Below are positions 1-64,000 of a stretch of DNA of 64,000 nucleotides, in pieces (position 1 is the stretch's first letter; every line of letters begins with the position of its first letter). The stretch is from assembly GCF_900091415.1 (NCBI RefSeq), contig NZ_FMHU01000002.1, positions 1,116,001 through 1,180,000 on the forward strand. Reading direction: 5' to 3'. Origin of the DNA: Micromonospora inyonensis (GTDB taxonomy: Bacteria; Actinomycetota; Actinomycetes; Mycobacteriales; Micromonosporaceae). A program made the translations under genes and the position numbers. Under the pieces are notes generated by a model. It did not search any database, was not told the origin of the DNA, and saw only the letters and a list, made by a program, of their open reading frames with translations.

Positions 1-1137
1 TCGATCAGGGTGTTCCACAACTGCCGCAGCTGTTCCCGCTGCGGTGTTGTGGTGGCGATGTGGTCGGCGTGCTGGTCGAACAGCGCCCGGGCCTCATCCG
101 GGTCGCGCAGCCACTGGCTGCCTTCGGGAGGGGCCGGCAGTGGTGGTGCTTGCCGGGGCTGACCCGGATCGCTCACCCCGTACCGCGCCGCCCCGCCACC
201 GCGACTTTCCCGGACCCGCTGCAGCAGACCACGGTCGCGCAATACCCCGATCCGGGCATGCACCGTCGGCGGCGGTGCGGATGTCGCCTCGGCGAGGGCT
301 GACAGGCGGGCGGTGATGATCCCGTTGTCGTCCATCCGGTCGATCAGGGCGTTCCACAACTGCCGCAGCTGTTCCCGCTGCCGTGTTGTGGGGGCGATGT
401 GGCCGGCGTGCTGGTCGAACAGCGCCCGGGCCTCATCCGGGTCGCGCAGCCACTGGCTGCCTTCGGGAGGGGCCGGCAGTGGTGCTTGCCGGGGCTGACC
501 CGGATCGCTCACCCCGTACCGCGCCGCCACGCGACCGCGACTTTCCTGGACCCGCTGCAGCAGAGCACTGCCGCGCAGTACCCCGATCCGGTCATGCACC
601 GTCGGCTGCAGTGTGAATGTCGCCTCGGCGAGGTCTGGCTCGCTGGCGGTGATGATCCCGTTGTCGTCCATCCGGTCGATCAGGGCGTTCCACAACTGCC
701 GCAGCTGTTCCCGCTGCGGTGTTGTGGTGGCGATGTGGCCGGCGTGCTGGTCGAACAGCGCCCGGGCCCCGCCCGGGTCGCGCAGCCACTGGCTGCCTTC
801 GGGAGGGGCCGGCAGTGGTGCTTGCTGGGGCTGACCCGGATCGCTCACCCCGTACCGCGCCGCCCCGCCACCGCGACCTTCCTGCACCAGCTGCAGCAGA
901 CCACGGTCGCGCAATGCCCCGATCCGGTTATGCACCGTCTGCTGCAGTGTGAATGTCGCCTCGGCGAGGTCTGACTCGCTGGCGGTGATGATCCCGTTGT
1001 CGTCCATACGGTCGATCAGGGTGTTCCACAACTGCCGCAGCTGTTCCCGCTGCGGTGTTGTGGTGGCGATGTGGTCGGCGTGCTGGTCGAACAGCGCCCG
1101 GGCCTCGCCCGGGTCGCGCACCCGCCGGCTGCCCGCA
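1..1137 (-). repeat. Tandem 336-339-bp protein-coding repeats, array 1
   Basis: The anchor around GGCGTGCTGGTCGAACAG recurs near 66, 405, 741 and 1077, so spacing is 339, 336, 336 bases, all multiples of three. Each unit codes a module with a helical part (REQLRQLWNALIDRMDDNG), a helix-turn-helix-like part (LAEATFTLQPTVHNRIGVLR), a Gly-rich loop and YGVSDPGQP, then a Pro/Gln linker. The helix-turn-helix followed by a loop resembles a winged helix of the MarR type. The array runs off the window edge. Confidence 0.9.
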
Positions 1138-4100
1138 GCGGGTTGGGGTTGGGGTTGGGGTTGGGGTTGGGGTTGGTCGGGTTGCGGCGAGGCGGGCGTG
1201 GTGGGTGGCTCGTCGGCCGGGTGATGGAGGGTGTCGCCGGCGTGGACAGTGCCGGCGTCGGTGCGGGCCACCGCTGGGGAGGGTGCGAGGTATGGCTGCC
1301 AGTCCATGTCCGGCCCCTGGTAGGTGGCCCAGTCGCCGAGGTTCCCGCCCTCGCCGGCCCAGTCGCCGAGGTTCCCGCCGTCGCTGGCCTGATCGTCGAT
1401 GCCCGGTTGGTCGAAGTCGGTGGACATCGCCGCACCGTGCCCGTCGGTCACGCCCATGCCGGGTACCGGCCACCCCGGTTCCGCCCACCCCGCCGGCCAG
1501 GACGACGCGGTGGGGGCGTCCGGGTCGTCCAACGGCCCGGGCAGCCCTGGCAGACCCGTACCCGCCGGCGAGGCAGGTGCAGGCCCGGACATCGGCACCG
1601 TAGCCCCGTGGTCCAGCCAGGACAGGTCCTCACCCTGCGGGCGGTCCGGTCCGAGGGCAGGGCCCGGCAACGGCGCTTGCCGGGGCTGACCCGGATCGCT
1701 CACCCCGTACCGCGCCGCCCCGCCACCGCGACTTTCCCGGACCCGCTGCAGCAGACCACGGTCGCGCAATACCCCGATCCGGTTATGCACCGTCGGCTGC
1801 GATGCGGATGTCGCCTCGGCGAGGTCTGACAGGCTGGCGGTGATGATCCCGTTGTCGTCCATCCGGTCGATCAGGGCGTTCCACAACTGCCGCAGCTGTT
1901 CCCGCTGCCGTGTTGTGGTGGCGATGTGGCCGGCGTGCTGGTCGAACAGCGCCCGGGCCCCGCCCGGGTCGCGCAGCCACTGGCTGCCTTCGGGAGGGGC
2001 CGGCAGTGGTGCTTGCTGGGGCTGACCCGGATCGCTCACCCCGTACCGCGCCGCCCCGCCACCGCGACCTTCCTGCACCAGATGCAGCAGAGCACTGCCG
2101 CGCAATACCCCGACCCGGGCATGCACCGTCTGCCGCAGTGTGAATGTCGCCTCGGCGAGGTCTGACTCGCTGGCGGTGATGATCCCGTTGTCGTCCATCC
2201 GGTCGATCAGGGCGTTCCACAACTGCCGCAGCTGTTCCCGCTGCCGTGTTGTGGTGGCGATGTGGCCGGCGTGCTGGTCGAACAGCGCCCGGGCCTCATC
2301 CGGGTCGCGCAGCCACTGGCTGCCTTCGGGAGGGGCCGGCAGTGGTGCTTGCTGGGGCTGACCCGGATCGCTCACCCCGTACCGCGCCGCCCCGCCACCG
2401 CGACCTTCCTGCACCAGATGCAGCAGAGCACTGCCGCGCAATACCCCGATCCGGTCATGCACCGTCGGCTGCGGTGCGGATGTCGCCTCGGCGAGGTCTG
2501 ACTCGCTGGCGGTGATGATCCCGTTGTCGTCCATCCGGTCGATCAGGGCGTTCCACAACTGCCGCAGCTGTTCCCGCTGCCGTGTTGTGGTGGCGATGTG
2601 GTCGGCGTGCTGGTCGAACAGCGCCCGGGCCCCGCCCGGGTCGCGCAGCCACTGGCTGCCTTCGGGAGGGGCCGGCAGTGGTGCTTGCTGGGGCTGACCC
2701 GGATCGCTCACCCCGTACCGCGCCGCCCCGCCACCGCGACTTTCCTGGACCCGCTGCAGCAGACCACGGTCGCGCAATACCCCGATCCGGTTATGCACCG
2801 TCGGCTGCAGTGTGAATGTCGCCTCGGCGAGGTCTGGCTCGCTGGCGGTGATGATCCCGTTGTCGTCCATCCGGTCGATCAGGGCGTTCCACAACTGCCG
2901 CAGCTGTTCCCGCTGCCGTGTTGTGGTGGCGATGTGGTCGGCGTGCTGGTCGAACAGCGCCCGGGCCCCGCCCGGGTCGCGCAGCCACTGGCTGCCTTCG
3001 GGAGGGGCCGGCAGTGGTGCTTGCTGGGGCTGACCCGGATCGCTCACCCCGTACCGCGCCGCCACGCCACCGTGACCTTCCTGCACCAGCTGCAGCAGAG
3101 CACTGCCGCGCAATACCCCGATCCGGGCATGCACCGTCTGCTGCTGTGTGAATGTCGCCTCGGCGAGGGTTGACTCGCTGGCGGTGATGATCCCGTTGTC
3201 GTCCATCCGGTCGATCAGGGCGTTCCACAACTGCCGCAGCTGTTCCCGCTGCCGTGTTGTGGTGGCGATGTGGCCGGCGTGCTGGTCGAACAGCGCCCGG
3301 GCCTCGCCCGGGTCGCGCACCCGCCGGCTGCCCGCAGCGGGTTGGGGTTGGGGTTGGGGTTGGTCGGGTTGCGGCGAGGCGGGCGTGGTGGGTGGCTCGT
3401 CGGCCGGGTGATGGAGGGTGTCGCCGGCGTGGACAGTGCCGGCGTCGGTGCGGGCCACCGCTGGCCAGGACGCGAGGTATGGCTGCCAGTCCATGTCCGG
3501 CCCCTGGTAGGTGGCCCAGTCGCCGAGGTTCCCGCCGTCGCCGGCCCAGTCGCCGAGGTTCCCGCCGTCGCTGGCCTGATTGTCGATGCTCGGCTGGTCG
3601 AAGTCGGTGGACATCGCCGCACCGTGCCCGTCGGTCACGCCCATGCCGGGTACCGGCCACCCCGGTTCCGCCCACCCCGCCGGCCAGGACGACGCGGCCG
3701 GCCCTGCCGGCCAGGACGATGCGGTGGGGGCGTACGGGTCGTCCAACGGCCCGGGCAGCCCTGGCAGACCCGTGCCCGCCGGCGGGGAAGGTACCAGCCC
3801 GGACATCGGCAACATACCCCAGTCGTCCAGCCAGGACAGGTCCTCACCCTGCGGGTGGTCCGGTCCGAGGGCAGGGCCCGGCACCGGCAACTGCGCCCCT
3901 GGATCCCGCGACGGGCCCCACACCCACTGGGCGGCGGACACCGGGCCAGGACCAGACGGGTCGCCGCCTTCCGCTGGATCGGGCGACTGCCCGCCTGAGG
4001 TGTTGCCGGCCCACCGGTGCCGGCCGCCAGCGGCGGCGAAGTCCTCCTGATCCGGCCAGCGCACGCCGGGTTCCTGACCGTTCTCGACGATGTCCGCGGT

Positions 4101-7100
4101 CCGTACCGCCTCCACCAGATCCGGCCCGAACAACTCCACCGAACCATCCGAGAACAACACCGACCGCACCGGCTCGTCCCCGTGTGGCCGCAGCTCGCCG
4201 GGTATCTGGTCCACCTCGTGCGTGGACGACATCAACCGCCGGGCACGGAGCTGGGTGCGCAACCATCCACCGAAGGAGGTGGCCTGCCCCGGTCCCCGCC
4301 ATGCCCCGTCGCACCAGACCAGCAAGATGTCAGGTATGCCGCCGCCCCGCTGTCGCGCCTGCGCGACGGCGTGTTGCCAGGCGGGCGAGGCGGTGATCAT
4401 CCGGAGGAACAAGGCCTGACGCACCGGATCGTCGGCCAGCCGCTCGGCCAGGTTCCGGTGCCCGGCGATGGTGAACCATCCCTCCACCGACGGCAGCGCC
4501 TGCGCCGCCGTGCGATCCGCCGCCGCGTCCAGATCCGCCACCACCGGGTCGGCGAAGTACACACCGCTGAACGTGTCCGCCATGACGACATCCCTGGACA
4601 CCTCGAACAGCCGCGGCAGGACCCCGTCCGGCGACGCCGCCTGGATACCGAGGTCCGCAGCGAGCCGGCGCAGCTGAGCGTCGCTGGCACGGCCGTAGCC
4701 GCCGCTGGCGAGATCGTGGATTCGTTCCACGGCCGGCCCAGTCGCCGCGACGGCCCGCTCGCCGAGACCGCCAGAGCCGGCACTGATCGACTCGTCCAGC
4801 AACGACACACCACTGATCGAACCCGAGTCCCTGAAACCGGTCGAATCCGTGTCCCGGGAGCCGAGATCGGGGCTGAACACTCCACCGCTTGCCACAGACA
4901 CGTCACTGACCGACGCCGTATCACCGACGCTGACGACGTCGACGATCGACATGCCACCGACACGGGAGCCGACACCACCCGGCACCGTACCGAGGGCCCC
5001 GACCACATCCGCCGTCCCGGGCGTCACGCTGCCGCCGGCCGACACGAGCACCTTGTGGTACCCGTCCACCCACTCCCGCTGGAACGAGGTGACCAACGCC
5101 GCATGACCGGCCGGATCGACACCGTAGCGGCGGGCCAGCGCGGTGAACTGGGCCTGCGCCAGACCAGCCGCCGCCGCGGTGTGCCGCTCGGACATCACCG
5201 GCACCGTCGGCCCGCCGACACGCCCGCCTTCCTCGACATCGACCGTAGCCACACCGGCGGCCGCCCCGGTGACACCGGGGACCGTCACGGCCGAGAAACG
5301 GGCGGACAGGTCGGTAACCGCCTGCCGGACCACCCTCGCCACGGCACTGACCTGCCCGGCGTCGGGACCCGCCACCACACCCGGCAGCACGGCAGGGGCA
5401 CCGAGGATCACATCGACCCCACGGTCCACCTGGCTCCACACGCCGCCCTCGACCGCCCTGAGCACGCCAGCGGACGGCACCACCGCCCCCACGCCCCCCG
5501 ACACGCCAGCGCCTCCCGACACGCCAGCGCCTCCCGACACGCCAGCGCCTCCCGACACGCCAGCGCCTGTCGGCGTGCCGGGGCCTGTCGGCGTGCCAGC
5601 GCCTGTCGGCGTGCCGGGGCCTGTGGGTAGGCCGGCGGCGAGGTACTGGTCGATGTGGTGTTGAACGGCCAGGTGCGCGAGCGAGCGCAGCGCCTGCCGG
5701 TCGAACTCCGCCGGCAGCCCGGCGATCACCTGCCGCGCCCGCACCTCGGCCGGGATCCGCCCACCGGAGAACGCCAACGCCTCGACCACCCGGGCCACCG
5801 CCCGCTGCCGGACACCCGTCAGATACCCCTCGGTCAACGCGGCAGCGGATAGGAAAGCCGCAACAGCCCGATCACCCCGCCGGGCGTCGACCCACCCGGC
5901 GAACACCCGCTCAACCGGCACAGGAAGCGCGACAGCGGACAGGAAAGCCGCAACAGCCCGATCACCCCGCCGGGCGTCGACCCACCCGGCGAACACCCGC
6001 TCAACCGACACGGGAAGCGCGGCCAGGAACTGCCGCGCCTGCCCCATCCCGGCCAGCAGTCCACCATAGTGGTCCACCAGTTCCCGCTGGAACCGCTGCC
6101 ACTGCTCCACCACCAGCGCACCAGCGGCCGCTACCCACTCCGGCACCGGCACCGTCGGCACCGAGAAGTTCGGCACGGACCACGACGGCACCGGCAGGTC
6201 CGGCACCGACCACGCCGGCACGGACAGGTCCGGTGCCGACCACGCCGGCGCGGACAGGTCCGGTGCCGAAAGGGCCGGTGCCGGCACCGGCGGGACGGGC
6301 ACCGGGGCCGGCCCGCCAGAGCCCGCACCCGCCGGATCGTCGACCTCCGGCTGATACGTGGACGGTGCCGGAGTGACCGGAGCGACCGGCCTGCCGTCGG
6401 CGGTGAAACCGGTACCGGCGGGCATGTTCCACCGGGGCCGGGTCGGATTGAACCCCAAACCGACAGCCACGCGACGCGCAGCGGCCCCCGCCCCGGACGC
6501 GCCCAACTCACCCGACCCCGACAACGCCCCGGAAATCACGGCCATACCGAGACCACCGGGGTCGTAGGTCCCGTCGACCATGTAGCTGGCGGCGACGTCG
6601 CCGACCACCTCCAGGCCGACCTCCGACACCGGCACCATCCACAAACGGGTCAGCAGGTCACGCGTGGCATCCGACACTTCGAACTTCGCCAGAGCACCAC
6701 CCACGACCCCGGCGAACCGGCCCAACGCCGGCCCGGCCGCCGTGGTCACACCCGCCACCGCCAACCCGTACAACGCCTGCTTACCGACCTGCGCCCAGTC
6801 GACCCCCGGCACCAGACCATCAGCCAGCATGCTGATCTGCGCCAACAACGACGACCCCGGCATGAACAACATCTGGATCGCCGTGCTGCTCGCCGCCGCC
6901 CGCACCATCGACGACCGCAGGATCGTCTGGATGATCGTCCGGGTCTTCACGATGTGCGCCGCCGCCTCCACCGGCAGGACAAACGCCATCGCGAACGCGA
7001 CCGCCAACTCCGTCATCATGAAGATGAACATGACCAGCGCCTGACGATCCGTCAGCTCCATCTGGTTCAGGAAGCCCCGCATCGCCTGAGCCAGGTTGAC

Positions 7101-7382
7101 CTTCACGTCGGCGACCCCGTCCAACAACTCCACGAACGGAGCGGTCTGCGCCACGAACCGGTCGTAGACCTCACCCTCTCCCGCCGCCCGAACCGCCTTG
7201 ATCACCTGGATCAGCTCCGGAACCAACAGGGTCCGCACCCGATCCGCCAGCACCTCCAACGCGTTCAGGTCGTACGCCAACACCGGCAGATTCGACCGGT
7301 GCAACCGCATCCCGGTGAACGCTTCCAGGGCCTGCTTCGACGACTCACTGAGACCCACGGAAGGAACCGCGGCCTCAGCCAC
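1..7382 (-). CDS. Giant multidomain protein, N-terminal part (stop lies before position 1)
   Basis: One minus-strand frame is open from a GTG at 7382 to the window edge, at least 2460 codons. A GGGAGGGGG stretch about 7 bases upstream supports this start; the same frame has a stop at 7428-7430. Residues about 110-200 hold hydrophobic stretches (e.g. MFIFMMTELAVAFAMAF), typical of actinobacterial toxin-like or type VII-exported giants. Then come Pro/Ala/Val-rich linkers with internal repeats (about 370-640), a folded block at about 985-1100 containing a single Cys (ILLVWCDGAW) that resembles the 'lonely Cys' block of large Streptomyces proteins (from memory), a Gly/Trp/Asp linker, and from about residue 1347 tandem 112-residue modules. 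No function is assigned; a secreted effector or polymorphic toxin is a guess. The C-terminus, where a toxin domain would sit, is not visible. Confidence 0.8.
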   Translation of the reverse strand, partial: MAEAAVPSVGLSESSKQALEAFTGMRLHRSNLPVLAYDLNALEVLADRVRTLLVPELIQVIKAVRAAGEGEVYDRFVAQTAPFVELLDGVADVKVNLAQAMRGFLNQMELTDRQALVMFIFMMTELAVAFAMAFVLPVEAAAHIVKTRTIIQTILRSSMVRAAASSTAIQMLFMPGSSLLAQISMLADGLVPGVDWAQVGKQALYGLAVAGVTTAAGPALGRFAGVVGGALAKFEVSDATRDLLTRLWMVPVSEVGLEVVGDVAASYMVDGTYDPGGLGMAVISGALSGSGELGASGAGAAARRVAVGLGFNPTRPRWNMPAGTGFTADGRPVAPVTPAPSTYQPEVDDPAGAGSGGPAPVPVPPVPAPALSAPDLSAPAWSAPDLSVPAWSVPDLPVPSWSVPNFSVPTVPVPEWVAAAGALVVEQWQRFQRELVDHYGGLLAGMGQARQFLAALPVSVERVFAGWVDARRGDRAVAAFLSAVALPVPVERVFAGWVDARRGDRAVAAFLSAAALTEGYLTGVRQRAVARVVEALAFSGGRIPAEVRARQVIAGLPAEFDRQALRSLAHLAVQHHIDQYLAAGLPTGPGTPTGAGTPTGPGTPTGAGVSGGAGVSGGAGVSGGAGVSGGVGAVVPSAGVLRAVEGGVWSQVDRGVDVILGAPAVLPGVVAGPDAGQVSAVARVVRQAVTDLSARFSAVTVPGVTGAAAGVATVDVEEGGRVGGPTVPVMSERHTAAAAGLAQAQFTALARRYGVDPAGHAALVTSFQREWVDGYHKVLVSAGGSVTPGTADVVGALGTVPGGVGSRVGGMSIVDVVSVGDTASVSDVSVASGGVFSPDLGSRDTDSTGFRDSGSISGVSLLDESISAGSGGLGERAVAATGPAVERIHDLASGGYGRASDAQLRRLAADLGIQAASPDGVLPRLFEVSRDVVMADTFSGVYFADPVVADLDAAADRTAAQALPSVEGWFTIAGHRNLAERLADDPVRQALFLRMITASPAWQHAVAQARQRGGGIPDILLVWCDGAWRGPGQATSFGGWLRTQLRARRLMSSTHEVDQIPGELRPHGDEPVRSVLFSDGSVELFGPDLVEAVRTADIVENGQEPGVRWPDQEDFAAAGGRHRWAGNTSGGQSPDPAEGGDPSGPGPVSAAQWVWGPSRDPGAQLPVPGPALGPDHPQGEDLSWLDDWGMLPMSGLVPSPPAGTGLPGLPGPLDDPYAPTASSWPAGPAASSWPAGWAEPGWPVPGMGVTDGHGAAMSTDFDQPSIDNQASDGGNLGDWAGDGGNLGDWATYQGPDMDWQPYLASWPAVARTDAGTVHAGDTLHHPADEPPTTPASPQPDQPQPQPQPAAGSRRVRDPGEARALFDQHAGHIATTTRQREQLRQLWNALIDRMDDNGIITASESTLAEATFTQQQTVHARIGVLRGSALLQLVQEGHGGVAARYGVSDPGQPQQAPLPAPPEGSQWLRDPGGARALFDQHADHIATTTRQREQLRQLWNALIDRMDDNGIITASEPDLAEATFTLQPTVHNRIGVLRDRGLLQRVQESRGGGAARYGVSDPGQPQQAPLPAPPEGSQWLRDPGGARALFDQHADHIATTTRQREQLRQLWNALIDRMDDNGIITASESDLAEATSAPQPTVHDRIGVLRGSALLHLVQEGRGGGAARYGVSDPGQPQQAPLPAPPEGSQWLRDPDEARALFDQHAGHIATTTRQREQLRQLWNALIDRMDDNGIITASESDLAEATFTLRQTVHARVGVLRGSALLHLVQEGRGGGAARYGVSDPGQPQQAPLPAPPEGSQWLRDPGGARALFDQHAGHIATTTRQREQLRQLWNALIDRMDDNGIITASLSDLAEATSASQPTVHNRIGVLRDRGLLQRVRESRGGGAARYGVSDPGQPRQAPLPGPALGPDRPQGEDLSWLDHGATVPMSGPAPASPAGTGLPGLPGPLDDPDAPTASSWPAGWAEPGWPVPGMGVTDGHGAAMSTDFDQPGIDDQASDGGNLGDWAGEGGNLGDWATYQGPDMDWQPYLAPSPAVARTDAGTVHAGDTLHHPADEPPTTPASPQPDQPQPQPQPQPQPAAGSRRVRDPGEARALFDQHADHIATTTPQREQLRQLWNTLIDRMDDNGIITASESDLAEATFTLQQTVHNRIGALRDRGLLQLVQEGRGGGAARYGVSDPGQPQQAPLPAPPEGSQWLRDPGGARALFDQHAGHIATTTPQREQLRQLWNALIDRMDDNGIITASEPDLAEATFTLQPTVHDRIGVLRGSALLQRVQESRGRVAARYGVSDPGQPRQAPLPAPPEGSQWLRDPDEARALFDQHAGHIAPTTRQREQLRQLWNALIDRMDDNGIITARLSALAEATSAPPPTVHARIGVLRDRGLLQRVRESRGGGAARYGVSDPGQPRQAPPLPAPPEGSQWLRDPDEARALFDQHADHIATTTPQREQLRQLWNTLI
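1121..1690 (-). repeat. Linker segment duplicated at 3323-3900
   Basis: The stretch from the G-rich repeat through the Gly/Trp/Asp linker (GGNLGDWAG and MGVTDGHGAAMSTDFDQ) occurs here and again at about 3323-3900, about 2.2 kb away, almost identical. The second copy has 12 bases less of the hexamer repeat and an extra ~27-base internal duplication near 3693-3719. With the flanking 336-base units this looks like a ~2.2-kb in-frame segmental duplication. Confidence 0.85.
1141..1176 (+). repeat. G-rich hexamer microsatellite (GGTTGG type), copy 1
   Basis: Thirty-six bases made of GGGGTT hexamers on the plus strand, coding alternating Gln-Pro on the minus strand. The run could form a G-quadruplex. 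The equivalent tract at 3340-3363 is 24 bases, so the length differs by two hexamers (four residues). Confidence 0.9.
1690..3339 (-). repeat. Tandem 336-bp protein-coding repeats, array 2
   Basis: The same anchor recurs near 1932, 2268, 2604, 2940 and 3276, exactly 336 bases apart, giving five units. Units differ by scattered substitutions and by swapping of short variants (for example LQPTVHNRIG versus QQTVHARIG), which suggests gene conversion between units. All remain in frame with the host gene. Confidence 0.9.
3340..3363 (+). repeat. G-rich hexamer microsatellite, copy 2
   Basis: Twenty-four bases of the same hexamer repeat as at 1141-1176, coding Gln-Pro pairs on the minus strand; two hexamers shorter than the first copy. 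Confidence 0.9.
5501..5632 (-). repeat. 18-base tandem repeats coding Gly/Ser/Thr/Pro linker
   Basis: Four near-identical 18-base units (GVSGGA) pass into a related series (GTPTGA/GTPTGP). All are in frame within the giant gene and form a flexible linker. Confidence 0.85.
5841..6019 (-). repeat. 90-base in-frame direct duplication
   Basis: Two adjacent 90-base units, starting near 5841 and 5931, each code a 30-residue block containing VERVFAGWVDARRGDRAVAA. They differ at only a few bases, so the duplication is recent. Confidence 0.85.
6130..6290 (-). repeat. Short tandem repeats coding a Ser/Val/Pro/Trp linker
   Basis: About 18/36-base units code the pattern SAPAWSAPDLS / SVPAWSVPDLP several times, in frame within the giant gene. 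Confidence 0.75.
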
Positions 7383-7539
7383 CGCCAACGCCCCCTCCCC
7401 ACCCCCACCAGGGGCACTCAATGCCAATCACCCAGCAGCGCACCAACGCCTCGGCCCTCGGCCATCTCGTTCCCACGCGAAGCAGCCCCGCGCACCGCCA
7501 CTCATGTCCGCAACCAGCTCGGAACCGATGGCCTCCGTT

Positions 7540-7635
7540 TCACCCAGACACAACGACAGAGGCCCACCGCCTCGCCCTGAAATCCAGGGCCGCACACACC
7601 TCGACCAACAGCTCCTCATCGCTCAACGCGCTCAT
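7540..7635 (-). CDS. Possible 31-residue ORF upstream of the giant gene
   Basis: An ATG at 7635 preceded by GGGGGGGTGGTGGG opens a 31-codon frame beginning MSALSDEELLVEVCAALDF and stopping at 7540. The frame used by the giant gene is open here too but has a stop at 7428, so this could be a short leader peptide or the frameshifted remains of an older N-terminus. The coding-like start and the purine-rich site are the only support. Confidence 0.25.
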   Translation of the reverse strand: MSALSDEELLVEVCAALDFRARRWASVVVSG

Positions 7636-7739
7636 CCCACCACCCCCCCGTTACCCCACGACTGAATCCTGGCAGTGGGTTCACCACCGGGGACTGTGCG
7701 CAGGGACGGGACTGCCCCCGGTTCGGTTGACTCCTGACC

Positions 7740-8350
7740 TGTGAGGATGTGTTCCTCGTGGGAAGGATGTCCGCGCGCGTTTGGCGGTCGTCCGGACCAG
7801 CCGCCGACCGTTCGGCAGTCAGAATTTCCACGGCTTACCTCAGGGGTGCCGGCGGCGTCCTCGGTTCCTCGGGCGCCCGCGCGCGGGAGGGCGGCTCCGG
7901 AAACTCCGGAAACCCTGCCCCCGAAGTTTTCTAACCCGTACGGACAGCGGGTGCCCGACCGTCCCGGTGGCCGCCGACGCACCGGGGGAGGGGCCCGGGG
8001 CCCGGGGGTCCACGAGCGCCAAGGCCCTCGCGCACGCGCGCGTAAGCGCCTCGCGAAACTCGCAAAACTCGGTCAGCAGCCGGCCGACCGGGGCGGGTGT
8101 CGCCGGCCGGACGGGCTCCACTGCGGGCGGTCGCCCCGGTTCCTCGAGCGGGCCGCCGTGGCGGCCGACGTACCACCCAGGAGCGGCGAGCAGCTCCCCG
8201 CGCACGCGCGTTTTGCGGTTCGACCGGTCACACCGGGGCCGCGGTGGTGGCCGGCACCGGTCGCGCGCGCGTTTTTGTGGTTCGCACGTGCGAATGACCG
8301 CCCAGCCCTCGCGCGCGTAGGCGCGTCTCGAAAGTCCCGGAACTCGGCCG
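7740..8350. other. Non-coding GC-rich region with dispersed short repeats
   Basis: No convincing gene in about 600 bases. Two motif types alternate. Type 1, CGCGCGCGTTTT-GCGGTTCG-like, is at 7772-7790, 8201-8222 and 8262-8284. Type 2, CGCGCGCGTA-GCGC then CGAAA and AACTCGG, is at about 8031-8072 and 8309-8347. Function unknown. Confidence 0.55.
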
Positions 8351-8731
8351 CTACCCGGACGGCTGGGCCATGCGGCGCAGGACTTCCCGGGAGCCGACCG
8401 GGGTCAACGCGCGCAGCGTCACCGGCACGCCCAGCACGAGCAGGTGCTGCGCGTAGTGCCGGTCCGGTTCGGGCCCTTCCTGGACGACGCCGCGCAGCGC
8501 GTGCCCGGCCGGGCCCTCCTCGCCGTCGATGGCGCGCAGCACCACGTCGACGGCCTCGTACGCGAACGGGCCTTCCTGCCACTCGACTTCCCAGGTGATC
8601 CCGCCCAGGCCCGGCCACCAGTCGAGGGAGTGGGCGCCGTCGAGGGCCCGGCTGTCGCGCAGGGCGGCCATGACCCGCCCCAACGCCTCGTAGTAGCGGC
8701 CCGGGTCTGTCTGTCGCACTCGATCCGTCAT
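8351..8731 (-). CDS. Hypothetical protein, 126 residues
   Basis: The frame starts with ATG at 8731 (MTDRVRQTDPGRYYEALGRV), preceded by GGACAGG; a GTG at 8797 would add 22 residues. The sequence is acidic and mixed, with WWPGLGGITWEVEWQEGPF and a C-terminal LVLGVPVTLRALTPVGSREV, and has no membrane segment. Codon use looks genuinely coding, unlike the region to its left. I do not recognise the family. Confidence 0.6.
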   Translation of the reverse strand: MTDRVRQTDPGRYYEALGRVMAALRDSRALDGAHSLDWWPGLGGITWEVEWQEGPFAYEAVDVVLRAIDGEEGPAGHALRGVVQEGPEPDRHYAQHLLVLGVPVTLRALTPVGSREVLRRMAQPSG

Positions 8732-8886
8732 GGCCTGTCCAACGACACCGGCCGGGGTCAGGTCCGCCCTGACCCCGGTGGCCCGCTGACAGATCACGCC
8801 GGAGACTTCCGTGAGGGCTTCCCCGGGGGCTTCCGTGCCGGCTTCCCCGGCTGTGCTCGCCGGCCGGGACCGGGCGGCCCGTGTCC

Positions 8887-9016
8887 TGTCTCAGTGAAGT
8901 TGCCCCGGTGAGTCGGCGCTGATCTGCGCTGGAGCAGGTTGAGTGAGACAGGTGGCTGAGATCTGTCTCATCGGGCTTGCCCCGGGATCGCGTTTGCCCC
9001 GGGGCGTTTCACTGAG
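8887..9016. repeat. Imperfect inverted-repeat element of about 130 bases
   Basis: CTCAGTGAAGTTGCCCCGG at about 8889-8907 reappears inverted at about 8997-9015 (GCCCCGGGGCGTTTCACTGAG), and a GAGACAG/CTGTCTC pair lies between. This could be a small non-autonomous element or the end of an older insertion sequence. The IS5-type element starts at its right edge. Confidence 0.35.
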
Positions 9017-10040
9017 AGACTGTCGGGTAACCAGTTCGGGGCGTTGCGTTACGGCGAGACACGTCGATGTCAAGTGCTCGACAAATGGATCATCCCCGCC
9101 ATGATCGCGTTGTGTGCGCAACTGCGACTGTGGCGGGGATGACGCTCGTTCATGCTATCCGTCGAGCTTGACCGATGCGATGTGGGCGGTCCTCGCGCCC
9201 TTGATGCCGGTACGCGACCTGCGTAAAGGCGGCCGGCCCCGCAAGTACGGCGATCGGCTGATCCTGGATTCGATCTTCTATGTGCTGCGGTCGGGCTGTC
9301 CGTGGCGGATGATGCCTCGCGATCTGGCGCCGCCGGACGCGGCGCATCGCTGGTTCACGACGTGGCGGAAGAACGGGACGTGGGATGCGATCCATGACGA
9401 GCTTCGCCGGCGGGTGCGGGTGGCCGCTGGTCGTGAGCCAGAGCCGTCCGCGGCGGTCCTGGACGCGCAGTCGATCAAATCCAGTGAGGGTGGCGAATGC
9501 CGTGGGTTCGACATGGGGAAGAAGACCACCGGCCGCAAACGGCACCTGGTCGTTGACACGATGGGGCTGATCCTGGTGGTGATGGTCACCTCCGCCTCCG
9601 TCAACGACCGTCCCGGTGGCCGGCGGATCCTGGCGCGGCTGGCCGAGGCGTTCACCACCATCGCCCTCGTGTGGGCCGACGGCGGCTACGCCAACAGCAT
9701 CGACTCCACTCTGCTGACCTGGGCGAAAGAGCAGCTCGGCATCCTGGTGGAGATCGTCAAGCGCAACGACGACGTCAAGGGCTTCAAGGTCCTACCGCGC
9801 CGGTGGGTGGTAGAGAGGACGCTGGGTTGGCTGGTCCGTAACCGGCGCCTGGCCCGGGACTACGAAAGGCTGACCGTCAACTCAGAGGCCATGATCAAGG
9901 TCGCGATGATTCGACTCATGACGATACGCCTGGCCGGACAGACGATCCGGTGGAACAACGCCATCGACCGCGAAGCCGCCCGACGCATCAACGCTGAACG
10001 ACTTCTCGCCGTGTAGCTGTCTGGTTACCCGACAGTCTCT
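9015..10040 (+). mobile_element. IS5-family insertion sequence, complete
   Basis: A perfect 20-base terminal inverted repeat (AGAGACTGTCGGGTAACCAG) lies at 9015-9034 and inverted at 10021-10040, enclosing one transposase gene, for 1026 bp in all. No clear target duplication is visible. The right end abuts a reverse transcriptase reading frame that stops within the element end, while the left flank carries unrelated sequence, so a deletion accompanied or followed insertion. Confidence 0.9.
9114..10016 (+). CDS. IS5-family transposase (DDE)
   Basis: The 300-residue protein starts at GTG 9114. The N-terminal DUF4096-like part (LTDAMWAVLAPLMP, GGRPRKYGDRLILDSIFYVL, GCPWRMMPRDL) is followed by the DDE core: D in VLDAQSIKSS, D in ALVWADGGYA, and E in RRWVVERTLGWLVRNRRLA. 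Length and motifs match the IS427/IS402-like branch of IS5. The frame is intact, so the element may be active. Confidence 0.92.
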   Translation: MRNCDCGGDDARSCYPSSLTDAMWAVLAPLMPVRDLRKGGRPRKYGDRLILDSIFYVLRSGCPWRMMPRDLAPPDAAHRWFTTWRKNGTWDAIHDELRRRVRVAAGREPEPSAAVLDAQSIKSSEGGECRGFDMGKKTTGRKRHLVVDTMGLILVVMVTSASVNDRPGGRRILARLAEAFTTIALVWADGGYANSIDSTLLTWAKEQLGILVEIVKRNDDVKGFKVLPRRWVVERTLGWLVRNRRLARDYERLTVNSEAMIKVAMIRLMTIRLAGQTIRWNNAIDREAARRINAERLLAV

Positions 10041-10509
10041 AAGAGACCGGCTTGAAGTCGGCCTCGAAGATCGGTTCCAGCACCAGCTTCAACGCGGCCT
10101 GAACAACCCGGTCGGCGATCGTGGGAATCCCCAGCCGCCGTACCTTCCCCGACCCACCCGGTTTGGGAATCTTTCTCTCCCGCACCGGAAGCGGCCGGAA
10201 CGTGCCCACCTTCAGCTGGGCCCGCAGATCGTCCAGGAACCCCGGAACACCGATCCGCTCTTCGACGTCGGCGACCGTGAGGCCGTCCACGCCGGCGGTT
10301 CGTGCTCCTTGATTGCCGGCGACCCGGTCAAATGCCATGATCAGCGTCGCCGGATCGTGCACGAGGTTGAACAAGTCGTCGAACCGGCGGCCACAGTCGG
10401 CCACCGCCCAACGGTGAAGTTTGGCCTGCATCTCCGATACCCGCCGGGACGGCCCTGACGAGCCCTGTTCCTGCGCGGCCCCGGTGTTCACCGAGGCATC
10501 TTTCGGCAT
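10039..10509 (-). pseudogene. ltrA: Group II intron reverse transcriptase/maturase, N-terminal fragment
   Basis: From ATG 10509, preceded by GGGAGGAGG, the frame codes about 156 residues of an LtrA-type protein. It has the N-terminal RT region (FDDLFNLVHDPATLIMAFDRV, GVDGLTVADVEE), FRPLPVRERKIPKPGGSGKVR and LGIPTIADRVVQAALKLVLEPIFEADF. A full protein is about 400-600 residues; here it ends where FxPxSYGFRP would follow, at the IS5 right end. The YADD catalytic core and maturase domain are missing, so this is a dead remnant. Confidence 0.88.
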
Positions 10510-10600
10510 TACAGCCTCCTCCCTTCGCAAATCCGCTGCCGCCCTTCCCCATGCACCGGGCTCTCCCCGGCTCGGAGTACTACGGCGGCTCCGCCCCGCT
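10510..10600 (-). ncRNA. Probable remnant of group II intron RNA upstream of the RT
   Basis: Read on the minus strand, the bases just upstream of the RT start carry a pattern resembling the stem that precedes group II intron ORFs (a GCCGGGGAGAGCCCGGT hairpin followed by GCATGGGGAAGGGC). The usual several hundred bases of domains I-III are absent, because plus-strand coding sequence begins near 10621. Identification is by eye only. Confidence 0.35.
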
Positions 10601-10620
10601 CGCCCCGTTCGGCAGTCGGT

Positions 10621-11400
10621 GTGCCTCTCCTCGCCGTCGCCACCGCTGCGAGCGTGTACGCCGAAGAGCAGCGCCGTAAGGCCATGGAGAGAGTCACCGA
10701 GCTTCTCGAGGAGCTGACCGCCGACAATCTCGACGCGGAGCGCGATCGCCTCAACGGCGCGACGACAGCCGTCGAGAGAGCGACGGCGCTTCTGCTCGAC
10801 AAGGGTGAGGTTGGACATTCCCTGGGCCTGGAACCCGCGGTGCACACCGTGGACACCGCCATCGCTGCGGCCGCCCGCCGGGCCGGCGCGTGGCGGGCGA
10901 AACTCGCAGCGTTCTCGTCCGAAGGTGTGGAGATCGCTGACCTCGTCAAGGCCTTCCCCGGGATCGACCAGCCCAACGGCGCCTTCCGCGTCGAGCTCCG
11001 GCTCGCCTCGCTGGCGATCGCCACGAAGCGACGTGTCGCGGTTCTCCAAGCCGTGGAGCACGCCCAGAAGTCTCCGGAGCTCGACTTCCGTCGCTTCACG
11101 GCGATGCTGCAGGACGAGCAGCGAAGCGTGGACGAACTCCAGAGCGAGCTGCGCGGGCTTCTGGTCGACTTGGCGGAGCTCCGGCTCCGTGCTCCCACCA
11201 AGAGCTTCACGGACCGCCTGCTGACGCAAGGCGAAGTGAACAACCTGCTCGCCTGGCCGGGACGCCTGCGACAACTGGCGGCCGAGGAGTCGGTGGTCGC
11301 CTCGGAGCTTTCCGATGTCGAGATCGGCCTCGTCCAGCGGGCGGACGGGAAGGTACTGGTTCTGCCCGCAGAGGCGTTGCCACGCGATCACGCAGCCTGA
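10621..11400 (+). CDS. Orphan ORF, 259 residues, probably N-terminally truncated
   Basis: The frame opens at GTG 10621 just at the edge of the intron remnant and has convincing codon use. Residues 14-50 are rich in Glu/Arg/Leu heptads (YAEEQRRKAMERVTELLEEL), suggesting a coiled coil. Later segments include AFPGIDQPNGAFRVELRLAS and QDEQRSVDELQSELRGLLVD, again helical. No signal peptide or catalytic motif is seen and I do not recognise the family. The start may be artificial: the gene probably began further left before the intron/IS rearrangement. Confidence 0.55.
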   Translation: MPLLAVATAASVYAEEQRRKAMERVTELLEELTADNLDAERDRLNGATTAVERATALLLDKGEVGHSLGLEPAVHTVDTAIAAAARRAGAWRAKLAAFSSEGVEIADLVKAFPGIDQPNGAFRVELRLASLAIATKRRVAVLQAVEHAQKSPELDFRRFTAMLQDEQRSVDELQSELRGLLVDLAELRLRAPTKSFTDRLLTQGEVNNLLAWPGRLRQLAAEESVVASELSDVEIGLVQRADGKVLVLPAEALPRDHAA

Positions 11401-11432
11401 GCCGACTGCCGCCACTCCAGGTTCAGTGGCCG

Positions 11433-11462
11433 TCTCCTACACCACCTGCGGGGACGTAACCG
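11433..11462. repeat. Orphan 30-base sequence resembling an IS256-type end, copy 1
   Basis: TCTCCTACACCACCTGCG followed by G, GGACGT, A and ACCG is repeated at 39720-39749 with two mismatches. From memory it resembles IS256-family element ends in actinomycetes. No IS256 transposase accompanies either copy. Confidence 0.4.
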
Positions 11463-11524
11463 AGCAAGCGACGGACCGGTACGGCGGAACCAGCGGGGCG
11501 GCGTTGCCGGATGAGGTCTAGGAC

Positions 11525-13037
11525 CAACGCCGCTCGGTTAAGGTCCGGCGGGTGTTTCGCAATGGTTTGTGATGATGTCGATTGCGATGGTGGCTTTGTA
11601 GCTGCGCCGGTCTATGTTGGGTCCGCGGGCTTGGTACTTGGAGTTCGAGCGTTTGATCATCCGGGTTTTCACCCGGATCCGGCGGTCGGGTAGCAGGTGG
11701 GCCAGGACCACGCGGCCGATGGCGCCGACCAGGTCGATGACCGTGTCAGCGATGACGCCGGCGGCGTTGGTGATCTGGTCGCGGGCGGTGTTCAGGGCGA
11801 TGGTGAAGCTGTCCCGGTCGGGGCTGGTGGCGGGCTGGCTGTCGGTGGCATCGGTCATAGCGGTGCGGAGGACCTGGTAGACGGTGAGCAGGGCGTAGAT
11901 CTCCTGGTCGATGCCGCCGGGGGTGCGGGCACGCAGGACCCGGCCGCCGAGGATGCTGGATTTCAGCTCCAGATAGGCGGTTTCGATCTCCCATCTGCGG
12001 TGATACAGCTTCATCAATTCGCCGGCGGGATGGGTGTGCGGGTCGAGCAGGGTGGTGATCAGCCGGTAGCCACCGGTGCGGATGCCGTCGGTGGTGGTGA
12101 CGCTGATCTGGGCGTCGATGACCCGCACCCGTACCGTGCCGATGGTCGAGAGCCAGGACCCGTCGCGGTAGCGGGTGATCACGGGCAGGCGGCGGCCGTT
12201 CTTGCAGCGGATCAGCAGGTCGGCCCTGGTCGCGGCGAGTGTGGTGATGAGGTCGGCGGCGGCATAGTTACGGTCGGCCAGCAACAGCATCCCGGCCCGC
12301 AGGCTACGGGCCAGGGTGCGGGCCTGGTCGAGTTCACCGGTGCTGACCGGGCCGAACACGGCGTCGATGATCGAGCGGGTGCCGCAGGTCAGCAGGACAC
12401 TCAGCCTCACTGCCGGGTAGCCGGCCCCGCCGTGGTTACCCCGTTGTTTGCGGTAACGGTCCCGGACCGCCTCGGCGTCGGCTACCGACATCATGGTCCC
12501 GTCGATCGCGGTCACCAGCAGCCCCCGCCAGCGCACGGCATGGTTCGCCGTGGTGACGGCCGGGCCACGGAGCAGATCAAACAACGCCCGCAGCGGCGCG
12601 GACCCGAGCCGCTGCCGTGCCTCACGTAACGTCCCCGAGGACGGCTCGGCCAGGCCCAGCCCGGCCAGACCGGCGGTCAGTTTCTGCCACACCTGCCCGT
12701 AGCCGAGTTCGGCGAACAGACAACCTGCCAGAACGAGATAGACCACCACCCGGGCCGGCAGCAGTCGGATCCGCTGCTGCGTACGGCGGGTCGCAGCGAG
12801 GATCTCATCGACCATCTCGAAGGGTATGAACTGGGTCAACTCACCCAGATGACCCGGTGCGAACACACCCGCGGCTACCCTCACCGTACGGGTTATGGCA
12901 ATCTGATCGACCAAAGCGGAGTTCCTGGTCTCGAGGGTGTCTTGGAGTGACTCACCTCAATACCGGAACTCCGCTTCCTCATGCCCGAACGACACACCCC
13001 TCGACAGCCACCACAACGCCTTAACCGAGCGGCGTTG
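11525..13037 (-). mobile_element. IS4-family insertion sequence, complete
   Basis: A 19-base inverted repeat (CAACGCCGCTCGGTTAAGG) lies at 11525-11543 and inverted at 13019-13037, enclosing one transposase. CTAG occurs 3 bases outside each end (left CTAGGAC, right CATCTAG), so the true ends may be CTAG-flanked with CTAG as target duplication. Because CTAG is palindromic this cannot be told from extended terminal repeats. Confidence 0.88.
11538..12914 (-). CDS. IS4-family transposase
   Basis: The 458-residue protein starts at TTG 12914. It has an N-terminal domain like other actinobacterial IS4 transposases (ELTQFIPFEMVDEILAATRR, RIRLLPARVVVYLVLAGCLF). The DDE residues are D in VTAIDGTMMS, D in LLLADRNYAA, and E in the family signature Y-2-R-3-E-6-K, read here as YHRRWEIETAYLELK. 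The frame is intact. It is expressed away from the downstream fructosamine operon. Confidence 0.9.
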   Translation of the reverse strand: MVDQIAITRTVRVAAGVFAPGHLGELTQFIPFEMVDEILAATRRTQQRIRLLPARVVVYLVLAGCLFAELGYGQVWQKLTAGLAGLGLAEPSSGTLREARQRLGSAPLRALFDLLRGPAVTTANHAVRWRGLLVTAIDGTMMSVADAEAVRDRYRKQRGNHGGAGYPAVRLSVLLTCGTRSIIDAVFGPVSTGELDQARTLARSLRAGMLLLADRNYAAADLITTLAATRADLLIRCKNGRRLPVITRYRDGSWLSTIGTVRVRVIDAQISVTTTDGIRTGGYRLITTLLDPHTHPAGELMKLYHRRWEIETAYLELKSSILGGRVLRARTPGGIDQEIYALLTVYQVLRTAMTDATDSQPATSPDRDSFTIALNTARDQITNAAGVIADTVIDLVGAIGRVVLAHLLPDRRIRVKTRMIKRSNSKYQARGPNIDRRSYKATIAIDIITNHCETPAGP

Positions 13038-13381
13038 CATCTAGAGCGCACTGAAGACGCCAAACATGGTCGTATCGGACGGATGGCGCCACGTCTACGG
13101 TAGTTCCCCGGGTGTGCGCTGAGAGCCCTCGTCGTTGCGGAGCAAATCTCCGGCTCCGGGGGCACCGTGCGTAACGGAGCATTGCCCATCTGTTAGATCC
13201 AATTACGAGCTCGTTCACACTCTTGACATGCTCATCAGACAACACGAAACTATCGTCCATCGACTTGCCGAGTCATCAGACAACTGAGGTCGGTGATGCA
13301 TTGCAAGTCAGGGACAACAGGGCGGAAGCCCGATCGCTCAGCGCGAGCACCACGCGTTCCGCACGAAAGTGAGCCAGAGCC
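13038..13381. other. Intergenic region upstream of the fructosamine operon
   Basis: No gene is supported here. It should carry the operon promoter and the GntR-type operator. A TTGACA at 13223-13228 followed by an AT-rich AACTAT at 13248-13253 (19-base gap) is the only promoter-like pair seen. Confidence 0.4.
13223..13253 (+). promoter_or_regulatory. Weak candidate promoter for the frl operon
   Basis: TTGACA then 19 bases then AACTAT, about 130 bases ahead of the deglycase start. The gap is longer than the usual 17 bases, so support is weak. Confidence 0.25.
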
Positions 13382-14395
13382 TTGCTGAACTTCGACGAAG
13401 CCCGTTTCGTGGCCATCCAGGCGTCCGCGGTCGCCCTGGCCGAGTCGATCGACGCCCTCGTCGGCCGGCTGCTGAACATGGGCGCCCAGAATCTCTTCTT
13501 CCTCGGTGCCGGCGGCGCCGGTGTCCTCATGCAACCGGCGGCGCAGCTCATGCAGCGTGAGTCGGCGTTCCCCACGTTCCTCGAGAACGCGGCGGAGCTG
13601 CTGGCCGTGGACTCGAAGAACCTGGGCCCGCAGTCCATCGTCGTCATCCCCTCGCTGTCGGGCACGACCAGGGAGGCCCTGGCAATCAGCGAGTTCGCTC
13701 AGAAGAGGGGCGCCACGGTCGTCGCGCTGACGGGGAACGACGAGTCCCCGCTGGCGAAGGCGGCCGATCACAACTTCACCGTCCGGGCCGCCGACGACAC
13801 CTCGTCCGAGTCCTTCTATCTGCAGTCGCTGCTGATCGCCCTCTCGATCCAGAAGCACCGCGGCGAGCGGGAGGACTACGCCGAGCTGGTGAGCGGACTG
13901 AAGTCACTGCCGGGCCACCTGCTCGAGATCAAGCGCGCGTTCGAGGGTCGCGCCGCCGAGCTGGCCATCCAGTTCTCCGACGAGCGCTACCACATCCTCA
14001 CCGGGGCCGGCCCGTCCTGGACCGAGTCGTGGTACTTCGCCACCTGCATCCTGGAGGAGATGCAGTGGATCCGGACGCGGCCGGTGCACGCCTCGGACTT
14101 CTTCCACGGAACGCTGGAACTCGTCGAGAAGGGCGTCAGCGTCTTTCTGCTCAAGGGAGAAGGCCCCACCCGTGAGCTCGCCGAGCGGGTCGAGCGCTTC
14201 GTCCCGACCGTGACCGACACGTTCACCGTCATCGACACGGCCGACTTCGCGATGCCCGGCGTCGGCGCCGGACTGCGCGCCCTCGTGAGCCACGTCGTGC
14301 ACGCGACCGTTCTCGAGCGCTTCAGCGCCCACCTCGAGAAGGTCCGCAACCACCCTCTGACGACCCGACGGTACTACCGCCGCATCGACTACTGA
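13382..14395 (+). CDS. frlB: FrlB-like fructosamine-6-phosphate deglycase (SIS domain)
   Basis: This cytoplasmic enzyme would split a phosphorylated Amadori compound into glucose 6-phosphate and a free amine or amino acid. The 337-residue protein begins at TTG 13382, the first start after an in-frame stop at 13370. It holds two SIS halves: LFFLGAGGAGVLMQPAAQL and VVIPSLSGTTREALAIS in the first, HILTGAGPSWTESWYFATCI and HASDFFHGTLELVEKGV in the second. The His/Glu-bearing second-half motif and the C-terminal RRYYRRIDY match E. coli FrlB (ERRYYGGLVEY, from memory). It is the first gene of the operon; the FrlD-like kinase four genes on strongly supports the call. The exact amine partner is unknown. 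Confidence 0.85.
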   Translation: MLNFDEARFVAIQASAVALAESIDALVGRLLNMGAQNLFFLGAGGAGVLMQPAAQLMQRESAFPTFLENAAELLAVDSKNLGPQSIVVIPSLSGTTREALAISEFAQKRGATVVALTGNDESPLAKAADHNFTVRAADDTSSESFYLQSLLIALSIQKHRGEREDYAELVSGLKSLPGHLLEIKRAFEGRAAELAIQFSDERYHILTGAGPSWTESWYFATCILEEMQWIRTRPVHASDFFHGTLELVEKGVSVFLLKGEGPTRELAERVERFVPTVTDTFTVIDTADFAMPGVGAGLRALVSHVVHATVLERFSAHLEKVRNHPLTTRRYYRRIDY

Positions 14396-14413
14396 CCCAG
14401 ATAAGGAACCCCC

Positions 14414-15490
14414 ATGGTTAATCGGAAGGCCCTCGCCGCCTCCAGCGCGGCGCTCCTCATGATGGGCCTCGTGGCCTGCTCGTCGGAGAGCGGCTCCTCA
14501 GCCGACGGTGACGACAAGAAGGTGTCGGTCTCGCTGATCATCAAGACCCAGGGCACCTCCTTCTTCAAGAAGATGGCCGACGGCGCCACGAAGGCCTCGC
14601 AGGACCTGGGCGTGGACCTGACCGTCGCCGCCGGCAAGGTCGACGGCGATGAGGAAACCCAGATCCAGGCCATCGAGAACGCCATCTCCCGCGGCGACCA
14701 GGGCATCCTCATCACCCCGAACGGGCCGGGAGTCTTCGACGCCATCGCCAAGGCGCGGGACGCCGGCGTGAAGGTCATCGCCCTCGACACGGTGCCGGAC
14801 CCGGCGTCGCTGGTCGACACGACTTACGCCACCGACAACTTCGAGGCGGGCCGCCTGGTCGGCGAGTGGACGGCGAAGAAGCTCGACGGCAAGGACGCGA
14901 CCATCGCCCTTCTCGACCTGTTCGGCGACAAGGTGCTGACCGTGGACTACGACCGGAACCAGGGGTTCCTCACCGGAATGGGCATCGACGTGGCGGACCG
15001 CAAGGTCAACGGCGACGAGGCCAAGACCGGCAACTACACGGGCGGGAAGGGCGGCAAGTACACCATCGTCGGCAACCTGCCGACGAAGGGCACCGAGGAC
15101 GGCGGCCGCACCGCGACCGAGACGCTGCTCAGCAAGAACCCGAACATCAACGTCATCTACGGCATCAATGAGCCGGCCTCGTACGGCGGCTATCAGGCGC
15201 TGAAGGCGGCGGGCAAGACCGAGGGCCTGATCACGGTCTCGATCGACGGCGCCTGCGACGGCGTGAACTACGTCAAGGACGGCATCCTGCAGGCCACCGC
15301 CCAGCAGTACCCGCTGAAGATGGCGGAGATGGGCGTCAAGGCCATCCACGACCTGGTGGTCAACGGCACGGAGCCGAAGTCGGACGAGGGCAAGGACTTC
15401 GTCAGCACCGGCGTCAACCTCGTGACCCAAGACCCTCAGGACGGCGTGAAGAGCATCGACACGACCGAGGGCCTCAAGGATTGTTTCTGA
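14414..15490 (+). CDS. Sugar ABC transporter substrate-binding lipoprotein (ribose/fructose type)
   Basis: Captures the substrate outside the cell for the permease/ATPase encoded next. The 358-residue protein has a lipoprotein signal (SAALLMMGLVACSS, Cys at about residue 22) and a type I periplasmic-binding fold: VSLIIKTQGTSFFKKMADGA, IQAIENAISRGDQGILITPN, VKVIALDTVPD and the hinge-region VIYGINEPASYGGYQALKAA. It is closest in style to FrcB-like proteins of the CUT2 class. It starts at ATG 14414, preceded by AGGAAC, 18 bases after frlB. In context the ligand is probably a fructosyl amino acid or peptide rather than a free sugar. Confidence 0.88.
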   Translation: MVNRKALAASSAALLMMGLVACSSESGSSADGDDKKVSVSLIIKTQGTSFFKKMADGATKASQDLGVDLTVAAGKVDGDEETQIQAIENAISRGDQGILITPNGPGVFDAIAKARDAGVKVIALDTVPDPASLVDTTYATDNFEAGRLVGEWTAKKLDGKDATIALLDLFGDKVLTVDYDRNQGFLTGMGIDVADRKVNGDEAKTGNYTGGKGGKYTIVGNLPTKGTEDGGRTATETLLSKNPNINVIYGINEPASYGGYQALKAAGKTEGLITVSIDGACDGVNYVKDGILQATAQQYPLKMAEMGVKAIHDLVVNGTEPKSDEGKDFVSTGVNLVTQDPQDGVKSIDTTEGLKDCF

Positions 15491-15548
15491 CGGCGGGAGG
15501 GCGGGGTTGCGTGAGCACCCCCGCCCGGCTCAGTTCTGGAGAACTCAG

Positions 15549-16586
15549 ATGACCAACACGGTACCGCCGCCGACCGCGGCACCAGATCTGTCTTCGGCCT
15601 TTCTCGACCGCTCGACACCTCTTTCTCGTTTGCGCGACCTGCTGCACCGGCATCCCGCCATCAGCCCCGCCGTCGTCCTCGTCGTCTCGGTGCTCGTGTT
15701 CGGACTGCTCAACGACCGTTTCCTGGCTCCGGCCAACCTTTCCCTGATCACCCAGCAGGTCGCTGTCGTCGGCACCCTCGCGATCGCGCAGACCCTGGTC
15801 ATCCTGACCGCGGGGATCGATCTCTCGGTCGGCGCGGCCATGATCCTGGCAGCCATGGTGATGGCTCAGTCGGCGTCGTCCACCGGTGTACCGCCGACGC
15901 TCAGCCTGGTGCTCGGGCTCCTCGCCGGCATCGCCGCGGGCGGCCTGAACGGGCTGCTCGTGACCCGTCTCAAGCTTCCGCCGTTCATCGTGACACTGGG
16001 GACGCTGAGCATCTTCACCGCTCTGACACTGCTCTACAGCGGCGGCAACACGGTGCGCGGCTCGCAGTTGTCCGACACGCTCACCCTCACCGGCAACACT
16101 CTTCCGGTGCTCGGCATCAAGATCAGCATCGGCGTGCTCATCATGCTCGCCCTCTACATCCTGATCGCGTACGTCTTGAACCGGACGGCGTGGGGACGGC
16201 ACGTCTACGCCGTGGGCGACGACAAGGAAGCCGCGCGGCTCTCGGGTATCCGCGTGGACCGGGTGCTCGCCTCGGTCTACCTCGTCGCCGGGGCGATCAT
16301 CGCGGTCACCGCGTGGATCCAGATCGGGCGTACCAACGCTGCCAGCCCGAACTCCGGCATCGACCTCAACCTGGACTCCATCACCGCGGTCGTCATCGGT
16401 GGGACGAGCCTGTTCGGTGGCCGGGGCGTCATCTGGGGCACGCTGCTGGGCGCCCTCATCGTGGGTGTGTTCCGCAACGGCCTGGCACTCGCCGGCCTTG
16501 ACGTCCTCTATCAGACCCTGACGGTCGGAATCCTGGTGATCGCGGCCGTGGCAGTCGACCAGTGGATCCGGAAGGCGAAGTCATGA
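15549..16586 (+). CDS. ABC transporter permease, CUT2 (ribose/fructose) family
   Basis: Inner-membrane channel of the importer. From ATG 15549, preceded by CTGGAGAAC, the 345-residue protein has about nine hydrophobic segments, starting with AISPAVVLVVSVLVFGLL. It carries the family hallmarks LVILTAGIDLSVGAAMILAA and ITAVVIGGTSLFGGRGVIWG, the loop that contacts the ATPase. An upstream TTG at 15507 is less likely. Its TGA overlaps the ATPase start by 4 bases, implying coupled translation. Confidence 0.93.
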   Translation: MTNTVPPPTAAPDLSSAFLDRSTPLSRLRDLLHRHPAISPAVVLVVSVLVFGLLNDRFLAPANLSLITQQVAVVGTLAIAQTLVILTAGIDLSVGAAMILAAMVMAQSASSTGVPPTLSLVLGLLAGIAAGGLNGLLVTRLKLPPFIVTLGTLSIFTALTLLYSGGNTVRGSQLSDTLTLTGNTLPVLGIKISIGVLIMLALYILIAYVLNRTAWGRHVYAVGDDKEAARLSGIRVDRVLASVYLVAGAIIAVTAWIQIGRTNAASPNSGIDLNLDSITAVVIGGTSLFGGRGVIWGTLLGALIVGVFRNGLALAGLDVLYQTLTVGILVIAAVAVDQWIRKAKS

Positions 16587-17359
16587 CGGCCGAGACAGTT
16601 GCCCGCATGCCCGTCCTCGAGGCACGGGACCTGGTCAAGACGTACGGACGGGTGGTCGGCCTTGACGGAGTCGGGCTCCAGCTCTTCCCGGGCGAGATCC
16701 TCGCCGTGGTCGGCGACAACGGCGCCGGCAAATCCACGCTGATCAAGTGCCTGACCGGTGCGGAGACCCCTACCTCGGGTCAGCTGTTCGTCAACGGCTC
16801 GCCGGTCAGTTTCAAGCGGCCCCAGGACGCGCGGGACGCGGGACTGGAGACGGTCTACCAGACGCTGGCGGTCTCCCCGACGCTCGACGTCGCTTCCAAC
16901 CTCTTCCTCGGGCGGGAGATCCGGCGCAAGGGCCTCGCCGGGACGATGTTGCGGGCCCTCGACGTCAAGAGAATGCGCGAGCGGGCTCGGGCCGAATTGG
17001 CCGCGTTGGGAATCTCGACGCTGCAGGACGTGACCGTGCCGGTCGAGAACCTCTCCGGCGGCCAGCGTCAGGCCGTCGCGGTGGCCCGGGCCGCGGCCTT
17101 CGGATCGAAAGTCGTCGTGCTGGACGAGCCGACCGCCGCGCTCGGGGTGCGCGAGTCCAACCAGGTGCTCCAGCTGATCAGAACCTTGCGCGACCGGGGC
17201 ACCGCGGTCATTCTGATCAGCCACAACATGCCCCAGGTGTTCGAGGTCGCCGACCGCATCCACATTCAGCGCCTGGGGAAGTGCGCCGGCACCATCACCC
17301 CGCAGAGCCACTCGATGACCGACGCCGTCGCGATCATGACCGGAGCGCAGACCTTATGA
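16583..17359 (+). CDS. Sugar ABC transporter ATP-binding protein
   Basis: Energises the importer. The 258-residue single-domain ATPase has Walker A GDNGAGKSTLIK, signature LSGGQRQAVAVARA, Walker B KVVVLDEPTAALG and switch ILISHNMPQVFEVADR. RbsA-type ATPases are about 500 residues with two domains; the single-domain form matches FrcA-like systems. It starts at ATG 16583 inside the permease stop and overlaps the kinase start by 4 bases. Confidence 0.93.
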   Translation: MTAETVARMPVLEARDLVKTYGRVVGLDGVGLQLFPGEILAVVGDNGAGKSTLIKCLTGAETPTSGQLFVNGSPVSFKRPQDARDAGLETVYQTLAVSPTLDVASNLFLGREIRRKGLAGTMLRALDVKRMRERARAELAALGISTLQDVTVPVENLSGGQRQAVAVARAAAFGSKVVVLDEPTAALGVRESNQVLQLIRTLRDRGTAVILISHNMPQVFEVADRIHIQRLGKCAGTITPQSHSMTDAVAIMTGAQTL

Positions 17360-18165
17360 GCACCGGACGACAGCCCTGGGTCGCGGTCGTCGGCGACAAC
17401 TGCGTCGACCGCTACCGGGGCAGCGAGGACCGCGACTACTCCGGGGGCAACGCCTTTAACGTGGCGGTCCACCTCGCCCGGGCCGGAGTGGCGGTGCGCT
17501 ACTTCGGCGCGGTGGGCACCGACGCGCGGCAAGCGGTCATCCGGTCCGGGCTCGAGGTCAACGGTATCTCCACCGACGACCTCACCGTGCTCGACGGCCC
17601 CACGGCGGTCACGGAGATCAGCGTCGCCGCCAACGGCGACCGCACCTTCGATCGGGAGGACTTCGGCGTGACCGCCGACTATTTCCCCACGGAAGCGCAG
17701 CTCGATCAGATCGCCGAGGCCGGCTGGGTGCACATCGGCATGCTGCCGGAGGCGACCCGGCTGCGGAAGGCGCTGGCTGGCCGGACCACCGTCAGCCAGG
17801 ACTGCGCGGTCGCCGCCGGGCTGACCGACCTCGATGTCGCGTTCCTCTCGGCGGGTGAGACCGGCGACGCCCGCGAGCTCGCCGCCGGCGCGGCCGCCGC
17901 CGGAGTGGGAGTGGCCGTCGCGACGCGCGGCGCCGAGGGCTCGGTCTGTCTCAGCGGAGACCGCTGGTACGAGCAGGCCGCCCTACCGGCGATCATCGTC
18001 GACACCACCGGCGCCGGCGACAGCTTCATCGCCGGTTTCATCGCGGCCCGCCTCAGCCGCCGACCCCTGCCCGAGGCGCTGGAGACGGGGGCCCGCTTCG
18101 CGGCGGCCACCTGCGCGTACCGCTCGGGCTGGCCCCACCTGCCACTGGACAAGGAGTCACGGTGA
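17356..18165 (+). CDS. frlD: FrlD-like fructosamine 6-kinase (PfkB family)
   Basis: Phosphorylates the imported Amadori compound at C6, giving the deglycase substrate. The 269-residue protein starts VAVVGDNCVDRYRG...SGGNAFNVAVHLARAGV, matching E. coli FrlD (IGDNCVDIYP...SGGNAVNVAVYCTRYG, from memory) better than generic ribokinases. The C-terminal PfkB signature IIVDTTGAGDSFIAGFIA carries the catalytic Asp and the anion hole. It overlaps its neighbours on both sides by 4 bases. Specificity (fructoselysine, glucoselysine or alpha-fructosyl amino acids) cannot be read from sequence. Confidence 0.88.
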   Translation: MSTGRQPWVAVVGDNCVDRYRGSEDRDYSGGNAFNVAVHLARAGVAVRYFGAVGTDARQAVIRSGLEVNGISTDDLTVLDGPTAVTEISVAANGDRTFDREDFGVTADYFPTEAQLDQIAEAGWVHIGMLPEATRLRKALAGRTTVSQDCAVAAGLTDLDVAFLSAGETGDARELAAGAAAAGVGVAVATRGAEGSVCLSGDRWYEQAALPAIIVDTTGAGDSFIAGFIAARLSRRPLPEALETGARFAAATCAYRSGWPHLPLDKESR

Positions 18166-19514
18166 ACGACCTTGACGGCACCCTGGCGGCGATCGACGCC
18201 TCGATCGCCGCCTCCGCCGGAGACGCCGAACAGCTGCTCGTCGACCTGGTCGCCTGCCGCAGCGTCAACCCGTTGCAGCCCGGCGTCGACGCAGCTGATT
18301 ACGAGGGCGGGGAACGTCGCGCCAACCAGGTCCTGGCCGAGGCATTGCGTCCCCTGGGTTTCGACCTCAACTGGGTCGAGGAGGCCGAGGGCAGGCCCAA
18401 CCTGGTCGCCGTGCGGCCCGGCCGCGGTGGCGGTCGCTCCCTGGCGCTGAACGGGCACATCGACACCGTGGCCCCGCAGCAGGGCCGCTTCGACGACCCC
18501 TGGAAGGCGGTCATCGAGGACGGCTACCTGTACGGACTCGGCGCCACCGACATGAAAGCCGGGCACGCGGCCATGTGGCTCGCCGCCAAGGCCCTCCGGG
18601 ACACCGGCGTCACGCTGGCCGGAGACCTGCACATCCACTCTGTGGTCGGCGAAGAGACGATGAGCCACGAAATCGGCACGACCGCTGTGCTGAAAGCCGG
18701 CTACACGGTGGACGGTGCTCTGGTGCCGGAGCCCACGTCGCCAGAGCCACGGGTCCTTGACATCTCCAACGTCGCGGCGGGCAACTACCTCTTCTCGCTG
18801 ACCGTTCGCGGCAAGTCCGCGCACTGGGCCGCGCGTAATCTCGCCATCCGGGCCGGCGGCTCGGGCGACGCGATCGGCGTCAACGCCATCGACAAGGCGG
18901 TCTACGTCTACCACGCCATGCGCCAGCTCGAGGAGCAGTGGGCCTTCAGCAAGACGCACCCGGCCTTTCCGCCGGGCGCCTTCATCATTCATCCCGGTGT
19001 CCTGCGCGCGGACGTGGGCGTCGAGGCGGCGCCGTTCTTCCCCGACCGGGCGCGCATCGACTACCTGCTGTCCTTCCCGCCCGGGAACACCTCCGAGCAG
19101 ATCCGCGCGGAGATCGAGCATCACATCCGTACGGCCTCGGAGCTCGACCCGTGGCTGCGCGAGCACCCGGTCGAGTTCACCTGGACCGACACCTGGCCCC
19201 CGGCCTACACCGACCCCGACAGCGACTTCGTCCGCCAGATGATGGCCGAGCGGGCGCGTCTGGCGAGTGCCGACGCGCGGGTCAATCCGCTGGCCGCGCC
19301 GGTCACGGCCGCGGCGCAGTCCGACGCCAACTTCTACGAGGCGATGGGGATCCCGGCCCTGGTGTGCGGGCCCGGCGACGTCCGTCGTGCTCATGCGGCC
19401 GACGAGCGCGTGCTGCTGGAGAACATCGCCCTGTCCGCTGCCTTCCTCGCCCGCGCCGCGCTGGCCTGGTGCAACAGTCAGCAGCAGTCTTCAGACGGGC
19501 GGTTCGGCCACTGA
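18162..19514 (+). CDS. ArgE/DapE-family M20 metallo-deacylase
   Basis: A zinc-dependent amidohydrolase of 450 residues starting at GTG 18162, overlapping the kinase stop. Metal-binding motifs are LALNGHIDTVAPQQ (His, Asp), GLGATDMKAGHAAMW (Asp) and SVVGEETMSHEIG (Glu pair). It may release Amadori amino acids from acyl or peptide linkage before or after kinase action, which would widen the diet beyond the classic frl set. That role is inferred from position; E. coli frl has no M20 enzyme. Confidence 0.88.
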   Translation: MNDLDGTLAAIDASIAASAGDAEQLLVDLVACRSVNPLQPGVDAADYEGGERRANQVLAEALRPLGFDLNWVEEAEGRPNLVAVRPGRGGGRSLALNGHIDTVAPQQGRFDDPWKAVIEDGYLYGLGATDMKAGHAAMWLAAKALRDTGVTLAGDLHIHSVVGEETMSHEIGTTAVLKAGYTVDGALVPEPTSPEPRVLDISNVAAGNYLFSLTVRGKSAHWAARNLAIRAGGSGDAIGVNAIDKAVYVYHAMRQLEEQWAFSKTHPAFPPGAFIIHPGVLRADVGVEAAPFFPDRARIDYLLSFPPGNTSEQIRAEIEHHIRTASELDPWLREHPVEFTWTDTWPPAYTDPDSDFVRQMMAERARLASADARVNPLAAPVTAAAQSDANFYEAMGIPALVCGPGDVRRAHAADERVLLENIALSAAFLARAALAWCNSQQQSSDGRFGH

Positions 19515-19570
19515 ACGTACAGTGGCCCACGCGTCCATCCCCGTGGCCGCGCTCTTACGAGGAGAGAACC

Positions 19571-20317
19571 TTGACGCCTCCAGCCGGCACTGGCCCCGCC
19601 AAGCGCTCGACCATGGCTCCCCAGCTCAAAGAGGCAATCCGCCAGCTCATCACTCGGGACGAGATGGGGCCGGGCGATCAGCTGCCCACCGAACCCGAGC
19701 TGTCAGAACACTTCGGAGTTTCCCGCAACAAGATCCGGGAAGCGTTGAAGTTGCTGGAGCAGGACGGATTGGTCACCGCGATCCAGGGACGGGGTCGGTT
19801 CGTGTCGGCCCTGGGTTCAGTGCCGATCGAGCGGCCGGTGAACATCTACGAGAGCATCACCGCGTTGCTGCAGGGACTCGGCTACAAGGTCACCAATGTG
19901 GTGCTGAGCGTGGAAGAGGGGACCGCGGACGCCCGGGTCGCCCGCGAGCTGCAGCTGAACGAGGGCGACCCGGTCATCCGGCTCGTGCGCCTGCGGCTCG
20001 GCGACGACCAGCCCATGGTCTTCAGCATCAACATCGTCCGGCGGGATGCCCTGCCCGGACCGCTGAAGTTCCGCAACTGGGGCGCGTCCGTCACCAAGAG
20101 CCTGGAAGGGCACGGGCACTACATCGCCTTCTCGATCGCCCGGCTGTCCGCCGCGAACCTCCCGGCCGAGTACTCGAAGGCCTACGATCTGGCCCGGTAC
20201 GACCCCTGGCTGCTGGTCGAGGAGACCTGTGTGACCCGCGAGGGCAACCGGCTGCTGTACGCCATCGACTACCACCGCAGCAGCGAGATCGCCTTCAACG
20301 TCGTCCGCCGCCGCTAG
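19571..20317 (+). CDS. GntR-family regulator (HutC/FrlR-like)
   Basis: Likely local repressor of the operon. The 248-residue protein starts at TTG 19571, just after GAGGAGAG. The N-terminal winged helix has LPTEPELSEHFGVSRNKIREAL and LEQDGLVTAIQGRGRFV. The C-terminal UTRA-like effector domain (residues about 95-245) includes DPVIRLVRLRLGDDQPMVFS and LLYAIDYHRSSEIAFNV. FrlR of B. subtilis is of this class (known for the family). An ATG at 19613 is an alternative start. Confidence 0.88.
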   Translation: MTPPAGTGPAKRSTMAPQLKEAIRQLITRDEMGPGDQLPTEPELSEHFGVSRNKIREALKLLEQDGLVTAIQGRGRFVSALGSVPIERPVNIYESITALLQGLGYKVTNVVLSVEEGTADARVARELQLNEGDPVIRLVRLRLGDDQPMVFSINIVRRDALPGPLKFRNWGASVTKSLEGHGHYIAFSIARLSAANLPAEYSKAYDLARYDPWLLVEETCVTREGNRLLYAIDYHRSSEIAFNVVRRR

Positions 20318-20351
20318 ACCGGTCACCCCAACAACCTCAAAGGACACGGCA

Positions 20352-21443
20352 GTGCAGCGCATCCTGGGCGTCACCCGGCACTACGACTGGGGATCGCCGA
20401 CCGCCATCCCCGCGTTCCTGGGCGATCCGCCCGATCCTGACCAGCCGGTGGCCGAGGTGTGGTTCGGAGCCCACGAGGACGCGCCCAGTCCCGTGGCCGA
20501 CAGTGACAAGACCCTTCTCGACCTGGTCGGCGACCGGCTTCCGTTCTTGGTGAAGCTGCTCGCCCCGGCTCGTTCCGTCTCGTTGCAGGTCCACCCCGAG
20601 CAGCACCTGGCCGAGGCCGGCTTCCGCGAGGACGAGGCGTGGGGCATTCCGCGGGACGATCCCCGGCGGCGGTTCAAGGACCCGGTCCACAAGCCCGAGA
20701 TGGTTTTCGCCCTGACGCCGTTCACCGGCCTGGTCGGCTTTCGCCCCGTCGCCGAATGCGTTCGCGACCTCGACCGGCTCGACGCGGACCTCGCTCGCCG
20801 CATGCGGGCCGAGCTCACTGGCCCGGGACCCGATGGCGACCGACGGCGCCGCGCGTTGCAGACTGCCCTCGGCGCGTCCGCCGACGAGGTAGAGGGATTC
20901 GGCGGCGAGCTTCCCTGGCTGGCCGACCTCGCCGAGCAATACCCCGGGGACGCCGGAGTCGCCGCAGCCGTCCTGCTGCGCCGGTTCGTCCTGGCGCCCG
21001 GGGAGGTGGTATTCGTGCCCTCCGGAATGATCCACGCCTATTCCTCGGGCCTGGCACTGGAAGTCATGGCCAACTCCGACACGGTTCTGCGGGCCGGGCT
21101 GACGACCAAACTCGTCGACGTGGACGCGCTCATGCGGTGTGTCAATTTCGACAGCGAAGCGGCCGTCGAGGTTTCGCGGCACCACGACGCAGGACGGCTT
21201 TATACCCCTGCGGTGACGGAATTCGCGCTTCTGGACGCCACGGCGGCGAGCCCGGAGCCCGTGCCGCTCTCCTTGGCCGGACAGCAGATCGCCCTTTGTG
21301 TCGAAGGGCCGGTCGAACTCATCGACGGCGAAGGCCGGCTCGAGCTCGGCCCGGGCCAGGCCGCCTACCTGGCCGACGCAAAAGGCCTGTCGATGCGGGG
21401 GCCGGGCCGCCTCGTGCTGGCCGGTCCCGGCCGCGAATCCTAA
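20352..21443 (+). CDS. manA: Mannose-6-phosphate isomerase, class I
   Basis: Interconverts mannose 6-phosphate and fructose 6-phosphate in the cytoplasm. The 363-residue protein starts at GTG 20352, preceded by AAAGGAC. Zinc ligands are in SLQVHPEQHLAEAG and PVHKPEMVFAL; the active-site strand is GEVVFVPSGMIHAYSSGLALE. It is the last gene of the operon, 34 bases after the regulator. Its presence suggests the pathway also takes mannose-derived adducts, or that the isomerase feeds deglycase products into glycolysis. Confidence 0.9.
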   Translation: MQRILGVTRHYDWGSPTAIPAFLGDPPDPDQPVAEVWFGAHEDAPSPVADSDKTLLDLVGDRLPFLVKLLAPARSVSLQVHPEQHLAEAGFREDEAWGIPRDDPRRRFKDPVHKPEMVFALTPFTGLVGFRPVAECVRDLDRLDADLARRMRAELTGPGPDGDRRRRALQTALGASADEVEGFGGELPWLADLAEQYPGDAGVAAAVLLRRFVLAPGEVVFVPSGMIHAYSSGLALEVMANSDTVLRAGLTTKLVDVDALMRCVNFDSEAAVEVSRHHDAGRLYTPAVTEFALLDATAASPEPVPLSLAGQQIALCVEGPVELIDGEGRLELGPGQAAYLADAKGLSMRGPGRLVLAGPGRES

Positions 21444-21522
21444 TCCGAAAATGACCGTTCCTGGACGCGCGGCAGCATCCCGGCGCAGCGAGGCGGAGCT
21501 GGGATGAGGGTTGCTGATGTGG

Positions 21523-21600
21523 TTATACGGCGGGTTGGAGGGTGACCCGGTAGCCGAGGGGGTTCAGGCCGCGGATGCAGACCGCCGAGCGGGTCGACGC
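21523..21600 (-). pseudogene. IS110-family transposase C-terminal scrap
   Basis: Read on the minus strand, the bases end with RGLNPLGYRVTLQPAV and a TAA at 21525-21523. This matches the C-terminal pattern of the intact IS110 proteins here (LNKLGYTVTLNPIE). Only about 25 residues remain before the frame closes upstream. It marks an old insertion at the end of the frl operon. Confidence 0.6.
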
Positions 21601-22198
21601 GGCCCACTACCGGGCTGCGGCCTTGGCGCTGCGCGCGGCGTCTCTGGACCCCCAGGCCACACCCCGGACCCCGGCGCGGTTCCCCAGCACAACGCTGCCG
21701 CAGGCACAGCGAAGGCCAGAAAGCCCACTATGACGAAGCCGGCAGCGACAGCAGCGCCCACGCGATCTCCCGCTCATCCACGCACCTCTTCAGCAGATGC
21801 AGCCTTCCCGGGGAAGCCCGAGTCCCTCGGTGACGAGGTCACGCAGCTATCCCGGCTTGAGGTGATCCGATTTGCTGTTGTTGAGCAGCGCCGGCTTCGC
21901 GCTGGCGCAACGGCTACCGCGGCCCCGGTGACCGGCCCGGCGCCGGAAGAGACCGAACCCGGTCGCGAGCGCACACCGATCCTACTCACCGTGACATCCA
22001 TGGACGCCGGCCTACCTTTGAATGGCCCTCGACGTACTGCCGGGCGGTGCCGGTGCACTGGAACACCAGTACCAGGACCTGCTTGATGCTGTCCACCGCG
22101 TGCAGCAGCGGCCCAGGCTGATGGCGGATTTCGGGACACGTTGAAATGACATGACGTGTGCGACCATGTGTGAGTCATCCAGTCGGGAGGGACAGCTA
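21601..22198. other. About 600 bases without a recognisable gene
   Basis: Frames through this stretch have poor, compositionally odd translations. One minus-strand segment (about 22010-22135) reads PEIRHQPGPLLHAVDSIKQV and LVLVFQCTGTARQYVEG and may be a fragment of a lost gene; it has no start and I do not recognise it. Confidence 0.4.
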
Positions 22199-24136
22199 AT
22201 GGTTGATCCGTCTAGCAAGCTGGCGGTGGGGCAGGGCCGGCGGCCAAAGGCCGGCGGCGTCGACGCCGTGCTGGCCCTGCTCGACGGGTTGACGGCTGGC
22301 CAGGAGATCCCAGCGGATGTGTTGGACCGGTTGAGTGAGGGTGGCACGGCGGCGCAGGGCGCCGAGTTGCGACGCCGGGTCGGCGAGGTTCACGCCGCGG
22401 TCAGCCGATGGCGGCGCCGCGACCAGCAGCTGTCGGCGCTGTTCTCCAGCGCCCGGGAGCTGGCCGAGCTGCGCAGCGTCGGCCCGCTGCTGGATCGGCT
22501 GGTGCAACGCGCTCACGATCTGGTGGGCAGCGACGTGATGTACCTGTCGGAGTTCGACCAAGAAACTGGTGAGCTGCGGGTCAGCTCGACGTTGGGGGCG
22601 ATCACCGACGCGTTTCGGCGGCTGCGTGTCCCGCCGGGCGCGGGCCTGGCCAGCGAGGTGGCGCAGACCCGGGCGCCGCGCTGGATCAGCGGCTACCCGA
22701 CCGCCCAGGTCCGCCACGACCCGCAGATCGACGCCGCGGTGGCGGGCGAAGGACTGGTCTCGCTGCTCGGGGTGCCGCTGCTGGCCGGGAACGAGGTGCT
22801 CGGCGTGCTGTTCGCCGCCTATCGCAGCGACCACCGCTTCACCGCCGACGAGGTGGCGCTGCTGTCCGCCTTCGCCGATCACGCGGCGGTTGTGTTGCAG
22901 ACCGTCGAGCTGTTGGAGATTGCCCATCGCTCGGCGCGGGAGGCCGAGAAGGCGTCGGCCGAGGCCGCGCGGCACGCGGCTGCGGTGGAGCGGGCCGCGC
23001 AGGTGCACGAGGAGCTCACTGCTGTGGTGGTCGGCGGCGGGGACGCCGGGGGCATCGCCGTAACCCTCAGCCGCGCCTTGCGCCGCGCCGTGGTGATCAC
23101 CGACCGTTCACTGATGGCGGTGGCCGCGACCGACGCGAACGGCAGCCCGGTCCCGCTGTCCTTCCAATCCACCACCGCGATCGCCGCAGCGCTCGACGAG
23201 AGCAGCTGGTCGGGTCAGCTCGTCGAGGTGTCCTCGGCCGACGTGTACGGCGTGGCGGCGGCGGTGGCGGGGCGGTCGACGCTGGGCGCCATCATCGTCG
23301 GCTCGGGTGCGGAAGACTTCGGCGCGGTCGACAAGCGCACGGTCGAGCGTGCCGGGCTCATCCTGGCGCTGCAAACCCTGCAGCAGGACGCCGTCGTACG
23401 CGCCGAGGAGCAGGTCCGTGGTGAGCTGCTCGCCGACCTGCTGGATTCGTCACGGCCACACGATGCGCACCTGCGCCAACGGGCCCGCGCCCGCCATGTC
23501 GATCTGCAGGCCGCGCGCGTGCCCATCGCCGTGTGGGTCCGCGACGACGACCGGTCGGCGGCTGTGCGGGCCCTGCAGGACCCGGCTGTCGCCCTGCTCG
23601 CCGGCGAGCAGGGCCCGCTGGTCGCCGTGTTGTCCCCCGACGAGAGCGGTAAGCGGGCCGGCGCGGCCGTGGCTCGGCGGGTGCGTACCGCGACCGGCCG
23701 GGAGCCCCTTGTCGTCGTCGGCCGGCCCGGCGCGCTGAGTGATCTCGCGCACCGGTGGTCCCAGGCTGCCGACTGCGTGCGGCTGCTGGATCGTCTCGGC
23801 GTGACGTCCGGCGTCACCAGCGTCGACGCCTACACGCCCTACCTCGCGCTGTTCGGTGACAGCGCCGTGGCCGTCAAGGCGTTCACCCGCGAACTGATCG
23901 GCCCGGTGCTCACCTGGGACGCCGAACGGCACACCGAGCTGCTGGAAACGCTGGCCCTGTACCTCGATCAGCAGGGCAGCCCGGCCCGGACCGCCCGCGC
24001 GCTTGGCGTCCACGTGAACACGGTGTTGCAGCGGCTGGATCGGGTCGACGAGCTCCTGGGCGCGGACTGGCGGACGCCGGAGCGGCGGTTCCGCGTCGCC
24101 ATCGCCGTGCGGCTGCACCGCCTGGTGACCACCTGA
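22199..24136 (+). CDS. GAF-domain PucR-family transcriptional regulator
   Basis: The 645-residue protein starts at ATG 22199, preceded by GGGAGGGACAG. After a short helical region (about 1-90) comes a GAF domain (about 90-245: VGPLLDRLVQRAHDLVGSDV, VSLLGVPLLAGNEVLGVLFA, FADHAAVVLQTVELLE). A GGDEF-like/PucR middle part follows, then the C-terminal PucR helix-turn-helix (LALYLDQQGSPARTARALGV, HVNTVLQRLDRVDELLG). Such proteins are activators sensing a small metabolite. It lies 158 bases upstream of the HMG-CoA reductase gene on the same strand and probably controls that operon. Confidence 0.88.
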   Translation: MVDPSSKLAVGQGRRPKAGGVDAVLALLDGLTAGQEIPADVLDRLSEGGTAAQGAELRRRVGEVHAAVSRWRRRDQQLSALFSSARELAELRSVGPLLDRLVQRAHDLVGSDVMYLSEFDQETGELRVSSTLGAITDAFRRLRVPPGAGLASEVAQTRAPRWISGYPTAQVRHDPQIDAAVAGEGLVSLLGVPLLAGNEVLGVLFAAYRSDHRFTADEVALLSAFADHAAVVLQTVELLEIAHRSAREAEKASAEAARHAAAVERAAQVHEELTAVVVGGGDAGGIAVTLSRALRRAVVITDRSLMAVAATDANGSPVPLSFQSTTAIAAALDESSWSGQLVEVSSADVYGVAAAVAGRSTLGAIIVGSGAEDFGAVDKRTVERAGLILALQTLQQDAVVRAEEQVRGELLADLLDSSRPHDAHLRQRARARHVDLQAARVPIAVWVRDDDRSAAVRALQDPAVALLAGEQGPLVAVLSPDESGKRAGAAVARRVRTATGREPLVVVGRPGALSDLAHRWSQAADCVRLLDRLGVTSGVTSVDAYTPYLALFGDSAVAVKAFTRELIGPVLTWDAERHTELLETLALYLDQQGSPARTARALGVHVNTVLQRLDRVDELLGADWRTPERRFRVAIAVRLHRLVTT

Positions 24137-24173
24137 CCGCCCCTGCATGGATGAAACATCTACCTGTTGCTGC

Positions 24174-24199
24174 TTGACACTGGATTTCTGATCTATGGT
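24174..24199 (+). promoter_or_regulatory. Candidate promoter of the HMG-CoA operon
   Basis: TTGACA at 24174-24179 and TATGGT at 24194-24199, separated by 14 bases, in an AT-richer stretch about 95 bases ahead of the reductase start. The short spacing is compatible with an activator-dependent promoter, which would suit a PucR regulator. Confidence 0.3.
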
Positions 24200-24294
24200 G
24201 GTGCGAATCACTCGCTTCTAGCGTGGGTCGACAGGCGGAACCAGTTCGCTGTCGGCAAACCACAGGCGCGGCCTTCGCTGCGCGAGGAGGAACG

Positions 24295-25578
24295 ATGACC
24301 ACCACCTCCACCACCAGCAGGCTGGCCGGGTTGCGTGACCGTACGGTAGCGGAGCGGCGCCGGCTCATCGCAGAGAACACCGGCGTGGAACTGGCGCGTC
24401 TTGACGTGCTGGAACCCGTGTCTGGGCTGCAGGTGGAACAGGCCAATCACCTCATCGAGAACGTCATCGGCGTGATGAGCCTCCCGGTCGGCGTGGCCAC
24501 CAACTTCACGATCAATGGCCGTGACGTACTCGTGCCGATGGCCACCGAGGAGGCGTCGGTGGTCGCGGCGGCCAGCAACGCCGCCCGCATCGCCCGCGTA
24601 CGAGGAGGCTTCACCACCTCGAGCACGGCACCGCTGATGCAGGCCCAGGTGCAAGTGCTCGACGTCGTCGACCCCGAGGCCGCTCGCGCTCGGCTACTCG
24701 AGGCCGCAGACGAGATCCTCCGACTGGCCAACGATCAGGACCCGTTGCTGATCCGGCTCGGCGGCGGCGCGCGTGAGCTGCTCGTCCGATTGGTCCGTTC
24801 CCAGGTGCAGACCTACGTGGTCGCGCACCTCGTGGTCGATGTCCGGGACGCGATGGGCGCGAACGCGGTGAACACCATGGCGGAGGCCGTCGCCAGCCGC
24901 GTCGGTGAGATCGCTGGCGGACGGCCGCTGCTGCGCATCCTTACGAACAAGGCCGATCTTCGCGTCACACGGGCCCGTGCCGTCTTCGATGCCGAGAGCC
25001 TCGGCGGCCCCGAAATCGTCGACAACCTCGTGCACGCCGCCGCGCTCGCCGAGGCCGACCCCTACCGGGCTGCCACGCACAACAAGGGCATCATGAACGG
25101 CATCACCGCGGTCGTGCTGGCGACCGGCAACGACACACGCGCGGTGGAGGCCGGCGCGCACTCGCATGCCGTCGGCCCGGACGGCCGGTACACCTCGCTG
25201 TCGCACTATGAGAAGGACGCCGACGGCGACCTCGTCGGTGTCCTCGAACTACCGATGCCGGTCGGTCTCGTCGGAGGCGCCACCAAAGCCCACCCGGTGG
25301 CGCGGGCCGCCCTGGCCATCCTCGGCGTCACCACCGCTCAGCAGTTGGCTGACGTCATCGTCGCCACCGGGCTGGCGCAGAACCTCGCCGCGATGCGGGC
25401 CCTCGCCACCGAGGGCATTCAGCGCGGCCACATGTCGCTGCACGCCCGCAACATCGCGGTGACCGCGGGCGCGAGCGGCGACGAGGTCGACAAGGTCGTT
25501 GCGCGGCTGATCAGCGACCGCGCCATTCGCAGCGAGCACGCCGAGATGGTCCTCGCCGAGCTGCGCGCCGCTCAGTGA
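24295..25578 (+). CDS. mvaA: Hydroxymethylglutaryl-CoA reductase, class II (degradative)
   Basis: Class II enzymes oxidise mevalonate with CoA to HMG-CoA in catabolism, or run the reverse. The 427-residue protein starts at ATG 24295 after GGAGGAACG. Catalytic residues are visible: Glu in VPMATEEASVVAAASN, Lys in ATHNKGIMNGITAVVLATGN, Asp in NDTRAVEAGAHSHA, and the C-terminal His in RGHMSLHARNIAV. The length matches Pseudomonas mevalonii MvaA (about 428). Lying with an HMG-CoA lyase gene and no mevalonate kinase or HMG-CoA synthase, it is most likely degradative. Confidence 0.92.
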   Translation: MTTTSTTSRLAGLRDRTVAERRRLIAENTGVELARLDVLEPVSGLQVEQANHLIENVIGVMSLPVGVATNFTINGRDVLVPMATEEASVVAAASNAARIARVRGGFTTSSTAPLMQAQVQVLDVVDPEAARARLLEAADEILRLANDQDPLLIRLGGGARELLVRLVRSQVQTYVVAHLVVDVRDAMGANAVNTMAEAVASRVGEIAGGRPLLRILTNKADLRVTRARAVFDAESLGGPEIVDNLVHAAALAEADPYRAATHNKGIMNGITAVVLATGNDTRAVEAGAHSHAVGPDGRYTSLSHYEKDADGDLVGVLELPMPVGLVGGATKAHPVARAALAILGVTTAQQLADVIVATGLAQNLAAMRALATEGIQRGHMSLHARNIAVTAGASGDEVDKVVARLISDRAIRSEHAEMVLAELRAAQ

Positions 25579-25621
25579 CCCGACCGTCGGCTCCGCCAAG
25601 CACCGTTCCCGAAGGAGAGAC

Positions 25622-27673
25622 ATGACTCTGTACGTGGGTATCGACGTCGGCGGGACCTTCACGGACGCTGTCGCCGTCATCGACGGCCGTGCCGTGCGTG
25701 GCAAGGCCTTCTCGACCAAGGACATCACCAGCGGTATCCTCGCCGCCCTGAGCGTTCTCCAGCAGCGCCTCGGCATGCAGGAGCGGGCCTTCTACACCTC
25801 CGTCGACCGGCTGGTGCTAGGCAACACGATCGTCACCAACGCCGTCGATGAGCAGAAGTACGCACCCGTGGGCCTGCTGACCACGCAGGGCTTCCGCGAC
25901 ACCCTGCGCATCGCCCGCTCGGCGCGCACTGATGAGCGCAACCCCCACGCCATGGCCCCGGCACCTGAGATCGTCGCACGTCGCCGGATCGTCGAGGTGC
26001 CCGAACGGGTCGACGCACGAGGGAACGTCCTGGTGCCGCTGGCCGAGGCGAGCATTGCCGCAGCGGTGGACAAGGTGTTCGCCGCGGGCGCTGAGTCGCT
26101 CGCCGTCTGCCTGCTGTGGTCCTTCCGCAACCCGACCCACGAGCAGGCCATCGCCCGATACCTCGATGCCCACCACCCCGGCGTGCCCTATACCCTGTCC
26201 AGCGAGCTGACACCGGTCTACCGCGAGTACGAGCGCATGGTCACCACCGCGCTGGATGCCGCGGTGAAGCCGCTGGTCGCCGAGCACTTCGACCAACTCG
26301 CCAAAGAGTTGGCCGCGCGTGGCCTGCAGCAGCGGATACAGATCATGCAGGTACACGGTGGCTTCCTGTCCGTCGAGGAGACCGGCAAGGCGCCGATCGC
26401 CATGTTCAACTCCGGGCCGGTCGGTGGCGTCACCGGCGCGCGGCTGCTCGGCCAGCGACTGGGCCGACGCAGCATTCTCACCGCCGACATGGGCGGCACC
26501 AGCCTCGACGCGGCGGCCATCATCGACGGCCAGTTGCGGGTCCTTCCCCGCGCGCAGATCGGTGGGCTGCAGACCAGCCTCACCGCCGTCGACATCGAGA
26601 CCATCGGCGCCGGCGGCGGCAGCCTGGTCTGGGTCGACGGCCGCGGGGTCATGCGCGTGGGCCCGCACTCGGCAGGCAGCACACCCGGTCCCGCCTGCTA
26701 CGGCAGGGGAGGCAACCGGCCGGCCGTCACCGACGCCGCGCTCGTCCTGGGTTTGATCAACGCCGGCTACTACCTCGGCGGGTCGGTGCCGCTCTACCCC
26801 GAGAAGGCCCGGGAGGCCCTGCGTGCCGAGGTTGCCGGACCGCTCGGCCTGACCGAGGAAGAGGCCGCGGCGGGCATCTACCGGCTGACCGCGTCGCAGC
26901 TGGCCAATGCACTGCGCAAAGTCACGGTCAATCGCGGTCACGACCCGCGAGAGTTCACGCTCGTCGGGTTCGGCGGCGCCTGCGGTTTGTTCGCGGCGGC
27001 CATCGCGGCCGAGACGGGCGTGAGCGAGATCGTGCTGCCGCGCAACGCGGCGGTCTTCTCCGCCTTCGGGCTGATGCACGCCGACTCGGTCTTCTCCGCC
27101 GTCCAAACCTCGCCGTGGACCTTCGACCAACCGGCCGAACTTCTCGAGGAGTCGTTCCAGGCATTGGAGGAACGCGCGCGATCGTGGTTTGAGTCCGAGG
27201 GCATCCCGCACGATCGGCGCGAGCTCTACCGGGAGGCGGACATGAAGTTCGCCGGTCAGATCTTCGAGGTCACCACCCGGCTGTCCGGTGACCGCTTCGG
27301 CGAGCACCACAAAGACGATCTGCGGCGCCGTTTCATCGCCGACTACGAGGCAGAGTTCGGTTCCGGCACCGCTTGGACCGAGGCGGAGATCCTCCTGGTC
27401 AACAGCCGGGTTCGCGGCATCGGCCGTACCGATTCCCAGCAAATCCTGGATGACACCGACGTCGAGGAACACCGCGTCGACCGCAGGCAGATCGTGGACC
27501 CGGCCACCGCAGAGCTGATGACCGTGGAGGTGCACCGCGGCTTCCGCACGGTCGGCAAGGCCAAGGGCCCTTGCCTGCTCGAAGAGCCCGACACGACCGT
27601 CTTCGTCCCCGCCCGAGCGACCGTCGAGGTGGTCGACGGAGGCCACTTCCTCATCCGCCTCGACAACGCCTGA
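25622..27673 (+). CDS. HyuA-family ATP-dependent hydantoinase/carboxylase subunit A
   Basis: The 683-residue protein starts at ATG 25622 after AAGGAGAG. It has the ASKHA-type phosphate loop LYVGIDVGGTFTDAVAVIDG, SELTPVYREYERMVTTALDA, the second nucleotide motif SILTADMGGTSLDAAAIIDG, and DIETIGAGGGSLVWVDGRG...STPGPACYGRGG. The family couples ATP hydrolysis to opening of cyclic amides or, in acetone and acetophenone carboxylases, to carboxylation of ketones. It works with the HyuB protein encoded 18 bases downstream. Which reaction applies here is not settled. Confidence 0.9.
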   Translation: MTLYVGIDVGGTFTDAVAVIDGRAVRGKAFSTKDITSGILAALSVLQQRLGMQERAFYTSVDRLVLGNTIVTNAVDEQKYAPVGLLTTQGFRDTLRIARSARTDERNPHAMAPAPEIVARRRIVEVPERVDARGNVLVPLAEASIAAAVDKVFAAGAESLAVCLLWSFRNPTHEQAIARYLDAHHPGVPYTLSSELTPVYREYERMVTTALDAAVKPLVAEHFDQLAKELAARGLQQRIQIMQVHGGFLSVEETGKAPIAMFNSGPVGGVTGARLLGQRLGRRSILTADMGGTSLDAAAIIDGQLRVLPRAQIGGLQTSLTAVDIETIGAGGGSLVWVDGRGVMRVGPHSAGSTPGPACYGRGGNRPAVTDAALVLGLINAGYYLGGSVPLYPEKAREALRAEVAGPLGLTEEEAAAGIYRLTASQLANALRKVTVNRGHDPREFTLVGFGGACGLFAAAIAAETGVSEIVLPRNAAVFSAFGLMHADSVFSAVQTSPWTFDQPAELLEESFQALEERARSWFESEGIPHDRRELYREADMKFAGQIFEVTTRLSGDRFGEHHKDDLRRRFIADYEAEFGSGTAWTEAEILLVNSRVRGIGRTDSQQILDDTDVEEHRVDRRQIVDPATAELMTVEVHRGFRTVGKAKGPCLLEEPDTTVFVPARATVEVVDGGHFLIRLDNA

Positions 27674-27691
27674 CCGCCCGAAGGAGAGACC

Positions 27692-29854
27692 GTGGCACCG
27701 ACCAGCATCCCCGCCGGCTACGACCCCGTGACCCTCGAGGTCGTGCGCATGCGCCTCGACTCCATCGTCGAGGAGATGGGAATCGCCATGATCCGTTCTT
27801 CCGGATCACCAGTCATAACCGAGGCCGGGGACCTCAACACCGCCCTCTTCGACGCCCAGGGCCGGATCTGGTCCTACTCCGACTACGTCCAGTTTCACAT
27901 CGGGTCCGGCAGCGTGGCCGTCCAGAACCTGATCAAGGCTGTCGAGGGAGAGCCGCTTCACCCCGGCGACGCCTTCATCAGCAACGACCCGCACACCGCC
28001 GGTGCAAGCCACCCACCGGACACCAACGTCATCTCCCCGATCTTCTACGGCGATGAATTGATCGGCTGGGCCCAGTCCCAGGCCCACCTCGTCGACGTCG
28101 GCGGCATGACGCCCGGTGGTTTCGCGCCCTCAGCACTGGACTGCTACGCCGAGGCGCTGCGCCTGCCCCCCGGCGTGAAGATCTACGACCGGGGCCAGCC
28201 CGTGGAGTCGGTGCGCCGGCTGCTGCTCAACAACGTGCGCGTGCCGGTCCTCTACTGGAACGACGTGCGCAGCCTGGTCGCCAGCAACAACACCGGGATC
28301 AAGCGACTGCTGGCCACGGTGCAGGAGTTCGGCCTCGACCGATTCCGCGAGTACACCCGGCTGAGTTTCGAACTAGCCGAGCAGGTGGTGCGCGAACGCA
28401 TCCGGCGGCTGCCCGACGGCGTATACACCGACGACGAGTGGACCGAACACAACGGGCACGACGACGACTTGTTCCGCGTCCACTGCACGATGACGAAGCA
28501 GGACGACCACATCACCCTCGACTTCCGAGGCTCCAGCCCGCAGACCGGCGGCTTCATCAACTGCAGCTACGGCGCGCTGGTCGGCAGCATCGCCACCTCC
28601 GTCGTGCCGATCATCGCCTGGGACGTCCCCTTCAACGAAGGTGTCATGACCGCCTTCGACGTCCTGGTCGACGACAACTCGATCGTCAACCCGTCCCCGC
28701 CGGCCCCGATCAGCAACGGCCACCTCACGACCGGAGCTCGGGTCAGCCGCCTGGTGACCAAGCTGTTCAACCAGGCATGCCAGCACAGCAGCGACCCGCA
28801 GATGCGGCAGCGCAGCCAGGGCGTCTGGGCCGACAGTTGGACCGGCGGCATCTCAGCCGGCAACACCAACGCCGGCGACTTCTTCGTGCTGTTCAACATG
28901 GACGGCGGCGGCATCGGCGCCGGTGCCCAGCCAGAGCGGGACGGCCTCGACTGCGCCGGCATGATGACCCAGGTGAACAACGCCCTGCCGGACGTCGAGA
29001 TGAATGAGATGCTCTACCCGGTGCTCTACCTGTGGAAGCGCCTCAACCTGGCCAGCCCCGGGCACGGCGCATTCCGCGGTGGGTTGGGTCTCGACTTCGC
29101 ATGGACCCTGCACGGTGCCGAAACCGTCACCCAGACCGTCTTCTCTCCGAGCGCCCAGGTCCCACCGGACGGATTCGGTGGCGGACTGCCCGCCGGCGGC
29201 TGCGGGCACGAGATCTGGCGGGAGACCAACGTCGGTCAGTTGCTGGATCAGGCCGTCGTGCCGAGCCCGGGTGAGCTCAGGTCGAGGAGCCAGGACCTGC
29301 TGGCGATCAACCAGTCAGGCGTGACGATCCGGGCAGGAGACGTCTTCGTGCAGTGGATCGCCGGCGGCGGTGGATACGGCGATCCACTTCTGCGCGACCC
29401 CGCCCGCGTCGCCGCCGATCTCGACGACGCCTACATCACCGCCGCAGTGGCCCGGGACGTCTACGGGGTGATCATCGCCGACGGCAAGGTCGACGAGGCT
29501 CGCACCGCCGCCTGCCGGGCCGAGCTGCGAGCAGACCGGCTCGGCGGCGTTCAGCCGAGCGCGCCCGTACGCCCAGAGGCGATCGGCACCTCGGCGTCGG
29601 CGCCGCGACGGGACGCCGACGGGTGGTACTGCCCGGCCAGCGGATCACGCATCAGCGAGGCAGAGGACTGGCGTACCGACGCTGTCCAGCGGACGACCGA
29701 CGCCGCCGCGCGGCTGGGCGAGCTCGGGGTCCGGGTCCGCGATCGACGCGCCGCCCCCGCGGTCCTGATCGACGAGTACTATAGCCCCACCTGCGGAACG
29801 TTGCTCGAGACGCGGATCCGCGTCGCCGACGAGCAGCCACTGCCGTCCACCTGA
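27692..29854 (+). CDS. HyuB-family subunit with C-terminal carboxylase gamma-like domain
   Basis: The 720-residue protein starts at GTG 27692 after AAGGAGAG. Residues 1-about 590 are HyuB: YDPVTLEVVRMRLDSIVEEM, GDAFISNDPHTAGASHPPDT, GWAQSQAHLVDVGGMTPGGF, and a C-terminal IAGGGGYGDPLLRDPARVAA. HyuB proteins usually end near there. Here about 110 more residues include GWYCPASGSRISEAEDW and EYYSPTCGTLLETRIRV, which resemble the small zinc-binding gamma subunit of acetone/acetophenone carboxylases, though only two of the expected Cys are seen. The fusion favours a carboxylase over a hydantoinase. Confidence 0.87.
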   Translation: MAPTSIPAGYDPVTLEVVRMRLDSIVEEMGIAMIRSSGSPVITEAGDLNTALFDAQGRIWSYSDYVQFHIGSGSVAVQNLIKAVEGEPLHPGDAFISNDPHTAGASHPPDTNVISPIFYGDELIGWAQSQAHLVDVGGMTPGGFAPSALDCYAEALRLPPGVKIYDRGQPVESVRRLLLNNVRVPVLYWNDVRSLVASNNTGIKRLLATVQEFGLDRFREYTRLSFELAEQVVRERIRRLPDGVYTDDEWTEHNGHDDDLFRVHCTMTKQDDHITLDFRGSSPQTGGFINCSYGALVGSIATSVVPIIAWDVPFNEGVMTAFDVLVDDNSIVNPSPPAPISNGHLTTGARVSRLVTKLFNQACQHSSDPQMRQRSQGVWADSWTGGISAGNTNAGDFFVLFNMDGGGIGAGAQPERDGLDCAGMMTQVNNALPDVEMNEMLYPVLYLWKRLNLASPGHGAFRGGLGLDFAWTLHGAETVTQTVFSPSAQVPPDGFGGGLPAGGCGHEIWRETNVGQLLDQAVVPSPGELRSRSQDLLAINQSGVTIRAGDVFVQWIAGGGGYGDPLLRDPARVAADLDDAYITAAVARDVYGVIIADGKVDEARTAACRAELRADRLGGVQPSAPVRPEAIGTSASAPRRDADGWYCPASGSRISEAEDWRTDAVQRTTDAAARLGELGVRVRDRRAAPAVLIDEYYSPTCGTLLETRIRVADEQPLPST

Positions 29855-30022
29855 CCGATCGCGTCGCGCGAGCATGACCATCCTGCTCGCGCGAGCCGTC
29901 GGACGGCTCCGGCCCGGCAGCGGTCGGCAGCCTCCGCCGAGCCGGTCGGTGACACTCGCACCGCCGTCAGATCCAGCTCCCCGCGTACGACCAGACCGGG
30001 GCCCTGCAGAAGGAGAACTCCC

Positions 30023-31279
30023 ATGACATCTCCGCTCGCCGGCCTGGACGGCTTGCTGGCAGGACGGAACGCGTCGGGCGCACTCGCGGGCGTGGTCGTC
30101 CTCGACATCACCCGCGTGGTCGCCGGCCCCTTCTGCTCGCAGATCCTGGCGGACCTCGGCGCGACGGTCGTCAAGATCGAACACCCCAAAGATCCGGACT
30201 ACGCCCGCGGCTTCCCCCCGTTCTTCGGCGGTGACGAACACAGCGGCTTCAGCGCATTCTTCGCCCAGTTCAACCGCAACAAGCTCGGGCTTACCCTGGA
30301 CCTGTCCCAGGAGCAGGGGAAGGAGGTGCTGCGCACGCTGGTCAAGCGGGCACACGTCCTGGTCGAGAACTTCCGCCCCGGCACGATGGACAAACACGGT
30401 GTCGGCGCCGCGGAACTGCACAAGATCAACCCGGCGCTCGTTTACACGGCGCTGTCCGGGTTCGGGCAGACAGGGCCGTACCGGCGCAGGCCGGCCTACG
30501 ACAACTCCGCGCAGGCCACCGGCGGTCTGTGGTCCATGAACGGCTACCCCGATCGGCCACCGATCCGGGTCGGGACCATCATCGGAGACCTCGCCGCAAC
30601 CATGTACGGCGTCATCGGTACGCTCGCGGCGCTCCGCCATGCGGAGGCGACCGGGCAAGGGCAGCTCGTCGACGTCTCGCAGCAGGACTCTGTCCTGAGC
30701 CTCACCGAGAACGCAGTCGTCTCATACACCGTGGACGGCACGGTGCCGACGCCGCTGGGCAACAACCACCCGTTCGTCAAGCCCTACGAACTCTACGCGT
30801 GCAAGGACGGCTTCGTCTTCTTCGGCGGCTACACCGACAAGTTCTGGCGCCTGACCTGTGCGATGTTCGGGCAGCCGGAGATGGCCGACGATCCCGAGAC
30901 CGACACCATGGCGAAGCGGTTCAAGCCCGACATCTACGAACGGAAGATCAAGCCCCAGCTGCTGGCCTGGTTCGCCGACCGGACAAAGGCCGAACTGGAG
31001 GCGCTCGCCGGCGACCAGGTCCCGCTCTCGGCGATCAAGACGATGGACGAGGTCGTGAACGACCCGCAGATCGCCGCCCGCGACATGATTGTCGACGTCG
31101 AGTACCCCGACTTCGGTCCGCTGCGGATGTTCGGGCAACCCGTCAAGCTGGGCGTCACTCCCGCTCAGCCTCGGGGTCTGGCACCGCGTGTCGGCGAGCA
31201 CACCGACGTCCTGCTCCGGGCGCTGGCCGACCTAACCGACGAGTCCATCGCCGAACTTCGCGCGGCGGGAGTCGTCTGA
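30023..31279 (+). CDS. CaiB/BaiF family III CoA-transferase
   Basis: Moves CoA between carboxylic acids, probably activating the dicarboxylic intermediate of this pathway. The 418-residue protein starts at ATG 30023 after AGAAGGAG. Motifs are VVVLDITRVVAGPFCSQILA, LGATVVKIEHPKDPDYARG, FNRNKLGLTLDLSQEQGKEV, ALSGFGQTGPYRRRPAYDN and the conserved Asp in VGTIIGDLAATMYGVIG. Human SUGCT, in this family, uses HMG and glutarate (established). A 168-base gap separates it from the HyuB gene. Confidence 0.9.
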   Translation: MTSPLAGLDGLLAGRNASGALAGVVVLDITRVVAGPFCSQILADLGATVVKIEHPKDPDYARGFPPFFGGDEHSGFSAFFAQFNRNKLGLTLDLSQEQGKEVLRTLVKRAHVLVENFRPGTMDKHGVGAAELHKINPALVYTALSGFGQTGPYRRRPAYDNSAQATGGLWSMNGYPDRPPIRVGTIIGDLAATMYGVIGTLAALRHAEATGQGQLVDVSQQDSVLSLTENAVVSYTVDGTVPTPLGNNHPFVKPYELYACKDGFVFFGGYTDKFWRLTCAMFGQPEMADDPETDTMAKRFKPDIYERKIKPQLLAWFADRTKAELEALAGDQVPLSAIKTMDEVVNDPQIAARDMIVDVEYPDFGPLRMFGQPVKLGVTPAQPRGLAPRVGEHTDVLLRALADLTDESIAELRAAGVV

Positions 31280-32074
31280 ATGACCATCACCCTCGAACGC
31301 CACGAAGCGGTCGCAGTCGTCACCATCGACCGGCCGGACAAGCTCAACTCCCTCACCCTGGCGATGTATCAGCAGCTGGGCGACGCCCTGATCGAGGTCC
31401 ACGCCGACCCCGCGATTGCCGTCGCGGTGCTGACCGGGCGAGGCGGAAGAGCCTTCTGCGTCGGCGCCGACTTGACCGAATCGATCCCGGCGTTGGCTGA
31501 GGGACGCTTCGACATCTCGGAGTGGGATCACGCCCACCAGAAGCATGTGCAGCAGCGCAAACCGATCATCGCCGCGATCAACGGCCTCTGCCTCGGCGGC
31601 GGGTTCGAGATCATGCTCTCGACCGACATCCGCATCGCCAGCACGACCGCCGAGTTCGGGTTGCCCGAGGTCGGCATCGGGGTCGTTCCGGCCGGCGGCA
31701 CGCTGGTCCGGCTGACCCGCCAGATCCCATACGCCTGGGCGATGCAGCTGATGCTCGGCGGCGACCGCATCAGCGCGGACACGGCCCTGCGGTTCGGCCT
31801 GCTCAACGACGTCGTCCCCGCGGACGCGCTGCTCGACACGGCGATGACGTGGGCGGTGCGGCTGACGCAGAACAGCGGCACGGCGATGGCCGTCGTCAAA
31901 GAAGCCGTCCAGTACCTAGCCGACCTGCCCAGTGATCAGGCCTTCCGATACGAGGCCCTGCTGGGGCAGAAGGCGTTCACCTCCGCCGACGCACGCGAAG
32001 GCATGTCGGCCTTCTACGCACGTCGTCGTCCGAACTTTCCCTCCCGCACGTACCCGGAGCCGAGCTCGTCATGA
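31280..32074 (+). CDS. Enoyl-CoA hydratase/isomerase family protein
   Basis: Crotonase fold; in this setting a 3-methylglutaconyl-CoA hydratase forming HMG-CoA is the natural guess. The 264-residue protein starts at ATG 31280 directly after the transferase stop (TGAATG). Oxyanion-hole motifs are GRGGRAFCVGADLTE and GLCLGGGFEIMLSTDIRIAS. The first catalytic Glu is in EFGLPEVGIGVVPAGGT, while the second canonical Glu position (AMQLML) reads Gln. That substitution could mean isomerase or hydrolase chemistry. Confidence 0.9.
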   Translation: MTITLERHEAVAVVTIDRPDKLNSLTLAMYQQLGDALIEVHADPAIAVAVLTGRGGRAFCVGADLTESIPALAEGRFDISEWDHAHQKHVQQRKPIIAAINGLCLGGGFEIMLSTDIRIASTTAEFGLPEVGIGVVPAGGTLVRLTRQIPYAWAMQLMLGGDRISADTALRFGLLNDVVPADALLDTAMTWAVRLTQNSGTAMAVVKEAVQYLADLPSDQAFRYEALLGQKAFTSADAREGMSAFYARRRPNFPSRTYPEPSSS

Positions 32075-33015
32075 ACCTGCCCAGCGTGGTCGCGCAGCCC
32101 GGCATGCCCGATGCCGTCCGCATCTATGAGGTCGGCCCGCGGGACGGCCTGCAGGCCGAGAAGCAGCTCATCGCCACCGACGTGAAGCTCGAGTTCATCC
32201 GGCGCCTACTGGCGGCCGGCCTGCGAACCATCGAGCTGACCAGCTTCGTCTCACCGAAATGGGTACCGCAGCTGGCCGACGCCGCCGACGTCGTCGCTGG
32301 CGTCGACCTGGACTCGGCCCGGCACCCGGTCCTCGTGGCCAACGAGCGAGGGCTCGACCGCGCGCTAGCCAGCGGTGTCCGGGAGATCGCCGTCTTCGCC
32401 AGCGCCACCGAATCCTTTGCCAAGAACAACCTGAACCGCTCGGTCGACGAAGCGCTCACCATGTTCGAGCTGGTCGTGCGGCGCAGCCGCGACGCGGGCG
32501 TCGCGGTCAGGGGCTACATCTCGATGTGCTTCGGCGACCCCTGGGAGGGACCGGTGTCGCTCGCCAAGGTCGTCCACGTAGCCGAACGGCTCATCGACAT
32601 GGGCGTGACGAGCCTGTCCCTCGGCGACACGATCGGCGTCGGCACGCCCGGGCACGTGCTCGCGCTCGTCGAACGCCTGGAAGCAGCAGGCATCCCGCGT
32701 GGCGTCCTGGCCATGCACTTCCACGACACCTACGGACAGGCGTTGGCCAACGTGCACGCCGCGCTGACCGCAGGAATCACGGAGTTCGACGCCTCGGCCG
32801 GCGGGATTGGCGGCTGCCCCTACGCACAGAGCGCCACCGGCAACCTCGCCACCGAAGACCTGGTCTGGATGCTCACCGGCCTGGGCTACCACACCGGCGT
32901 CAACCTGGAGCACCTCGTCGAGGCCAGTGTCTGGATGGCGAAGCACCTGAGACGGCCGAGTTCCTCCCGAGTGGTGCGGGCCATGGCCTCGACCGACGAC
33001 CGGGGCCAGGCCTGA
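32071..33015 (+). CDS. mvaB: Hydroxymethylglutaryl-CoA lyase
   Basis: Cleaves HMG-CoA to acetyl-CoA and acetoacetate. The 314-residue TIM-barrel protein has the metal-binding start RIYEVGPRDGLQAEKQLI, the SFVSPKWVPQLADAADVVAG strand, LAMHFHDTYGQALANVHAAL (His-x-His metal ligands) and the signature GIGGCPYAQSATGN with the catalytic Cys. ATG 32071 overlaps the hydratase stop. Length and motifs match the HMGL family closely, which ties the whole operon to HMG-CoA. Confidence 0.94.
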   Translation: MNLPSVVAQPGMPDAVRIYEVGPRDGLQAEKQLIATDVKLEFIRRLLAAGLRTIELTSFVSPKWVPQLADAADVVAGVDLDSARHPVLVANERGLDRALASGVREIAVFASATESFAKNNLNRSVDEALTMFELVVRRSRDAGVAVRGYISMCFGDPWEGPVSLAKVVHVAERLIDMGVTSLSLGDTIGVGTPGHVLALVERLEAAGIPRGVLAMHFHDTYGQALANVHAALTAGITEFDASAGGIGGCPYAQSATGNLATEDLVWMLTGLGYHTGVNLEHLVEASVWMAKHLRRPSSSRVVRAMASTDDRGQA

Positions 33016-33064
33016 CGCCCACCAACCGCGGCTACCTCCGCCGGCGCTCAACACCACACGAGGT

Positions 33065-33383
33065 ACGGGTGGAGCCACGGCCCCGACGTTCTGTCTGTGA
33101 ACCTCGCCGACCGTACGGTCACCGGGGACGACGGCACCGACGTCCGGCTGACCCCCACCCAGTGGGGCGTCCTGGAACAGCTGCTGCGTCATCCCGGCAA
33201 GCTGGTCAGCCAGCGGCAGCTCCTGCACGACGTGTGGGGCAGGAGTACCAGAACGAGACCAACTACCTGCGGCAGCACCTGGCCCAACTGCGCCGCAAGC
33301 TGGAGGACGACCCGGCCCGCCCCCGCCACCTCGTCACCGAACCCGGCATGGGCTACCGGTTCCGCCCCGACCAGCAGGGGTGA
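33065..33383 (+). pseudogene. KdpE/OmpR-type response regulator, C-terminal DNA-binding remnant
   Basis: The frame from about 33065 codes GPDVLSVNLADRTVTGDDGT and LTPTQWGVLEQLLRHPGKLV. At about 33240, after LLHDVWG, the match shifts into another frame as NETNYLRQHLAQLRRKLEDD and VTEPGMGYRFRPDQQG. Together these make an almost complete OmpR/KdpE winged helix, but the receiver domain is missing and a frameshift divides it. It lies between the HMG-CoA operon and the iclR gene and is probably debris from a kdp region. Confidence 0.8.
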
Positions 33384-33386
33384 CGT

Positions 33387-34166
33387 TCAGTACCGGTTGC
33401 TGGCCAACTGGTTGGCCGCCTGCAACAGGCGGTTGCGCACCGTCGCCCGGTGCTCCTCGTCGAGGTTGGTCAGGGGAACCGAACAGCTGATCGCGTAACT
33501 CGGGTAGGGGTCGGCGGGAACCGCGATCGCGTAGCACATGATGCCGAGGGTGTTCTCCTCGATCTCGGTGCTGTAGCCGACCTTCGCGGTCGTTTCGAGC
33601 TGCTTCTTCAGCTCGGTGCGCGTCGTCACCGTGTGTGGCGTGATCATCTCCAGCTTCTTCGGCAGCACCTCGGACACCAGCCGCCACGGTCGCGCGGCGA
33701 ACAGCGCCTTGCCGAGTGCCGAGGCGTGCGCCGGAAGACGACGGCCGGGACGGGTCAGCGCGGACATCCGGTTCGGGGCGGTGAGGGTCTGCACGTACAC
33801 GATCTCCGCCCCGTCGAGCCGTCCCAGGTGGATGGTCTCGCCCAGTTCGGCGTTGAGTTCGTGCCGGATCGATTCGGTCCGTCGCACCGTGGGGTCCAGG
33901 TCGATGGCCGCCACCGCCGCCTGTAGGGAGCGCAGCCCCAGGGTAAAGCGGCTGTCGTCGACGTCCACCCAGCCGCGTCGCTGAAGGGTCAGCAGGAGCG
34001 CGTAGGCGGAGGCGCGCGGGATCGCCAGGTCCCGGGTGACGTCCCGGAGCGTCCGTGGTTCGCGGGACTCGATCAGGTACTCCAGCACGGCCAGCGCCCG
34101 GTCGGCGCTCTTCACGGTGCGTACGCCGCCGTCGCTGGACTCGGGATCGGGCGTGGGAAGGACCAT
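33387..34166 (-). CDS. IclR-family transcriptional regulator
   Basis: The 259-residue protein starts at ATG 34166 after AGAGGAACC. The N-terminal winged helix carries SADRALAVLEYLIESREPRT, LAIPRASAYALLLTLQRRGW and DDSRFTLGLRSLQAAV. The C-terminal IclR effector domain has IRHELNAELGETIHLGRLDG, RLPAHASALGKALFAARPWR and GIMCYAIAVPADP. Such regulators usually control aromatic or ketone catabolism next door. It is convergent with the HMG-CoA operon and divergent from the broken solute-binding gene at 34623, so either could be its original target. Confidence 0.9.
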   Translation of the reverse strand: MVLPTPDPESSDGGVRTVKSADRALAVLEYLIESREPRTLRDVTRDLAIPRASAYALLLTLQRRGWVDVDDSRFTLGLRSLQAAVAAIDLDPTVRRTESIRHELNAELGETIHLGRLDGAEIVYVQTLTAPNRMSALTRPGRRLPAHASALGKALFAARPWRLVSEVLPKKLEMITPHTVTTRTELKKQLETTAKVGYSTEIEENTLGIMCYAIAVPADPYPSYAISCSVPLTNLDEEHRATVRNRLLQAANQLASNRY

Positions 34167-34622
34167 CTCGGTTCCTCTGAATTCGGGGACGTGGTGAACG
34201 GGATCGTCAGGCTGGTTACTGTGCGTCAGCGCAGGGACGGCGTCAAGGCCGGCACCCCGATGCTCGCGTCGATCCGCCCGGGCGGCCGGGGTGGTGGCGC
34301 GCCGGTCACCCGGCGGGTGTCCGGCGCGGCCCGCGATACGCGGCGGGGTGGGCCGGGCCGCGCTCGGCGTCGTGGACATCCCGCTCCCTTCGTCACCGGC
34401 GGTTCGCCGGCCGCGTCGTGTGTCCCGTGCCGGTTCGCGGCGTGCGACGTCCCTGGTCCCGGCGGTGGGTTTCCGCCTCGTGACGCTTCGGAACAAGTTT
34501 ATGCAGGCCTTGACCCCCTGGCTACCCCTGTATATCGGTGCCTCCACATCAAGACGATCGTCTACATATAAAGACAGTAGCCCTGAAGGCCACCCTTCCC
34601 TGCAGCTAGCAGAGGAGTCGTC
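34167..34622. other. Divergent promoter region between iclR and the broken solute-binding gene
   Basis: No gene is supported. The first 300 bases are GC-rich; the last 130 are AT-richer and contain the promoter and palindrome listed at 34510-34563. Confidence 0.5.
34510..34563 (+). promoter_or_regulatory. Candidate promoter with palindromic operator
   Basis: TTGACC (34510-34515), 15 bases, then TATATC (34531-34536), followed by a perfect 12-base palindrome AGACGATCGTCT at 34552-34563. The placement over the likely transcription start suits a repressor such as the divergent IclR protein. The gene it served (34623) is now broken. Confidence 0.45.
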
Positions 34623-34985
34623 ATGAAGTCCAAGCTCTCTTACCGATCCCTCATCGCCGCGCTCGTCGCTACGGCGCTCGCCGCGGCGGCGGCCGGCTGT
34701 TCCCCGGGCGGAGCCTCCGGAGGCCCGAGCGACCCGAAGAAAGCTCACCGTCTACAGCACGCTGACACCGAGCGCCCAGAAGCGACTGGCAGCGGCCTTC
34801 ACACAGAAGACCGGGATCGAGGTCGAATCGGTCCGGGTGCAGAGCGCCCAGCTCACCAAACGGTTCGACGAGGAGTTCAAGGCCAAGCGGCCGGTCGCCG
34901 ACGTGCTGACCATGAACGAGGAGATCTACGCCCGGCAGGCCGTGGGGCAGGGGCTGTTCGAGGACATCGCCGGGCTGCCGGGGCA
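34623..34985 (+). pseudogene. Extracellular solute-binding lipoprotein (iron/thiamine type), frameshifted and truncated
   Basis: ATG 34623 follows AGAGGAG. A lipoprotein signal (LIAALVATALAAAAAGCSP) leads into GGPSDPKK; there an extra A in the run near 34740 shifts the frame. In the next frame it continues as KLTVYSTLTPSAQKRLAAAF, RVQSAQLTKRFDEEFKAKRP and DVLTMNEEIYARQAVGQGLF, the start of a family 1 binding protein. Homology ends near 34985 at the edge of the ISL3-type fragment. About two thirds of the usual protein is missing. Confidence 0.8.
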
Positions 34986-35165
34986 GTCCCGTCCTGCGAC
35001 GTCCGGGCCCACACCACGATCCGCTCACCCTCGTCGGCCACACCCTCTACGACCAGCGGAGAAAGACCCGAAAACACCGTCCGCGCAAGCTCATCGACAT
35101 CCCTCACGCGAGTGTCAACGACCCCCACGACTCTCCGTCACCACCGAATGTGAGACAGGGCTGTT
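34986..35165 (-). pseudogene. ISL3-family element end with transposase N-terminal fragment
   Basis: On the minus strand a GTG at 35128, after GGAGAG, begins VRDVDELARTVFSGLSPLVV and EGVADEGERIVVWARTS. This is the N-terminal pattern of ISL3 transposases, which continue into a zinc-finger CPxCG. Here the CPxCG is not reached in frame and the fragment stops near 34986. The bases at 35129-35165 (CACATTCGGTGGTGACGG on the minus strand) look like the element's outer end. It seems to have landed in the solute-binding gene and then been cut down. Confidence 0.6.
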
Positions 35166-35175
35166 CGTTTGACAG

Positions 35176-35406
35176 CGGGAGTGCCCCTCTGGTGGGGGCG
35201 CCTTTGACGGGCTGAAAATGGGTGGGCGGGCGGTCCGGCGACGTCGTGGGTCTGTGGTGCTTCGAGCCCGTTTGACAGCGGGACGCTGGAGCCGTGCGAC
35301 AGGCGTTCTTGATTGTTGCCACGAGCACGCGACTCAGACTCTTCTCGCCTGTGCGGCTCCCCGGGCCGTCCGTGCTTCGCCCGCCACGATCGAGGATGGT
35401 GAGGAC
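35176..35406 (+). ncRNA. Putative bridge RNA region of IS110 type A
   Basis: This non-coding 5' region holds two short copies of the element's own borders. CGTTTGACAGCGGGA at 35269-35283 is identical to the left junction at 35166-35180. CGACTCAG at 35330-35337 is identical to the right end at 36650-36657. A segment GATTGTTGCC...GAGCACG before the second copy is shared with the type B elements. In IS621-type systems the bridge RNA has a target loop followed by a donor loop; the order fits. No RNA structure was computed. Confidence 0.5.
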
Positions 35407-36639
35407 ATGGACACCCTGGTCCAACGGTGCGCGGGACTCGACATCGGCAAGGCCGATCTCAAAGCCTGCGTACGAATTCCCGGCGGGAGAGGACGCCGCC
35501 ATCAGGAGATCCGCACGTTCGCAACGACCACACCGGCGTTACTGGAACTGCGTGACTGGCTGAGCGCCAACGAGGTCACCGTCGTCGGGATGGAAGCCAC
35601 CGGCGACTACTGGAAGCCGGTGTGCTACCTACTCGAAGACGCCTTCGACGTGCAACTGCTCAACGCCCGTCACATGCGCAACGTCCCTGGCCGCAAGACT
35701 GACGTCGCCGACTCCGCCTGGATCGCCCGGCTGATCGAGCACGGCCTGGTGCGGCCCAGTTTCGTGCCTCCGCCGCGGATCCGCCGGCTGCGTGATCTCA
35801 CCCGATACCGCACCACCCTCGTGCAGGAACGTACCCGGGAGATCCAGTGGCTGGAGAAGGTCCTCGAAGACGCCGGGATCAAGCTGTCGACGGTGGCGTC
35901 ACACACCCTCGGGATCTCCGGCCGCGCGATGATCGATGCGTTGATCGCCGGGGAGCGTGACCCGCAAGTGCTGGCCGCCCTCGCCCGCGCACGGATGCGG
36001 GCGAAAATCCCCGCACTGCGGGACGCCCTTGTCGGTAGGTTCACCGACCATCACGCCTTCATCTGCCGCACGATGCTCGACCGGATCGACGCCGCAGCCG
36101 CTACGATCGACGCCTTCTCGGCACGTATCGAGGACGAGATCCGGCCCTTTCAGACCATCGTCGCCCGGCTCGACACCATCCCCGGCGTGAACGCCCGCAC
36201 CGCCCAGGTCCTCATCGCCGAGATCGGCGTCGACATGAGTCGGTTCCCCACCCCAGGCCACCTCGCCTCATGGGCAGGGATGTGTCCCGGTAACCACGAG
36301 TCCGCCGGCAAACACCACGGCGGAGCAACCCGCAAAGGCGACTCCTGGCTCCGCGGCGCACTCGGCGAGGCTGGAGCCGGAGCCGCACGCAGCAAAGACA
36401 CCTACCTTCAAGCCCGATATCGACGAATCGCCAGCCGACGCGGCAAGAAACGAGCGCTCGTCGCGGTCGGACATAGCATCCTCACCGCGATCTGGCACAT
36501 GATCAGCAACGACACCGACTACAACGACCTCGGCGCCGCGTACTTCCTGACCCGCACCGACCCAGCCCGACAAGCCCGCCGCCTCCTCGGCCAACTCCAT
36601 CAACTCGGCTACCAGGCGGTCATAACCCCAATCACCTGA
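35407..36639 (+). CDS. IS110-family transposase (DEDD/serine recombinase), type A
   Basis: The 410-residue protein starts at ATG 35407 after GGTGAGGAC. The N-terminal RuvC-like DEDD domain has CAGLDIGKADLKACV (Asp), VVGMEATGDYWKPV (Glu) and GRKTDVADSAWIARL (Asp pair). The C-terminal Transposase_20 domain has LDTIPGVNARTAQVLIAEIG and the catalytic Ser in HLASWAGMCPGNHES. The frame is intact and about half identical by eye to the type B proteins. Confidence 0.92.
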   Translation: MDTLVQRCAGLDIGKADLKACVRIPGGRGRRHQEIRTFATTTPALLELRDWLSANEVTVVGMEATGDYWKPVCYLLEDAFDVQLLNARHMRNVPGRKTDVADSAWIARLIEHGLVRPSFVPPPRIRRLRDLTRYRTTLVQERTREIQWLEKVLEDAGIKLSTVASHTLGISGRAMIDALIAGERDPQVLAALARARMRAKIPALRDALVGRFTDHHAFICRTMLDRIDAAAATIDAFSARIEDEIRPFQTIVARLDTIPGVNARTAQVLIAEIGVDMSRFPTPGHLASWAGMCPGNHESAGKHHGGATRKGDSWLRGALGEAGAGAARSKDTYLQARYRRIASRRGKKRALVAVGHSILTAIWHMISNDTDYNDLGAAYFLTRTDPARQARRLLGQLHQLGYQAVITPIT

Positions 36640-36657
36640 GGTTCATTTTCGACTCAG

Positions 36658-36891
36658 CTTCCCCTGCCCCTTGCGGGGCCGCCGTGGGGCGGGAAAATGG
36701 TGCCGCTCGTCCGGGTCGAGGTCGAACCGTCACTGATGCCTGAAGCTCGTGTCTCAGCTTGACCCTGGCAGCCGCGTACTTCGGGAGTCGTGGATTGTTG
36801 CCGTAAGAGCACGAGTACCAGATTCTTTGCCTCCCGCAGCTGCCGGCTCGGACGGCTATGTGATGTCGCGAGGGGAAGGAGACGGCAGGCC
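36658..36891 (+). ncRNA. Putative bridge RNA region of IS110 type B, copy 1
   Basis: The 234-base 5' region contains CTCAGCTT at 36753-36760, repeating the left junction at 36653-36660, and GTACCAG at 36815-36821, repeating the right end at 38180-38186. The second follows the GATTGTTGCC...GAGCACG scaffold shared with type A. A GC-rich hairpin (CCCCTTGCGGGG-like) lies near 36667-36685. Confidence 0.5.
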
Positions 36892-38145
36892 GTGGATGTG
36901 CTGCATGATCGTTGTGCCGGGTTGGACATCAGCAAGCGGGACGTGAAGGCGTGCCTGCGGACCCCGGGAACACGGCGTAACCAGCGGCGAAGCGAGGTAC
37001 GTACGTTCGCCACGACCACCAACGACCTGCTAGCGCTGCGGGACTGGCTGGTCGCCGAGCAGGTCAGCCTGGTCGTCATGGAAGGCACCGGCGACTACTG
37101 GCGGGCCCCGTACTACCTGCTCGAAGACGCCCTGAACGTGGAGTTGGTCAACGCTCGGCAGGTCAAGGCGATGCCCGGACGCAAGACCGATGTGGCCGAT
37201 GCGGTGTGGCTGGCACAACTGGCCGAGTGCGGGTTGCTACGGGCCAGCTTCGTGCCGCCCGAGCCGATCCGCCAGCTTCGCGATCTGACGCGGTACCGCA
37301 CGGTACTGACCGAAGAGCGTACCCGGGAGGCCCAGCGGCTGGAGAAGGAGTTGGAGGACGCCGGGATCAAGCTGTCCAGCTTCGCCACCGACATCCTCGG
37401 TATCTCCGGGCGCGCCATGTTGGAAGCGCTCATCCGTGGAGAGCGCGACGCGCAGGTATTGGCGGAGATGGCGCGAGGCCGGATGCGGTCCAAGATCCCT
37501 GACCTGGCCCAGGCGATGATCGGCCGCTTCGGTGATCACCACGCGTTCCTGTGCCGGATGCATCTGGACCGCATCGATGCCATCAGCCGGGACATCGCCA
37601 CGTTGAGCACCCGGATCGAGCGGGTGATGGCACCCTTTCGTGACCAGCTGACCCGGTTGGATGGCATTCCCGGGATCAGCCTCCGGGTCGCTGAGGTGAT
37701 CATCGCGGAGACCGGTGGGGACATGTCCCGGTTCCCCACCGCCGGGCATCTGGCCTCCTGGGCCGGGGTGTCGCCCGGTAACCACGAATCCGGCGGCAAA
37801 CGCAAGTCCGGCAAGACCACCAAAGGCAACCGGTGGCTGCGCGACGCCCTCGGCACCGCCGCGATGGCCGCGGCCCGTTCCAAGAACACCTACCTCGGCG
37901 CCCAGTACACCCGCCTCGTACGCCGACTCGGCAGCAAACCCAAGGCCCTGGTCGCCTTGGAACACTCCATCCTGACCTCCGTATGGCACATGCTCACCGA
38001 CGGAACCGGCTACCAGGACCTCGGCGCCGACCACTTCCTACGCCGCGACCCCGAACGCGAACGCCGCCGCGCGATCGCCGCACTGAACAAGCTCGGCTAC
38101 ACCGTCACCCTCAACCCGATCGAACCCACCACGAAAGCCGCGTGA
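36892..38145 (+). CDS. IS110-family transposase, type B, copy 1
   Basis: The 417-residue protein starts at GTG 36892 (VDVLHDRCAGLDISKRDVKA), preceded by GGGGAAGGAG. DEDD residues lie in CAGLDISKR, VVMEGTGDYW and GRKTDVADAVW; the C-terminal Ser lies in HLASWAGVSPGNHES. Upstream in-frame starts run through the putative bridge RNA and are unlikely. The frame is intact. Confidence 0.92.
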   Translation: MDVLHDRCAGLDISKRDVKACLRTPGTRRNQRRSEVRTFATTTNDLLALRDWLVAEQVSLVVMEGTGDYWRAPYYLLEDALNVELVNARQVKAMPGRKTDVADAVWLAQLAECGLLRASFVPPEPIRQLRDLTRYRTVLTEERTREAQRLEKELEDAGIKLSSFATDILGISGRAMLEALIRGERDAQVLAEMARGRMRSKIPDLAQAMIGRFGDHHAFLCRMHLDRIDAISRDIATLSTRIERVMAPFRDQLTRLDGIPGISLRVAEVIIAETGGDMSRFPTAGHLASWAGVSPGNHESGGKRKSGKTTKGNRWLRDALGTAAMAAARSKNTYLGAQYTRLVRRLGSKPKALVALEHSILTSVWHMLTDGTGYQDLGADHFLRRDPERERRRAIAALNKLGYTVTLNPIEPTTKAA

Positions 38146-38186
38146 ACAGGTAAGACGATCAGTCACGGTCGTTATTTTCGTACCAG

Positions 38187-38420
38187 CTTCCCCTGCCCCT
38201 TGCGGGGCCGCCGTGGGGCGGGAAAATGGTGCCGCTCGTCCGGGTCGAGGTCGAACCGTCACTGATGCCTGAAGCTCGTGTCTCAGCTTGACCCTGGCAG
38301 CCGCGTACTTCGGGAGTCGTGGATTGTTGCCGTAAGAGCACGAGTACCAGATTCTTTGCCTCCCGCAGCTGCCGGCTCGGACGGCTATGTGATGTCGCGA
38401 GGGGAAGGAGACGGCAGGCC
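38187..38420 (+). ncRNA. Putative bridge RNA region of IS110 type B, copy 2
   Basis: Same sequence and same guide-like segments as in copy 1 (CTCAGCTT at about 38282-38289 and GTACCAG at about 38344-38350). Here it lies directly downstream of the right end of copy 1, so the donor-type joint (right end plus left end) exists in the chromosome. Confidence 0.5.
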
Positions 38421-39674
38421 GTGGATGTGCTGCATGATCGTTGTGCCGGGTTGGACATCAGCAAGCGGGACGTGAAGGCGTGCCTGCGGACCCCGGGAAC
38501 ACGGCGTAACCAGCGGCGAAGCGAGGTACGTACGTTCGCCACGACCACCAACGACCTGCTAGCGCTGCGGGACTGGCTGGTCGCCGAGCAGGTCAGCCTG
38601 GTCGTCATGGAAGGCACCGGCGACTACTGGCGGGCCCCGTACTACCTGCTCGAAGACGCCCTGAACGTGGAGTTGGTCAACGCTCGGCAGGTCAAGGCGA
38701 TGCCCGGACGCAAGACCGATGTGGCCGATGCGGTGTGGCTGGCACAACTGGCCGAGTGCGGGTTGCTACGGGCCAGCTTCGTGCCGCCCGAGCCGATCCG
38801 CCAGCTTCGCGATCTGACGCGGTACCGCACGGTACTGACCGAAGAGCGTACCCGGGAGGCCCAGCGGCTGGAGAAGGAGTTGGAGGACGCCGGGATCAAG
38901 CTGTCCAGCTTCGCCACCGACATCCTCGGTATCTCCGGGCGCGCCATGTTGGAAGCGCTCATCCGTGGAGAGCGCGACGCGCAGGTATTGGCGGAGATGG
39001 CGCGAGGCCGGATGCGGTCCAAGATTCCTGACCTGGCCCAGGCGATGATCGGCCGCTTCGGTGATCACCACGCGTTCCTGTGCCGGATGCATCTGGACCG
39101 CATCGATGCCATCAGCCGGGACATCGCCACGTTGAGCACCCGGATCGAGCGGGTGATGGCACCCTTTCGTGACCAGCTGACCCGGTTGGATGGCATTCCC
39201 GGGATCAGCCTCCGGGTCGCTGAGGTGATCATCGCGGAGACCGGTGGGGACATGTCCCGGTTCCCCACCGCCGGGCATCTGGCCTCCTGGGCCGGGGTGT
39301 CGCCCGGTAACCACGAATCCGGCGGCAAACGCAAGTCCGGCAAGACCACCAAAGGCAACCGGTGGCTGCGCGACGCCCTCGGCACCGCCGCGATGGCCGC
39401 GGCCCGTTCCAAGAACACCTACCTCGGCGCCCAGTACACCCGCCTCGTACGCCGACTCGGCAGCAAACCCAAGGCCCTGGTCGCCTTGGAACACTCCATC
39501 CTGACCTCCGTATGGCACATGCTCACCGACGGAACCGGCTACCAGGACCTCGGCGCCGACCACTTCCTACGCCGCGACCCCGAACGCGAACGCCGCCGCG
39601 CGATCGCCGCACTGAACAAGCTCGGCTACACCGTCACCCTCAACCCGATCGAACCCACCACGAAAGCCGCGTGA
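38421..39674 (+). CDS. IS110-family transposase, type B, copy 2
   Basis: The 417-residue protein is identical in sequence to copy 1, starting at GTG 38421. All catalytic residues are retained. The abutting right end of copy 1 lies upstream and could provide a junction promoter, as reported for circular IS110-type intermediates. Confidence 0.92.
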   Translation: MDVLHDRCAGLDISKRDVKACLRTPGTRRNQRRSEVRTFATTTNDLLALRDWLVAEQVSLVVMEGTGDYWRAPYYLLEDALNVELVNARQVKAMPGRKTDVADAVWLAQLAECGLLRASFVPPEPIRQLRDLTRYRTVLTEERTREAQRLEKELEDAGIKLSSFATDILGISGRAMLEALIRGERDAQVLAEMARGRMRSKIPDLAQAMIGRFGDHHAFLCRMHLDRIDAISRDIATLSTRIERVMAPFRDQLTRLDGIPGISLRVAEVIIAETGGDMSRFPTAGHLASWAGVSPGNHESGGKRKSGKTTKGNRWLRDALGTAAMAAARSKNTYLGAQYTRLVRRLGSKPKALVALEHSILTSVWHMLTDGTGYQDLGADHFLRRDPERERRRAIAALNKLGYTVTLNPIEPTTKAA

Positions 39675-39719
39675 ACAGGTAAGACGATCAGTCACGGTCG
39701 TTATTTTCGTACCAGACCC

Positions 39720-39749
39720 TCTCCTACACCACCTGCGCGGACGTGACCG
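39720..39749. repeat. Orphan 30-base sequence resembling an IS256-type end, copy 2
   Basis: Matches 11433-11462 with two mismatches. It sits 4 bases outside the right end of the second type B IS110 element. The following bases to 39974 carry no recognisable gene. Confidence 0.4.
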
Positions 39750-39974
39750 GCGCGGACGGTAGGGCCGGAGACCTGACGCGGATGACGACGCCCGCGACGG
39801 GCGGAAGAGGGGGAACCCGGCGTCAGCGGCAGGGTCGGCAGGCAGCGCTGGCGACGCGCAGGAGGTCGATGTGACCCCGCTTGGTCAGATAGGCGCTTCG
39901 CACGCTGACGATCTTTCCCCGGACCATCCCCGGATGTGAATGTGCCGACCGTCCGGATCACACCCGTCGGCGCG

Positions 39975-40631
39975 TCAGCGCGGCACGACACCGTTCTGGT
40001 ACGCCCAGACGACCGTCTGCAACCGGTCCCGTACACCGATCTTGGCCATCGCCCGGCCGAGGTGCGACTTGACGGTGCTGGTCTCGATGAACAGCTCGGT
40101 GGCGATCTCCACGTTCGACAGACCCTGGGCGAGCAGCCGGACGATCTCGGCCTCCCGCGCGGTGAGCTGGTGCGCGGCCACCGCGTCGGTACGCGGTGCG
40201 GCGGTGCGGCGGGCGAACTCGGTGATCACCCGGCGGGTGACCGCCTGGTCGACGAGCCCGTACCCGCCGGCCAGGCGGCGTACCGCCTCGATCAGCTCCT
40301 CGGGTTCGCAGTCCTTGAGGATGAACCCGCTGGCACCGGACTCCAGCGCGCCGAAGACGTACTCGTCGAGGTCGAACGTGGTCACCACCAGCACGGCGGG
40401 CGGCGTCTCGGTGGCCTCGCCGACGATCCGGCGGGTGGCGGTGAGCCCGTCGCCGCCGGGCATCCGGACGTCCATGCAGATCACGTCCGGCCGGTGCCGG
40501 CGGGCCAGGTCGACCGCCGCGTCGCCGTTCGACGCCTCGGCCACCACCTCGATGTCCCCGGCCTGTTCCAGGATGACCCGGAACCCGGTCCGCACCACCG
40601 CCTGGTCGTCGACGAGCATCACCCTGATCAT
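39975..40631 (-). CDS. NarL/LuxR-family response regulator
   Basis: Cytoplasmic DNA-binding partner of the kinase encoded upstream. The 218-residue protein starts at ATG 40631, overlapping the kinase stop by 4 bases. The receiver domain has MLVDDQAVVRTGFRVILEQA and the phosphoacceptor Asp in PDVICMDVRMPGGDGL. The LuxR-type helix-turn-helix is at the C-terminus (HQLTAREAEIVRLLAQGLSN, ELFIETSTVKSHLGRAMAKI). Confidence 0.93.
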   Translation of the reverse strand: MIRVMLVDDQAVVRTGFRVILEQAGDIEVVAEASNGDAAVDLARRHRPDVICMDVRMPGGDGLTATRRIVGEATETPPAVLVVTTFDLDEYVFGALESGASGFILKDCEPEELIEAVRRLAGGYGLVDQAVTRRVITEFARRTAAPRTDAVAAHQLTAREAEIVRLLAQGLSNVEIATELFIETSTVKSHLGRAMAKIGVRDRLQTVVWAYQNGVVPR

Positions 40632-41959
40632 GTGGGGTCTCCCTGCGCGGTCGCCGTCGCGGCGCGGGCGACCTCCGGTGCGGTCGGCAGGTGCACCGTG
40701 ACCGCCCAGCCGCCGTCGGCGGTCGGCCCGGCGGTGAACTCGGCACCGATGAGCTGTGCGCGTTCCCGCATGCCCACCAGGCCCACGCCGCCGGTAGTGC
40801 GGGTGGCCGGCTCGGGCCGCCGGGGCGGCGGGTCGTTGCGTACCTGGAGCGTCACCCGGCGGTCGAGGTAGCGCAGAGCCACCCGGACCGGGGCGCCGGG
40901 GGCGTGCTGGCGGGCGTTGGAGAGCGACTCCTGCGCCACCCGGTAGAGCGCCACGTCGGCGATCGGCGGCACCTCGCGCGGTTGCCCCTCGCGGACGAGC
41001 TCGACCGGGCCGCCGAGGTCAGCGGCGGTGCGGACGAGGTCGTCGAGGACGGCCAGGCCGGGCACCGGGACCGTGCCGTCGCCGGCGTCCGCCCCGGTCC
41101 GTCCGCGCAGCACCCCCACGACCAGTCGCAGGTTGTCCAGGGTCTGCTTGCCCTGGGCGCGGATCCAGGCCACCCCGGCGCGGGCCGCCGCCGGGTCGCG
41201 GTCGATCAGTCGCTCCACCGCCGCCGCCTGCACCACCATGCCGGAGAGGTGGTGGGCGGCCACGTCATGCAGCTCCCGCGCCATCCGGGACCGTTCCGCG
41301 CCGATCGCCGCCTGTACGCCGGCCTGCTGTGCCCGGACCGCCTCCTCGGCGCGTACCCGGACCAGCTCGAGGTAGCGCCGGTAGGTGGCGACGTAGCCAC
41401 CGACGAAGGCCGCGCCGAGGTAGGTCAGGGCACTCGCGGTGAGGCTGCCGAGCGTGGCGAGGAGGATGTCGGGGGCGACGAGGACGGCGATGGCGACCGC
41501 GCCCGCCGTCTCCGCCAGCGTGGCGACCCCCGCGATCAGCAGCGCCGTCCGGACCGGCCGCAGCGTGCCGACGGTGTACGCGGCGACGAACGGCGCGAGG
41601 CCCCGGATCGACATCTCCGGCAGGGACAGGCCGACCACCACCAGTTGCAGGGCGACGACCAGGGCGAGGCAGAGCAGCGGACGGATCCGACGCAGGCAGA
41701 GCAGCACCGCCTGCACACCGCAGAGCACCAGCACCAGCCAGGCCCACGTCGGGTCGACGGCGAGACCCTCCGCCGGTGCGACGATCCAGAACAGCATCGC
41801 CAGCAGCAGCAGGGTGGCCACGGTGACGGCCGCCGCGAGCAGGCCGTCCCGGGCGAACCGGCCGGTCACGCCGAGCCGGGTGAGCCGCTCGTCAAGCCGC
41901 CTGGTCAGCCGGGGCGTCCGGGGCGTCGCCTCGGCCTGCGGATCGGGGTGGGTGCTCAT
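40628..41959 (-). CDS. Sensor histidine kinase (HisKA_3 type)
   Basis: The 443-residue membrane kinase starts at ATG 41959. The N-terminal half has five to six hydrophobic helices with no evident extracytoplasmic domain, typical of sensors of membrane stress. The dimerisation/phosphotransfer motif is RSRMARELHDVAAHHLSGMV (His in ELHD). The ATPase domain ends with TGGVGLVGMRERAQLIGAEF. It forms a two-component pair with the regulator and lies 41 bases after the serine hydrolase gene. Confidence 0.92.
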   Translation of the reverse strand: MSTHPDPQAEATPRTPRLTRRLDERLTRLGVTGRFARDGLLAAAVTVATLLLLAMLFWIVAPAEGLAVDPTWAWLVLVLCGVQAVLLCLRRIRPLLCLALVVALQLVVVGLSLPEMSIRGLAPFVAAYTVGTLRPVRTALLIAGVATLAETAGAVAIAVLVAPDILLATLGSLTASALTYLGAAFVGGYVATYRRYLELVRVRAEEAVRAQQAGVQAAIGAERSRMARELHDVAAHHLSGMVVQAAAVERLIDRDPAAARAGVAWIRAQGKQTLDNLRLVVGVLRGRTGADAGDGTVPVPGLAVLDDLVRTAADLGGPVELVREGQPREVPPIADVALYRVAQESLSNARQHAPGAPVRVALRYLDRRVTLQVRNDPPPRRPEPATRTTGGVGLVGMRERAQLIGAEFTAGPTADGGWAVTVHLPTAPEVARAATATAQGDPT

Positions 41960-42000
41960 GCGGTGGACTTCCTTGCTCCGGTCCGTCCCGGATCGACGCG

Positions 42001-44010
42001 TCAGTAGGAGATGCTAGGCGCGAGCAGCATGAACTCGACGGCGAACCAGCCCGTACCGGCCAGGGCCAGCAGGATCAGGGCGCTGGCGGCGACCCGGTGC
42101 CAGCCGACGCGCCGCCGTACGTCGTCGACCAACCGCACCCCTGCGGGCAGCACCCCGAGCAGGCCGATCACCTGGAGCACCTGCACGGTGCGCAGCGAGG
42201 CGGCGGAGACCTCCTGCAACCCCATAATGGCCGCGATGTTCACCGCCCAACCGATCAGCGCGAGCAGCGCACCCGCGACCGCGACGCGGCTGAGCACCCG
42301 CACGGTACGCCCCGCCGGATCACGGCGTGGCCGACCGAGCACTCGTCGGACGAGGGCACCGAACGGCCAGGAGAGCACGGTCAGCGCAAGCACCAGCACG
42401 GAGGCACCGAGTACCGGTACGACCACCGCCGTGGCCCGTGCCGGCTCGACCGGCAGCAGGGTGAACGCGGAGTCGTGGCTGATCGCCGTCACCCGGTCGT
42501 CGGTGACCCGCATGGCCAGCGTGCGCTGCCCGCCCACCTCGCGCCAGACCCAGGGAGCCACCTCCTCGTACAGGGCCGGGGTGGCCGACAGCGGGCCCGG
42601 CTCGAACAGCAGCCGGTGGTCGTCGGCGACGCTGACGGTGGTCCGACCGACCAGGCCCATGGTGGTCAGGAAGTTGCTGCCGAAACCGCGCGAGTCGGTG
42701 TACGTACCGGCTGCGGCGGCGGCGTGTGCGGCGCTGGTCTGCGCGTCGACGCTGGCCGGTCGCTCCGACGTGCCCGGGAAGTAGCGGTCGGCGAAGCCGT
42801 TCACCACCGCCTGGCGCAGCTCGTGGCTGTCCCGGTCGCCCCGGCCGCCGCCGTTGAGCGAGAGGAAGATGCCGGCCCGCTCCCGCGGGTAGATCTGTAG
42901 GTGCGAGTGGAAGAACATGGTGTCGCCGCCGTGACCGAGGATGTGTCGGCCGTTGCGGCTCTCGTCGAACAGCCCCAGCGCCATCCGGGGGCCGTCCGCG
43001 AGGGTGCCGAGCGAGGTGGCGTCGAGCCCGGGACGCTGCATCAGCTCGCGGGTGGCGGCGTTGAGCAGCGGACCCTCGCCGACCGGTTCGCCGGTCAGCG
43101 CCAGCATGAACCGGGCCATGTCGGTTGCCGGTGCGCTCAACGCGCCCGCCGGGGGAGTGCCGACGATCTCGAACGGACCGGCGACACCGGCGGCGTCGTG
43201 GCCGCTGGCCATCCGGTCGGCCAGGGCCGGGGGCAGCGGCTGCGCGAACGTCGACGACGCCATGCCGGCCCGGGCCAGCACGTTGCGGTCGACGTACTTC
43301 TCGAACGGCGTCCCGCTGACGTGCTCGACGATGTATCCGGCCAGCGCGTTGCCGTAGTTGGAGTAGGCGGGCACGGTGCCCGGCCGGTAGATCTGCTCCG
43401 GTGGGTCGGTGGCCAACGCCGCGCGCAGGTCCGGGGTGCGGCCGTCGAGGCGGATCAACCCGGCGACGCGCTCCTCGAACCCGGCGGTGTGGGTCAGCAG
43501 GTGCCGCAGCGTGACCGCCTCGTCGTAGCGGCGGGGCAGCGTGAAGTCCAGGTACTCGTTGACGTCGGCGTCGAGGTCGAGATCGCCGCTCTGCACGAGC
43601 TGGAGGACGGCGACGGCGGTGACCAGCTTCGACACCGAGCCGACCCGGAACAGGTGCCGGTCCGGGTCGACCGGTACCGGCTGGTTGGTGCCGGTGCCGG
43701 TGTCCGCGTGGCCGTAGCCACGGGTGGTGAGGATCTCGCCGTCGCGGACGACGGCGACGGTGGCGCCGGGGATGCCGGTCCGCTGGAGCGCGGCGGGCAG
43801 CAGGCCGTCGAGCCAGGCGTCGACGTCGGCCGCGTTCAGCGCGGCCTGGTCGGCCGGCGCGCCGGGAGCGGGTGGCGTGGGAACGGACATGGCGGTCGGT
43901 GCGGTGCCGCACCCGGCGACGGTGGCGACGACGGCGACCGTCGCCGCCAGAGCCGCGCCGAGCCGGCGCAGGCGGGACGCCCGGGGCCGGGCGGGATCTT
44001 GGCGAAGCAT
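42001..44010 (-). CDS. Serine hydrolase of the beta-lactamase/class C family, lipoprotein with C-terminal membrane domain
   Basis: The 669-residue protein starts at ATG 44010. It has a lipoprotein signal (LAATVAVVATVAGCGT). Catalytic motifs are Ser-x-x-Lys in FRVGSVSKLVTAVAVLQLVQ, Tyr-x-Asn in PAYSNYGNALAGYIVEH and HGGDTMFFHSHLQIYP near the third motif. Residues about 510-665 carry about four hydrophobic helices. Such proteins act on peptidoglycan peptides or esters outside the cell. Its coupling to a two-component system suggests a surface-stress module. Confidence 0.9.
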   Translation of the reverse strand: MLRQDPARPRASRLRRLGAALAATVAVVATVAGCGTAPTAMSVPTPPAPGAPADQAALNAADVDAWLDGLLPAALQRTGIPGATVAVVRDGEILTTRGYGHADTGTGTNQPVPVDPDRHLFRVGSVSKLVTAVAVLQLVQSGDLDLDADVNEYLDFTLPRRYDEAVTLRHLLTHTAGFEERVAGLIRLDGRTPDLRAALATDPPEQIYRPGTVPAYSNYGNALAGYIVEHVSGTPFEKYVDRNVLARAGMASSTFAQPLPPALADRMASGHDAAGVAGPFEIVGTPPAGALSAPATDMARFMLALTGEPVGEGPLLNAATRELMQRPGLDATSLGTLADGPRMALGLFDESRNGRHILGHGGDTMFFHSHLQIYPRERAGIFLSLNGGGRGDRDSHELRQAVVNGFADRYFPGTSERPASVDAQTSAAHAAAAAGTYTDSRGFGSNFLTTMGLVGRTTVSVADDHRLLFEPGPLSATPALYEEVAPWVWREVGGQRTLAMRVTDDRVTAISHDSAFTLLPVEPARATAVVVPVLGASVLVLALTVLSWPFGALVRRVLGRPRRDPAGRTVRVLSRVAVAGALLALIGWAVNIAAIMGLQEVSAASLRTVQVLQVIGLLGVLPAGVRLVDDVRRRVGWHRVAASALILLALAGTGWFAVEFMLLAPSISY

Positions 44011-44154
44011 GTCGGGCTGCTACCTTCCAGGCCGATCGGGTGTCCGGAGGGATCCGTGCGGCGTCACCCGGTGCCTGGGAAAAGCCTGCGGGACCGGGGG
44101 CGTGGTGCCATCTGGCGCAGGACGGCATTCTGCCTACGACCTTCGTCGGAAATC

Positions 44155-44365
44155 GAGCTCGTACCCGGCACCGCCGCGTACCTCGTGCACTCGACCGCGC
44201 GGGCCGTTGAACGTCGAGCTGCTACGGGCCGCCGTCGACGCGACCGCCGCCCGGCACGACAGCCTCCGCATGCGGTTCACCGAGAACGCCGACGGCGAAC
44301 CCGTCGTGCACGTCGCCTCCGACGTGCGGGTGCCGGTCACCGTCCAAAACGCCAGCAGTTGTTAG
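44155..44365 (+). pseudogene. NRPS condensation-domain remnant
   Basis: The bases from 44155 code ELVPGTAAYLVHSTAR; after a one-base shift near 44200 they continue as GPLNVELLRAAVDATAARHD and SLRMRFTENADGEPVVHV. This is the N-terminal pattern of a condensation domain (EPG-AAYN...GPLD-ALRRALDA-VARHEALRTRF). The catalytic HHxxxDG motif is absent. It stops at 44365, overlapping the P450 stop on the other strand. Confidence 0.75.
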
Positions 44366-45567
44366 CCCTCGAGGTTGACGACCAGGTCGGCCAGGCCGCG
44401 TTGCACGAGCTGCTCCCGATAGGACGGCTCGGACGCTAGGGACATCGCGGGAAAGCGCCCGAGCAGCTCGGCGAGCGCGACGTCGACCAGCAGCTTGGCG
44501 AAGCTCGCGCCAAGGCAGTAGTGGGTGCCGAGCCCGAAGGCCAGCGGCGCGTTGCCCTCCCGGCCGACGTCGAACTCGTCCTGCCGCCCGAACCGTCGAG
44601 GATCCCGGTTCGCCGCCGCCAGGGTGAGCAGAACCCGTGAGCCGGCTGCGATGTGGACGCCGCCGAGCTCGAGGTCGCGGGCGGCGACGCGGGTCAGCAT
44701 GTGGATGGCGGGGTCGATGCGCACGGCCTCGGTGACGAAGTCCGCAAGCGTTCCCGGGTCCGCGACCAGGTCATGGGCGGGCAGGCGCCGGGAGACGACG
44801 AGCTGGACGGCGTTGCCGATGACGTCGCTCGGTGTCTGCGTGCCGGCGATGAGGAACAGGACCAGGCTGGCGACGAGCTCCTCCTCGGAGATCGCGCCGG
44901 TGGCGTCGCCGTCCCGGACCATGGTGCCGGTGAGGTCGTCCGAGGGGTGCCGCCGCCGGTGCCGGATCAGCTCGCGGAAATAGTCCGTGAGCACGTCCAT
45001 GCCCGCGTCGGCGGCAACCAGCTCGTCCTGGGTGAGGATGGGCTCGAACGCCGTTGTGCAGGCGAGTACGGGTACGCGCAGGGCGTCCCGGTCGCTCGAA
45101 GGTATGCCGAGCAGGTCGCCGGTCACCGCCATCGTGAACGGATACGTGTACGCCGCCACCAGGTCGACGCGTCCTGACAGGTCGGCGATCAGCGTCCTGC
45201 CCCGATCGACTGCGGCAGGCCGAAGGCGCGCGACCTGCCGCGGTGAGTAGGCGTCCCCGGCGAACTGGCGCAGCCGTCCGTGGTCGGGCTCGTTGCTGAA
45301 CATCATGATCTTGGTGAAGCACTGCCAGGTGGAGTGCGCGAGCAGACCGGTACGCCGGTGCGCGTCCGCGTCGGTGACCAGCAGGTCGCGGTGGCGCAGC
45401 GCGGCCGAGCACTCGTCGTAACCGAGGACCATGACCAGCTCTGGCCCGAGGCGGAAAGCAGGCCCGAGCGGCCACAACGCGTCATACAACGGGTACGGGT
45501 CCCGCTTGCCCTCGGCGGTGAACAGCCGCGCCAGCGCCTCACTCGGTCCCATTCCGACCAGCGTCAC
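44362..45567 (-). CDS. Cytochrome P450
   Basis: Soluble bacterial P450 of 401 residues starting at GTG 45567 (4-base overlap with the desaturase stop; ATG 45552 is an alternative). The I-helix reads LVLFLIAGTQTPSDVIG, the ExxR helix is FVTEAVRIDP (Glu...Arg), and the heme loop is APLAFGLGTHYCLGASFAKL with the Cys ligand. It is the last gene of the acyl-modifying operon. In the caryoynencin pathway a P450 performs late hydroxylation and double-bond shift on the fatty acyl chain (known for CayG); a similar tailoring role is inferred. Confidence 0.93.
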   Translation of the reverse strand: MTLVGMGPSEALARLFTAEGKRDPYPLYDALWPLGPAFRLGPELVMVLGYDECSAALRHRDLLVTDADAHRRTGLLAHSTWQCFTKIMMFSNEPDHGRLRQFAGDAYSPRQVARLRPAAVDRGRTLIADLSGRVDLVAAYTYPFTMAVTGDLLGIPSSDRDALRVPVLACTTAFEPILTQDELVAADAGMDVLTDYFRELIRHRRRHPSDDLTGTMVRDGDATGAISEEELVASLVLFLIAGTQTPSDVIGNAVQLVVSRRLPAHDLVADPGTLADFVTEAVRIDPAIHMLTRVAARDLELGGVHIAAGSRVLLTLAAANRDPRRFGRQDEFDVGREGNAPLAFGLGTHYCLGASFAKLLVDVALAELLGRFPAMSLASEPSYREQLVQRGLADLVVNLEG

Positions 45568-46646
45568 GAACCGCTCCCCTCGGGGGGCACTGGCGCTCCG
45601 GAGAACGTCTGGTAGAAACCGTTCCGAGCGTCGTACAGGTGCAGGTCCCGCAGGATCCGCCACAGGCTGAGCGGGCGCAGCCTCTCCTCGCGCACCACGC
45701 CGGGATAGGCGTGCCGCAGGGCGGCCTGGGCCTGGGGCAGGTTGTAGAACGGCACCGCCGGAGCCACGTGGTGTGCGGTGTGTACCGCGATGTTGTGGGT
45801 CAGGAAGTTGAGGAACCGCGGATAGACGAAGTCGGTGGTGAGTAGCAGCCGACCGGCGTTTCGGGTCCAGTGCTCGGAGGTGAGGAACGGCAGGTCGCTG
45901 GCGCTGTGGTGCATCAGCGTGGTGGCGCTGAACCACAGGTGGATCGCGAGCCACGGCACGAGGAAGCAGACGACGAACCCCTGCCACCCCGCCAGCACGA
46001 ACAGGCCCGCGACCAGGAGCAGGCCGGCCGGGGCGGTGAAGGCGATGGAGCGACGTACCTCACGGGCCGTCGACGCCTTCGGGAAGAAGCCGGGACGGAA
46101 CCCCGACACCAGCCAGTAACGGATGCTGCCACCCCAGAACGCCCACGTACGCGTCGCCGAGTACACGGCCCGCTCCCACCACTGCATCCGGGCGTACACC
46201 TGCGCCGGTACCGGCCGCCAGTCGGTGTCGAGCTCGAGGTTGTTCGTGTGGGCGTGATGCATGTTGTGCACGTGCCGCCACGATTGGTACGGGTACAGCA
46301 GCGGCAGCAGCGCTATGTGCCCGACATAGGTGTTGAGCCGCCGCGAACGGGAAAAGGACCCGTGTCCGCAATCGTGCGCGATGCAATGCAGACCCCAGCC
46401 GCCCAGTCCGGCCAGGACCCAGAGCGGCGGGTAGAGGTACCAGTGCGGTGCGAGCACGATCCCGGCAATCGAAACGGCATACAGGGAAAGGCTGACGCCA
46501 AATCCGAGCAGACCCCGACTGGTACGGGGGGTGAAAAGCGCCCTGGGTATCGCGGTCGTCAGATTCTCGCCCTCGAGCAGGCGGGACTTCTCCATGAAGT
46601 GGTGGAAGTCCGCCCCGGGCGAGGTGGGCACGCTAACTGCCGGCAT
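45564..46646 (-). CDS. Membrane fatty-acid desaturase (delta-12/omega-6 type, acetylenase-like candidate)
   Basis: The 360-residue membrane protein starts at ATG 46646, overlapping the acyl carrier protein gene. It carries the three His boxes of the family: HCIAHDCGHGSF, RHVHNMHHAHTNNLELDTDW and HNIAVHTAHHVAP. Several membrane helices lie between them. It differs from the other two desaturases encoded here, which are of delta-9 type. In polyyne clusters the equivalent enzyme (CayE position) adds unsaturation to the ACP-bound chain. Confidence 0.92.
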   Translation of the reverse strand: MPAVSVPTSPGADFHHFMEKSRLLEGENLTTAIPRALFTPRTSRGLLGFGVSLSLYAVSIAGIVLAPHWYLYPPLWVLAGLGGWGLHCIAHDCGHGSFSRSRRLNTYVGHIALLPLLYPYQSWRHVHNMHHAHTNNLELDTDWRPVPAQVYARMQWWERAVYSATRTWAFWGGSIRYWLVSGFRPGFFPKASTAREVRRSIAFTAPAGLLLVAGLFVLAGWQGFVVCFLVPWLAIHLWFSATTLMHHSASDLPFLTSEHWTRNAGRLLLTTDFVYPRFLNFLTHNIAVHTAHHVAPAVPFYNLPQAQAALRHAYPGVVREERLRPLSLWRILRDLHLYDARNGFYQTFSGAPVPPEGSGS

Positions 46647-46929
46647 GGGCCAGCATCCCTTGCGACTCGAGGTGCTCCACCACGGCGTCGATCGACCCGT
46701 AGTCGAACAGCAGAGCGGGCGAGAGGCGCTGCTCCACGAGACGTTCGAGCTGCCCGGTCAGCGTGATTCCCGCGCGCGAGTCGAGGCCGTAGTCCTCGAA
46801 GTTCCTGGCGGTGTCGATCTCCGCGGCCGGCACGCCGACCCGCTCGGCTACGTAGTTCGTCAGCCAGGTCCGCAGCGTGTCCGCGGTCAACGGGCCCTGC
46901 GGTTTTTCCACCTTTTTGAAAAAGGCCAT
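46633..46929 (-). CDS. Acyl carrier protein
   Basis: The 98-residue protein starts at ATG 46929, after AGGAGATTGACG, two bases past the stop of the preceding desaturase gene. The phosphopantetheine site is FEDYGLDSRAGITLTGQLE: the Ser is in DSR instead of the usual DSL. Helices fit an ACP (LRTWLTNYVAERVGVPAAEI, PALLFDYGSIDAVVEHLES). It would receive the activated fatty acid from the acyl-AMP ligase and present it to the desaturases. Confidence 0.92.
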   Translation of the reverse strand: MAFFKKVEKPQGPLTADTLRTWLTNYVAERVGVPAAEIDTARNFEDYGLDSRAGITLTGQLERLVEQRLSPALLFDYGSIDAVVEHLESQGMLAHAGS

Positions 46930-46931
46930 CG

Positions 46932-47855
46932 TCAATCTCCTATCCGTCGGCGCGCGACCGCCGTCGCGCTCGGTTCGTGCAGGTCCCAGGCGAGGCGCAG
47001 CCGGCCGAGCCCGGCGATGAGCCAGCCGCTGAGGTCGGGCTCCCACCACCGCACGGCGTGCCGGTACGAGCCGGGGAACGCGTGGTGGTTGTTCTGCAGC
47101 CCCTCGCCCATGGTCACCACGGCGACCCACCAGTTGTTCGTGCTCTGGTCGCGGGTGGCGAAGGGCCGGCTGCCGAATGCGTGGCAGATCGAGCCGACGC
47201 ACCAGGCCGCCTGGTTCGCGACGAAGATACGCGCCAGGCCGCCGAACACCAGCGCGGTCCCCGCGGCCTCGAGGCTCCCGCCGACCACGAGCCCGACCGC
47301 GGTGGGCAGGGCGAGGCCGAGCAGCACCCAGGCGGGATACATCCGGTGATGGGCCACGAGTTGCCGGTTGTGCAGGACGTCGGGCGCGAAGACGGACCAC
47401 TTCGAGTTCTCTTCGCTGAGCATCCACGGCATGTGTGCATACCAGAGGCCTTGTGCCCTTGCCTTCAAGCCCGTGCCGTGGAGGTTGGGCGAGTGTGGGT
47501 CGCCCTCCTGGTCGGCGAACTTGTGGTGCCGTCGATGCGTGGCGACCCAGAAGAGCAGCGGACCCTGGGCGCCCATCGAACCGGCCACCATGAGGACGTC
47601 GCGCACCCACGGCCGCGTCTTGAACGCACGGTGGGCGATGAGCCGGTGCAGGCCGATCGTGACGCCGCCGAGATGTACGAGGTACATCGCGCCGAACAGG
47701 ATCAGGTCGAGGGCGGTGACGTGGCCGGTCACGAGCAGCCAGACCGCTACGGCCGTACCGATCAGCGGCAGTGTCATGGTGGTAAGCGCGGAGAACCGTT
47801 TGATCCGCAGGCTCTGCGGGTCGAGCCGGACGATGCCGGCCTCAGCCACATTCAT
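46932..47855 (-). CDS. Acyl desaturase, delta-9 type (second in operon)
   Basis: The 307-residue protein starts at ATG 47855 after CGGAGG. His boxes are IGLHRLIAHRAF, ATHRRHHKFADQEGDPHSPN and EGLQNNHHAFPGSYRH, and four hydrophobic segments are visible. It is about 40 percent similar by eye to the 49231-50094 desaturase, suggesting gene duplication. The TnpB element ends just upstream of its ribosome site, so its expression now depends on read-through or a new promoter. Confidence 0.93.
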   Translation of the reverse strand: MNVAEAGIVRLDPQSLRIKRFSALTTMTLPLIGTAVAVWLLVTGHVTALDLILFGAMYLVHLGGVTIGLHRLIAHRAFKTRPWVRDVLMVAGSMGAQGPLLFWVATHRRHHKFADQEGDPHSPNLHGTGLKARAQGLWYAHMPWMLSEENSKWSVFAPDVLHNRQLVAHHRMYPAWVLLGLALPTAVGLVVGGSLEAAGTALVFGGLARIFVANQAAWCVGSICHAFGSRPFATRDQSTNNWWVAVVTMGEGLQNNHHAFPGSYRHAVRWWEPDLSGWLIAGLGRLRLAWDLHEPSATAVARRRIGD

Positions 47856-48010
47856 CGCAAACCTCCGTGGAAACCCCCGGCTTTAGCCGTGGGGAGGAAA
47901 CGGAACTCCGGCGGAGCCGGGCGGGGAAAGCCGGCCCGTCGCCAAGGCGGGTCGGTGTCCGTCCCCATGCCACCGGATTGCTTACCAGCTAGCTTGTTAG
48001 GCTGTGAGCC

Positions 48011-49216
48011 GTGACCAGGGCCGTGAAGCGGGCGTTCAAATTCCGCTTCTACCCGACCGGCGCGCAGGCCGCCGAGCTTGCCCGTACGTTCGGCTGTGTC
48101 CGGCTGGTCTACAACATGGCGTTGGCCGCCCGCACCGAGGCGTGGACGCTGCGCCAGGAACGGGTCAACTACAACGCCACCTCGGCGATGCTGACCACGT
48201 GGAAGAGGACCGACGACCTGGCGTTCCTCAACGAGGTGTCGTCGGTGCCGTTGCAGCAGACCCTGCGGCACCTGCAAGTCGCGTTCACCAACTTCTTCGC
48301 CAAGCGTGCCCGGTACCCCAGCTTCAAGAGCAAGAAGAAGTCGCGCCGGTCGGCGGAGTACACCACCAGCGGGTTCCGGTACCGCGACGGTCAGCTCACC
48401 CTGGCGAAGATGGCCGAACCGCTGGACATCGTGTGGTCCCGGCCGCTTCCCGAGGGCGCGAGGCCGTCCACGGTCACCGTGTCGCAGGACGCGGCCGGAC
48501 GTTGGTTCGTGTCTCTGCTCTGCGACGACGTGATCGAGCAGGCTCCGGCTTCGGGCATGGTGGGCGTTGACGCTGGGCTCGACAGCCTGCTGACCCTCTC
48601 TACCGGAGAGAAGTTCGCCAACCCGAGGTATGAGCGCCGCGACCGGGTCGCGCTCGCCAGGGCGCAGCGGGAGCTGGCCCGCAAGGCCAAGGGGTCCCAC
48701 AACCGGGCCAAGGCCCGGCTCAAGGTCGCCCGCGTGCACGCCCGGATCACCGACCGCAGGCGGGACCACCTGCACAAGCTGACCACTCGGCTCGTTCGTG
48801 AGAACCAAACGATCGTCGTCGAGGATCTGACCGTGCGTAACATGGTCACGAGTCACAGCCTGGCCCGCGCCATCAGCGACGCGGCCTGGCGGCAGTTCCG
48901 CACCCTGCTGGAATACAAAGCCGACTGGCACGGCCGCGACCTGGTGGTCGTGGACCGCTGGTTTCCGTCGTCCAAGCTGTGCTCGGCGTGTGGTGGGCTC
49001 GCTGAGCGGATGCCGCTGAACGTGCGGTCGTGGACCTGCCGATGCGGGCAGACCCACGACCGTGATGTCAACGCAGCCCGCAACATCCTCGCGGAGGGGC
49101 TCTCCGTGATTGCCTGTGGAGGCGGTGTAAGACCCCAACGGACGGACGTCCGGACGGGGCGGTCGTCGACGAAGCAGGAAACCCAGCGGGCGACCGCTGG
49201 AATCCCCCGCCTGTAG
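48011..49216 (+). CDS. tnpB: TnpB RNA-guided nuclease of IS1341-type element
   Basis: The 401-residue protein starts at GTG 48011. The N-terminal OrfB-type domain is KRAFKFRFYPTGAQAAELAR and FGCVRLVYNMALAARTEAW. RuvC residues are Asp in MVGVDAGLDSLLTLSTGE, Glu in QTIVVEDLTVRNMV and Asp in QTHDRDVNAARNILA. The zinc finger is CSACGG...CRCGQ. All catalytic residues are present. The C-terminal 30 residues overlap the expected omega-RNA region. Confidence 0.93.
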   Translation: MTRAVKRAFKFRFYPTGAQAAELARTFGCVRLVYNMALAARTEAWTLRQERVNYNATSAMLTTWKRTDDLAFLNEVSSVPLQQTLRHLQVAFTNFFAKRARYPSFKSKKKSRRSAEYTTSGFRYRDGQLTLAKMAEPLDIVWSRPLPEGARPSTVTVSQDAAGRWFVSLLCDDVIEQAPASGMVGVDAGLDSLLTLSTGEKFANPRYERRDRVALARAQRELARKAKGSHNRAKARLKVARVHARITDRRRDHLHKLTTRLVRENQTIVVEDLTVRNMVTSHSLARAISDAAWRQFRTLLEYKADWHGRDLVVVDRWFPSSKLCSACGGLAERMPLNVRSWTCRCGQTHDRDVNAARNILAEGLSVIACGGGVRPQRTDVRTGRSSTKQETQRATAGIPRL

Positions 49217-49236
49217 GCGCGGGGAGAAAGTCAAGC
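49130..49236 (+). ncRNA. Probable omega-RNA / right end of the TnpB element
   Basis: TnpB guide RNAs derive from the 3' end of tnpB plus the right end. The hairpin at 49205-49224, just after the coding end and before TCAAG, fits that position; the guide would then lie in the flanking desaturase gene. Confidence 0.5.
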
Positions 49237-50094
49237 TCTTCCTCCCTCGCCTTTCCCCGCGCGGTATCGCACGTCGTGTGCGAGGCCGAGCTTTTCGAAC
49301 ACCCGGATCACGCTTCCGGTCAGGTCCAGCTGCCAGAAGCTCTGGCGGTTGTGGGCGATCGACGGCTGCGCGTGGTGGTTGTTGTGCCAGGAGCCGCCGA
49401 CGGTGATCGGCGCGAGCCCGGCGATGTTGCCGCTGCCGTCTCGCGTCGGATGCGGCCGGTTGCCGATCAGGTGCCCGAGCGAGTTCACGGTCCAGGTGAC
49501 GTGGTCGAGCACGAACATGCGGGCGAACCCGCCCCACAGCAGCCCCGCGAGGGCGTCGACTGGGCGGCCGGTGACCGCGAAGGCACCCAGAGCTGGCAGG
49601 ACGAGCCCTGCACCGACCCACCAGGCGTAATAGCGGTCGATCGTCATCACCCGCCGGTCGTGCAGCAGGTCGGTGACCCGGCGGTCCCAGCCGGTCTGGT
49701 CCACCGTGAACAGCCAGCCCATATGGCCGTGCCAGAAGCCGGCCAGCGCACCGGCCAGACCCGGACCCCGCGGCCTCGGCGAATGCGGGTCGCCGTCACG
49801 GTCGGCGAAGGCGTGATGCTTGCGGTGCACCGAGACCCAGAACAGAATCGTCCCCTGCGCCGCCATGCTCCCGGCGATTCCCAGCGCGGCGGTCAGGACC
49901 GGCCCAGCCCTGAAGGACCGATGCGTAAAGAAGCGGTGCAGCCCGCCCTCGACGCCGATCGAGGTCACGAGGTACATGCCGGTGAAGACCGCGAGATGCC
50001 ACCAGTGGAAGCCGCTGAGGACCTCGAGCACGATCGCGCCTGCGAAGCCCGCGGTCGAGAGCAGGACGTGGAGGTACGCCCACCGCCGCATCAT
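49231..50094 (-). CDS. Acyl desaturase, delta-9 type (first in operon)
   Basis: The 287-residue protein starts at ATG 50094, overlapping the acyl-AMP ligase stop (ATGA). His boxes are EGGLHRFFTHRSF, SVHRKHHAFADRDGDPHSPR and GGSWHNNHHAQPSIAHNRQ. The last codons and stop are formed at the TnpB element's right end, so the natural C-terminus may have been slightly changed. All metal ligands are intact. Confidence 0.92.
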   Translation of the reverse strand: MMRRWAYLHVLLSTAGFAGAIVLEVLSGFHWWHLAVFTGMYLVTSIGVEGGLHRFFTHRSFRAGPVLTAALGIAGSMAAQGTILFWVSVHRKHHAFADRDGDPHSPRPRGPGLAGALAGFWHGHMGWLFTVDQTGWDRRVTDLLHDRRVMTIDRYYAWWVGAGLVLPALGAFAVTGRPVDALAGLLWGGFARMFVLDHVTWTVNSLGHLIGNRPHPTRDGSGNIAGLAPITVGGSWHNNHHAQPSIAHNRQSFWQLDLTGSVIRVFEKLGLAHDVRYRAGKGEGGRA

Positions 50095-51647
50095 CGGGTG
50101 CCCGCCGACAGGTACTCCTCCCGGGTATGCCGGCGGCGTGGCTTGCCACTGGTGGTCATCGCGATGGTGCCGGGCCGTACGAGCCGTACGTCCGAGGGCC
50201 TTACGCCGTGGTCCGCCGTGACCGCCGCGACGATGCGGCCCTCGAGCTGTGCGAGTTCGTCGGCGCGTCTGACTTCGGCCATGACCACCAACCTCTCCTC
50301 GGTCCCGGGCACTGAGAAGGCGACCGCCCGGCGGATCCGCGCGTCGGTCGCGAGGACGGACCGCTCGATGTCGTGCGGGTAGAGGTTTCGTCCCGCGATG
50401 ATGACGAGATCGTTGAGCCGGCCGGTGACGAACAGTTCGCCTCCGCGCAGATAGCCCAGATCCCCGGTGCGCAGAATCCCCGCCTCGAACGTCCGGGCCG
50501 TCAGCTCCGGCCTTTGGTAGTAGCCGGCCGCGACTGCGGGCCCGAACACTCGGACCTCCCCGACCTCGCCCTCAGGAAGATCGCGTCCGGACTCGGGCTC
50601 GACAATGCGTAACTGGACGTCGCTCGCCGGGCGGCCGCAGCTGACCACTTCGGTCCCGTCGAGGCGCTCGAACCGGAGCGGGTCGCCTTCGGCCCGGGCG
50701 GTCACCATCAGGGTCGCCTCGGCCAGCCCGTAACAAGGGATCAACGCGGCGGGGTTGAAGCCGTACGGCTCGAAGCGTTCCTGGAAGCGGCGCAGCACGG
50801 CGGGTGAGATGGGCTCCGAACCACAGAAGAGGTGCCGCAGGCTCGACAGGTCGACCGCGTCTTCTGCGTCGCACATCTCGAGGGCGAAGTTGGGCGCGAC
50901 CGAGATCGTGGCCCGATAGTCCGAGACCGCCTGTAGCCACCGGGACGGTCGCTGCACGAAGTGCCCGGGCGACATCATCACCAACGGCCAGCCTCCGTAC
51001 AGCGCCAGCATGAGGGTCCCGACCATCCCCATGTCGTGATAAGGAGGCAGCCAGGAAACCCCTACCCGCTCCGGGTCCTCACCGATCCGCTCCGAGATCG
51101 AGCGACAGTTGCTCACCAGATTGGCGTGGGTGAGCACGATGGCCTTTGGATCATCCGTCGACCCTGAGGTGTACTGCAGAACGGCCGGTGCGGACGGCGG
51201 CTCATCCGGGACGCGGCGGGCAGGCTCCGACCTTCCGACCGGTGCGACGATGACCGGTACGCCGAGATCCGCCACCGCCTCGCACGACTCCGCGATCACC
51301 GCACACGGGGCACAGTCGTCGACGATCGCGGAAACGTGCCGGGCCGTCCGCCGCGACGTCGGCGGATAGGCGGGTACGGCCGTAGCCCCGGCCTGCAGCA
51401 CCCCGAAGAGCGCAGCCACGTAGTCAAGCCCCGGCGGCAACGCCAGAACAACTCGCGTCCCGGGCTCCACGAACCGGGCAACCGCCGAAGCCCGCTCGTA
51501 CAGCTCAGCGTAGCTCCAGCTCACGGCACTACCGCTCGTACCGCCAACCAAGAACCGGTAGGCAACGCGATCCGGCTCCTCCGCGGCCCGGGCAGCCAAG
51601 ATCCCCGGCAACCATCCAGTGGCGGCCACAGTCCCCCCTCTTCGCAT
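50091..51647 (-). CDS. Fatty acyl-AMP ligase (FAAL)
   Basis: Activates a free fatty acid as acyl-AMP and loads it on the ACP. The ~518-residue protein has VLQYTSGSTDDPKAIVLTHA (phosphate loop), the FAAL hallmark VSWLPPYHDMGMVGTLMLAL, IPCYGLAEATLMVTARAEGD, LRTGDLGYLRGGELFVTGRL and the C-terminal Lys region TTSGKPRRRHTREEY. I chose ATG 51647 because it overlaps the stop of a small upstream ORF (TGATG); GTG 51629, behind AGAGGGGGG, is a good alternative. It is the first enzyme gene of the operon (CayA/JamA position). Confidence 0.93.
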   Translation of the reverse strand: MRRGGTVAATGWLPGILAARAAEEPDRVAYRFLVGGTSGSAVSWSYAELYERASAVARFVEPGTRVVLALPPGLDYVAALFGVLQAGATAVPAYPPTSRRTARHVSAIVDDCAPCAVIAESCEAVADLGVPVIVAPVGRSEPARRVPDEPPSAPAVLQYTSGSTDDPKAIVLTHANLVSNCRSISERIGEDPERVGVSWLPPYHDMGMVGTLMLALYGGWPLVMMSPGHFVQRPSRWLQAVSDYRATISVAPNFALEMCDAEDAVDLSSLRHLFCGSEPISPAVLRRFQERFEPYGFNPAALIPCYGLAEATLMVTARAEGDPLRFERLDGTEVVSCGRPASDVQLRIVEPESGRDLPEGEVGEVRVFGPAVAAGYYQRPELTARTFEAGILRTGDLGYLRGGELFVTGRLNDLVIIAGRNLYPHDIERSVLATDARIRRAVAFSVPGTEERLVVMAEVRRADELAQLEGRIVAAVTADHGVRPSDVRLVRPGTIAMTTSGKPRRRHTREEYLSAGTR

Positions 51648-51760
51648 CACGCAGACGCGTGCTCAAGGGTACCGCTGATGTCGATGTTGGCACCCAGCGC
51701 GAACAGGGGGTTGAGAAAAATGGGACTGGACACGCCAACGCCGGGAAGCGTTTCGGTCAC
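51647..51760 (-). CDS. Possible 37-residue peptide gene upstream of the FAAL
   Basis: GTG 51760, preceded by AAGGGG, opens a 37-codon frame (VTETLPGVGVSSPIFLNPLF, then ALGANIDISGTLEHASA). It overlaps the upstream frame's stop (GTGA) and the FAAL start (TGATG). The double overlap suggests translational coupling. It has a hydrophobic centre. I do not recognise it; it could be a leader peptide or the end of a broken gene. Confidence 0.4.
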   Translation of the reverse strand: MTETLPGVGVSSPIFLNPLFALGANIDISGTLEHASA

Positions 51761-52059
51761 CCCTTGATCCGTAGCACCTGCACGGCGCGGTCGATCACCG
51801 GCTCGGCGACCCCGTAGTGCTCCGCGCGTGCCAACGGCATCACCCGCTCGCTCCACGTCGGACCCGAGGAACATCGATCGCAATCCAGAAGGTCGCAAGG
51901 CTGCACGTCAGCTGCCGCGTGAATCGAGCCAGTTCCCGGGCAATCGGCCCGGCGGCCCGCCGCCGAGCCGTTCTCATGGAGTGCCACGACGCCGAGGCGA
52001 CGGTGCGTGCCACCCTCGCCCTCGGCGTCGCCACGTCGGTAGCCGCGAGTGTCCTGCAC
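51757..52059 (-). CDS. Doubtful upstream ORF, up to 100 residues
   Basis: The frame ends with WSERVMPLARAEHYGVAEPV and IDRAVQVLRIKG, which reads like the C-terminus of a real protein. The N-terminal part, with several Cys and Gly/Arg-rich stretches, does not. It may be the remains of a gene that once headed the acyl operon. No family recognised. Confidence 0.3.
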   Translation of the reverse strand: MQDTRGYRRGDAEGEGGTHRRLGVVALHENGSAAGRRADCPGTGSIHAAADVQPCDLLDCDRCSSGPTWSERVMPLARAEHYGVAEPVIDRAVQVLRIKG

Positions 52060-52087
52060 GCAAAGCCGAGCCCGATCAGCCGGTGGA

Positions 52088-52984
52088 TCAACTCGATGCC
52101 GCGACTGCCGCTTTCGCCTGATGCCCGAGGCGGTAGGCGTCGCCCTCAGGCAGCACGTGTCCGCCGGTCGGAGCGGGGAAGTGGCTGCCCAGTAGGAGGG
52201 TGCCGGTGCCGGCGAGCGAGGCGAGCAGCCGTCGGCGGGTGGCCTCGGCCTGGGTTGCGTCGATGTCGACGCAGGAGCTCAGCGAGGGATGGGCCAACTG
52301 GACGGGGTGGTGGACGGCGTCGCCCGAGATCAGTGCTGTCTCTCCCGCACTGCTGAGGTGGACGGAGATGTGGCCGGGGGTGTGGCCGGGGGTGGGTAGC
52401 AGCCGCAGCCCCGGGGCGATCTCGATCCCGTCGCCGGGGACCTCGACGGGCTCGAGCAGACCGGCCTGTTCCACCGGGAGCACCGAGTCCTCGAACATCT
52501 GCCGGCGCGGCGCGTCCATTGCGTACCCGGCCCAGAAGTCGCGCTCCACGCGGGAGGTGATGTAGCGGGCGTTGCCGAAGGTGGGAACCCAGGTTCCGCT
52601 GACCTCGTGGGTGTTCCAGCCGACGTGGTCGGTGTGCAGGTGGGTCAGCACGACCAGGTCGACGGAGTCCGGCGTGAACCCGACGCTACGCAGGTTGTCC
52701 TGGTAGGTGGTGTCGAGGTTGTGCCAGGCCGGGTTGGCGCGGCTCTTGCCGTTGCCGATGCCGGTGTCGACGAGCACCCGCAGTCCTTCGGTCTCGACGG
52801 CGAAGCTGTGGCTGTGCAGGCGCAGTTCGGCGTCGGGGCTGGCGAAGTCGGGGCGTAGCCAGTCCTGCCGGGCGACCAGCTCGGGGGTCGCGTCCGGCAG
52901 CAGCCACTGCCCGGTCTGTGGGGCGAGCAGCAGTTCGTCGATGCGGTGGATGGTGATGGAGCCTACGGTCCAGGTGGCGGTCAT
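52088..52984 (-). CDS. MBL-fold metallohydrolase
   Basis: The 298-residue protein starts at ATG 52984. It has the zinc site VVLTHLHTDHVGWN (HxHxDH), later His in RLLPTPGHTPGHISVHL, Asp in ALISGDAVHHPVQLAHP and a C-terminal GSHFPAPTGGHVL. It resembles the quorum-quenching/N-acyl-lactonase-like and related hydrolases. It is 6 bases downstream of the MFS gene and probably co-transcribed; the substrate is unknown. Confidence 0.9.
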   Translation of the reverse strand: MTATWTVGSITIHRIDELLLAPQTGQWLLPDATPELVARQDWLRPDFASPDAELRLHSHSFAVETEGLRVLVDTGIGNGKSRANPAWHNLDTTYQDNLRSVGFTPDSVDLVVLTHLHTDHVGWNTHEVSGTWVPTFGNARYITSRVERDFWAGYAMDAPRRQMFEDSVLPVEQAGLLEPVEVPGDGIEIAPGLRLLPTPGHTPGHISVHLSSAGETALISGDAVHHPVQLAHPSLSSCVDIDATQAEATRRRLLASLAGTGTLLLGSHFPAPTGGHVLPEGDAYRLGHQAKAAVAASS

Positions 52985-52990
52985 GGCGCT

Positions 52991-54232
52991 TCAGTGTCCT
53001 TCGGTGTTGGGGATCGAACGGGAAGCCAGGGCGAGCACCACCGAGGCGGCGAGTCCGAGCAGGACGGTGCCCATGGCGTAGACGTGCGTGGCGGTGGCGA
53101 GACCGGACATGCGGGCGACGGCGCCCACCGCGACGGCGGGCAGGCTCATCGCCAGGTAGTTGACGATGGAGCACACGGCGACGACCGCGGCTCGGTGGCG
53201 CTCGCCGACCGGTGCGGTGACCATGCGTATGCTGCCCTGGTTGACCATGCCGAACGCGGCGCCGGCCAGTACCGCCCCGCCGAGCAGCGCGGGCGGTCCG
53301 CCGCCGTGCAGAGCGGCCACGGTCAGTACCGCGGCGAGGGGTACGGCCAGGCTGCCGACCCGAACTGCCGCGCGGGGTGCCGCTCGGGTGAGCAGCACAA
53401 CCGGTACGGCGGTGACCGTCACAGCGAGGAAGATCAGGCCGCCTGCCGCGAGGGGCAGGGCCGGGGCGATGTGCAGCAGCAGGGACGGGCCGAGCGAGGA
53501 GTGGAAGCCGCCGAGCGCCCAGACCGCCACCATCGCCGCGGCCAGGATCCGCAGTTCGCGGCGAGCCGTCGCGGGCACCCGGAGCTGACGGCGCGGTGGG
53601 GCCGAGCTGATCTGCGTTGCGCCGGTCGTCGCAGTCGCCGTGGCGGGGGCGGACGGCCGCATGGAGCCGGGCGGTCGAAGTCGCGGCTCTGGCCCTGTGA
53701 GGAGCATCGCTGCCCCGGCGATGAACAGGACCGCCAGCGCGAGGTAGATCATCACGGTGTTCTCAGGGCGGAGGTAGACGAGCGCGGTCGCGGCTACGAC
53801 GCCGAGCGCCATCCCTGCGGGGGGTGCGACGCTGTTGGCCACCGCACCGCGTCCCGGGCGACCGGGGGCTTCGAGGTCCAGCAGGGCGGCGCCGACCGCC
53901 CCGATGGCCACGCCGGTGGCGATTCCCTGCACGACCCGCGCGGCGATCAGCAGGCCGGGCCCGGAGGCAACAGCCAGCAGCAGCATCGCGACCGCCTGGA
54001 CGATCAGGGCGATCACGGTGACCGGTTTACGGCCGTAGCGGTCGGACAGGGTGCCGGCGAGCAGTAGCGCCAGCAGCAACCCCACGGGGTAGACGGCGAA
54101 GACGACGCTGATCGTGAGTTCCGAAAGTTTCCACTGCTGCTGGTAGAGCGGGTAGAGCGGGGTGGGCGCGCTGGAGGCGGCCAGCAGTGCGATGAGCACC
54201 GCCGCGTACCGGGGGAACAGTCCCGCTGGCAT
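52991..54232 (-). CDS. MFS transporter (DHA1-type)
   Basis: The 413-residue inner-membrane protein starts at ATG 54232. It has about 12 hydrophobic helices and the loop 2-3 motif LAGTLSDRYGRKPVTVIAL typical of major facilitators, plus GAVGAALLDLEAPGRPGRGA in the central loop region. It could export or import the compound handled by the divergent amidase and the MBL hydrolase. Two operator-like sites lie directly upstream. Confidence 0.9.
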   Translation of the reverse strand: MPAGLFPRYAAVLIALLAASSAPTPLYPLYQQQWKLSELTISVVFAVYPVGLLLALLLAGTLSDRYGRKPVTVIALIVQAVAMLLLAVASGPGLLIAARVVQGIATGVAIGAVGAALLDLEAPGRPGRGAVANSVAPPAGMALGVVAATALVYLRPENTVMIYLALAVLFIAGAAMLLTGPEPRLRPPGSMRPSAPATATATTGATQISSAPPRRQLRVPATARRELRILAAAMVAVWALGGFHSSLGPSLLLHIAPALPLAAGGLIFLAVTVTAVPVVLLTRAAPRAAVRVGSLAVPLAAVLTVAALHGGGPPALLGGAVLAGAAFGMVNQGSIRMVTAPVGERHRAAVVAVCSIVNYLAMSLPAVAVGAVARMSGLATATHVYAMGTVLLGLAASVVLALASRSIPNTEGH

Positions 54233-54243
54233 GACACCTCCAC

Positions 54244-54266
54244 TTAAAGCTATCCGTTTGCGTTAG
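54244..54266 (+). promoter_or_regulatory. TetR operator candidate, site 1
   Basis: TTAAAGCTATCCGTTTGCGTTAG just upstream of the MFS start. The same 23-base pattern occurs inverted at 54290-54312 and again at 55847-55869. Confidence 0.75.
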
Positions 54267-54289
54267 TGGACCGTAGCCCGTATCGTTCT

Positions 54290-54312
54290 CTAACGCAAAC
54301 CGTTAGCTTTAA
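54290..54312 (-). promoter_or_regulatory. TetR operator candidate, site 2
   Basis: Inverted copy of site 1 (reads TTAAAGCTAACGGTTTGCGTTAG on the minus strand, 3 mismatches or fewer), 13 bases ahead of the AtzG-like start. Sites 1 and 2 together flank the divergent promoters. Confidence 0.75.
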
Positions 54313-54325
54313 GTGGAGGACGTGC

Positions 54326-54541
54326 ATGACCACCCCCCTGACGCCCCCGGAGGCGGCCGCTCTCGCCGCCCGTGCCGGGCTGCTGGTCGAGGAAGCCCGG
54401 CACGCCGGGCTGGCGGCGGCAACCAACCACATCCACGACGCCGTCAAGGTCCTGCGGGAGCTCGACTTCGGCGACACACCACCGGCCTTCGTGTACGAGG
54501 CCGGCACGCGTCGACAGAAGGATGACCATGCAGCTGCCTGA
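54326..54541 (+). CDS. AtzG-like small protein, partner of the amidase
   Basis: The 71-residue protein starts at ATG 54326 after GTGGAGGACG. It is helical (PPEAAALAARAGLLVEEARH, TNHIHDAVKVLRELDFGDTP, PAFVYEAG), like DUF4089/AtzG proteins that stabilise AtzE-type amidases (known for the cyanuric acid pathway). It overlaps the amidase start by about 20 bases. Confidence 0.75.
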   Translation: MTTPLTPPEAAALAARAGLLVEEARHAGLAAATNHIHDAVKVLRELDFGDTPPAFVYEAGTRRQKDDHAAA

Positions 54542-55850
54542 CCTGTCGCTTACCGAACTCGCCGCGGCGATCCAGGCTCGCGAACTCTCGCCCGTCGAGC
54601 TGGTCGACGCCGTGCTGGAGCGCGCCGAGCGCACGGAACCCCAGCTCAACGCGTACTCCGCGATCGACGCCGACGGAGCGCGCGAGGCGGCGCACGCCGC
54701 CGAACGCGCGCTGGCCGCCGGCCGGGACGCTGGCCCGCTCGCCGGCATCCCGGTCGGCATCAAGGACCTCATCGACATCGAGGGCAGACCCACCGGTGCG
54801 GGCTCCGGGGTGCGCGACGGCCACCGCGCCGAGAAGGACAGCGCGGTGGTGTCGAGTCTGCGCGACGCTGGGGCGATCTTGCTCGGCAAGACCCACACCC
54901 ACGAGTTCGCCTACGGTCTGATCACGCCGCAGACGCGCAACGCCGTCAACGGCGACAGGGTGGCCGGCGGATCCAGCGGAGGGTCCGCGGCAGCCGTGGC
55001 CGCGGGCAGCGCCACCTTCGCCCTCGGCACCGACACCGGCGGCTCGATCCGCGTCCCGGCCGCCCTCAACGGCGTGGTGGGCCTCAAGCCCACGTACGAC
55101 CTCGTGTCCCGCCAGGGCGTCACGTCACTGTCGTGGTCCCTGGACCACGTCGGACCGATCACGCGTACGGTCGCCGACGCCGCTCTCGCCCTCTCCGCCC
55201 TCACCGGGCGCCGCGCCGCGCTGCACACCGACCTGCGCGGAATTCGCGTGGGCGTGCCGCGGAACTACTACTTCGACCGGCTCGACCCGCAGGTCGAGAG
55301 GGCGGTGCTCGCCGCCGTCGACAAGCTCGCCGCGCTGGGCGCCACCCTCGTCGACGTGGACATCCCGATGACGCGCTACCTCGTCCCCGCGCAGTTGGTG
55401 ATCATGCTGGCCGAGGCGAGCGCCTACCACGAGCACACCCTGCGCGCCGCCGCCGACCTGTACGGCGAGGACGTCCGCGGCCTGCTCGAAGCCGGCGGGC
55501 TGCTGGGCGCCGGCGAATACCTGCGCGGCCAGCGTGCCCGCACCCTGGTCCGGGAGGCATGGTCAGGGCTGTTCACCGAGGTCGACGTCCTCGCCGCTCC
55601 GACCGTGCCGATCACCGCGGTTCCGATCGGACAGGAGAACATCGTCTGGCCGAACGGGGAGGTAGAGAGCGTGACGGACGCGTACGTGCGGCTCTGTGCT
55701 CCCGCGAACCTGACCGGTTTTCCCGCTCTGAGCGTTCCGGTTGGCTTCGACGACGACGCCCTGCCGATTGGCCTGCAGCTGATCGGAGCACCCTTCACCG
55801 AGGACGTCCTGCTGCGCGTCGGTCTGGCCCACGAGGAGGCTACCGGTTAA
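54522..55850 (+). CDS. Amidase signature family hydrolase (AtzE-like)
   Basis: The 442-residue protein starts at ATG 54522 (ATG 54528 possible). The Ser-Ser-Lys triad is visible: Lys in [16 protein letters not shown], cis-Ser in [16 protein letters not shown], and the nucleophile Ser in [18 protein letters not shown]. With an AtzG-like partner it probably hydrolyses a small amide such as a urea derivative or carbamoyl compound. The stop TAA is part of operator site 3. Confidence 0.9.
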
Positions 55851-55869
55851 AGCGAAATGTTTGCCTTAG
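55847..55869 (+). promoter_or_regulatory. TetR operator candidate, site 3
   Basis: TTAAAGCGAAATGTTTGCCTTAG overlaps the amidase stop and lies 11 bases before the TetR start; it matches sites 1 and 2 apart from the central bases. This position suits autoregulation. Confidence 0.65.
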
Positions 55870-55879
55870 GCTGGTGGCC

Positions 55880-56464
55880 ATGAGCCGCAAGCCCATGGCA
55901 CGCCCCGGTGGCCGCAGCACCCGCATCCAGAGGTCGGTACACGACGCGGTGCGCGCCCTGTTGGCCGAGACCGACCGCGACAACCTGACCGTCCCGATGA
56001 TCGCCGCTCGGGCCGGTGTCACCCCCTCGACCATCTACCGGCGCTGGGGTGACCTGCAGGAACTGCTGTCGGACGTGGCCGTCGAACGGCTGCGGCCCGA
56101 GGCGGCGCCCGAGGACCACGGCTCCTTCGCGGAAGATCTCGCCGCCTGGGCCGAGTCCTTCCTCGACGAGATGTCCTCACCACCGGGGAAGGCCTACATC
56201 CGGGACGCACTGCTCGGCGATCCCGACGGCACCAACGCCGGGCAGTGCTCCGCCTACGCCGCAGAGCAGATCAACATCATCCTCGCCCGCGCCACCGAAC
56301 GGCAGGAACCGACACCTCCCCTGGAGGCGGTCATGGACCAACTGGTCGCGCCGATCATGTACCGCATCCTGTTCCGTCCCGACGGCCTCGGCGAAGCACA
56401 CCTGCGCACCCTGCTCTACCGGGCGACCAACGCCGGCGGTCAGAGGGGTGACCGAAGTGCGTAG
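55880..56464 (+). CDS. TetR-family repressor
   Basis: The 194-residue protein starts at ATG 55880. The N-terminal helix-turn-helix is LTVPMIAARAGVTPSTIYRR followed by WGDLQELLSDVAVERL. The C-terminal ligand domain has LEAVMDQLVAPIMYRILFRP, typical of the TetR_C_16-like group. It probably represses both the MFS and amidase operons through the shared sites. The stop lies directly against the left end of a TnpB element, so the last residues may be altered. Confidence 0.9.
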   Translation: MSRKPMARPGGRSTRIQRSVHDAVRALLAETDRDNLTVPMIAARAGVTPSTIYRRWGDLQELLSDVAVERLRPEAAPEDHGSFAEDLAAWAESFLDEMSSPPGKAYIRDALLGDPDGTNAGQCSAYAAEQINIILARATERQEPTPPLEAVMDQLVAPIMYRILFRPDGLGEAHLRTLLYRATNAGGQRGDRSA

Positions 56465-56506
56465 CGCGCAAGCCCCCGGCTTCAGCCGTGGGGTTAGCGC
56501 ATCCAA

Positions 56507-56534
56507 CTGAAACAGTAGTGTGCTAGTGTTTCAG
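56507..56534 (+). promoter_or_regulatory. Inverted repeat directly upstream of tnpB
   Basis: CTGAAACA and its inverse TGTTTCAG are separated by 12 bases, and the repeat ends one base before the tnpB ATG at 56536. It could act as an operator for autoregulation or sequester the start codon in an RNA hairpin. Confidence 0.5.
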
Positions 56535-56535
56535 T

Positions 56536-57678
56536 ATGTCGAGTCGAGTGGTGAAGCGGGCGTACAGGTTCCGCTTCTACCCCACCGACCAGCAGCGGGA
56601 GCTGCTGAACCGGACGTTCGGCTGCGTGCGCTACGTCTACAACCGGGCGCTGGCCGAGCGGTCCCGCGCCTGGACACAGGAACAGCGGCGGGTCACGTTC
56701 GCCGAAACCTGCCGGATGCTCACCGCATGGAAGAACGAGCCCGACACGGCTTGGCTGTACGAGGTGTCGAACGTGGCACTTCAGCAGTCGTTGCAGCACC
56801 TTCAGCAGGCGTACGTGAACTTCTGGGCGAAGCGGGCGACGTATCCGACGTTCAAGTCCAAGCGCACGTCGAAGGCGTCAGCCACGTTCACCACGTCAGG
56901 GTTCTCGTTCCGCGACGGGCAGATCACACTGGCGAAGACGGACGTCCCGCTGGACATCGTGTGGTCCCGGCCCCTGCCCGAGGGCGCTCAACCGTCCACG
57001 GTCACGGTGTCCCGCGACGCGGCGAACCGCTGGCACATCTCGATCCTGGTGGAAGAGACCATCGTGGTTCTGCCGCCGGCAACCCGGGCGGTCGGGATCG
57101 ACGCTGGGATCACCTCGCTGGTCACCCTTTCCACCGGGGAGAAGGTCACCAATCCGCGGCACGAGCAGCGGGATCGGGAGCGGCTGGCCGTGGCGCAGCG
57201 GCGGTTGGCCCGCACGGCGAAGGGCTCCCACAATCGGGCCAAGGCGCGGCTCAAGGTGGCCCGGGTGCACGCCCGGATCGCCGACCGGCGGCGGGATCAC
57301 CTGCACAAGCTGTCCACGAGGATCATCCGCGAGAACCAAACGGTGGTCATCGAGGACCTGTCGGTCCGCAACATGGTCCGCAATCACAGCCTTGCCCGAG
57401 CGATCTCGGACGCGGCGTGGTCGCAGTTGCGGCGACAGTTGGAGTACAAGGCCGACTGGTACGGACGCACGGTCATCGCGATCGACCGGTTCTATCCGAG
57501 CAGCAAGACGTGCTCGGCGTGCGGCGTGGTTGTGGAGAAGCTGCCGTTGAGCGTCCGGGGGTGGGTGTGTCGCTGCGGCGCGACCCACGACCGGGACGTG
57601 AATGCGGCGAAGGCGATTTTGGCGGCGGGGCTCGCCGTGTCAGCCTGCGGAGATGGCGTGAGACCGTCCCGCGTCTAG
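56536..57678 (+). CDS. tnpB: TnpB RNA-guided nuclease, second copy
   Basis: The 380-residue protein starts at ATG 56536. RuvC residues are Asp in AVGIDAGITSLVTLSTGE, Glu in QTVVIEDLSVRNMVRNH and Asp in ATHDRDVNAAKAIL. The zinc finger is CSACGV...CRCGA. It is about 60 percent identical by eye to the 48011 protein. All catalytic residues are intact. Confidence 0.93.
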   Translation: MSSRVVKRAYRFRFYPTDQQRELLNRTFGCVRYVYNRALAERSRAWTQEQRRVTFAETCRMLTAWKNEPDTAWLYEVSNVALQQSLQHLQQAYVNFWAKRATYPTFKSKRTSKASATFTTSGFSFRDGQITLAKTDVPLDIVWSRPLPEGAQPSTVTVSRDAANRWHISILVEETIVVLPPATRAVGIDAGITSLVTLSTGEKVTNPRHEQRDRERLAVAQRRLARTAKGSHNRAKARLKVARVHARIADRRRDHLHKLSTRIIRENQTVVIEDLSVRNMVRNHSLARAISDAAWSQLRRQLEYKADWYGRTVIAIDRFYPSSKTCSACGVVVEKLPLSVRGWVCRCGATHDRDVNAAKAILAAGLAVSACGDGVRPSRV

Positions 57679-57766
57679 CGCGGGAAGGCGACCGTCGATG
57701 AAACAGGAAGATCCAACCGTGAGGTTGGAATCCCCCGGCTTTAGCCGTGGGAAGGATGTCAAGTGA
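57679..57766 (+). ncRNA. Probable omega-RNA 3' part of the second TnpB element
   Basis: Bases after the tnpB stop include a short G/C stem (57680-57690 region) and the right-end hairpin at 57732-57751, where the guide RNA scaffold is expected. Confidence 0.45.
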
Positions 57767-57909
57767 GGTTGGGGTAGGGAAACGGCTCCCTCGCCGGCTA
57801 CCTCACCGGCTGAGCCATCCGCATGGGGGCAAGGCCGCCTTGCCCCCATGCGGAACGTGCGAACCCACAAGACGTGCGAACCACCGTGACCGACTCCTGG
57901 CCGGGAGCC

Positions 57910-58131
57910 TCAGCCGGGCGTGAGCCAGCGGGACACCGCGTCGGTGAAGACCACCTCGTACGGAAGCCCTCGTAGGTCGTCCGCGGTCACTTCCAAGCCG
58001 CGAGCCTGAGCCAGCTCGGCCAGCCATGACCGGGGACGGTCCTCCCCGGACTCCTCGTCGTCCGACGCACGGCACTCAAGACGTACGGGGTGAGGCTCTC
58101 CCGAGGGGTCTGCTGCACCGGTAGGTGACAT
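57910..58131 (-). CDS. Small acidic hypothetical protein, 73 residues
   Basis: The frame from ATG 58131 codes MSPTGAADPSGEPHPVRLEC, RASDDEESGEDRPRSWLAEL and DDLRGLPYEVVFTDAVSRWL. It is acidic and soluble, with plausible codon use. The start lies 16 bases after the GH6 stop. I do not recognise the family. Confidence 0.5.
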   Translation of the reverse strand: MSPTGAADPSGEPHPVRLECRASDDEESGEDRPRSWLAELAQARGLEVTADDLRGLPYEVVFTDAVSRWLTPG

Positions 58132-58147
58132 CTGGGTGTGGTGTTGC

Positions 58148-59305
58148 TCAGCTGCCGTCGATGAGTTTGACCGCGAGTTCGGGGCTGTACGTGCCGGACG
58201 GAACGCCCGGCGCGGTGCCGCAGGGGCCATCCGAGATGCCGGGGGTCTTGACCCAGAGGCGGTAGTCCTCACCGGTGGTGCCGGGCTGCGGTGCCGAGCC
58301 GAGTTTGCGCTTCGGGGGGTTGCACCAGGAGCCGGCGTGGCCGTTGCCGTTGCGGCTGGTGTCGATGACGAAGCCTGCGGTGTGGTGGCCCTTGCTCTTC
58401 AGCTGGGCGTTGATCTTCTCGGCGTGCTCCACGGTCTTCGCCGTCGGGTAGAAGTTCGACACGTTGAGGGCGAAGCCCCGCACGTTGCGGACACCGGCGT
58501 CGTGCAGGCGGGCCGCCATCTCGGCGGGTTCGCCCCAGCCGACGTTGCCGGCGTCGAGGTAGGCCCAGGCCTGCGGTGCCTTGGCGCGCAGCTCGCGGGT
58601 GGCGAAGTTCAGCAGCTCGTTGCGGACGGCGATCTGCTCGGCGGACATGCATTCGGCGTCGCCGAGGGCGTCGGGTTCGACGATGACGACGGCGGGGCGG
58701 TCGCCGATGGCACCGGCGAACGCCGAGAACCACCTCTTGTACTCGGCGGGTGTCTTCTGGCCGCCACCGGAGAACCCGCTGCACGCATCCCGGCCCGGCA
58801 GGGTGTACGCGACGAGGACCGGCAGTTTCCCGGCCGCCGTGGCGGCGTCGACGTACTTGTCGACCGAGGCGCCGATGTCGGTGAACCACTCGCCGAACCA
58901 CTTGGCGATCGGCCGGGTCGCGATCTCCGCGCTGATCCTCGCGGCACGGGGATCGTTCTTGTTGGCGCGGGCCCACTTCGCCGGCTCGGAGTTCGGGTCC
59001 ACGAAGAACCCGGACGTCTTCGCCAGCGGCCCGGACGTCTTCGCCAGCGGCCGGGCCGACGCGGACGGCGGTGCGGGCTGCGACGACGGCCCGGCCGACG
59101 CGGACGGCGGTGCGGGCTGCGACGACGGCCCGGCCGACGCGAACGGCCGTGCGGGCTGCGACGACGGCCCGGCCGCGGCGGAACCGTGCGCTTCGACCTC
59201 GTAGCCCCGCGTCGAGTCGTCGGCGTTCGCGGTGACCGCCAGGACGATCCCGGCGGCGAGCATGGCGACCGCCGCACCGGTGACTTGCCAGCCTCGAACC
59301 TGCAT
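58148..59305 (-). CDS. Secreted glycoside hydrolase family 6 (endoglucanase/cellobiohydrolase)
   Basis: The 385-residue protein starts at ATG 59305 after GAGGGGGACG. A signal peptide (VTGAAVAMLAAGIVLAVTAN) is followed by a Pro/Ser/Ala linker with three tandem units (SAGPSSQPAPPSA) and two PLAKTSG units. The GH6 barrel has LVAYTLPGRDACSGFSGGG (matching the IPGRDC active-site motif), AVVIVEPDALGDAECMS, WAYLDAGNVGWGEPAEMA and GFVIDTSRNGNG. It cleaves beta-1,4-glucan outside the cell. No separate carbohydrate-binding module is seen. Confidence 0.93.
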   Translation of the reverse strand: MQVRGWQVTGAAVAMLAAGIVLAVTANADDSTRGYEVEAHGSAAAGPSSQPARPFASAGPSSQPAPPSASAGPSSQPAPPSASARPLAKTSGPLAKTSGFFVDPNSEPAKWARANKNDPRAARISAEIATRPIAKWFGEWFTDIGASVDKYVDAATAAGKLPVLVAYTLPGRDACSGFSGGGQKTPAEYKRWFSAFAGAIGDRPAVVIVEPDALGDAECMSAEQIAVRNELLNFATRELRAKAPQAWAYLDAGNVGWGEPAEMAARLHDAGVRNVRGFALNVSNFYPTAKTVEHAEKINAQLKSKGHHTAGFVIDTSRNGNGHAGSWCNPPKRKLGSAPQPGTTGEDYRLWVKTPGISDGPCGTAPGVPSGTYSPELAVKLIDGS

Positions 59306-59785
59306 CTTCGTCCCCCTCGGTGTCGAAATCCCGACGAACGTACCAATCGGGACACTGCACGAACAACACCGACAGGATGCCGCCGATGGCCACCAGACGC
59401 TGCCACGGGTCGGGCTTGACGTCGATCGGCCCCGCCGGGACCAACTCCAGCCGGGCCGCCGCCGGCCGGACCGGACGCAACACCCGAGACCCAGTCGCAG
59501 GCTGACATGGACGTACGTCGTTTCGTGGTCGTTCGGGTGCGGAACGTGGTCGGCATGGTGTGCCTGTTTCGCAGGCGGCAGTGGAGGACAGCGGGTCAGC
59601 CGGCCACGACCAACAAGGGAGAACGCAGTCACACCCAGGTATCAGGCCATGATCAAGAAGCGCCATGAAGGCGGGGGTGGCTCAATTGATCGCTTCCGGT
59701 GTTTCGTACCGGTGATAGACGGTAGTTATCCGCTGATAGCCAGGAGTGCTTTGACCTGCCAATCGGCTCCCTAGACCATGGCCCG
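59306..59785. other. Intergenic region between the GH6 gene and the formate dehydrogenase operon
   Basis: No clear gene. One minus-strand frame (about 59310-59480) reads ELVPAGPIDVKPDPWQRLVA and IGGILSVLFVQCPDWYVR, which could be a short membrane peptide but has no good start. Promoters for both divergent transcripts should lie here. Confidence 0.4.
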
Positions 59786-60373
59786 ATGACACACGGCGTC
59801 GTGGTGGGCGGATCTGGATACGAGGAACGGGTGCGGTCGGTCGTGGCCGCGCACTGCGGGGACCCTGCAGCCCTGCTACCGATCCTGCACACACTGATGG
59901 CCGAGTTTGGTCACGTGGACACTGCCGCGATCGGCGTCATGGCCGAGGGGCTCAACCTCTCCCGGGCCGAGATCCACGGCGTGATCAGCTTCTACCGAGA
60001 TTTCCGGACCACCCCGGCCGGCCGCATCACCGTGCGGATCTGCCGGGGGGAAGCCTGCCAGTCGGTCGGTGCCGACCAGCTCGTCGAGCACGCCCGCACC
60101 AGCATCGGCGTTGACGTCGGCCAGACCACGGTGGACGGCTCGGTCACCCTCGACCAGGTGTTCTGCCTCGGCAACTGCGCGCTGGGCCCCTCGGCCCAGA
60201 TCGGCAGCACCGTACATGGGAGGGTCGACAGGGACCGACTGGACGGCCTCGTCACCAGTGCACGGCGGCGGCCCGGCGGGCCGTCGGCCGCTCCGGCCGA
60301 CGGCCTCGCCGCTCCGGCAGCGGGTGCGCCTGCGGCTGACCGGTCCGACCGCGACGGCGAGGAAGCACGATGA
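59786..60373 (+). CDS. fdsG: NAD-linked formate dehydrogenase gamma subunit (NuoE-like)
   Basis: The 195-residue protein starts at ATG 59786. It carries the thioredoxin-like [2Fe-2S] site: Cys in VRICRGEACQSVGADQL and Cys in FCLGNCALGPSAQI. The N-terminal helical part (LHTLMAEFGHVDTAAIGVMA) matches NuoE/HoxE. The last 35 residues are an Ala/Pro-rich tail. It works with FdsB in electron transfer to NAD; its stop overlaps fdsB. Confidence 0.9.
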   Translation: MTHGVVVGGSGYEERVRSVVAAHCGDPAALLPILHTLMAEFGHVDTAAIGVMAEGLNLSRAEIHGVISFYRDFRTTPAGRITVRICRGEACQSVGADQLVEHARTSIGVDVGQTTVDGSVTLDQVFCLGNCALGPSAQIGSTVHGRVDRDRLDGLVTSARRRPGGPSAAPADGLAAPAAGAPAADRSDRDGEEAR

Positions 60374-61968
60374 ACGAGCCGGTCACGATCTACCTGCCGC
60401 AGGACACCGCGGCCCGCTCGGTGGGCGCCGACGCGGTGGCCCAGCAGTTGGCGGGCGCACCGGGACAGTGGCGGGTCGTGCGGACCGCATCGCGCGGGCT
60501 GCTGTGGCTGGAACCGTTGCTGGAGGTGGCGACTCCCGCCGGGCGGATCGGCTACGGGCCGGTGGAGCCGGGCGATGTCGACGGCCTGCTGGCCACGACC
60601 GGACTCACCGACGGGCCGACCGACCACCCGCTGTGCCTCGGTCCGGTTGAGCAGCTGCCGTGGCTGCGCGACCAGCGGCGGGTCACCTTCGCCAGGGTCG
60701 GCGTGGTCGACCCGCTGTCGGTGGGGGACTTTCAGGCCCACGGCGGGCTGGCCGGGCTGCGTAGGGCGCTGGAGCTCGCCCCGGCCGACGTCGTCGCCGA
60801 GGTCATCGACTCCGGCCTGCGTGGCCGCGGCGGGGCGGGATTCCCGACCGGCATCAAGTGGCGGACCGTGCTCGAGGCGCAGGACCCGGTGAAGTACATC
60901 TGCTGCAACGCCGACGAGGGCGACAGCGGGACCTTCGCCGACCGGATGCTGCTGGAGGGCGACCCGTTCAGCCTGATCGAGGGTATGACGATCGGCGCGC
61001 ACGCGACCGGCGCGACCGAGGGGTACGTCTACATCCGTTCGGAGTATCCGGACGCGGTCGCCACCGTGACCTCAGCGATCGAGATCGCCTACGCCCACGG
61101 CTGGCTGGGTGAGCGGGTACTCGGCTCGTCGCTGCGGTTCGACCTGCATGTGCGGGTCGGTGCCGGTGCCTACATCTGTGGTGAGGAGACCTCCATGCTG
61201 GAGAGCCTGGAGGGCAAGCGCGGCATGGTCCGGACCAAACCGCCGATCCCGGCCCTGCAAGGGCTCTTCGGCCGTCCGACCGTGGTCAACAACGTGCTCT
61301 CGTTGGCCACCGTACCGGCGATCCTGGCCGGCGGCGCGGCGCCCTACGCCGCACGCGGTACCGGGCGCTCGCGCGGCACCAGCGTGTTCCAGCTCGGCGG
61401 CAACATCGCCCGTGGCGGGATCGTCGAGACCGACTTCGGCGTCACCCTGCGGGAGCTGGTCGAGGACTACGGCGCGGGCACCCGCAGCGGCCGACCGGTA
61501 CGCGCGGTCCAGGTCGGTGGCCCGCTGGGCGCCTACCTGCCGGTCGAGCAGTTCGACCTGCCGATGGACTACGAGGCGTTCGCCGCGGCGGGCGCCATGC
61601 TCGGCCATGGCGGGATCGTCGTGTTCGACGACACCGTCGACATGGCCAGGATGGCCCGCTTCGCCTTCGAGTTCTGCGCAGAGGAGTCCTGCGGCAAGTG
61701 CACGCCCTGCCGGATCGGTGCCGTCCGTGGGGTTGAGGTGATCGACCGGATTCGGGCCGGCGAGCAGCGGAAGCGCAACCTGGTGCTGCTCGAGGACCTG
61801 TGCGAGCTGATGACCGACGGGTCGCTGTGCGCGATGGGCGGCCTGACGCCGATGCCGGTCCGCAGCGCGGTCCGGCACTTTGGCGCCGACTTCGACGTCC
61901 AATCCGCCGGCAGCGAGGCCCGCGCCGATGCCGCCCTCACGCGGCCCGAGGGGGAGTGCACCCGATGA
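60370..61968 (+). CDS. fdsB: NAD-linked formate dehydrogenase beta subunit (NuoF-like)
   Basis: The 532-residue protein starts at ATG 60370. After an N-terminal thioredoxin-like part it has the NADH site GLRGRGGAGFPTGIKW, the FMN site CNADEGDSGTFADRMLLEGD, GAGAYICGEETSMLESLEGK, and the [4Fe-4S] cluster ESCGKCTPCRIGAVRG with a distal Cys in LCELMTDGSLCAMGG. It passes electrons from the alpha subunit to NAD. It overlaps fdsA by 4 bases. Confidence 0.93.
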   Translation: MNEPVTIYLPQDTAARSVGADAVAQQLAGAPGQWRVVRTASRGLLWLEPLLEVATPAGRIGYGPVEPGDVDGLLATTGLTDGPTDHPLCLGPVEQLPWLRDQRRVTFARVGVVDPLSVGDFQAHGGLAGLRRALELAPADVVAEVIDSGLRGRGGAGFPTGIKWRTVLEAQDPVKYICCNADEGDSGTFADRMLLEGDPFSLIEGMTIGAHATGATEGYVYIRSEYPDAVATVTSAIEIAYAHGWLGERVLGSSLRFDLHVRVGAGAYICGEETSMLESLEGKRGMVRTKPPIPALQGLFGRPTVVNNVLSLATVPAILAGGAAPYAARGTGRSRGTSVFQLGGNIARGGIVETDFGVTLRELVEDYGAGTRSGRPVRAVQVGGPLGAYLPVEQFDLPMDYEAFAAAGAMLGHGGIVVFDDTVDMARMARFAFEFCAEESCGKCTPCRIGAVRGVEVIDRIRAGEQRKRNLVLLEDLCELMTDGSLCAMGGLTPMPVRSAVRHFGADFDVQSAGSEARADAALTRPEGECTR

Positions 61969-64000
61969 GCCTGCTCAAGGAACCCGACCTCGGCACCCCT
62001 GCTGTCCCGGGTGAGGCGACCGTGGAACTCACCGTCGACGGTGTCGTGGTCGCTGTCGCACCGGGCACCTCGGTGCTGCGCGCCGCCGCCGAGGCCGGGA
62101 TCGACATCCCCAAGTTGTGCGCCACCGACAGCCTGAAGGCCTTCGGTTCGTGCCGGCTGTGCGTGGTCGAGATCGACGGTGCACGCGGCACGCCGGCCTC
62201 GTGCACCACCCCGGTCGGGCCGGGCATGGTCGTACACACCCAGACCTCGAGGCTGGAACGCCTGCGCCGCGGCGTCATGGAGCTCTACATCTCCGACCAC
62301 CCGCTGGACTGCCTGACCTGCTCGGCCAACGGCGACTGTGAGCTGCAGGACATGTCCGGCGTGGTCGGGCTGCGCGAGGTCCGCTACGGGTTCGACGGCG
62401 AGAATCACCTCGACGCGTCGACCGACCGCTCCAACCCCTACTTCGACTTCGACTCGTCCAAGTGCATCGTCTGCTCGCGCTGTGTGCGGGCCTGCGACGA
62501 GATCCAGGGCACCTTTGCGCTGACCATCGAGGGTCGCGGCTTCGACTCGAAGGTTTCCGCGGGCACCGCGGCCGACAACTTCCTCAGCTCCGATTGCGTC
62601 TCCTGCGGCGCCTGCGTGCAAGCCTGCCCGACGGCGACGCTGCAGGAGCGCTCGGTCGTCGAACTCGGCATGCCCACCCGTACCGTGATCACCACGTGCG
62701 CCTACTGCGGCGTTGGCTGCTCGTTCAAGGCGGAGCTGCGCGGCGACGAGCTGGTCCGCATGATCCCCTACAAGGACGGCGGCGCCAACGAGGGCCACTC
62801 GTGCGTCAAGGGCCGCTTCGCCTTCGGCTACGCCTCCCACCCCGACCGGGTGCTCACCCCGCGGCTACGCGAATCGATCACCGACGAGTGGCGGGAGGTC
62901 AGCTGGGAGGAGGCGATCTCGTTCACCGCTCGGCGGCTGCGCGAGATCCAGGCCGAGTACGGCCAGGGCGCGATCGGTGCGATCACCTCGTCGCGGTGCA
63001 CCAACGAGGAGGTCTACGTCGTCCAGAAGATGGTGCGGGCGGCGTTCGGCAACAACAACGTCGACACCTGCGCGCGGGTGTGCCACTCGCCCACCGGCTA
63101 CGGCCTGAGCCAGGCATTCGGCACCTCGGCAGGCACGCAGGACTTCGCCTCGGTCGCCGATGCCGACGTCGTGCTGCTGATCGGGGCGAACCCCACCGAC
63201 GCGCACCCGGTCTTCGCCTCCCGGCTCAAGCAGCAGCTACGCCGGGGAGCCCAGTTGATCGTGGTGGACCCACGACGTATCGACCTCGTCCGCTCTCCGC
63301 ACGTCCAGGCGCGCCACCACCTGCAGCTGGCCCCCGGCACCAACGTCGCGGTTGTCAACGCGATGGCACATGTGGTGGTCACCGAGGGCCTGGTAAACGA
63401 CGAGTTCGTCGCGCAGCGCTGCGAGGACTTCGACGAGTGGGCAACGTTCATCGCCCGCCCGGAGAACAGCCCCGAGGCTGCGCAGGAGATCACCGGCGTG
63501 CCAGCAGCCGAGCTACGTGAGGCGGCCCGGCTGTACGCGACCGCGGGCAACGCCGCCATCTACTACGGCCTTGGCGTCACCGAGCACAGCCAGGGTTCCA
63601 CGATGGTCATGGGTATGGCCAACCTCGCGATGGCGACCGGCAACATCGGCCGTCCCGGGGTGGGGGTCAACCCGTTGCGCGGGCAGAACAACGTGCAGGG
63701 CTCGTGCGACATGGGCTCCTTCCCGCACGAGCTGCCCGGCTATCGGCACGTCGCCGACGACGATGTGCGGTCGGTCTATGAGCACCTGTGGGGAGTACCG
63801 CTGCTCGACGAGCCGGGCCTGCGCATCCCGAACATGTTCGACTCGGCGCTGGACGGGTCGTTCCGGGCCCTGTACGTACAAGGCGAGGACATCGCCCAGT
63901 CCGATCCGAACACCACGCACGTACACGCCGCCCTGAAGGCGCTCGACTTGCTGGTCGTACAGGACCTGTTCGTCAACGAGACGGCCACGTTCGCCCACGT
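61965..64000 (+). CDS. fdsA: NAD-linked formate dehydrogenase alpha subunit, catalytic (3' end outside window)
   Basis: The molybdenum enzyme oxidises formate to CO2. 678 codons are visible from ATG 61965. The N-terminal NuoG-like part carries a [2Fe-2S] site (PKLCATDSLKAFGSCRLCVV), a His/Cys cluster (SDHPLDCLTCSANGDCELQD) and two [4Fe-4S] sites (KCIVCSRCVRACDEIQG, CVSCGACVQACPTATLQ). The catalytic part starts TTCAYCGVGCSFKAEL and has the Mo-ligand Cys and active His in DTCARVCHSPTGYGL. The C-terminal molybdopterin-binding domain is cut by the window. Confidence 0.94.
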   Translation, partial: MSLLKEPDLGTPAVPGEATVELTVDGVVVAVAPGTSVLRAAAEAGIDIPKLCATDSLKAFGSCRLCVVEIDGARGTPASCTTPVGPGMVVHTQTSRLERLRRGVMELYISDHPLDCLTCSANGDCELQDMSGVVGLREVRYGFDGENHLDASTDRSNPYFDFDSSKCIVCSRCVRACDEIQGTFALTIEGRGFDSKVSAGTAADNFLSSDCVSCGACVQACPTATLQERSVVELGMPTRTVITTCAYCGVGCSFKAELRGDELVRMIPYKDGGANEGHSCVKGRFAFGYASHPDRVLTPRLRESITDEWREVSWEEAISFTARRLREIQAEYGQGAIGAITSSRCTNEEVYVVQKMVRAAFGNNNVDTCARVCHSPTGYGLSQAFGTSAGTQDFASVADADVVLLIGANPTDAHPVFASRLKQQLRRGAQLIVVDPRRIDLVRSPHVQARHHLQLAPGTNVAVVNAMAHVVVTEGLVNDEFVAQRCEDFDEWATFIARPENSPEAAQEITGVPAAELREAARLYATAGNAAIYYGLGVTEHSQGSTMVMGMANLAMATGNIGRPGVGVNPLRGQNNVQGSCDMGSFPHELPGYRHVADDDVRSVYEHLWGVPLLDEPGLRIPNMFDSALDGSFRALYVQGEDIAQSDPNTTHVHAALKALDLLVVQDLFVNETATFAH

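Follow-up and report, generated by a model that had tools for sequence, protein, structure and literature searches.

Six genes on the minus strand of the window, the 64,000-nucleotide stretch of the Micromonospora inyonensis genome analyzed here, very probably constitute a polyyne operon of the actinobacterial type that lacks a thioesterase, for which a polyyne product is predicted. This reading, proposed in the first-pass annotation, is supported by the domain content of the proteins, by the placement of DesB and DesC in polyyne clades and by a glutamine signature in DesC. The Pfam domains identify, in order, FAAL, DesB, DesC, ACP, DesE and a cytochrome P450 (Table 1). In the proposed pathway, FAAL would activate a fatty acid as acyl-AMP and load it onto the ACP; the di-iron membrane desaturases DesB, DesC and DesE would desaturate the chain on the ACP to a conjugated polyyne, and the P450 would oxidize the polyyne chain.

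Table 1. Features of the putative polyyne operon, the insertion element and the neighboring genes (positions within the window).
Feature	Position	Strand	Basis or remark
P450, 401 aa	44362..45567	-	PF00067; I-helix AGTQTPSD, heme site FGLGTHYCLG
DesE, third desaturase (FA_desaturase), 360 aa, one desaturase domain	45564..46646	-	PF00487 2e-38
ACP, 98 aa	46633..46929	-	PF00550 5e-14; GLDSR site
DesC, SCD-like desaturase 2	46932..47855	-	PF00487 3e-21; third box GEGLQNNHH (Gln for His)
TnpB-only insertion element, 1375 bp + TCAA, after TCAT at DesB/DesC junction	47856..49234	tnpB on +	borders; absent in G237
Element end GGAGG-TTTGCG directly 5' of DesC ATG, putative substitute Shine-Dalgarno	47856..47866	-	sequence
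tnpB, 401 aa (1206 bp)	48011..49216	+	OrfB_IS605, Cas12f1-like_TNB, HTH_OrfB_IS605
TTGA at other element end, supplies DesB stop codon	49231..49234	-	empty site without TTGA
DesB, SCD-like desaturase 1	49231..50094	-	PF00487 7e-15; boxes HRFFTH / HRKHH / GGSWHNNHH
FAAL (fatty acyl-AMP ligase), 512 aa	50091..51629	-	PF00501 3e-71, PF23024
Metallo-beta-lactamase-fold hydrolase, judged outside operon	52088..52984	-	PF00753
MFS transporter, judged outside operon	52991..54232	-	PF07690

Gene order and identities are as first described; DesB and DesC, which had been taken as adjacent, are separated by a 1.4-kb TnpB element. The FAAL/DesB and DesE/P450 pairs overlap by 4 nt and the ACP/DesE pair by 14 nt, and a gap of 2 nt lies between DesC and the ACP. 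The sister genome G237 (locus L039) served as the reference for choosing the GTG start of FAAL, the Pfam search having used the longer ORF from 51650; the FAALs FadD23, FadD28 and FadD32 are among its best solved relatives. The six-gene block shares 97% identity with its counterpart in G237, at a Ka/Ks of 0.25 over the six genes, and is, therefore, not a chance assembly; the block common to both genomes stops at 51725. No sigma-70-type promoter was matched in 47700–52100, although the sigma-70 model tells little for actinomycetes. Two further ORFs were discarded. Between DesB and DesC, a minus-strand ORF of 589 aa is judged spurious, with no Pfam match and a codon-position GC that differs from that of its neighbors, and the short ORF 5' of FAAL is not a conserved peptide, as its frame, inspected by eye, is broken in L039.

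The desaturase tree places DesB within a clade of 44 polyyne-locus rows (support 100/97) and DesC within one of 45 (100/100), while 40 other desaturase rows, representing 35 different sequences because some loci are present twice, fall outside both. The polyyne loci of this tree, which does not include JamB, were gathered by DesE similarity and mostly have no proven product. A grouping with ordinary acyl-CoA desaturases, which the first-pass annotation had named as evidence against a polyyne pathway, is thus not found for DesB and DesC. DesE (boxes HDCGH / HNMHH / HTAHH) was assigned through similarity only: its best named relatives are actinobacterial desaturases followed by those of Paraherbaspirillum and Burkholderia, and its homologues occur in polyyne loci. 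The third histidine box of DesC carries a distinctive substitution. QNNHH is present in all 45 polyyne DesC rows and in none of the 84 others; the same position is His in all 44 DesB rows and all 40 remaining rows, and aligns with the His of HNYHH in SCD1. A Gly precedes the third box in each of the 44 polyyne DesB rows.

These trees also bear on whether the operon makes a JamABC-like alkyne or a plain alkene instead of a polyyne. The jamABC alkyne cassette likewise consists of FAAL, desaturase and ACP; here, however, all three desaturases are present, two of them in polyyne clades, whereas the FAAL-linked desaturases of four other genomes of the family (L040, L041, L043 and L044) carry His where DesC has Gln and fall outside those clades. 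An alkyne or alkene pathway is, accordingly, improbable.

FAAL, ACP and three desaturases occur together, as in the seven-gene polyyne cassette of Mullins et al. 2021, and DesB and DesC belong to the monophyletic polyyne group (DesE by similarity only); the thioesterase and the rubredoxin of that cassette are not found in the operon. The gene order conforms to the general polyyne arrangement of FAAL, two desaturases, ACP and desaturase, as given in an excerpt of PMC9098870. The caryoynencin cay cluster of Trinickia caryophylli and Burkholderia gladioli has FAAL, ACP and the desaturases CayB, CayC and CayE in common with the operon, which differs in having neither the cayF thioesterase nor a rubredoxin. 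The protegencin pgn cluster of Pseudomonas protegens shares the desaturase triad and FAAL, but its PgnH is a desaturase-thioesterase didomain, unlike the single-domain DesE.

The version of the operon without thioesterase is not new. P450-bearing polyyne loci of this type were reported in 10 actinobacterial genomes, where they make up one subclade inside the polyyne clade (Mullins et al. 2021, PMC8406139); up to 2021, none of the polyynes of actinobacteria had been linked to a gene cluster (PMC8406139). The operon described here, likened to that subclade by type and not genome by genome, has the same gene content: the P450 is present, thioesterase and rubredoxin are absent, and the thioesterase-less loci again form one subclade in the trees of DesC (8 rows, 100/99), DesB (7 rows, 98/94) and P450 (8 rows, 100/99). 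It departs from the subclade as published in the orthology of its P450 to those of thioesterase-type clusters and in the splitting of this copy by an insertion element. What the present comparisons add is that the thioesterase is missing genome-wide and that the P450 appears not to have replaced it.

The absence of a thioesterase from the block, pointed out in the first-pass annotation, proved to be real and extends to the genome, in which no convincing candidate was detected: the best match to the thioesterase of the Streptomyces cluster L054 has 31% identity over 91 residues (E 9.8e-4). None of the eight genomes with this operon type contains the enzyme, compared with four of four controls (the completeness of the six named genomes is not stated). 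At the cluster level it is found in 0 of 7 loci of this type and in 21 of 21 P450-bearing loci of the other actinobacterial type. Among 55 named loci, five (L045, L046, L047, L056 and L090) show an identical arrangement of the six genes and have neither thioesterase nor rubredoxin; L069 is a sixth such named locus but lacks DesB, and L039 of G237 has all six genes. A profile search with PF00301, which does detect the rubredoxins of two thioesterase-type clusters, found no rubredoxin in either the genome of the window (G000) or G237, implying that electrons must come from another carrier.

Protegencin and caryoynencin formation both require three desaturases and a thioesterase, the latter being essential in T. 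caryophylli (PMC8406139); loss of the thioesterase here could therefore mean a different or a non-functional pathway. As the genome encodes no CayF-type thioesterase, the chain must be released by a non-homologous enzyme or handed on. A non-homologous hydrolase encoded elsewhere in the genome is the most likely option, with roughly an even chance of being right; release through the operon's own enzymes and transfer to a partner are both less likely.

In the case of release by the operon's own enzymes, the P450 might, alone or with FAAL, free the chain, and the product would then be something other than a free polyynoic acid. The idea that it was gained as a substitute for the thioesterase is disfavored. 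Its orthologue is the best match in each of six other genomes searched and occurs in each of the 21 thioesterase-type P450 loci represented in the tree, where both sets form one clade of 29 (100/98); because thioesterase-bearing clusters carry it as well, the P450 looks retained and not a replacement. Self-release would nevertheless agree with the persistence of the remaining operon genes in all eight genomes that have lost the thioesterase, and with the finding of no further gene common to the flanks of all eight operons (the L047 sequence starts inside the operon and has no upstream side). The I-helix, moreover, reads AG.Q[ST]PSD in 8 of 8 thioesterase-less P450s and A[AG].EAP.D in 21 of 21 thioesterase-type ones, although this is a single clade-level change and perhaps drift. 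The best solved relative is P450BioI (3ejb; 1.9e-52), which acts on acyl-ACP, but CYP164A2 is almost as near (2e-51), and no P450 is known to us that frees an ACP-bound chain unaided. Taken together, self-release appears unlikely.

The second route, passage of the ACP-bound polyyne to another assembly line or its amidation by an asparagine-synthase-like enzyme, is likewise doubtful. JamA-type loading feeds a PKS/NRPS in jamaicamide biosynthesis, according to an excerpt of PMC11837247; among the window genes scanned (all called genes but five), by contrast, no PKS or NRPS domain was found, which, with the three desaturases, also sets the operon apart from jamABC. An Asn_synthase/GATase protein adjoins three of the eight operons of this type (L047, L056 and L090; Pfam was run on two), and a relative with 46% identity is encoded in G000 at C2:2958977, whereas G237 carries the same operon but no relative better than 36% over 396 residues.

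The two genes upstream of FAAL offer a third solution, in which the metallo-beta-lactamase-fold hydrolase would be the release enzyme and the MFS transporter the exporter. Both are adjacent, intact and on the strand of the operon. They lie, however, outside the block shared with G237, where the hydrolase is 97% identical yet located some 2 Mb away from the polyyne genes, which makes it an unlikely candidate for the missing enzyme, and where the stretch 51893–56451, including the MFS gene, maps elsewhere. No match to the hydrolase was found near any other polyyne locus. On these grounds the pair was rejected, and its involvement is considered highly improbable.

The DSR site of the ACP had also been proposed as possibly tuned to these desaturases. 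The GLDSR reading is correct, but the site is no special feature: among 49 ACPs surveyed, DSR is present in all 33 from actinobacterial polyyne loci.

The element between DesB and DesC is missing from G237, where the two genes overlap. The 1206-bp tnpB takes up most of its 1375 bp, with no transposase gene inside, and three full-length copies with 97–100% identity are present in the genome, all of which finish in TCAA on the tnpB strand. Both interrupted reading frames are intact and a GGAGG is positioned six bases before DesC, so that the split operon may still be expressed in this strain. Four terminator-like sites were found in 47700–52100, three of which lie within the element on the operon strand, compared with 2.0 ± 1.6 in shuffled sequences; the element may thus be polar on the downstream genes.

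The position at a start codon is shared by other elements with a GGAGG-type end, which lie at the start of a credible gene in 33 of 37 distinct places read; even genes for gatB and malate synthase bear a copy. Twenty of the 33 genes, chosen for recognizable products and not at random, were searched against Pfam, and all gave N-terminal matches. This evidence was used because a control with outward-open TCAT in the host flanks is not discriminating: 52 of 172 control sites pass, versus 34 of 39 element sites, but an in-frame Met within the same genes passes too. For CTTCC-type elements of the same genome, the start-codon pattern is unclear (2 of 5). We consider it fairly probable that this TnpB-only family settles at start codons and is built not to hurt, its own GGAGG some six bases before the ATG or GTG replacing the ribosome-binding site of the gene and its TTGA end being able to terminate the upstream frame where operon genes overlap. 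Both a preference for such targets and selection for harmless insertion sites may play a part.

In their TnpB domains and the lack of room for a transposase gene, the elements resemble the IS1341-like, TnpB-only members of the IS605 family. HEARO elements use ATGA/GTGA sites, as is the case here, but no HEARO RNA was matched by Rfam up to E 1 in 47700–49400, and at gathering thresholds Rfam found nothing in the window. What distinguishes the present family from both is that its copies, one end of which contains GGAGG, sit exactly at start codons. This insertion pattern may be the newer observation of the work and, if confirmed, an element that brings a ribosome-binding site to a start codon would be a clear example of how a mobile element has adapted to spare its host. 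For the polyyne operons, the His-to-Gln change in every polyyne DesC row read provides a single-residue signature for genome mining and an entry point for mechanistic work; because a thioesterase essential in other systems has no convincing homologue in eight of eight such genomes, the release step can be tested directly.

The block consists of six minus-strand genes in the order proposed by the first-pass annotation, FAAL (fatty acyl-AMP ligase), desaturase, desaturase, ACP, desaturase and P450. Three junctions overlap as claimed, by 4 nt at FAAL/DesB and DesE/P450 and by 14 nt at ACP/DesE; DesC and ACP are separated by 2 nt. The stretch between DesB and DesC (the SCD-like desaturases 1 and 2; DesE is the third desaturase) had been given without interruption and requires correction, as the two genes are separated by a 1.4-kb insertion element with a single gene, tnpB, on the plus strand.

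Genes of the six-gene block (window coordinates)
Gene	Position	Strand
FAAL	51629-50091	-
DesB	50094-49231	-
DesC	47855-46932	-
ACP	46929-46633	-
DesE	46646-45564	-
P450	45567-44362	-

A DesE profile search of named genomes revealed 55 loci, some of them interrupted by contig ends, and most contain FAAL, DesB, DesC, ACP and DesE in one order. Eight distant loci (L089, L091-L095, L097 and L099; seven from cyanobacteria and one from a spirochaete) gave no matches for FAAL, ACP or thioesterase. The cyanobacterial ones (L089, L091-L095, L097), distant relatives of the polyyne set at ~29-38% identity, have one or two DesE-like desaturases close to a DesC-like one. Two polyyne loci of Streptomyces griseofuscus (L064, L065) lie close to opposite ends of the same chromosome and have identical P450s, an arrangement resembling terminal repeats.

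Because the loci were picked by DesE, the placement of DesB and DesC is independent of that choice; a proven product is missing for most loci. The maximum-likelihood tree comprised 129 SCD-like rows (122 different), excluding matches that covered less than 60% of the query or contained stops, and JamB was not among the rows. The window DesB falls within a clade of 44 polyyne-locus DesB (support 100/97) and DesC within a clade of 45 polyyne-locus DesC (100/100), with the 40 other rows (35 different) outside, and for these two enzymes the initial distinction from ordinary desaturases is thus upheld. In alignments to SCD1, the position of the initial histidine in the third box, which binds the di-iron centre of SCD1, is occupied by glutamine in 45/45 polyyne DesC rows and by histidine in 44/44 DesB and 40/40 other rows. 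QxxHH is also present in front-end desaturases. The residue preceding the third box is glycine instead of glutamate in all 44 polyyne DesB rows. The ACP site was correctly read as DSR instead of DSL, but it is no peculiarity, since DSR is the actinobacterial rule: it is the site of all actinobacterial polyyne-locus ACPs among those read (33 of 49 ACPs), the remainder being DSI (12), DSA (2), DSL (1) and DSM (1).

Mullins et al. 2021 (PMC8406139) define a seven-gene polyyne cassette that includes thioesterase and rubredoxin, and describe 10 actinobacterial genomes with a P450 apparently in place of both. They show that the pgn and cay systems cannot do without their desaturases, nor cay without its thioesterase; as of 2021, no actinobacterial polyyne had been tied to a cluster. 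The window operon matches the P450-bearing type, with thioesterase and rubredoxin absent. All six genes of this type occur in five named loci, from Streptomyces griseoruber, S. coacervatus, S. sp. yr375, Amycolatopsis pithecellobii (FAAL read as two pieces at a contig end) and Kibdelosporangium banguiense; further members are G237, a sister genome of the same genus, and Nocardia colli, whose locus (L069) shows no DesB. Thioesterase was found in 0/7 of these other loci, and in 21/21 other actinobacterial loci bearing a P450 of the same family. The thioesterase-less type constitutes one subclade for DesC (8 rows, 100/99), DesB (7 rows, 98/94) and P450 (8 rows, 100/99). The reported lack of a thioesterase at the cayF position extends genome-wide: with the thioesterase from the Streptomyces cluster L054 as query, nothing convincing turned up in 8/8 genomes of the type (the best match, across 52 residues, has E 1.5e-5), versus strong matches in 4/4 control genomes (8.4e-48 or better). 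Rubredoxin (PF00301) was not found in the two genomes searched, the window's own and G237; the model does recognise rubredoxins from two thioesterase-type clusters. The simplest reading of these sequences is a single loss of thioesterase and rubredoxin with retention of the P450. No neighbour gene common to all eight operons was found beyond the operon genes themselves, and an asparagine-synthase-like amidotransferase gene adjoins three of the eight (L047, L056, L090).

That the P450 substitutes for the thioesterase is disfavoured. Its best match in each of six other genomes searched is the P450 inside their polyyne cluster, and P450s with and without thioesterase form one orthologous clade of 29 (100/98), divided into 8 and 21, so the enzyme does not look like a replacement. 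The I-helix tracks this division, with AG.Q[ST]PSD in 8/8 and A[AG].EAP.D in 21/21.

A DesC search of 300 family genomes (E up to 1e-50) matched the window's own genome at 100% and G237 at 97%, the next best match listed being 47%. The block common to both genomes (window 44363-51725; 97% DNA identity) stops at the operon's end, and G237 lacks the element. Ka/Ks between the two is 0.25 across the six genes (0.06-0.32 gene by gene), suggestive of selection at the protein level in one or both lineages. Metallo-hydrolase and MFS genes were rejected as operon members because window 51893-56451 (metallo-hydrolase, MFS and amidase genes) has its G237 counterpart at a different place from the polyyne block, about 0.22 Mb vs 2.29 Mb. 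The G237-matching stretch ends at the border of a second TnpB element (window ~56450-57762), of which the genome contains two further copies (98-99%). Two tandem IS110-type transposase genes, identical in length and in Pfam scores, lie ~5 kb downstream of the P450 (window 36790-39674).

The element between DesB and DesC measures 1375 bp, not counting a TCAA shared by every copy; the genome contains three full-length copies (97-100%). TCAT precedes all three and forms, on the opposite strand, the ATGA start of DesC, gatB and malate synthase. Read on the gene strand, the element begins with TTGA, supplying the DesB stop codon, and ends in GGAGGTTTGCG directly before the invaded ATG; at the empty site of G237, GGAGGAGGAGC precedes the same DesC ATG. 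The window contains 264 TCAT sites on both strands vs 12 ATGA starts in 37 called genes, i.e. 4.5%, with an upper bound of 14%. HEARO elements likewise use ATGA/GTGA sites; HEARO RNA gave no match at the element in the window.

An element-end search without TCAT in the pattern found six copies in 3/160 genus genomes, all at gene starts. A looser search of 394 class genomes matched in four, yielding the three known copies, three loci with CCTCC ends (L159, L161, L163; 3/3 at starts), L160, also at a start, and five CTTCC-type copies in the window's own genome, two of them at starts. Another family matched in 49 of 341 genomes, and 30 loci were read, one per genome; L183 lacks an element end, leaving 29, and L179 repeats L159. 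The site beside the element is TCAT in 26 of these, TCAC (GTG start) in two and TTAT in one, and coincides with the start of a credible gene (an open frame of at least 60 codons with actinomycete codon-position GC) in 25/29, the exceptions being L180, L190, L192 and L198. Pooled over distinct places (window 47856-49234; L101, L102, L152-L157, L159, L161, L163, L170-L199), the CCTCC type lies at a gene start in 33/37, or 34/39 by the same rule with L183 and the repeat included.

GGAGG proves nothing by itself because it belongs to the search patterns; neither the gene starts nor the spacing between GGAGG and the start codon (six bases in most cases, five in L173 and L184) depends on these patterns. 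A cruder control of the start-codon claim did not discriminate. The invaded genes also encode a MoxR-like ATPase and short-chain dehydrogenases. All 20 genes that we chose from the 33 match Pfam families, and in 14/20 the first domain starts within the first 25 residues and first 8 profile positions, as for true N-termini.

The start-codon habit of the element may be new, and absence from print is claimed neither for it nor for the operon. Judged from its sequence, the polyyne operon is real and conserved and belongs to a type that is in print but uncharacterised; new evidence is added here on the loss of the thioesterase, on the P450 and on the DesC marker residue.
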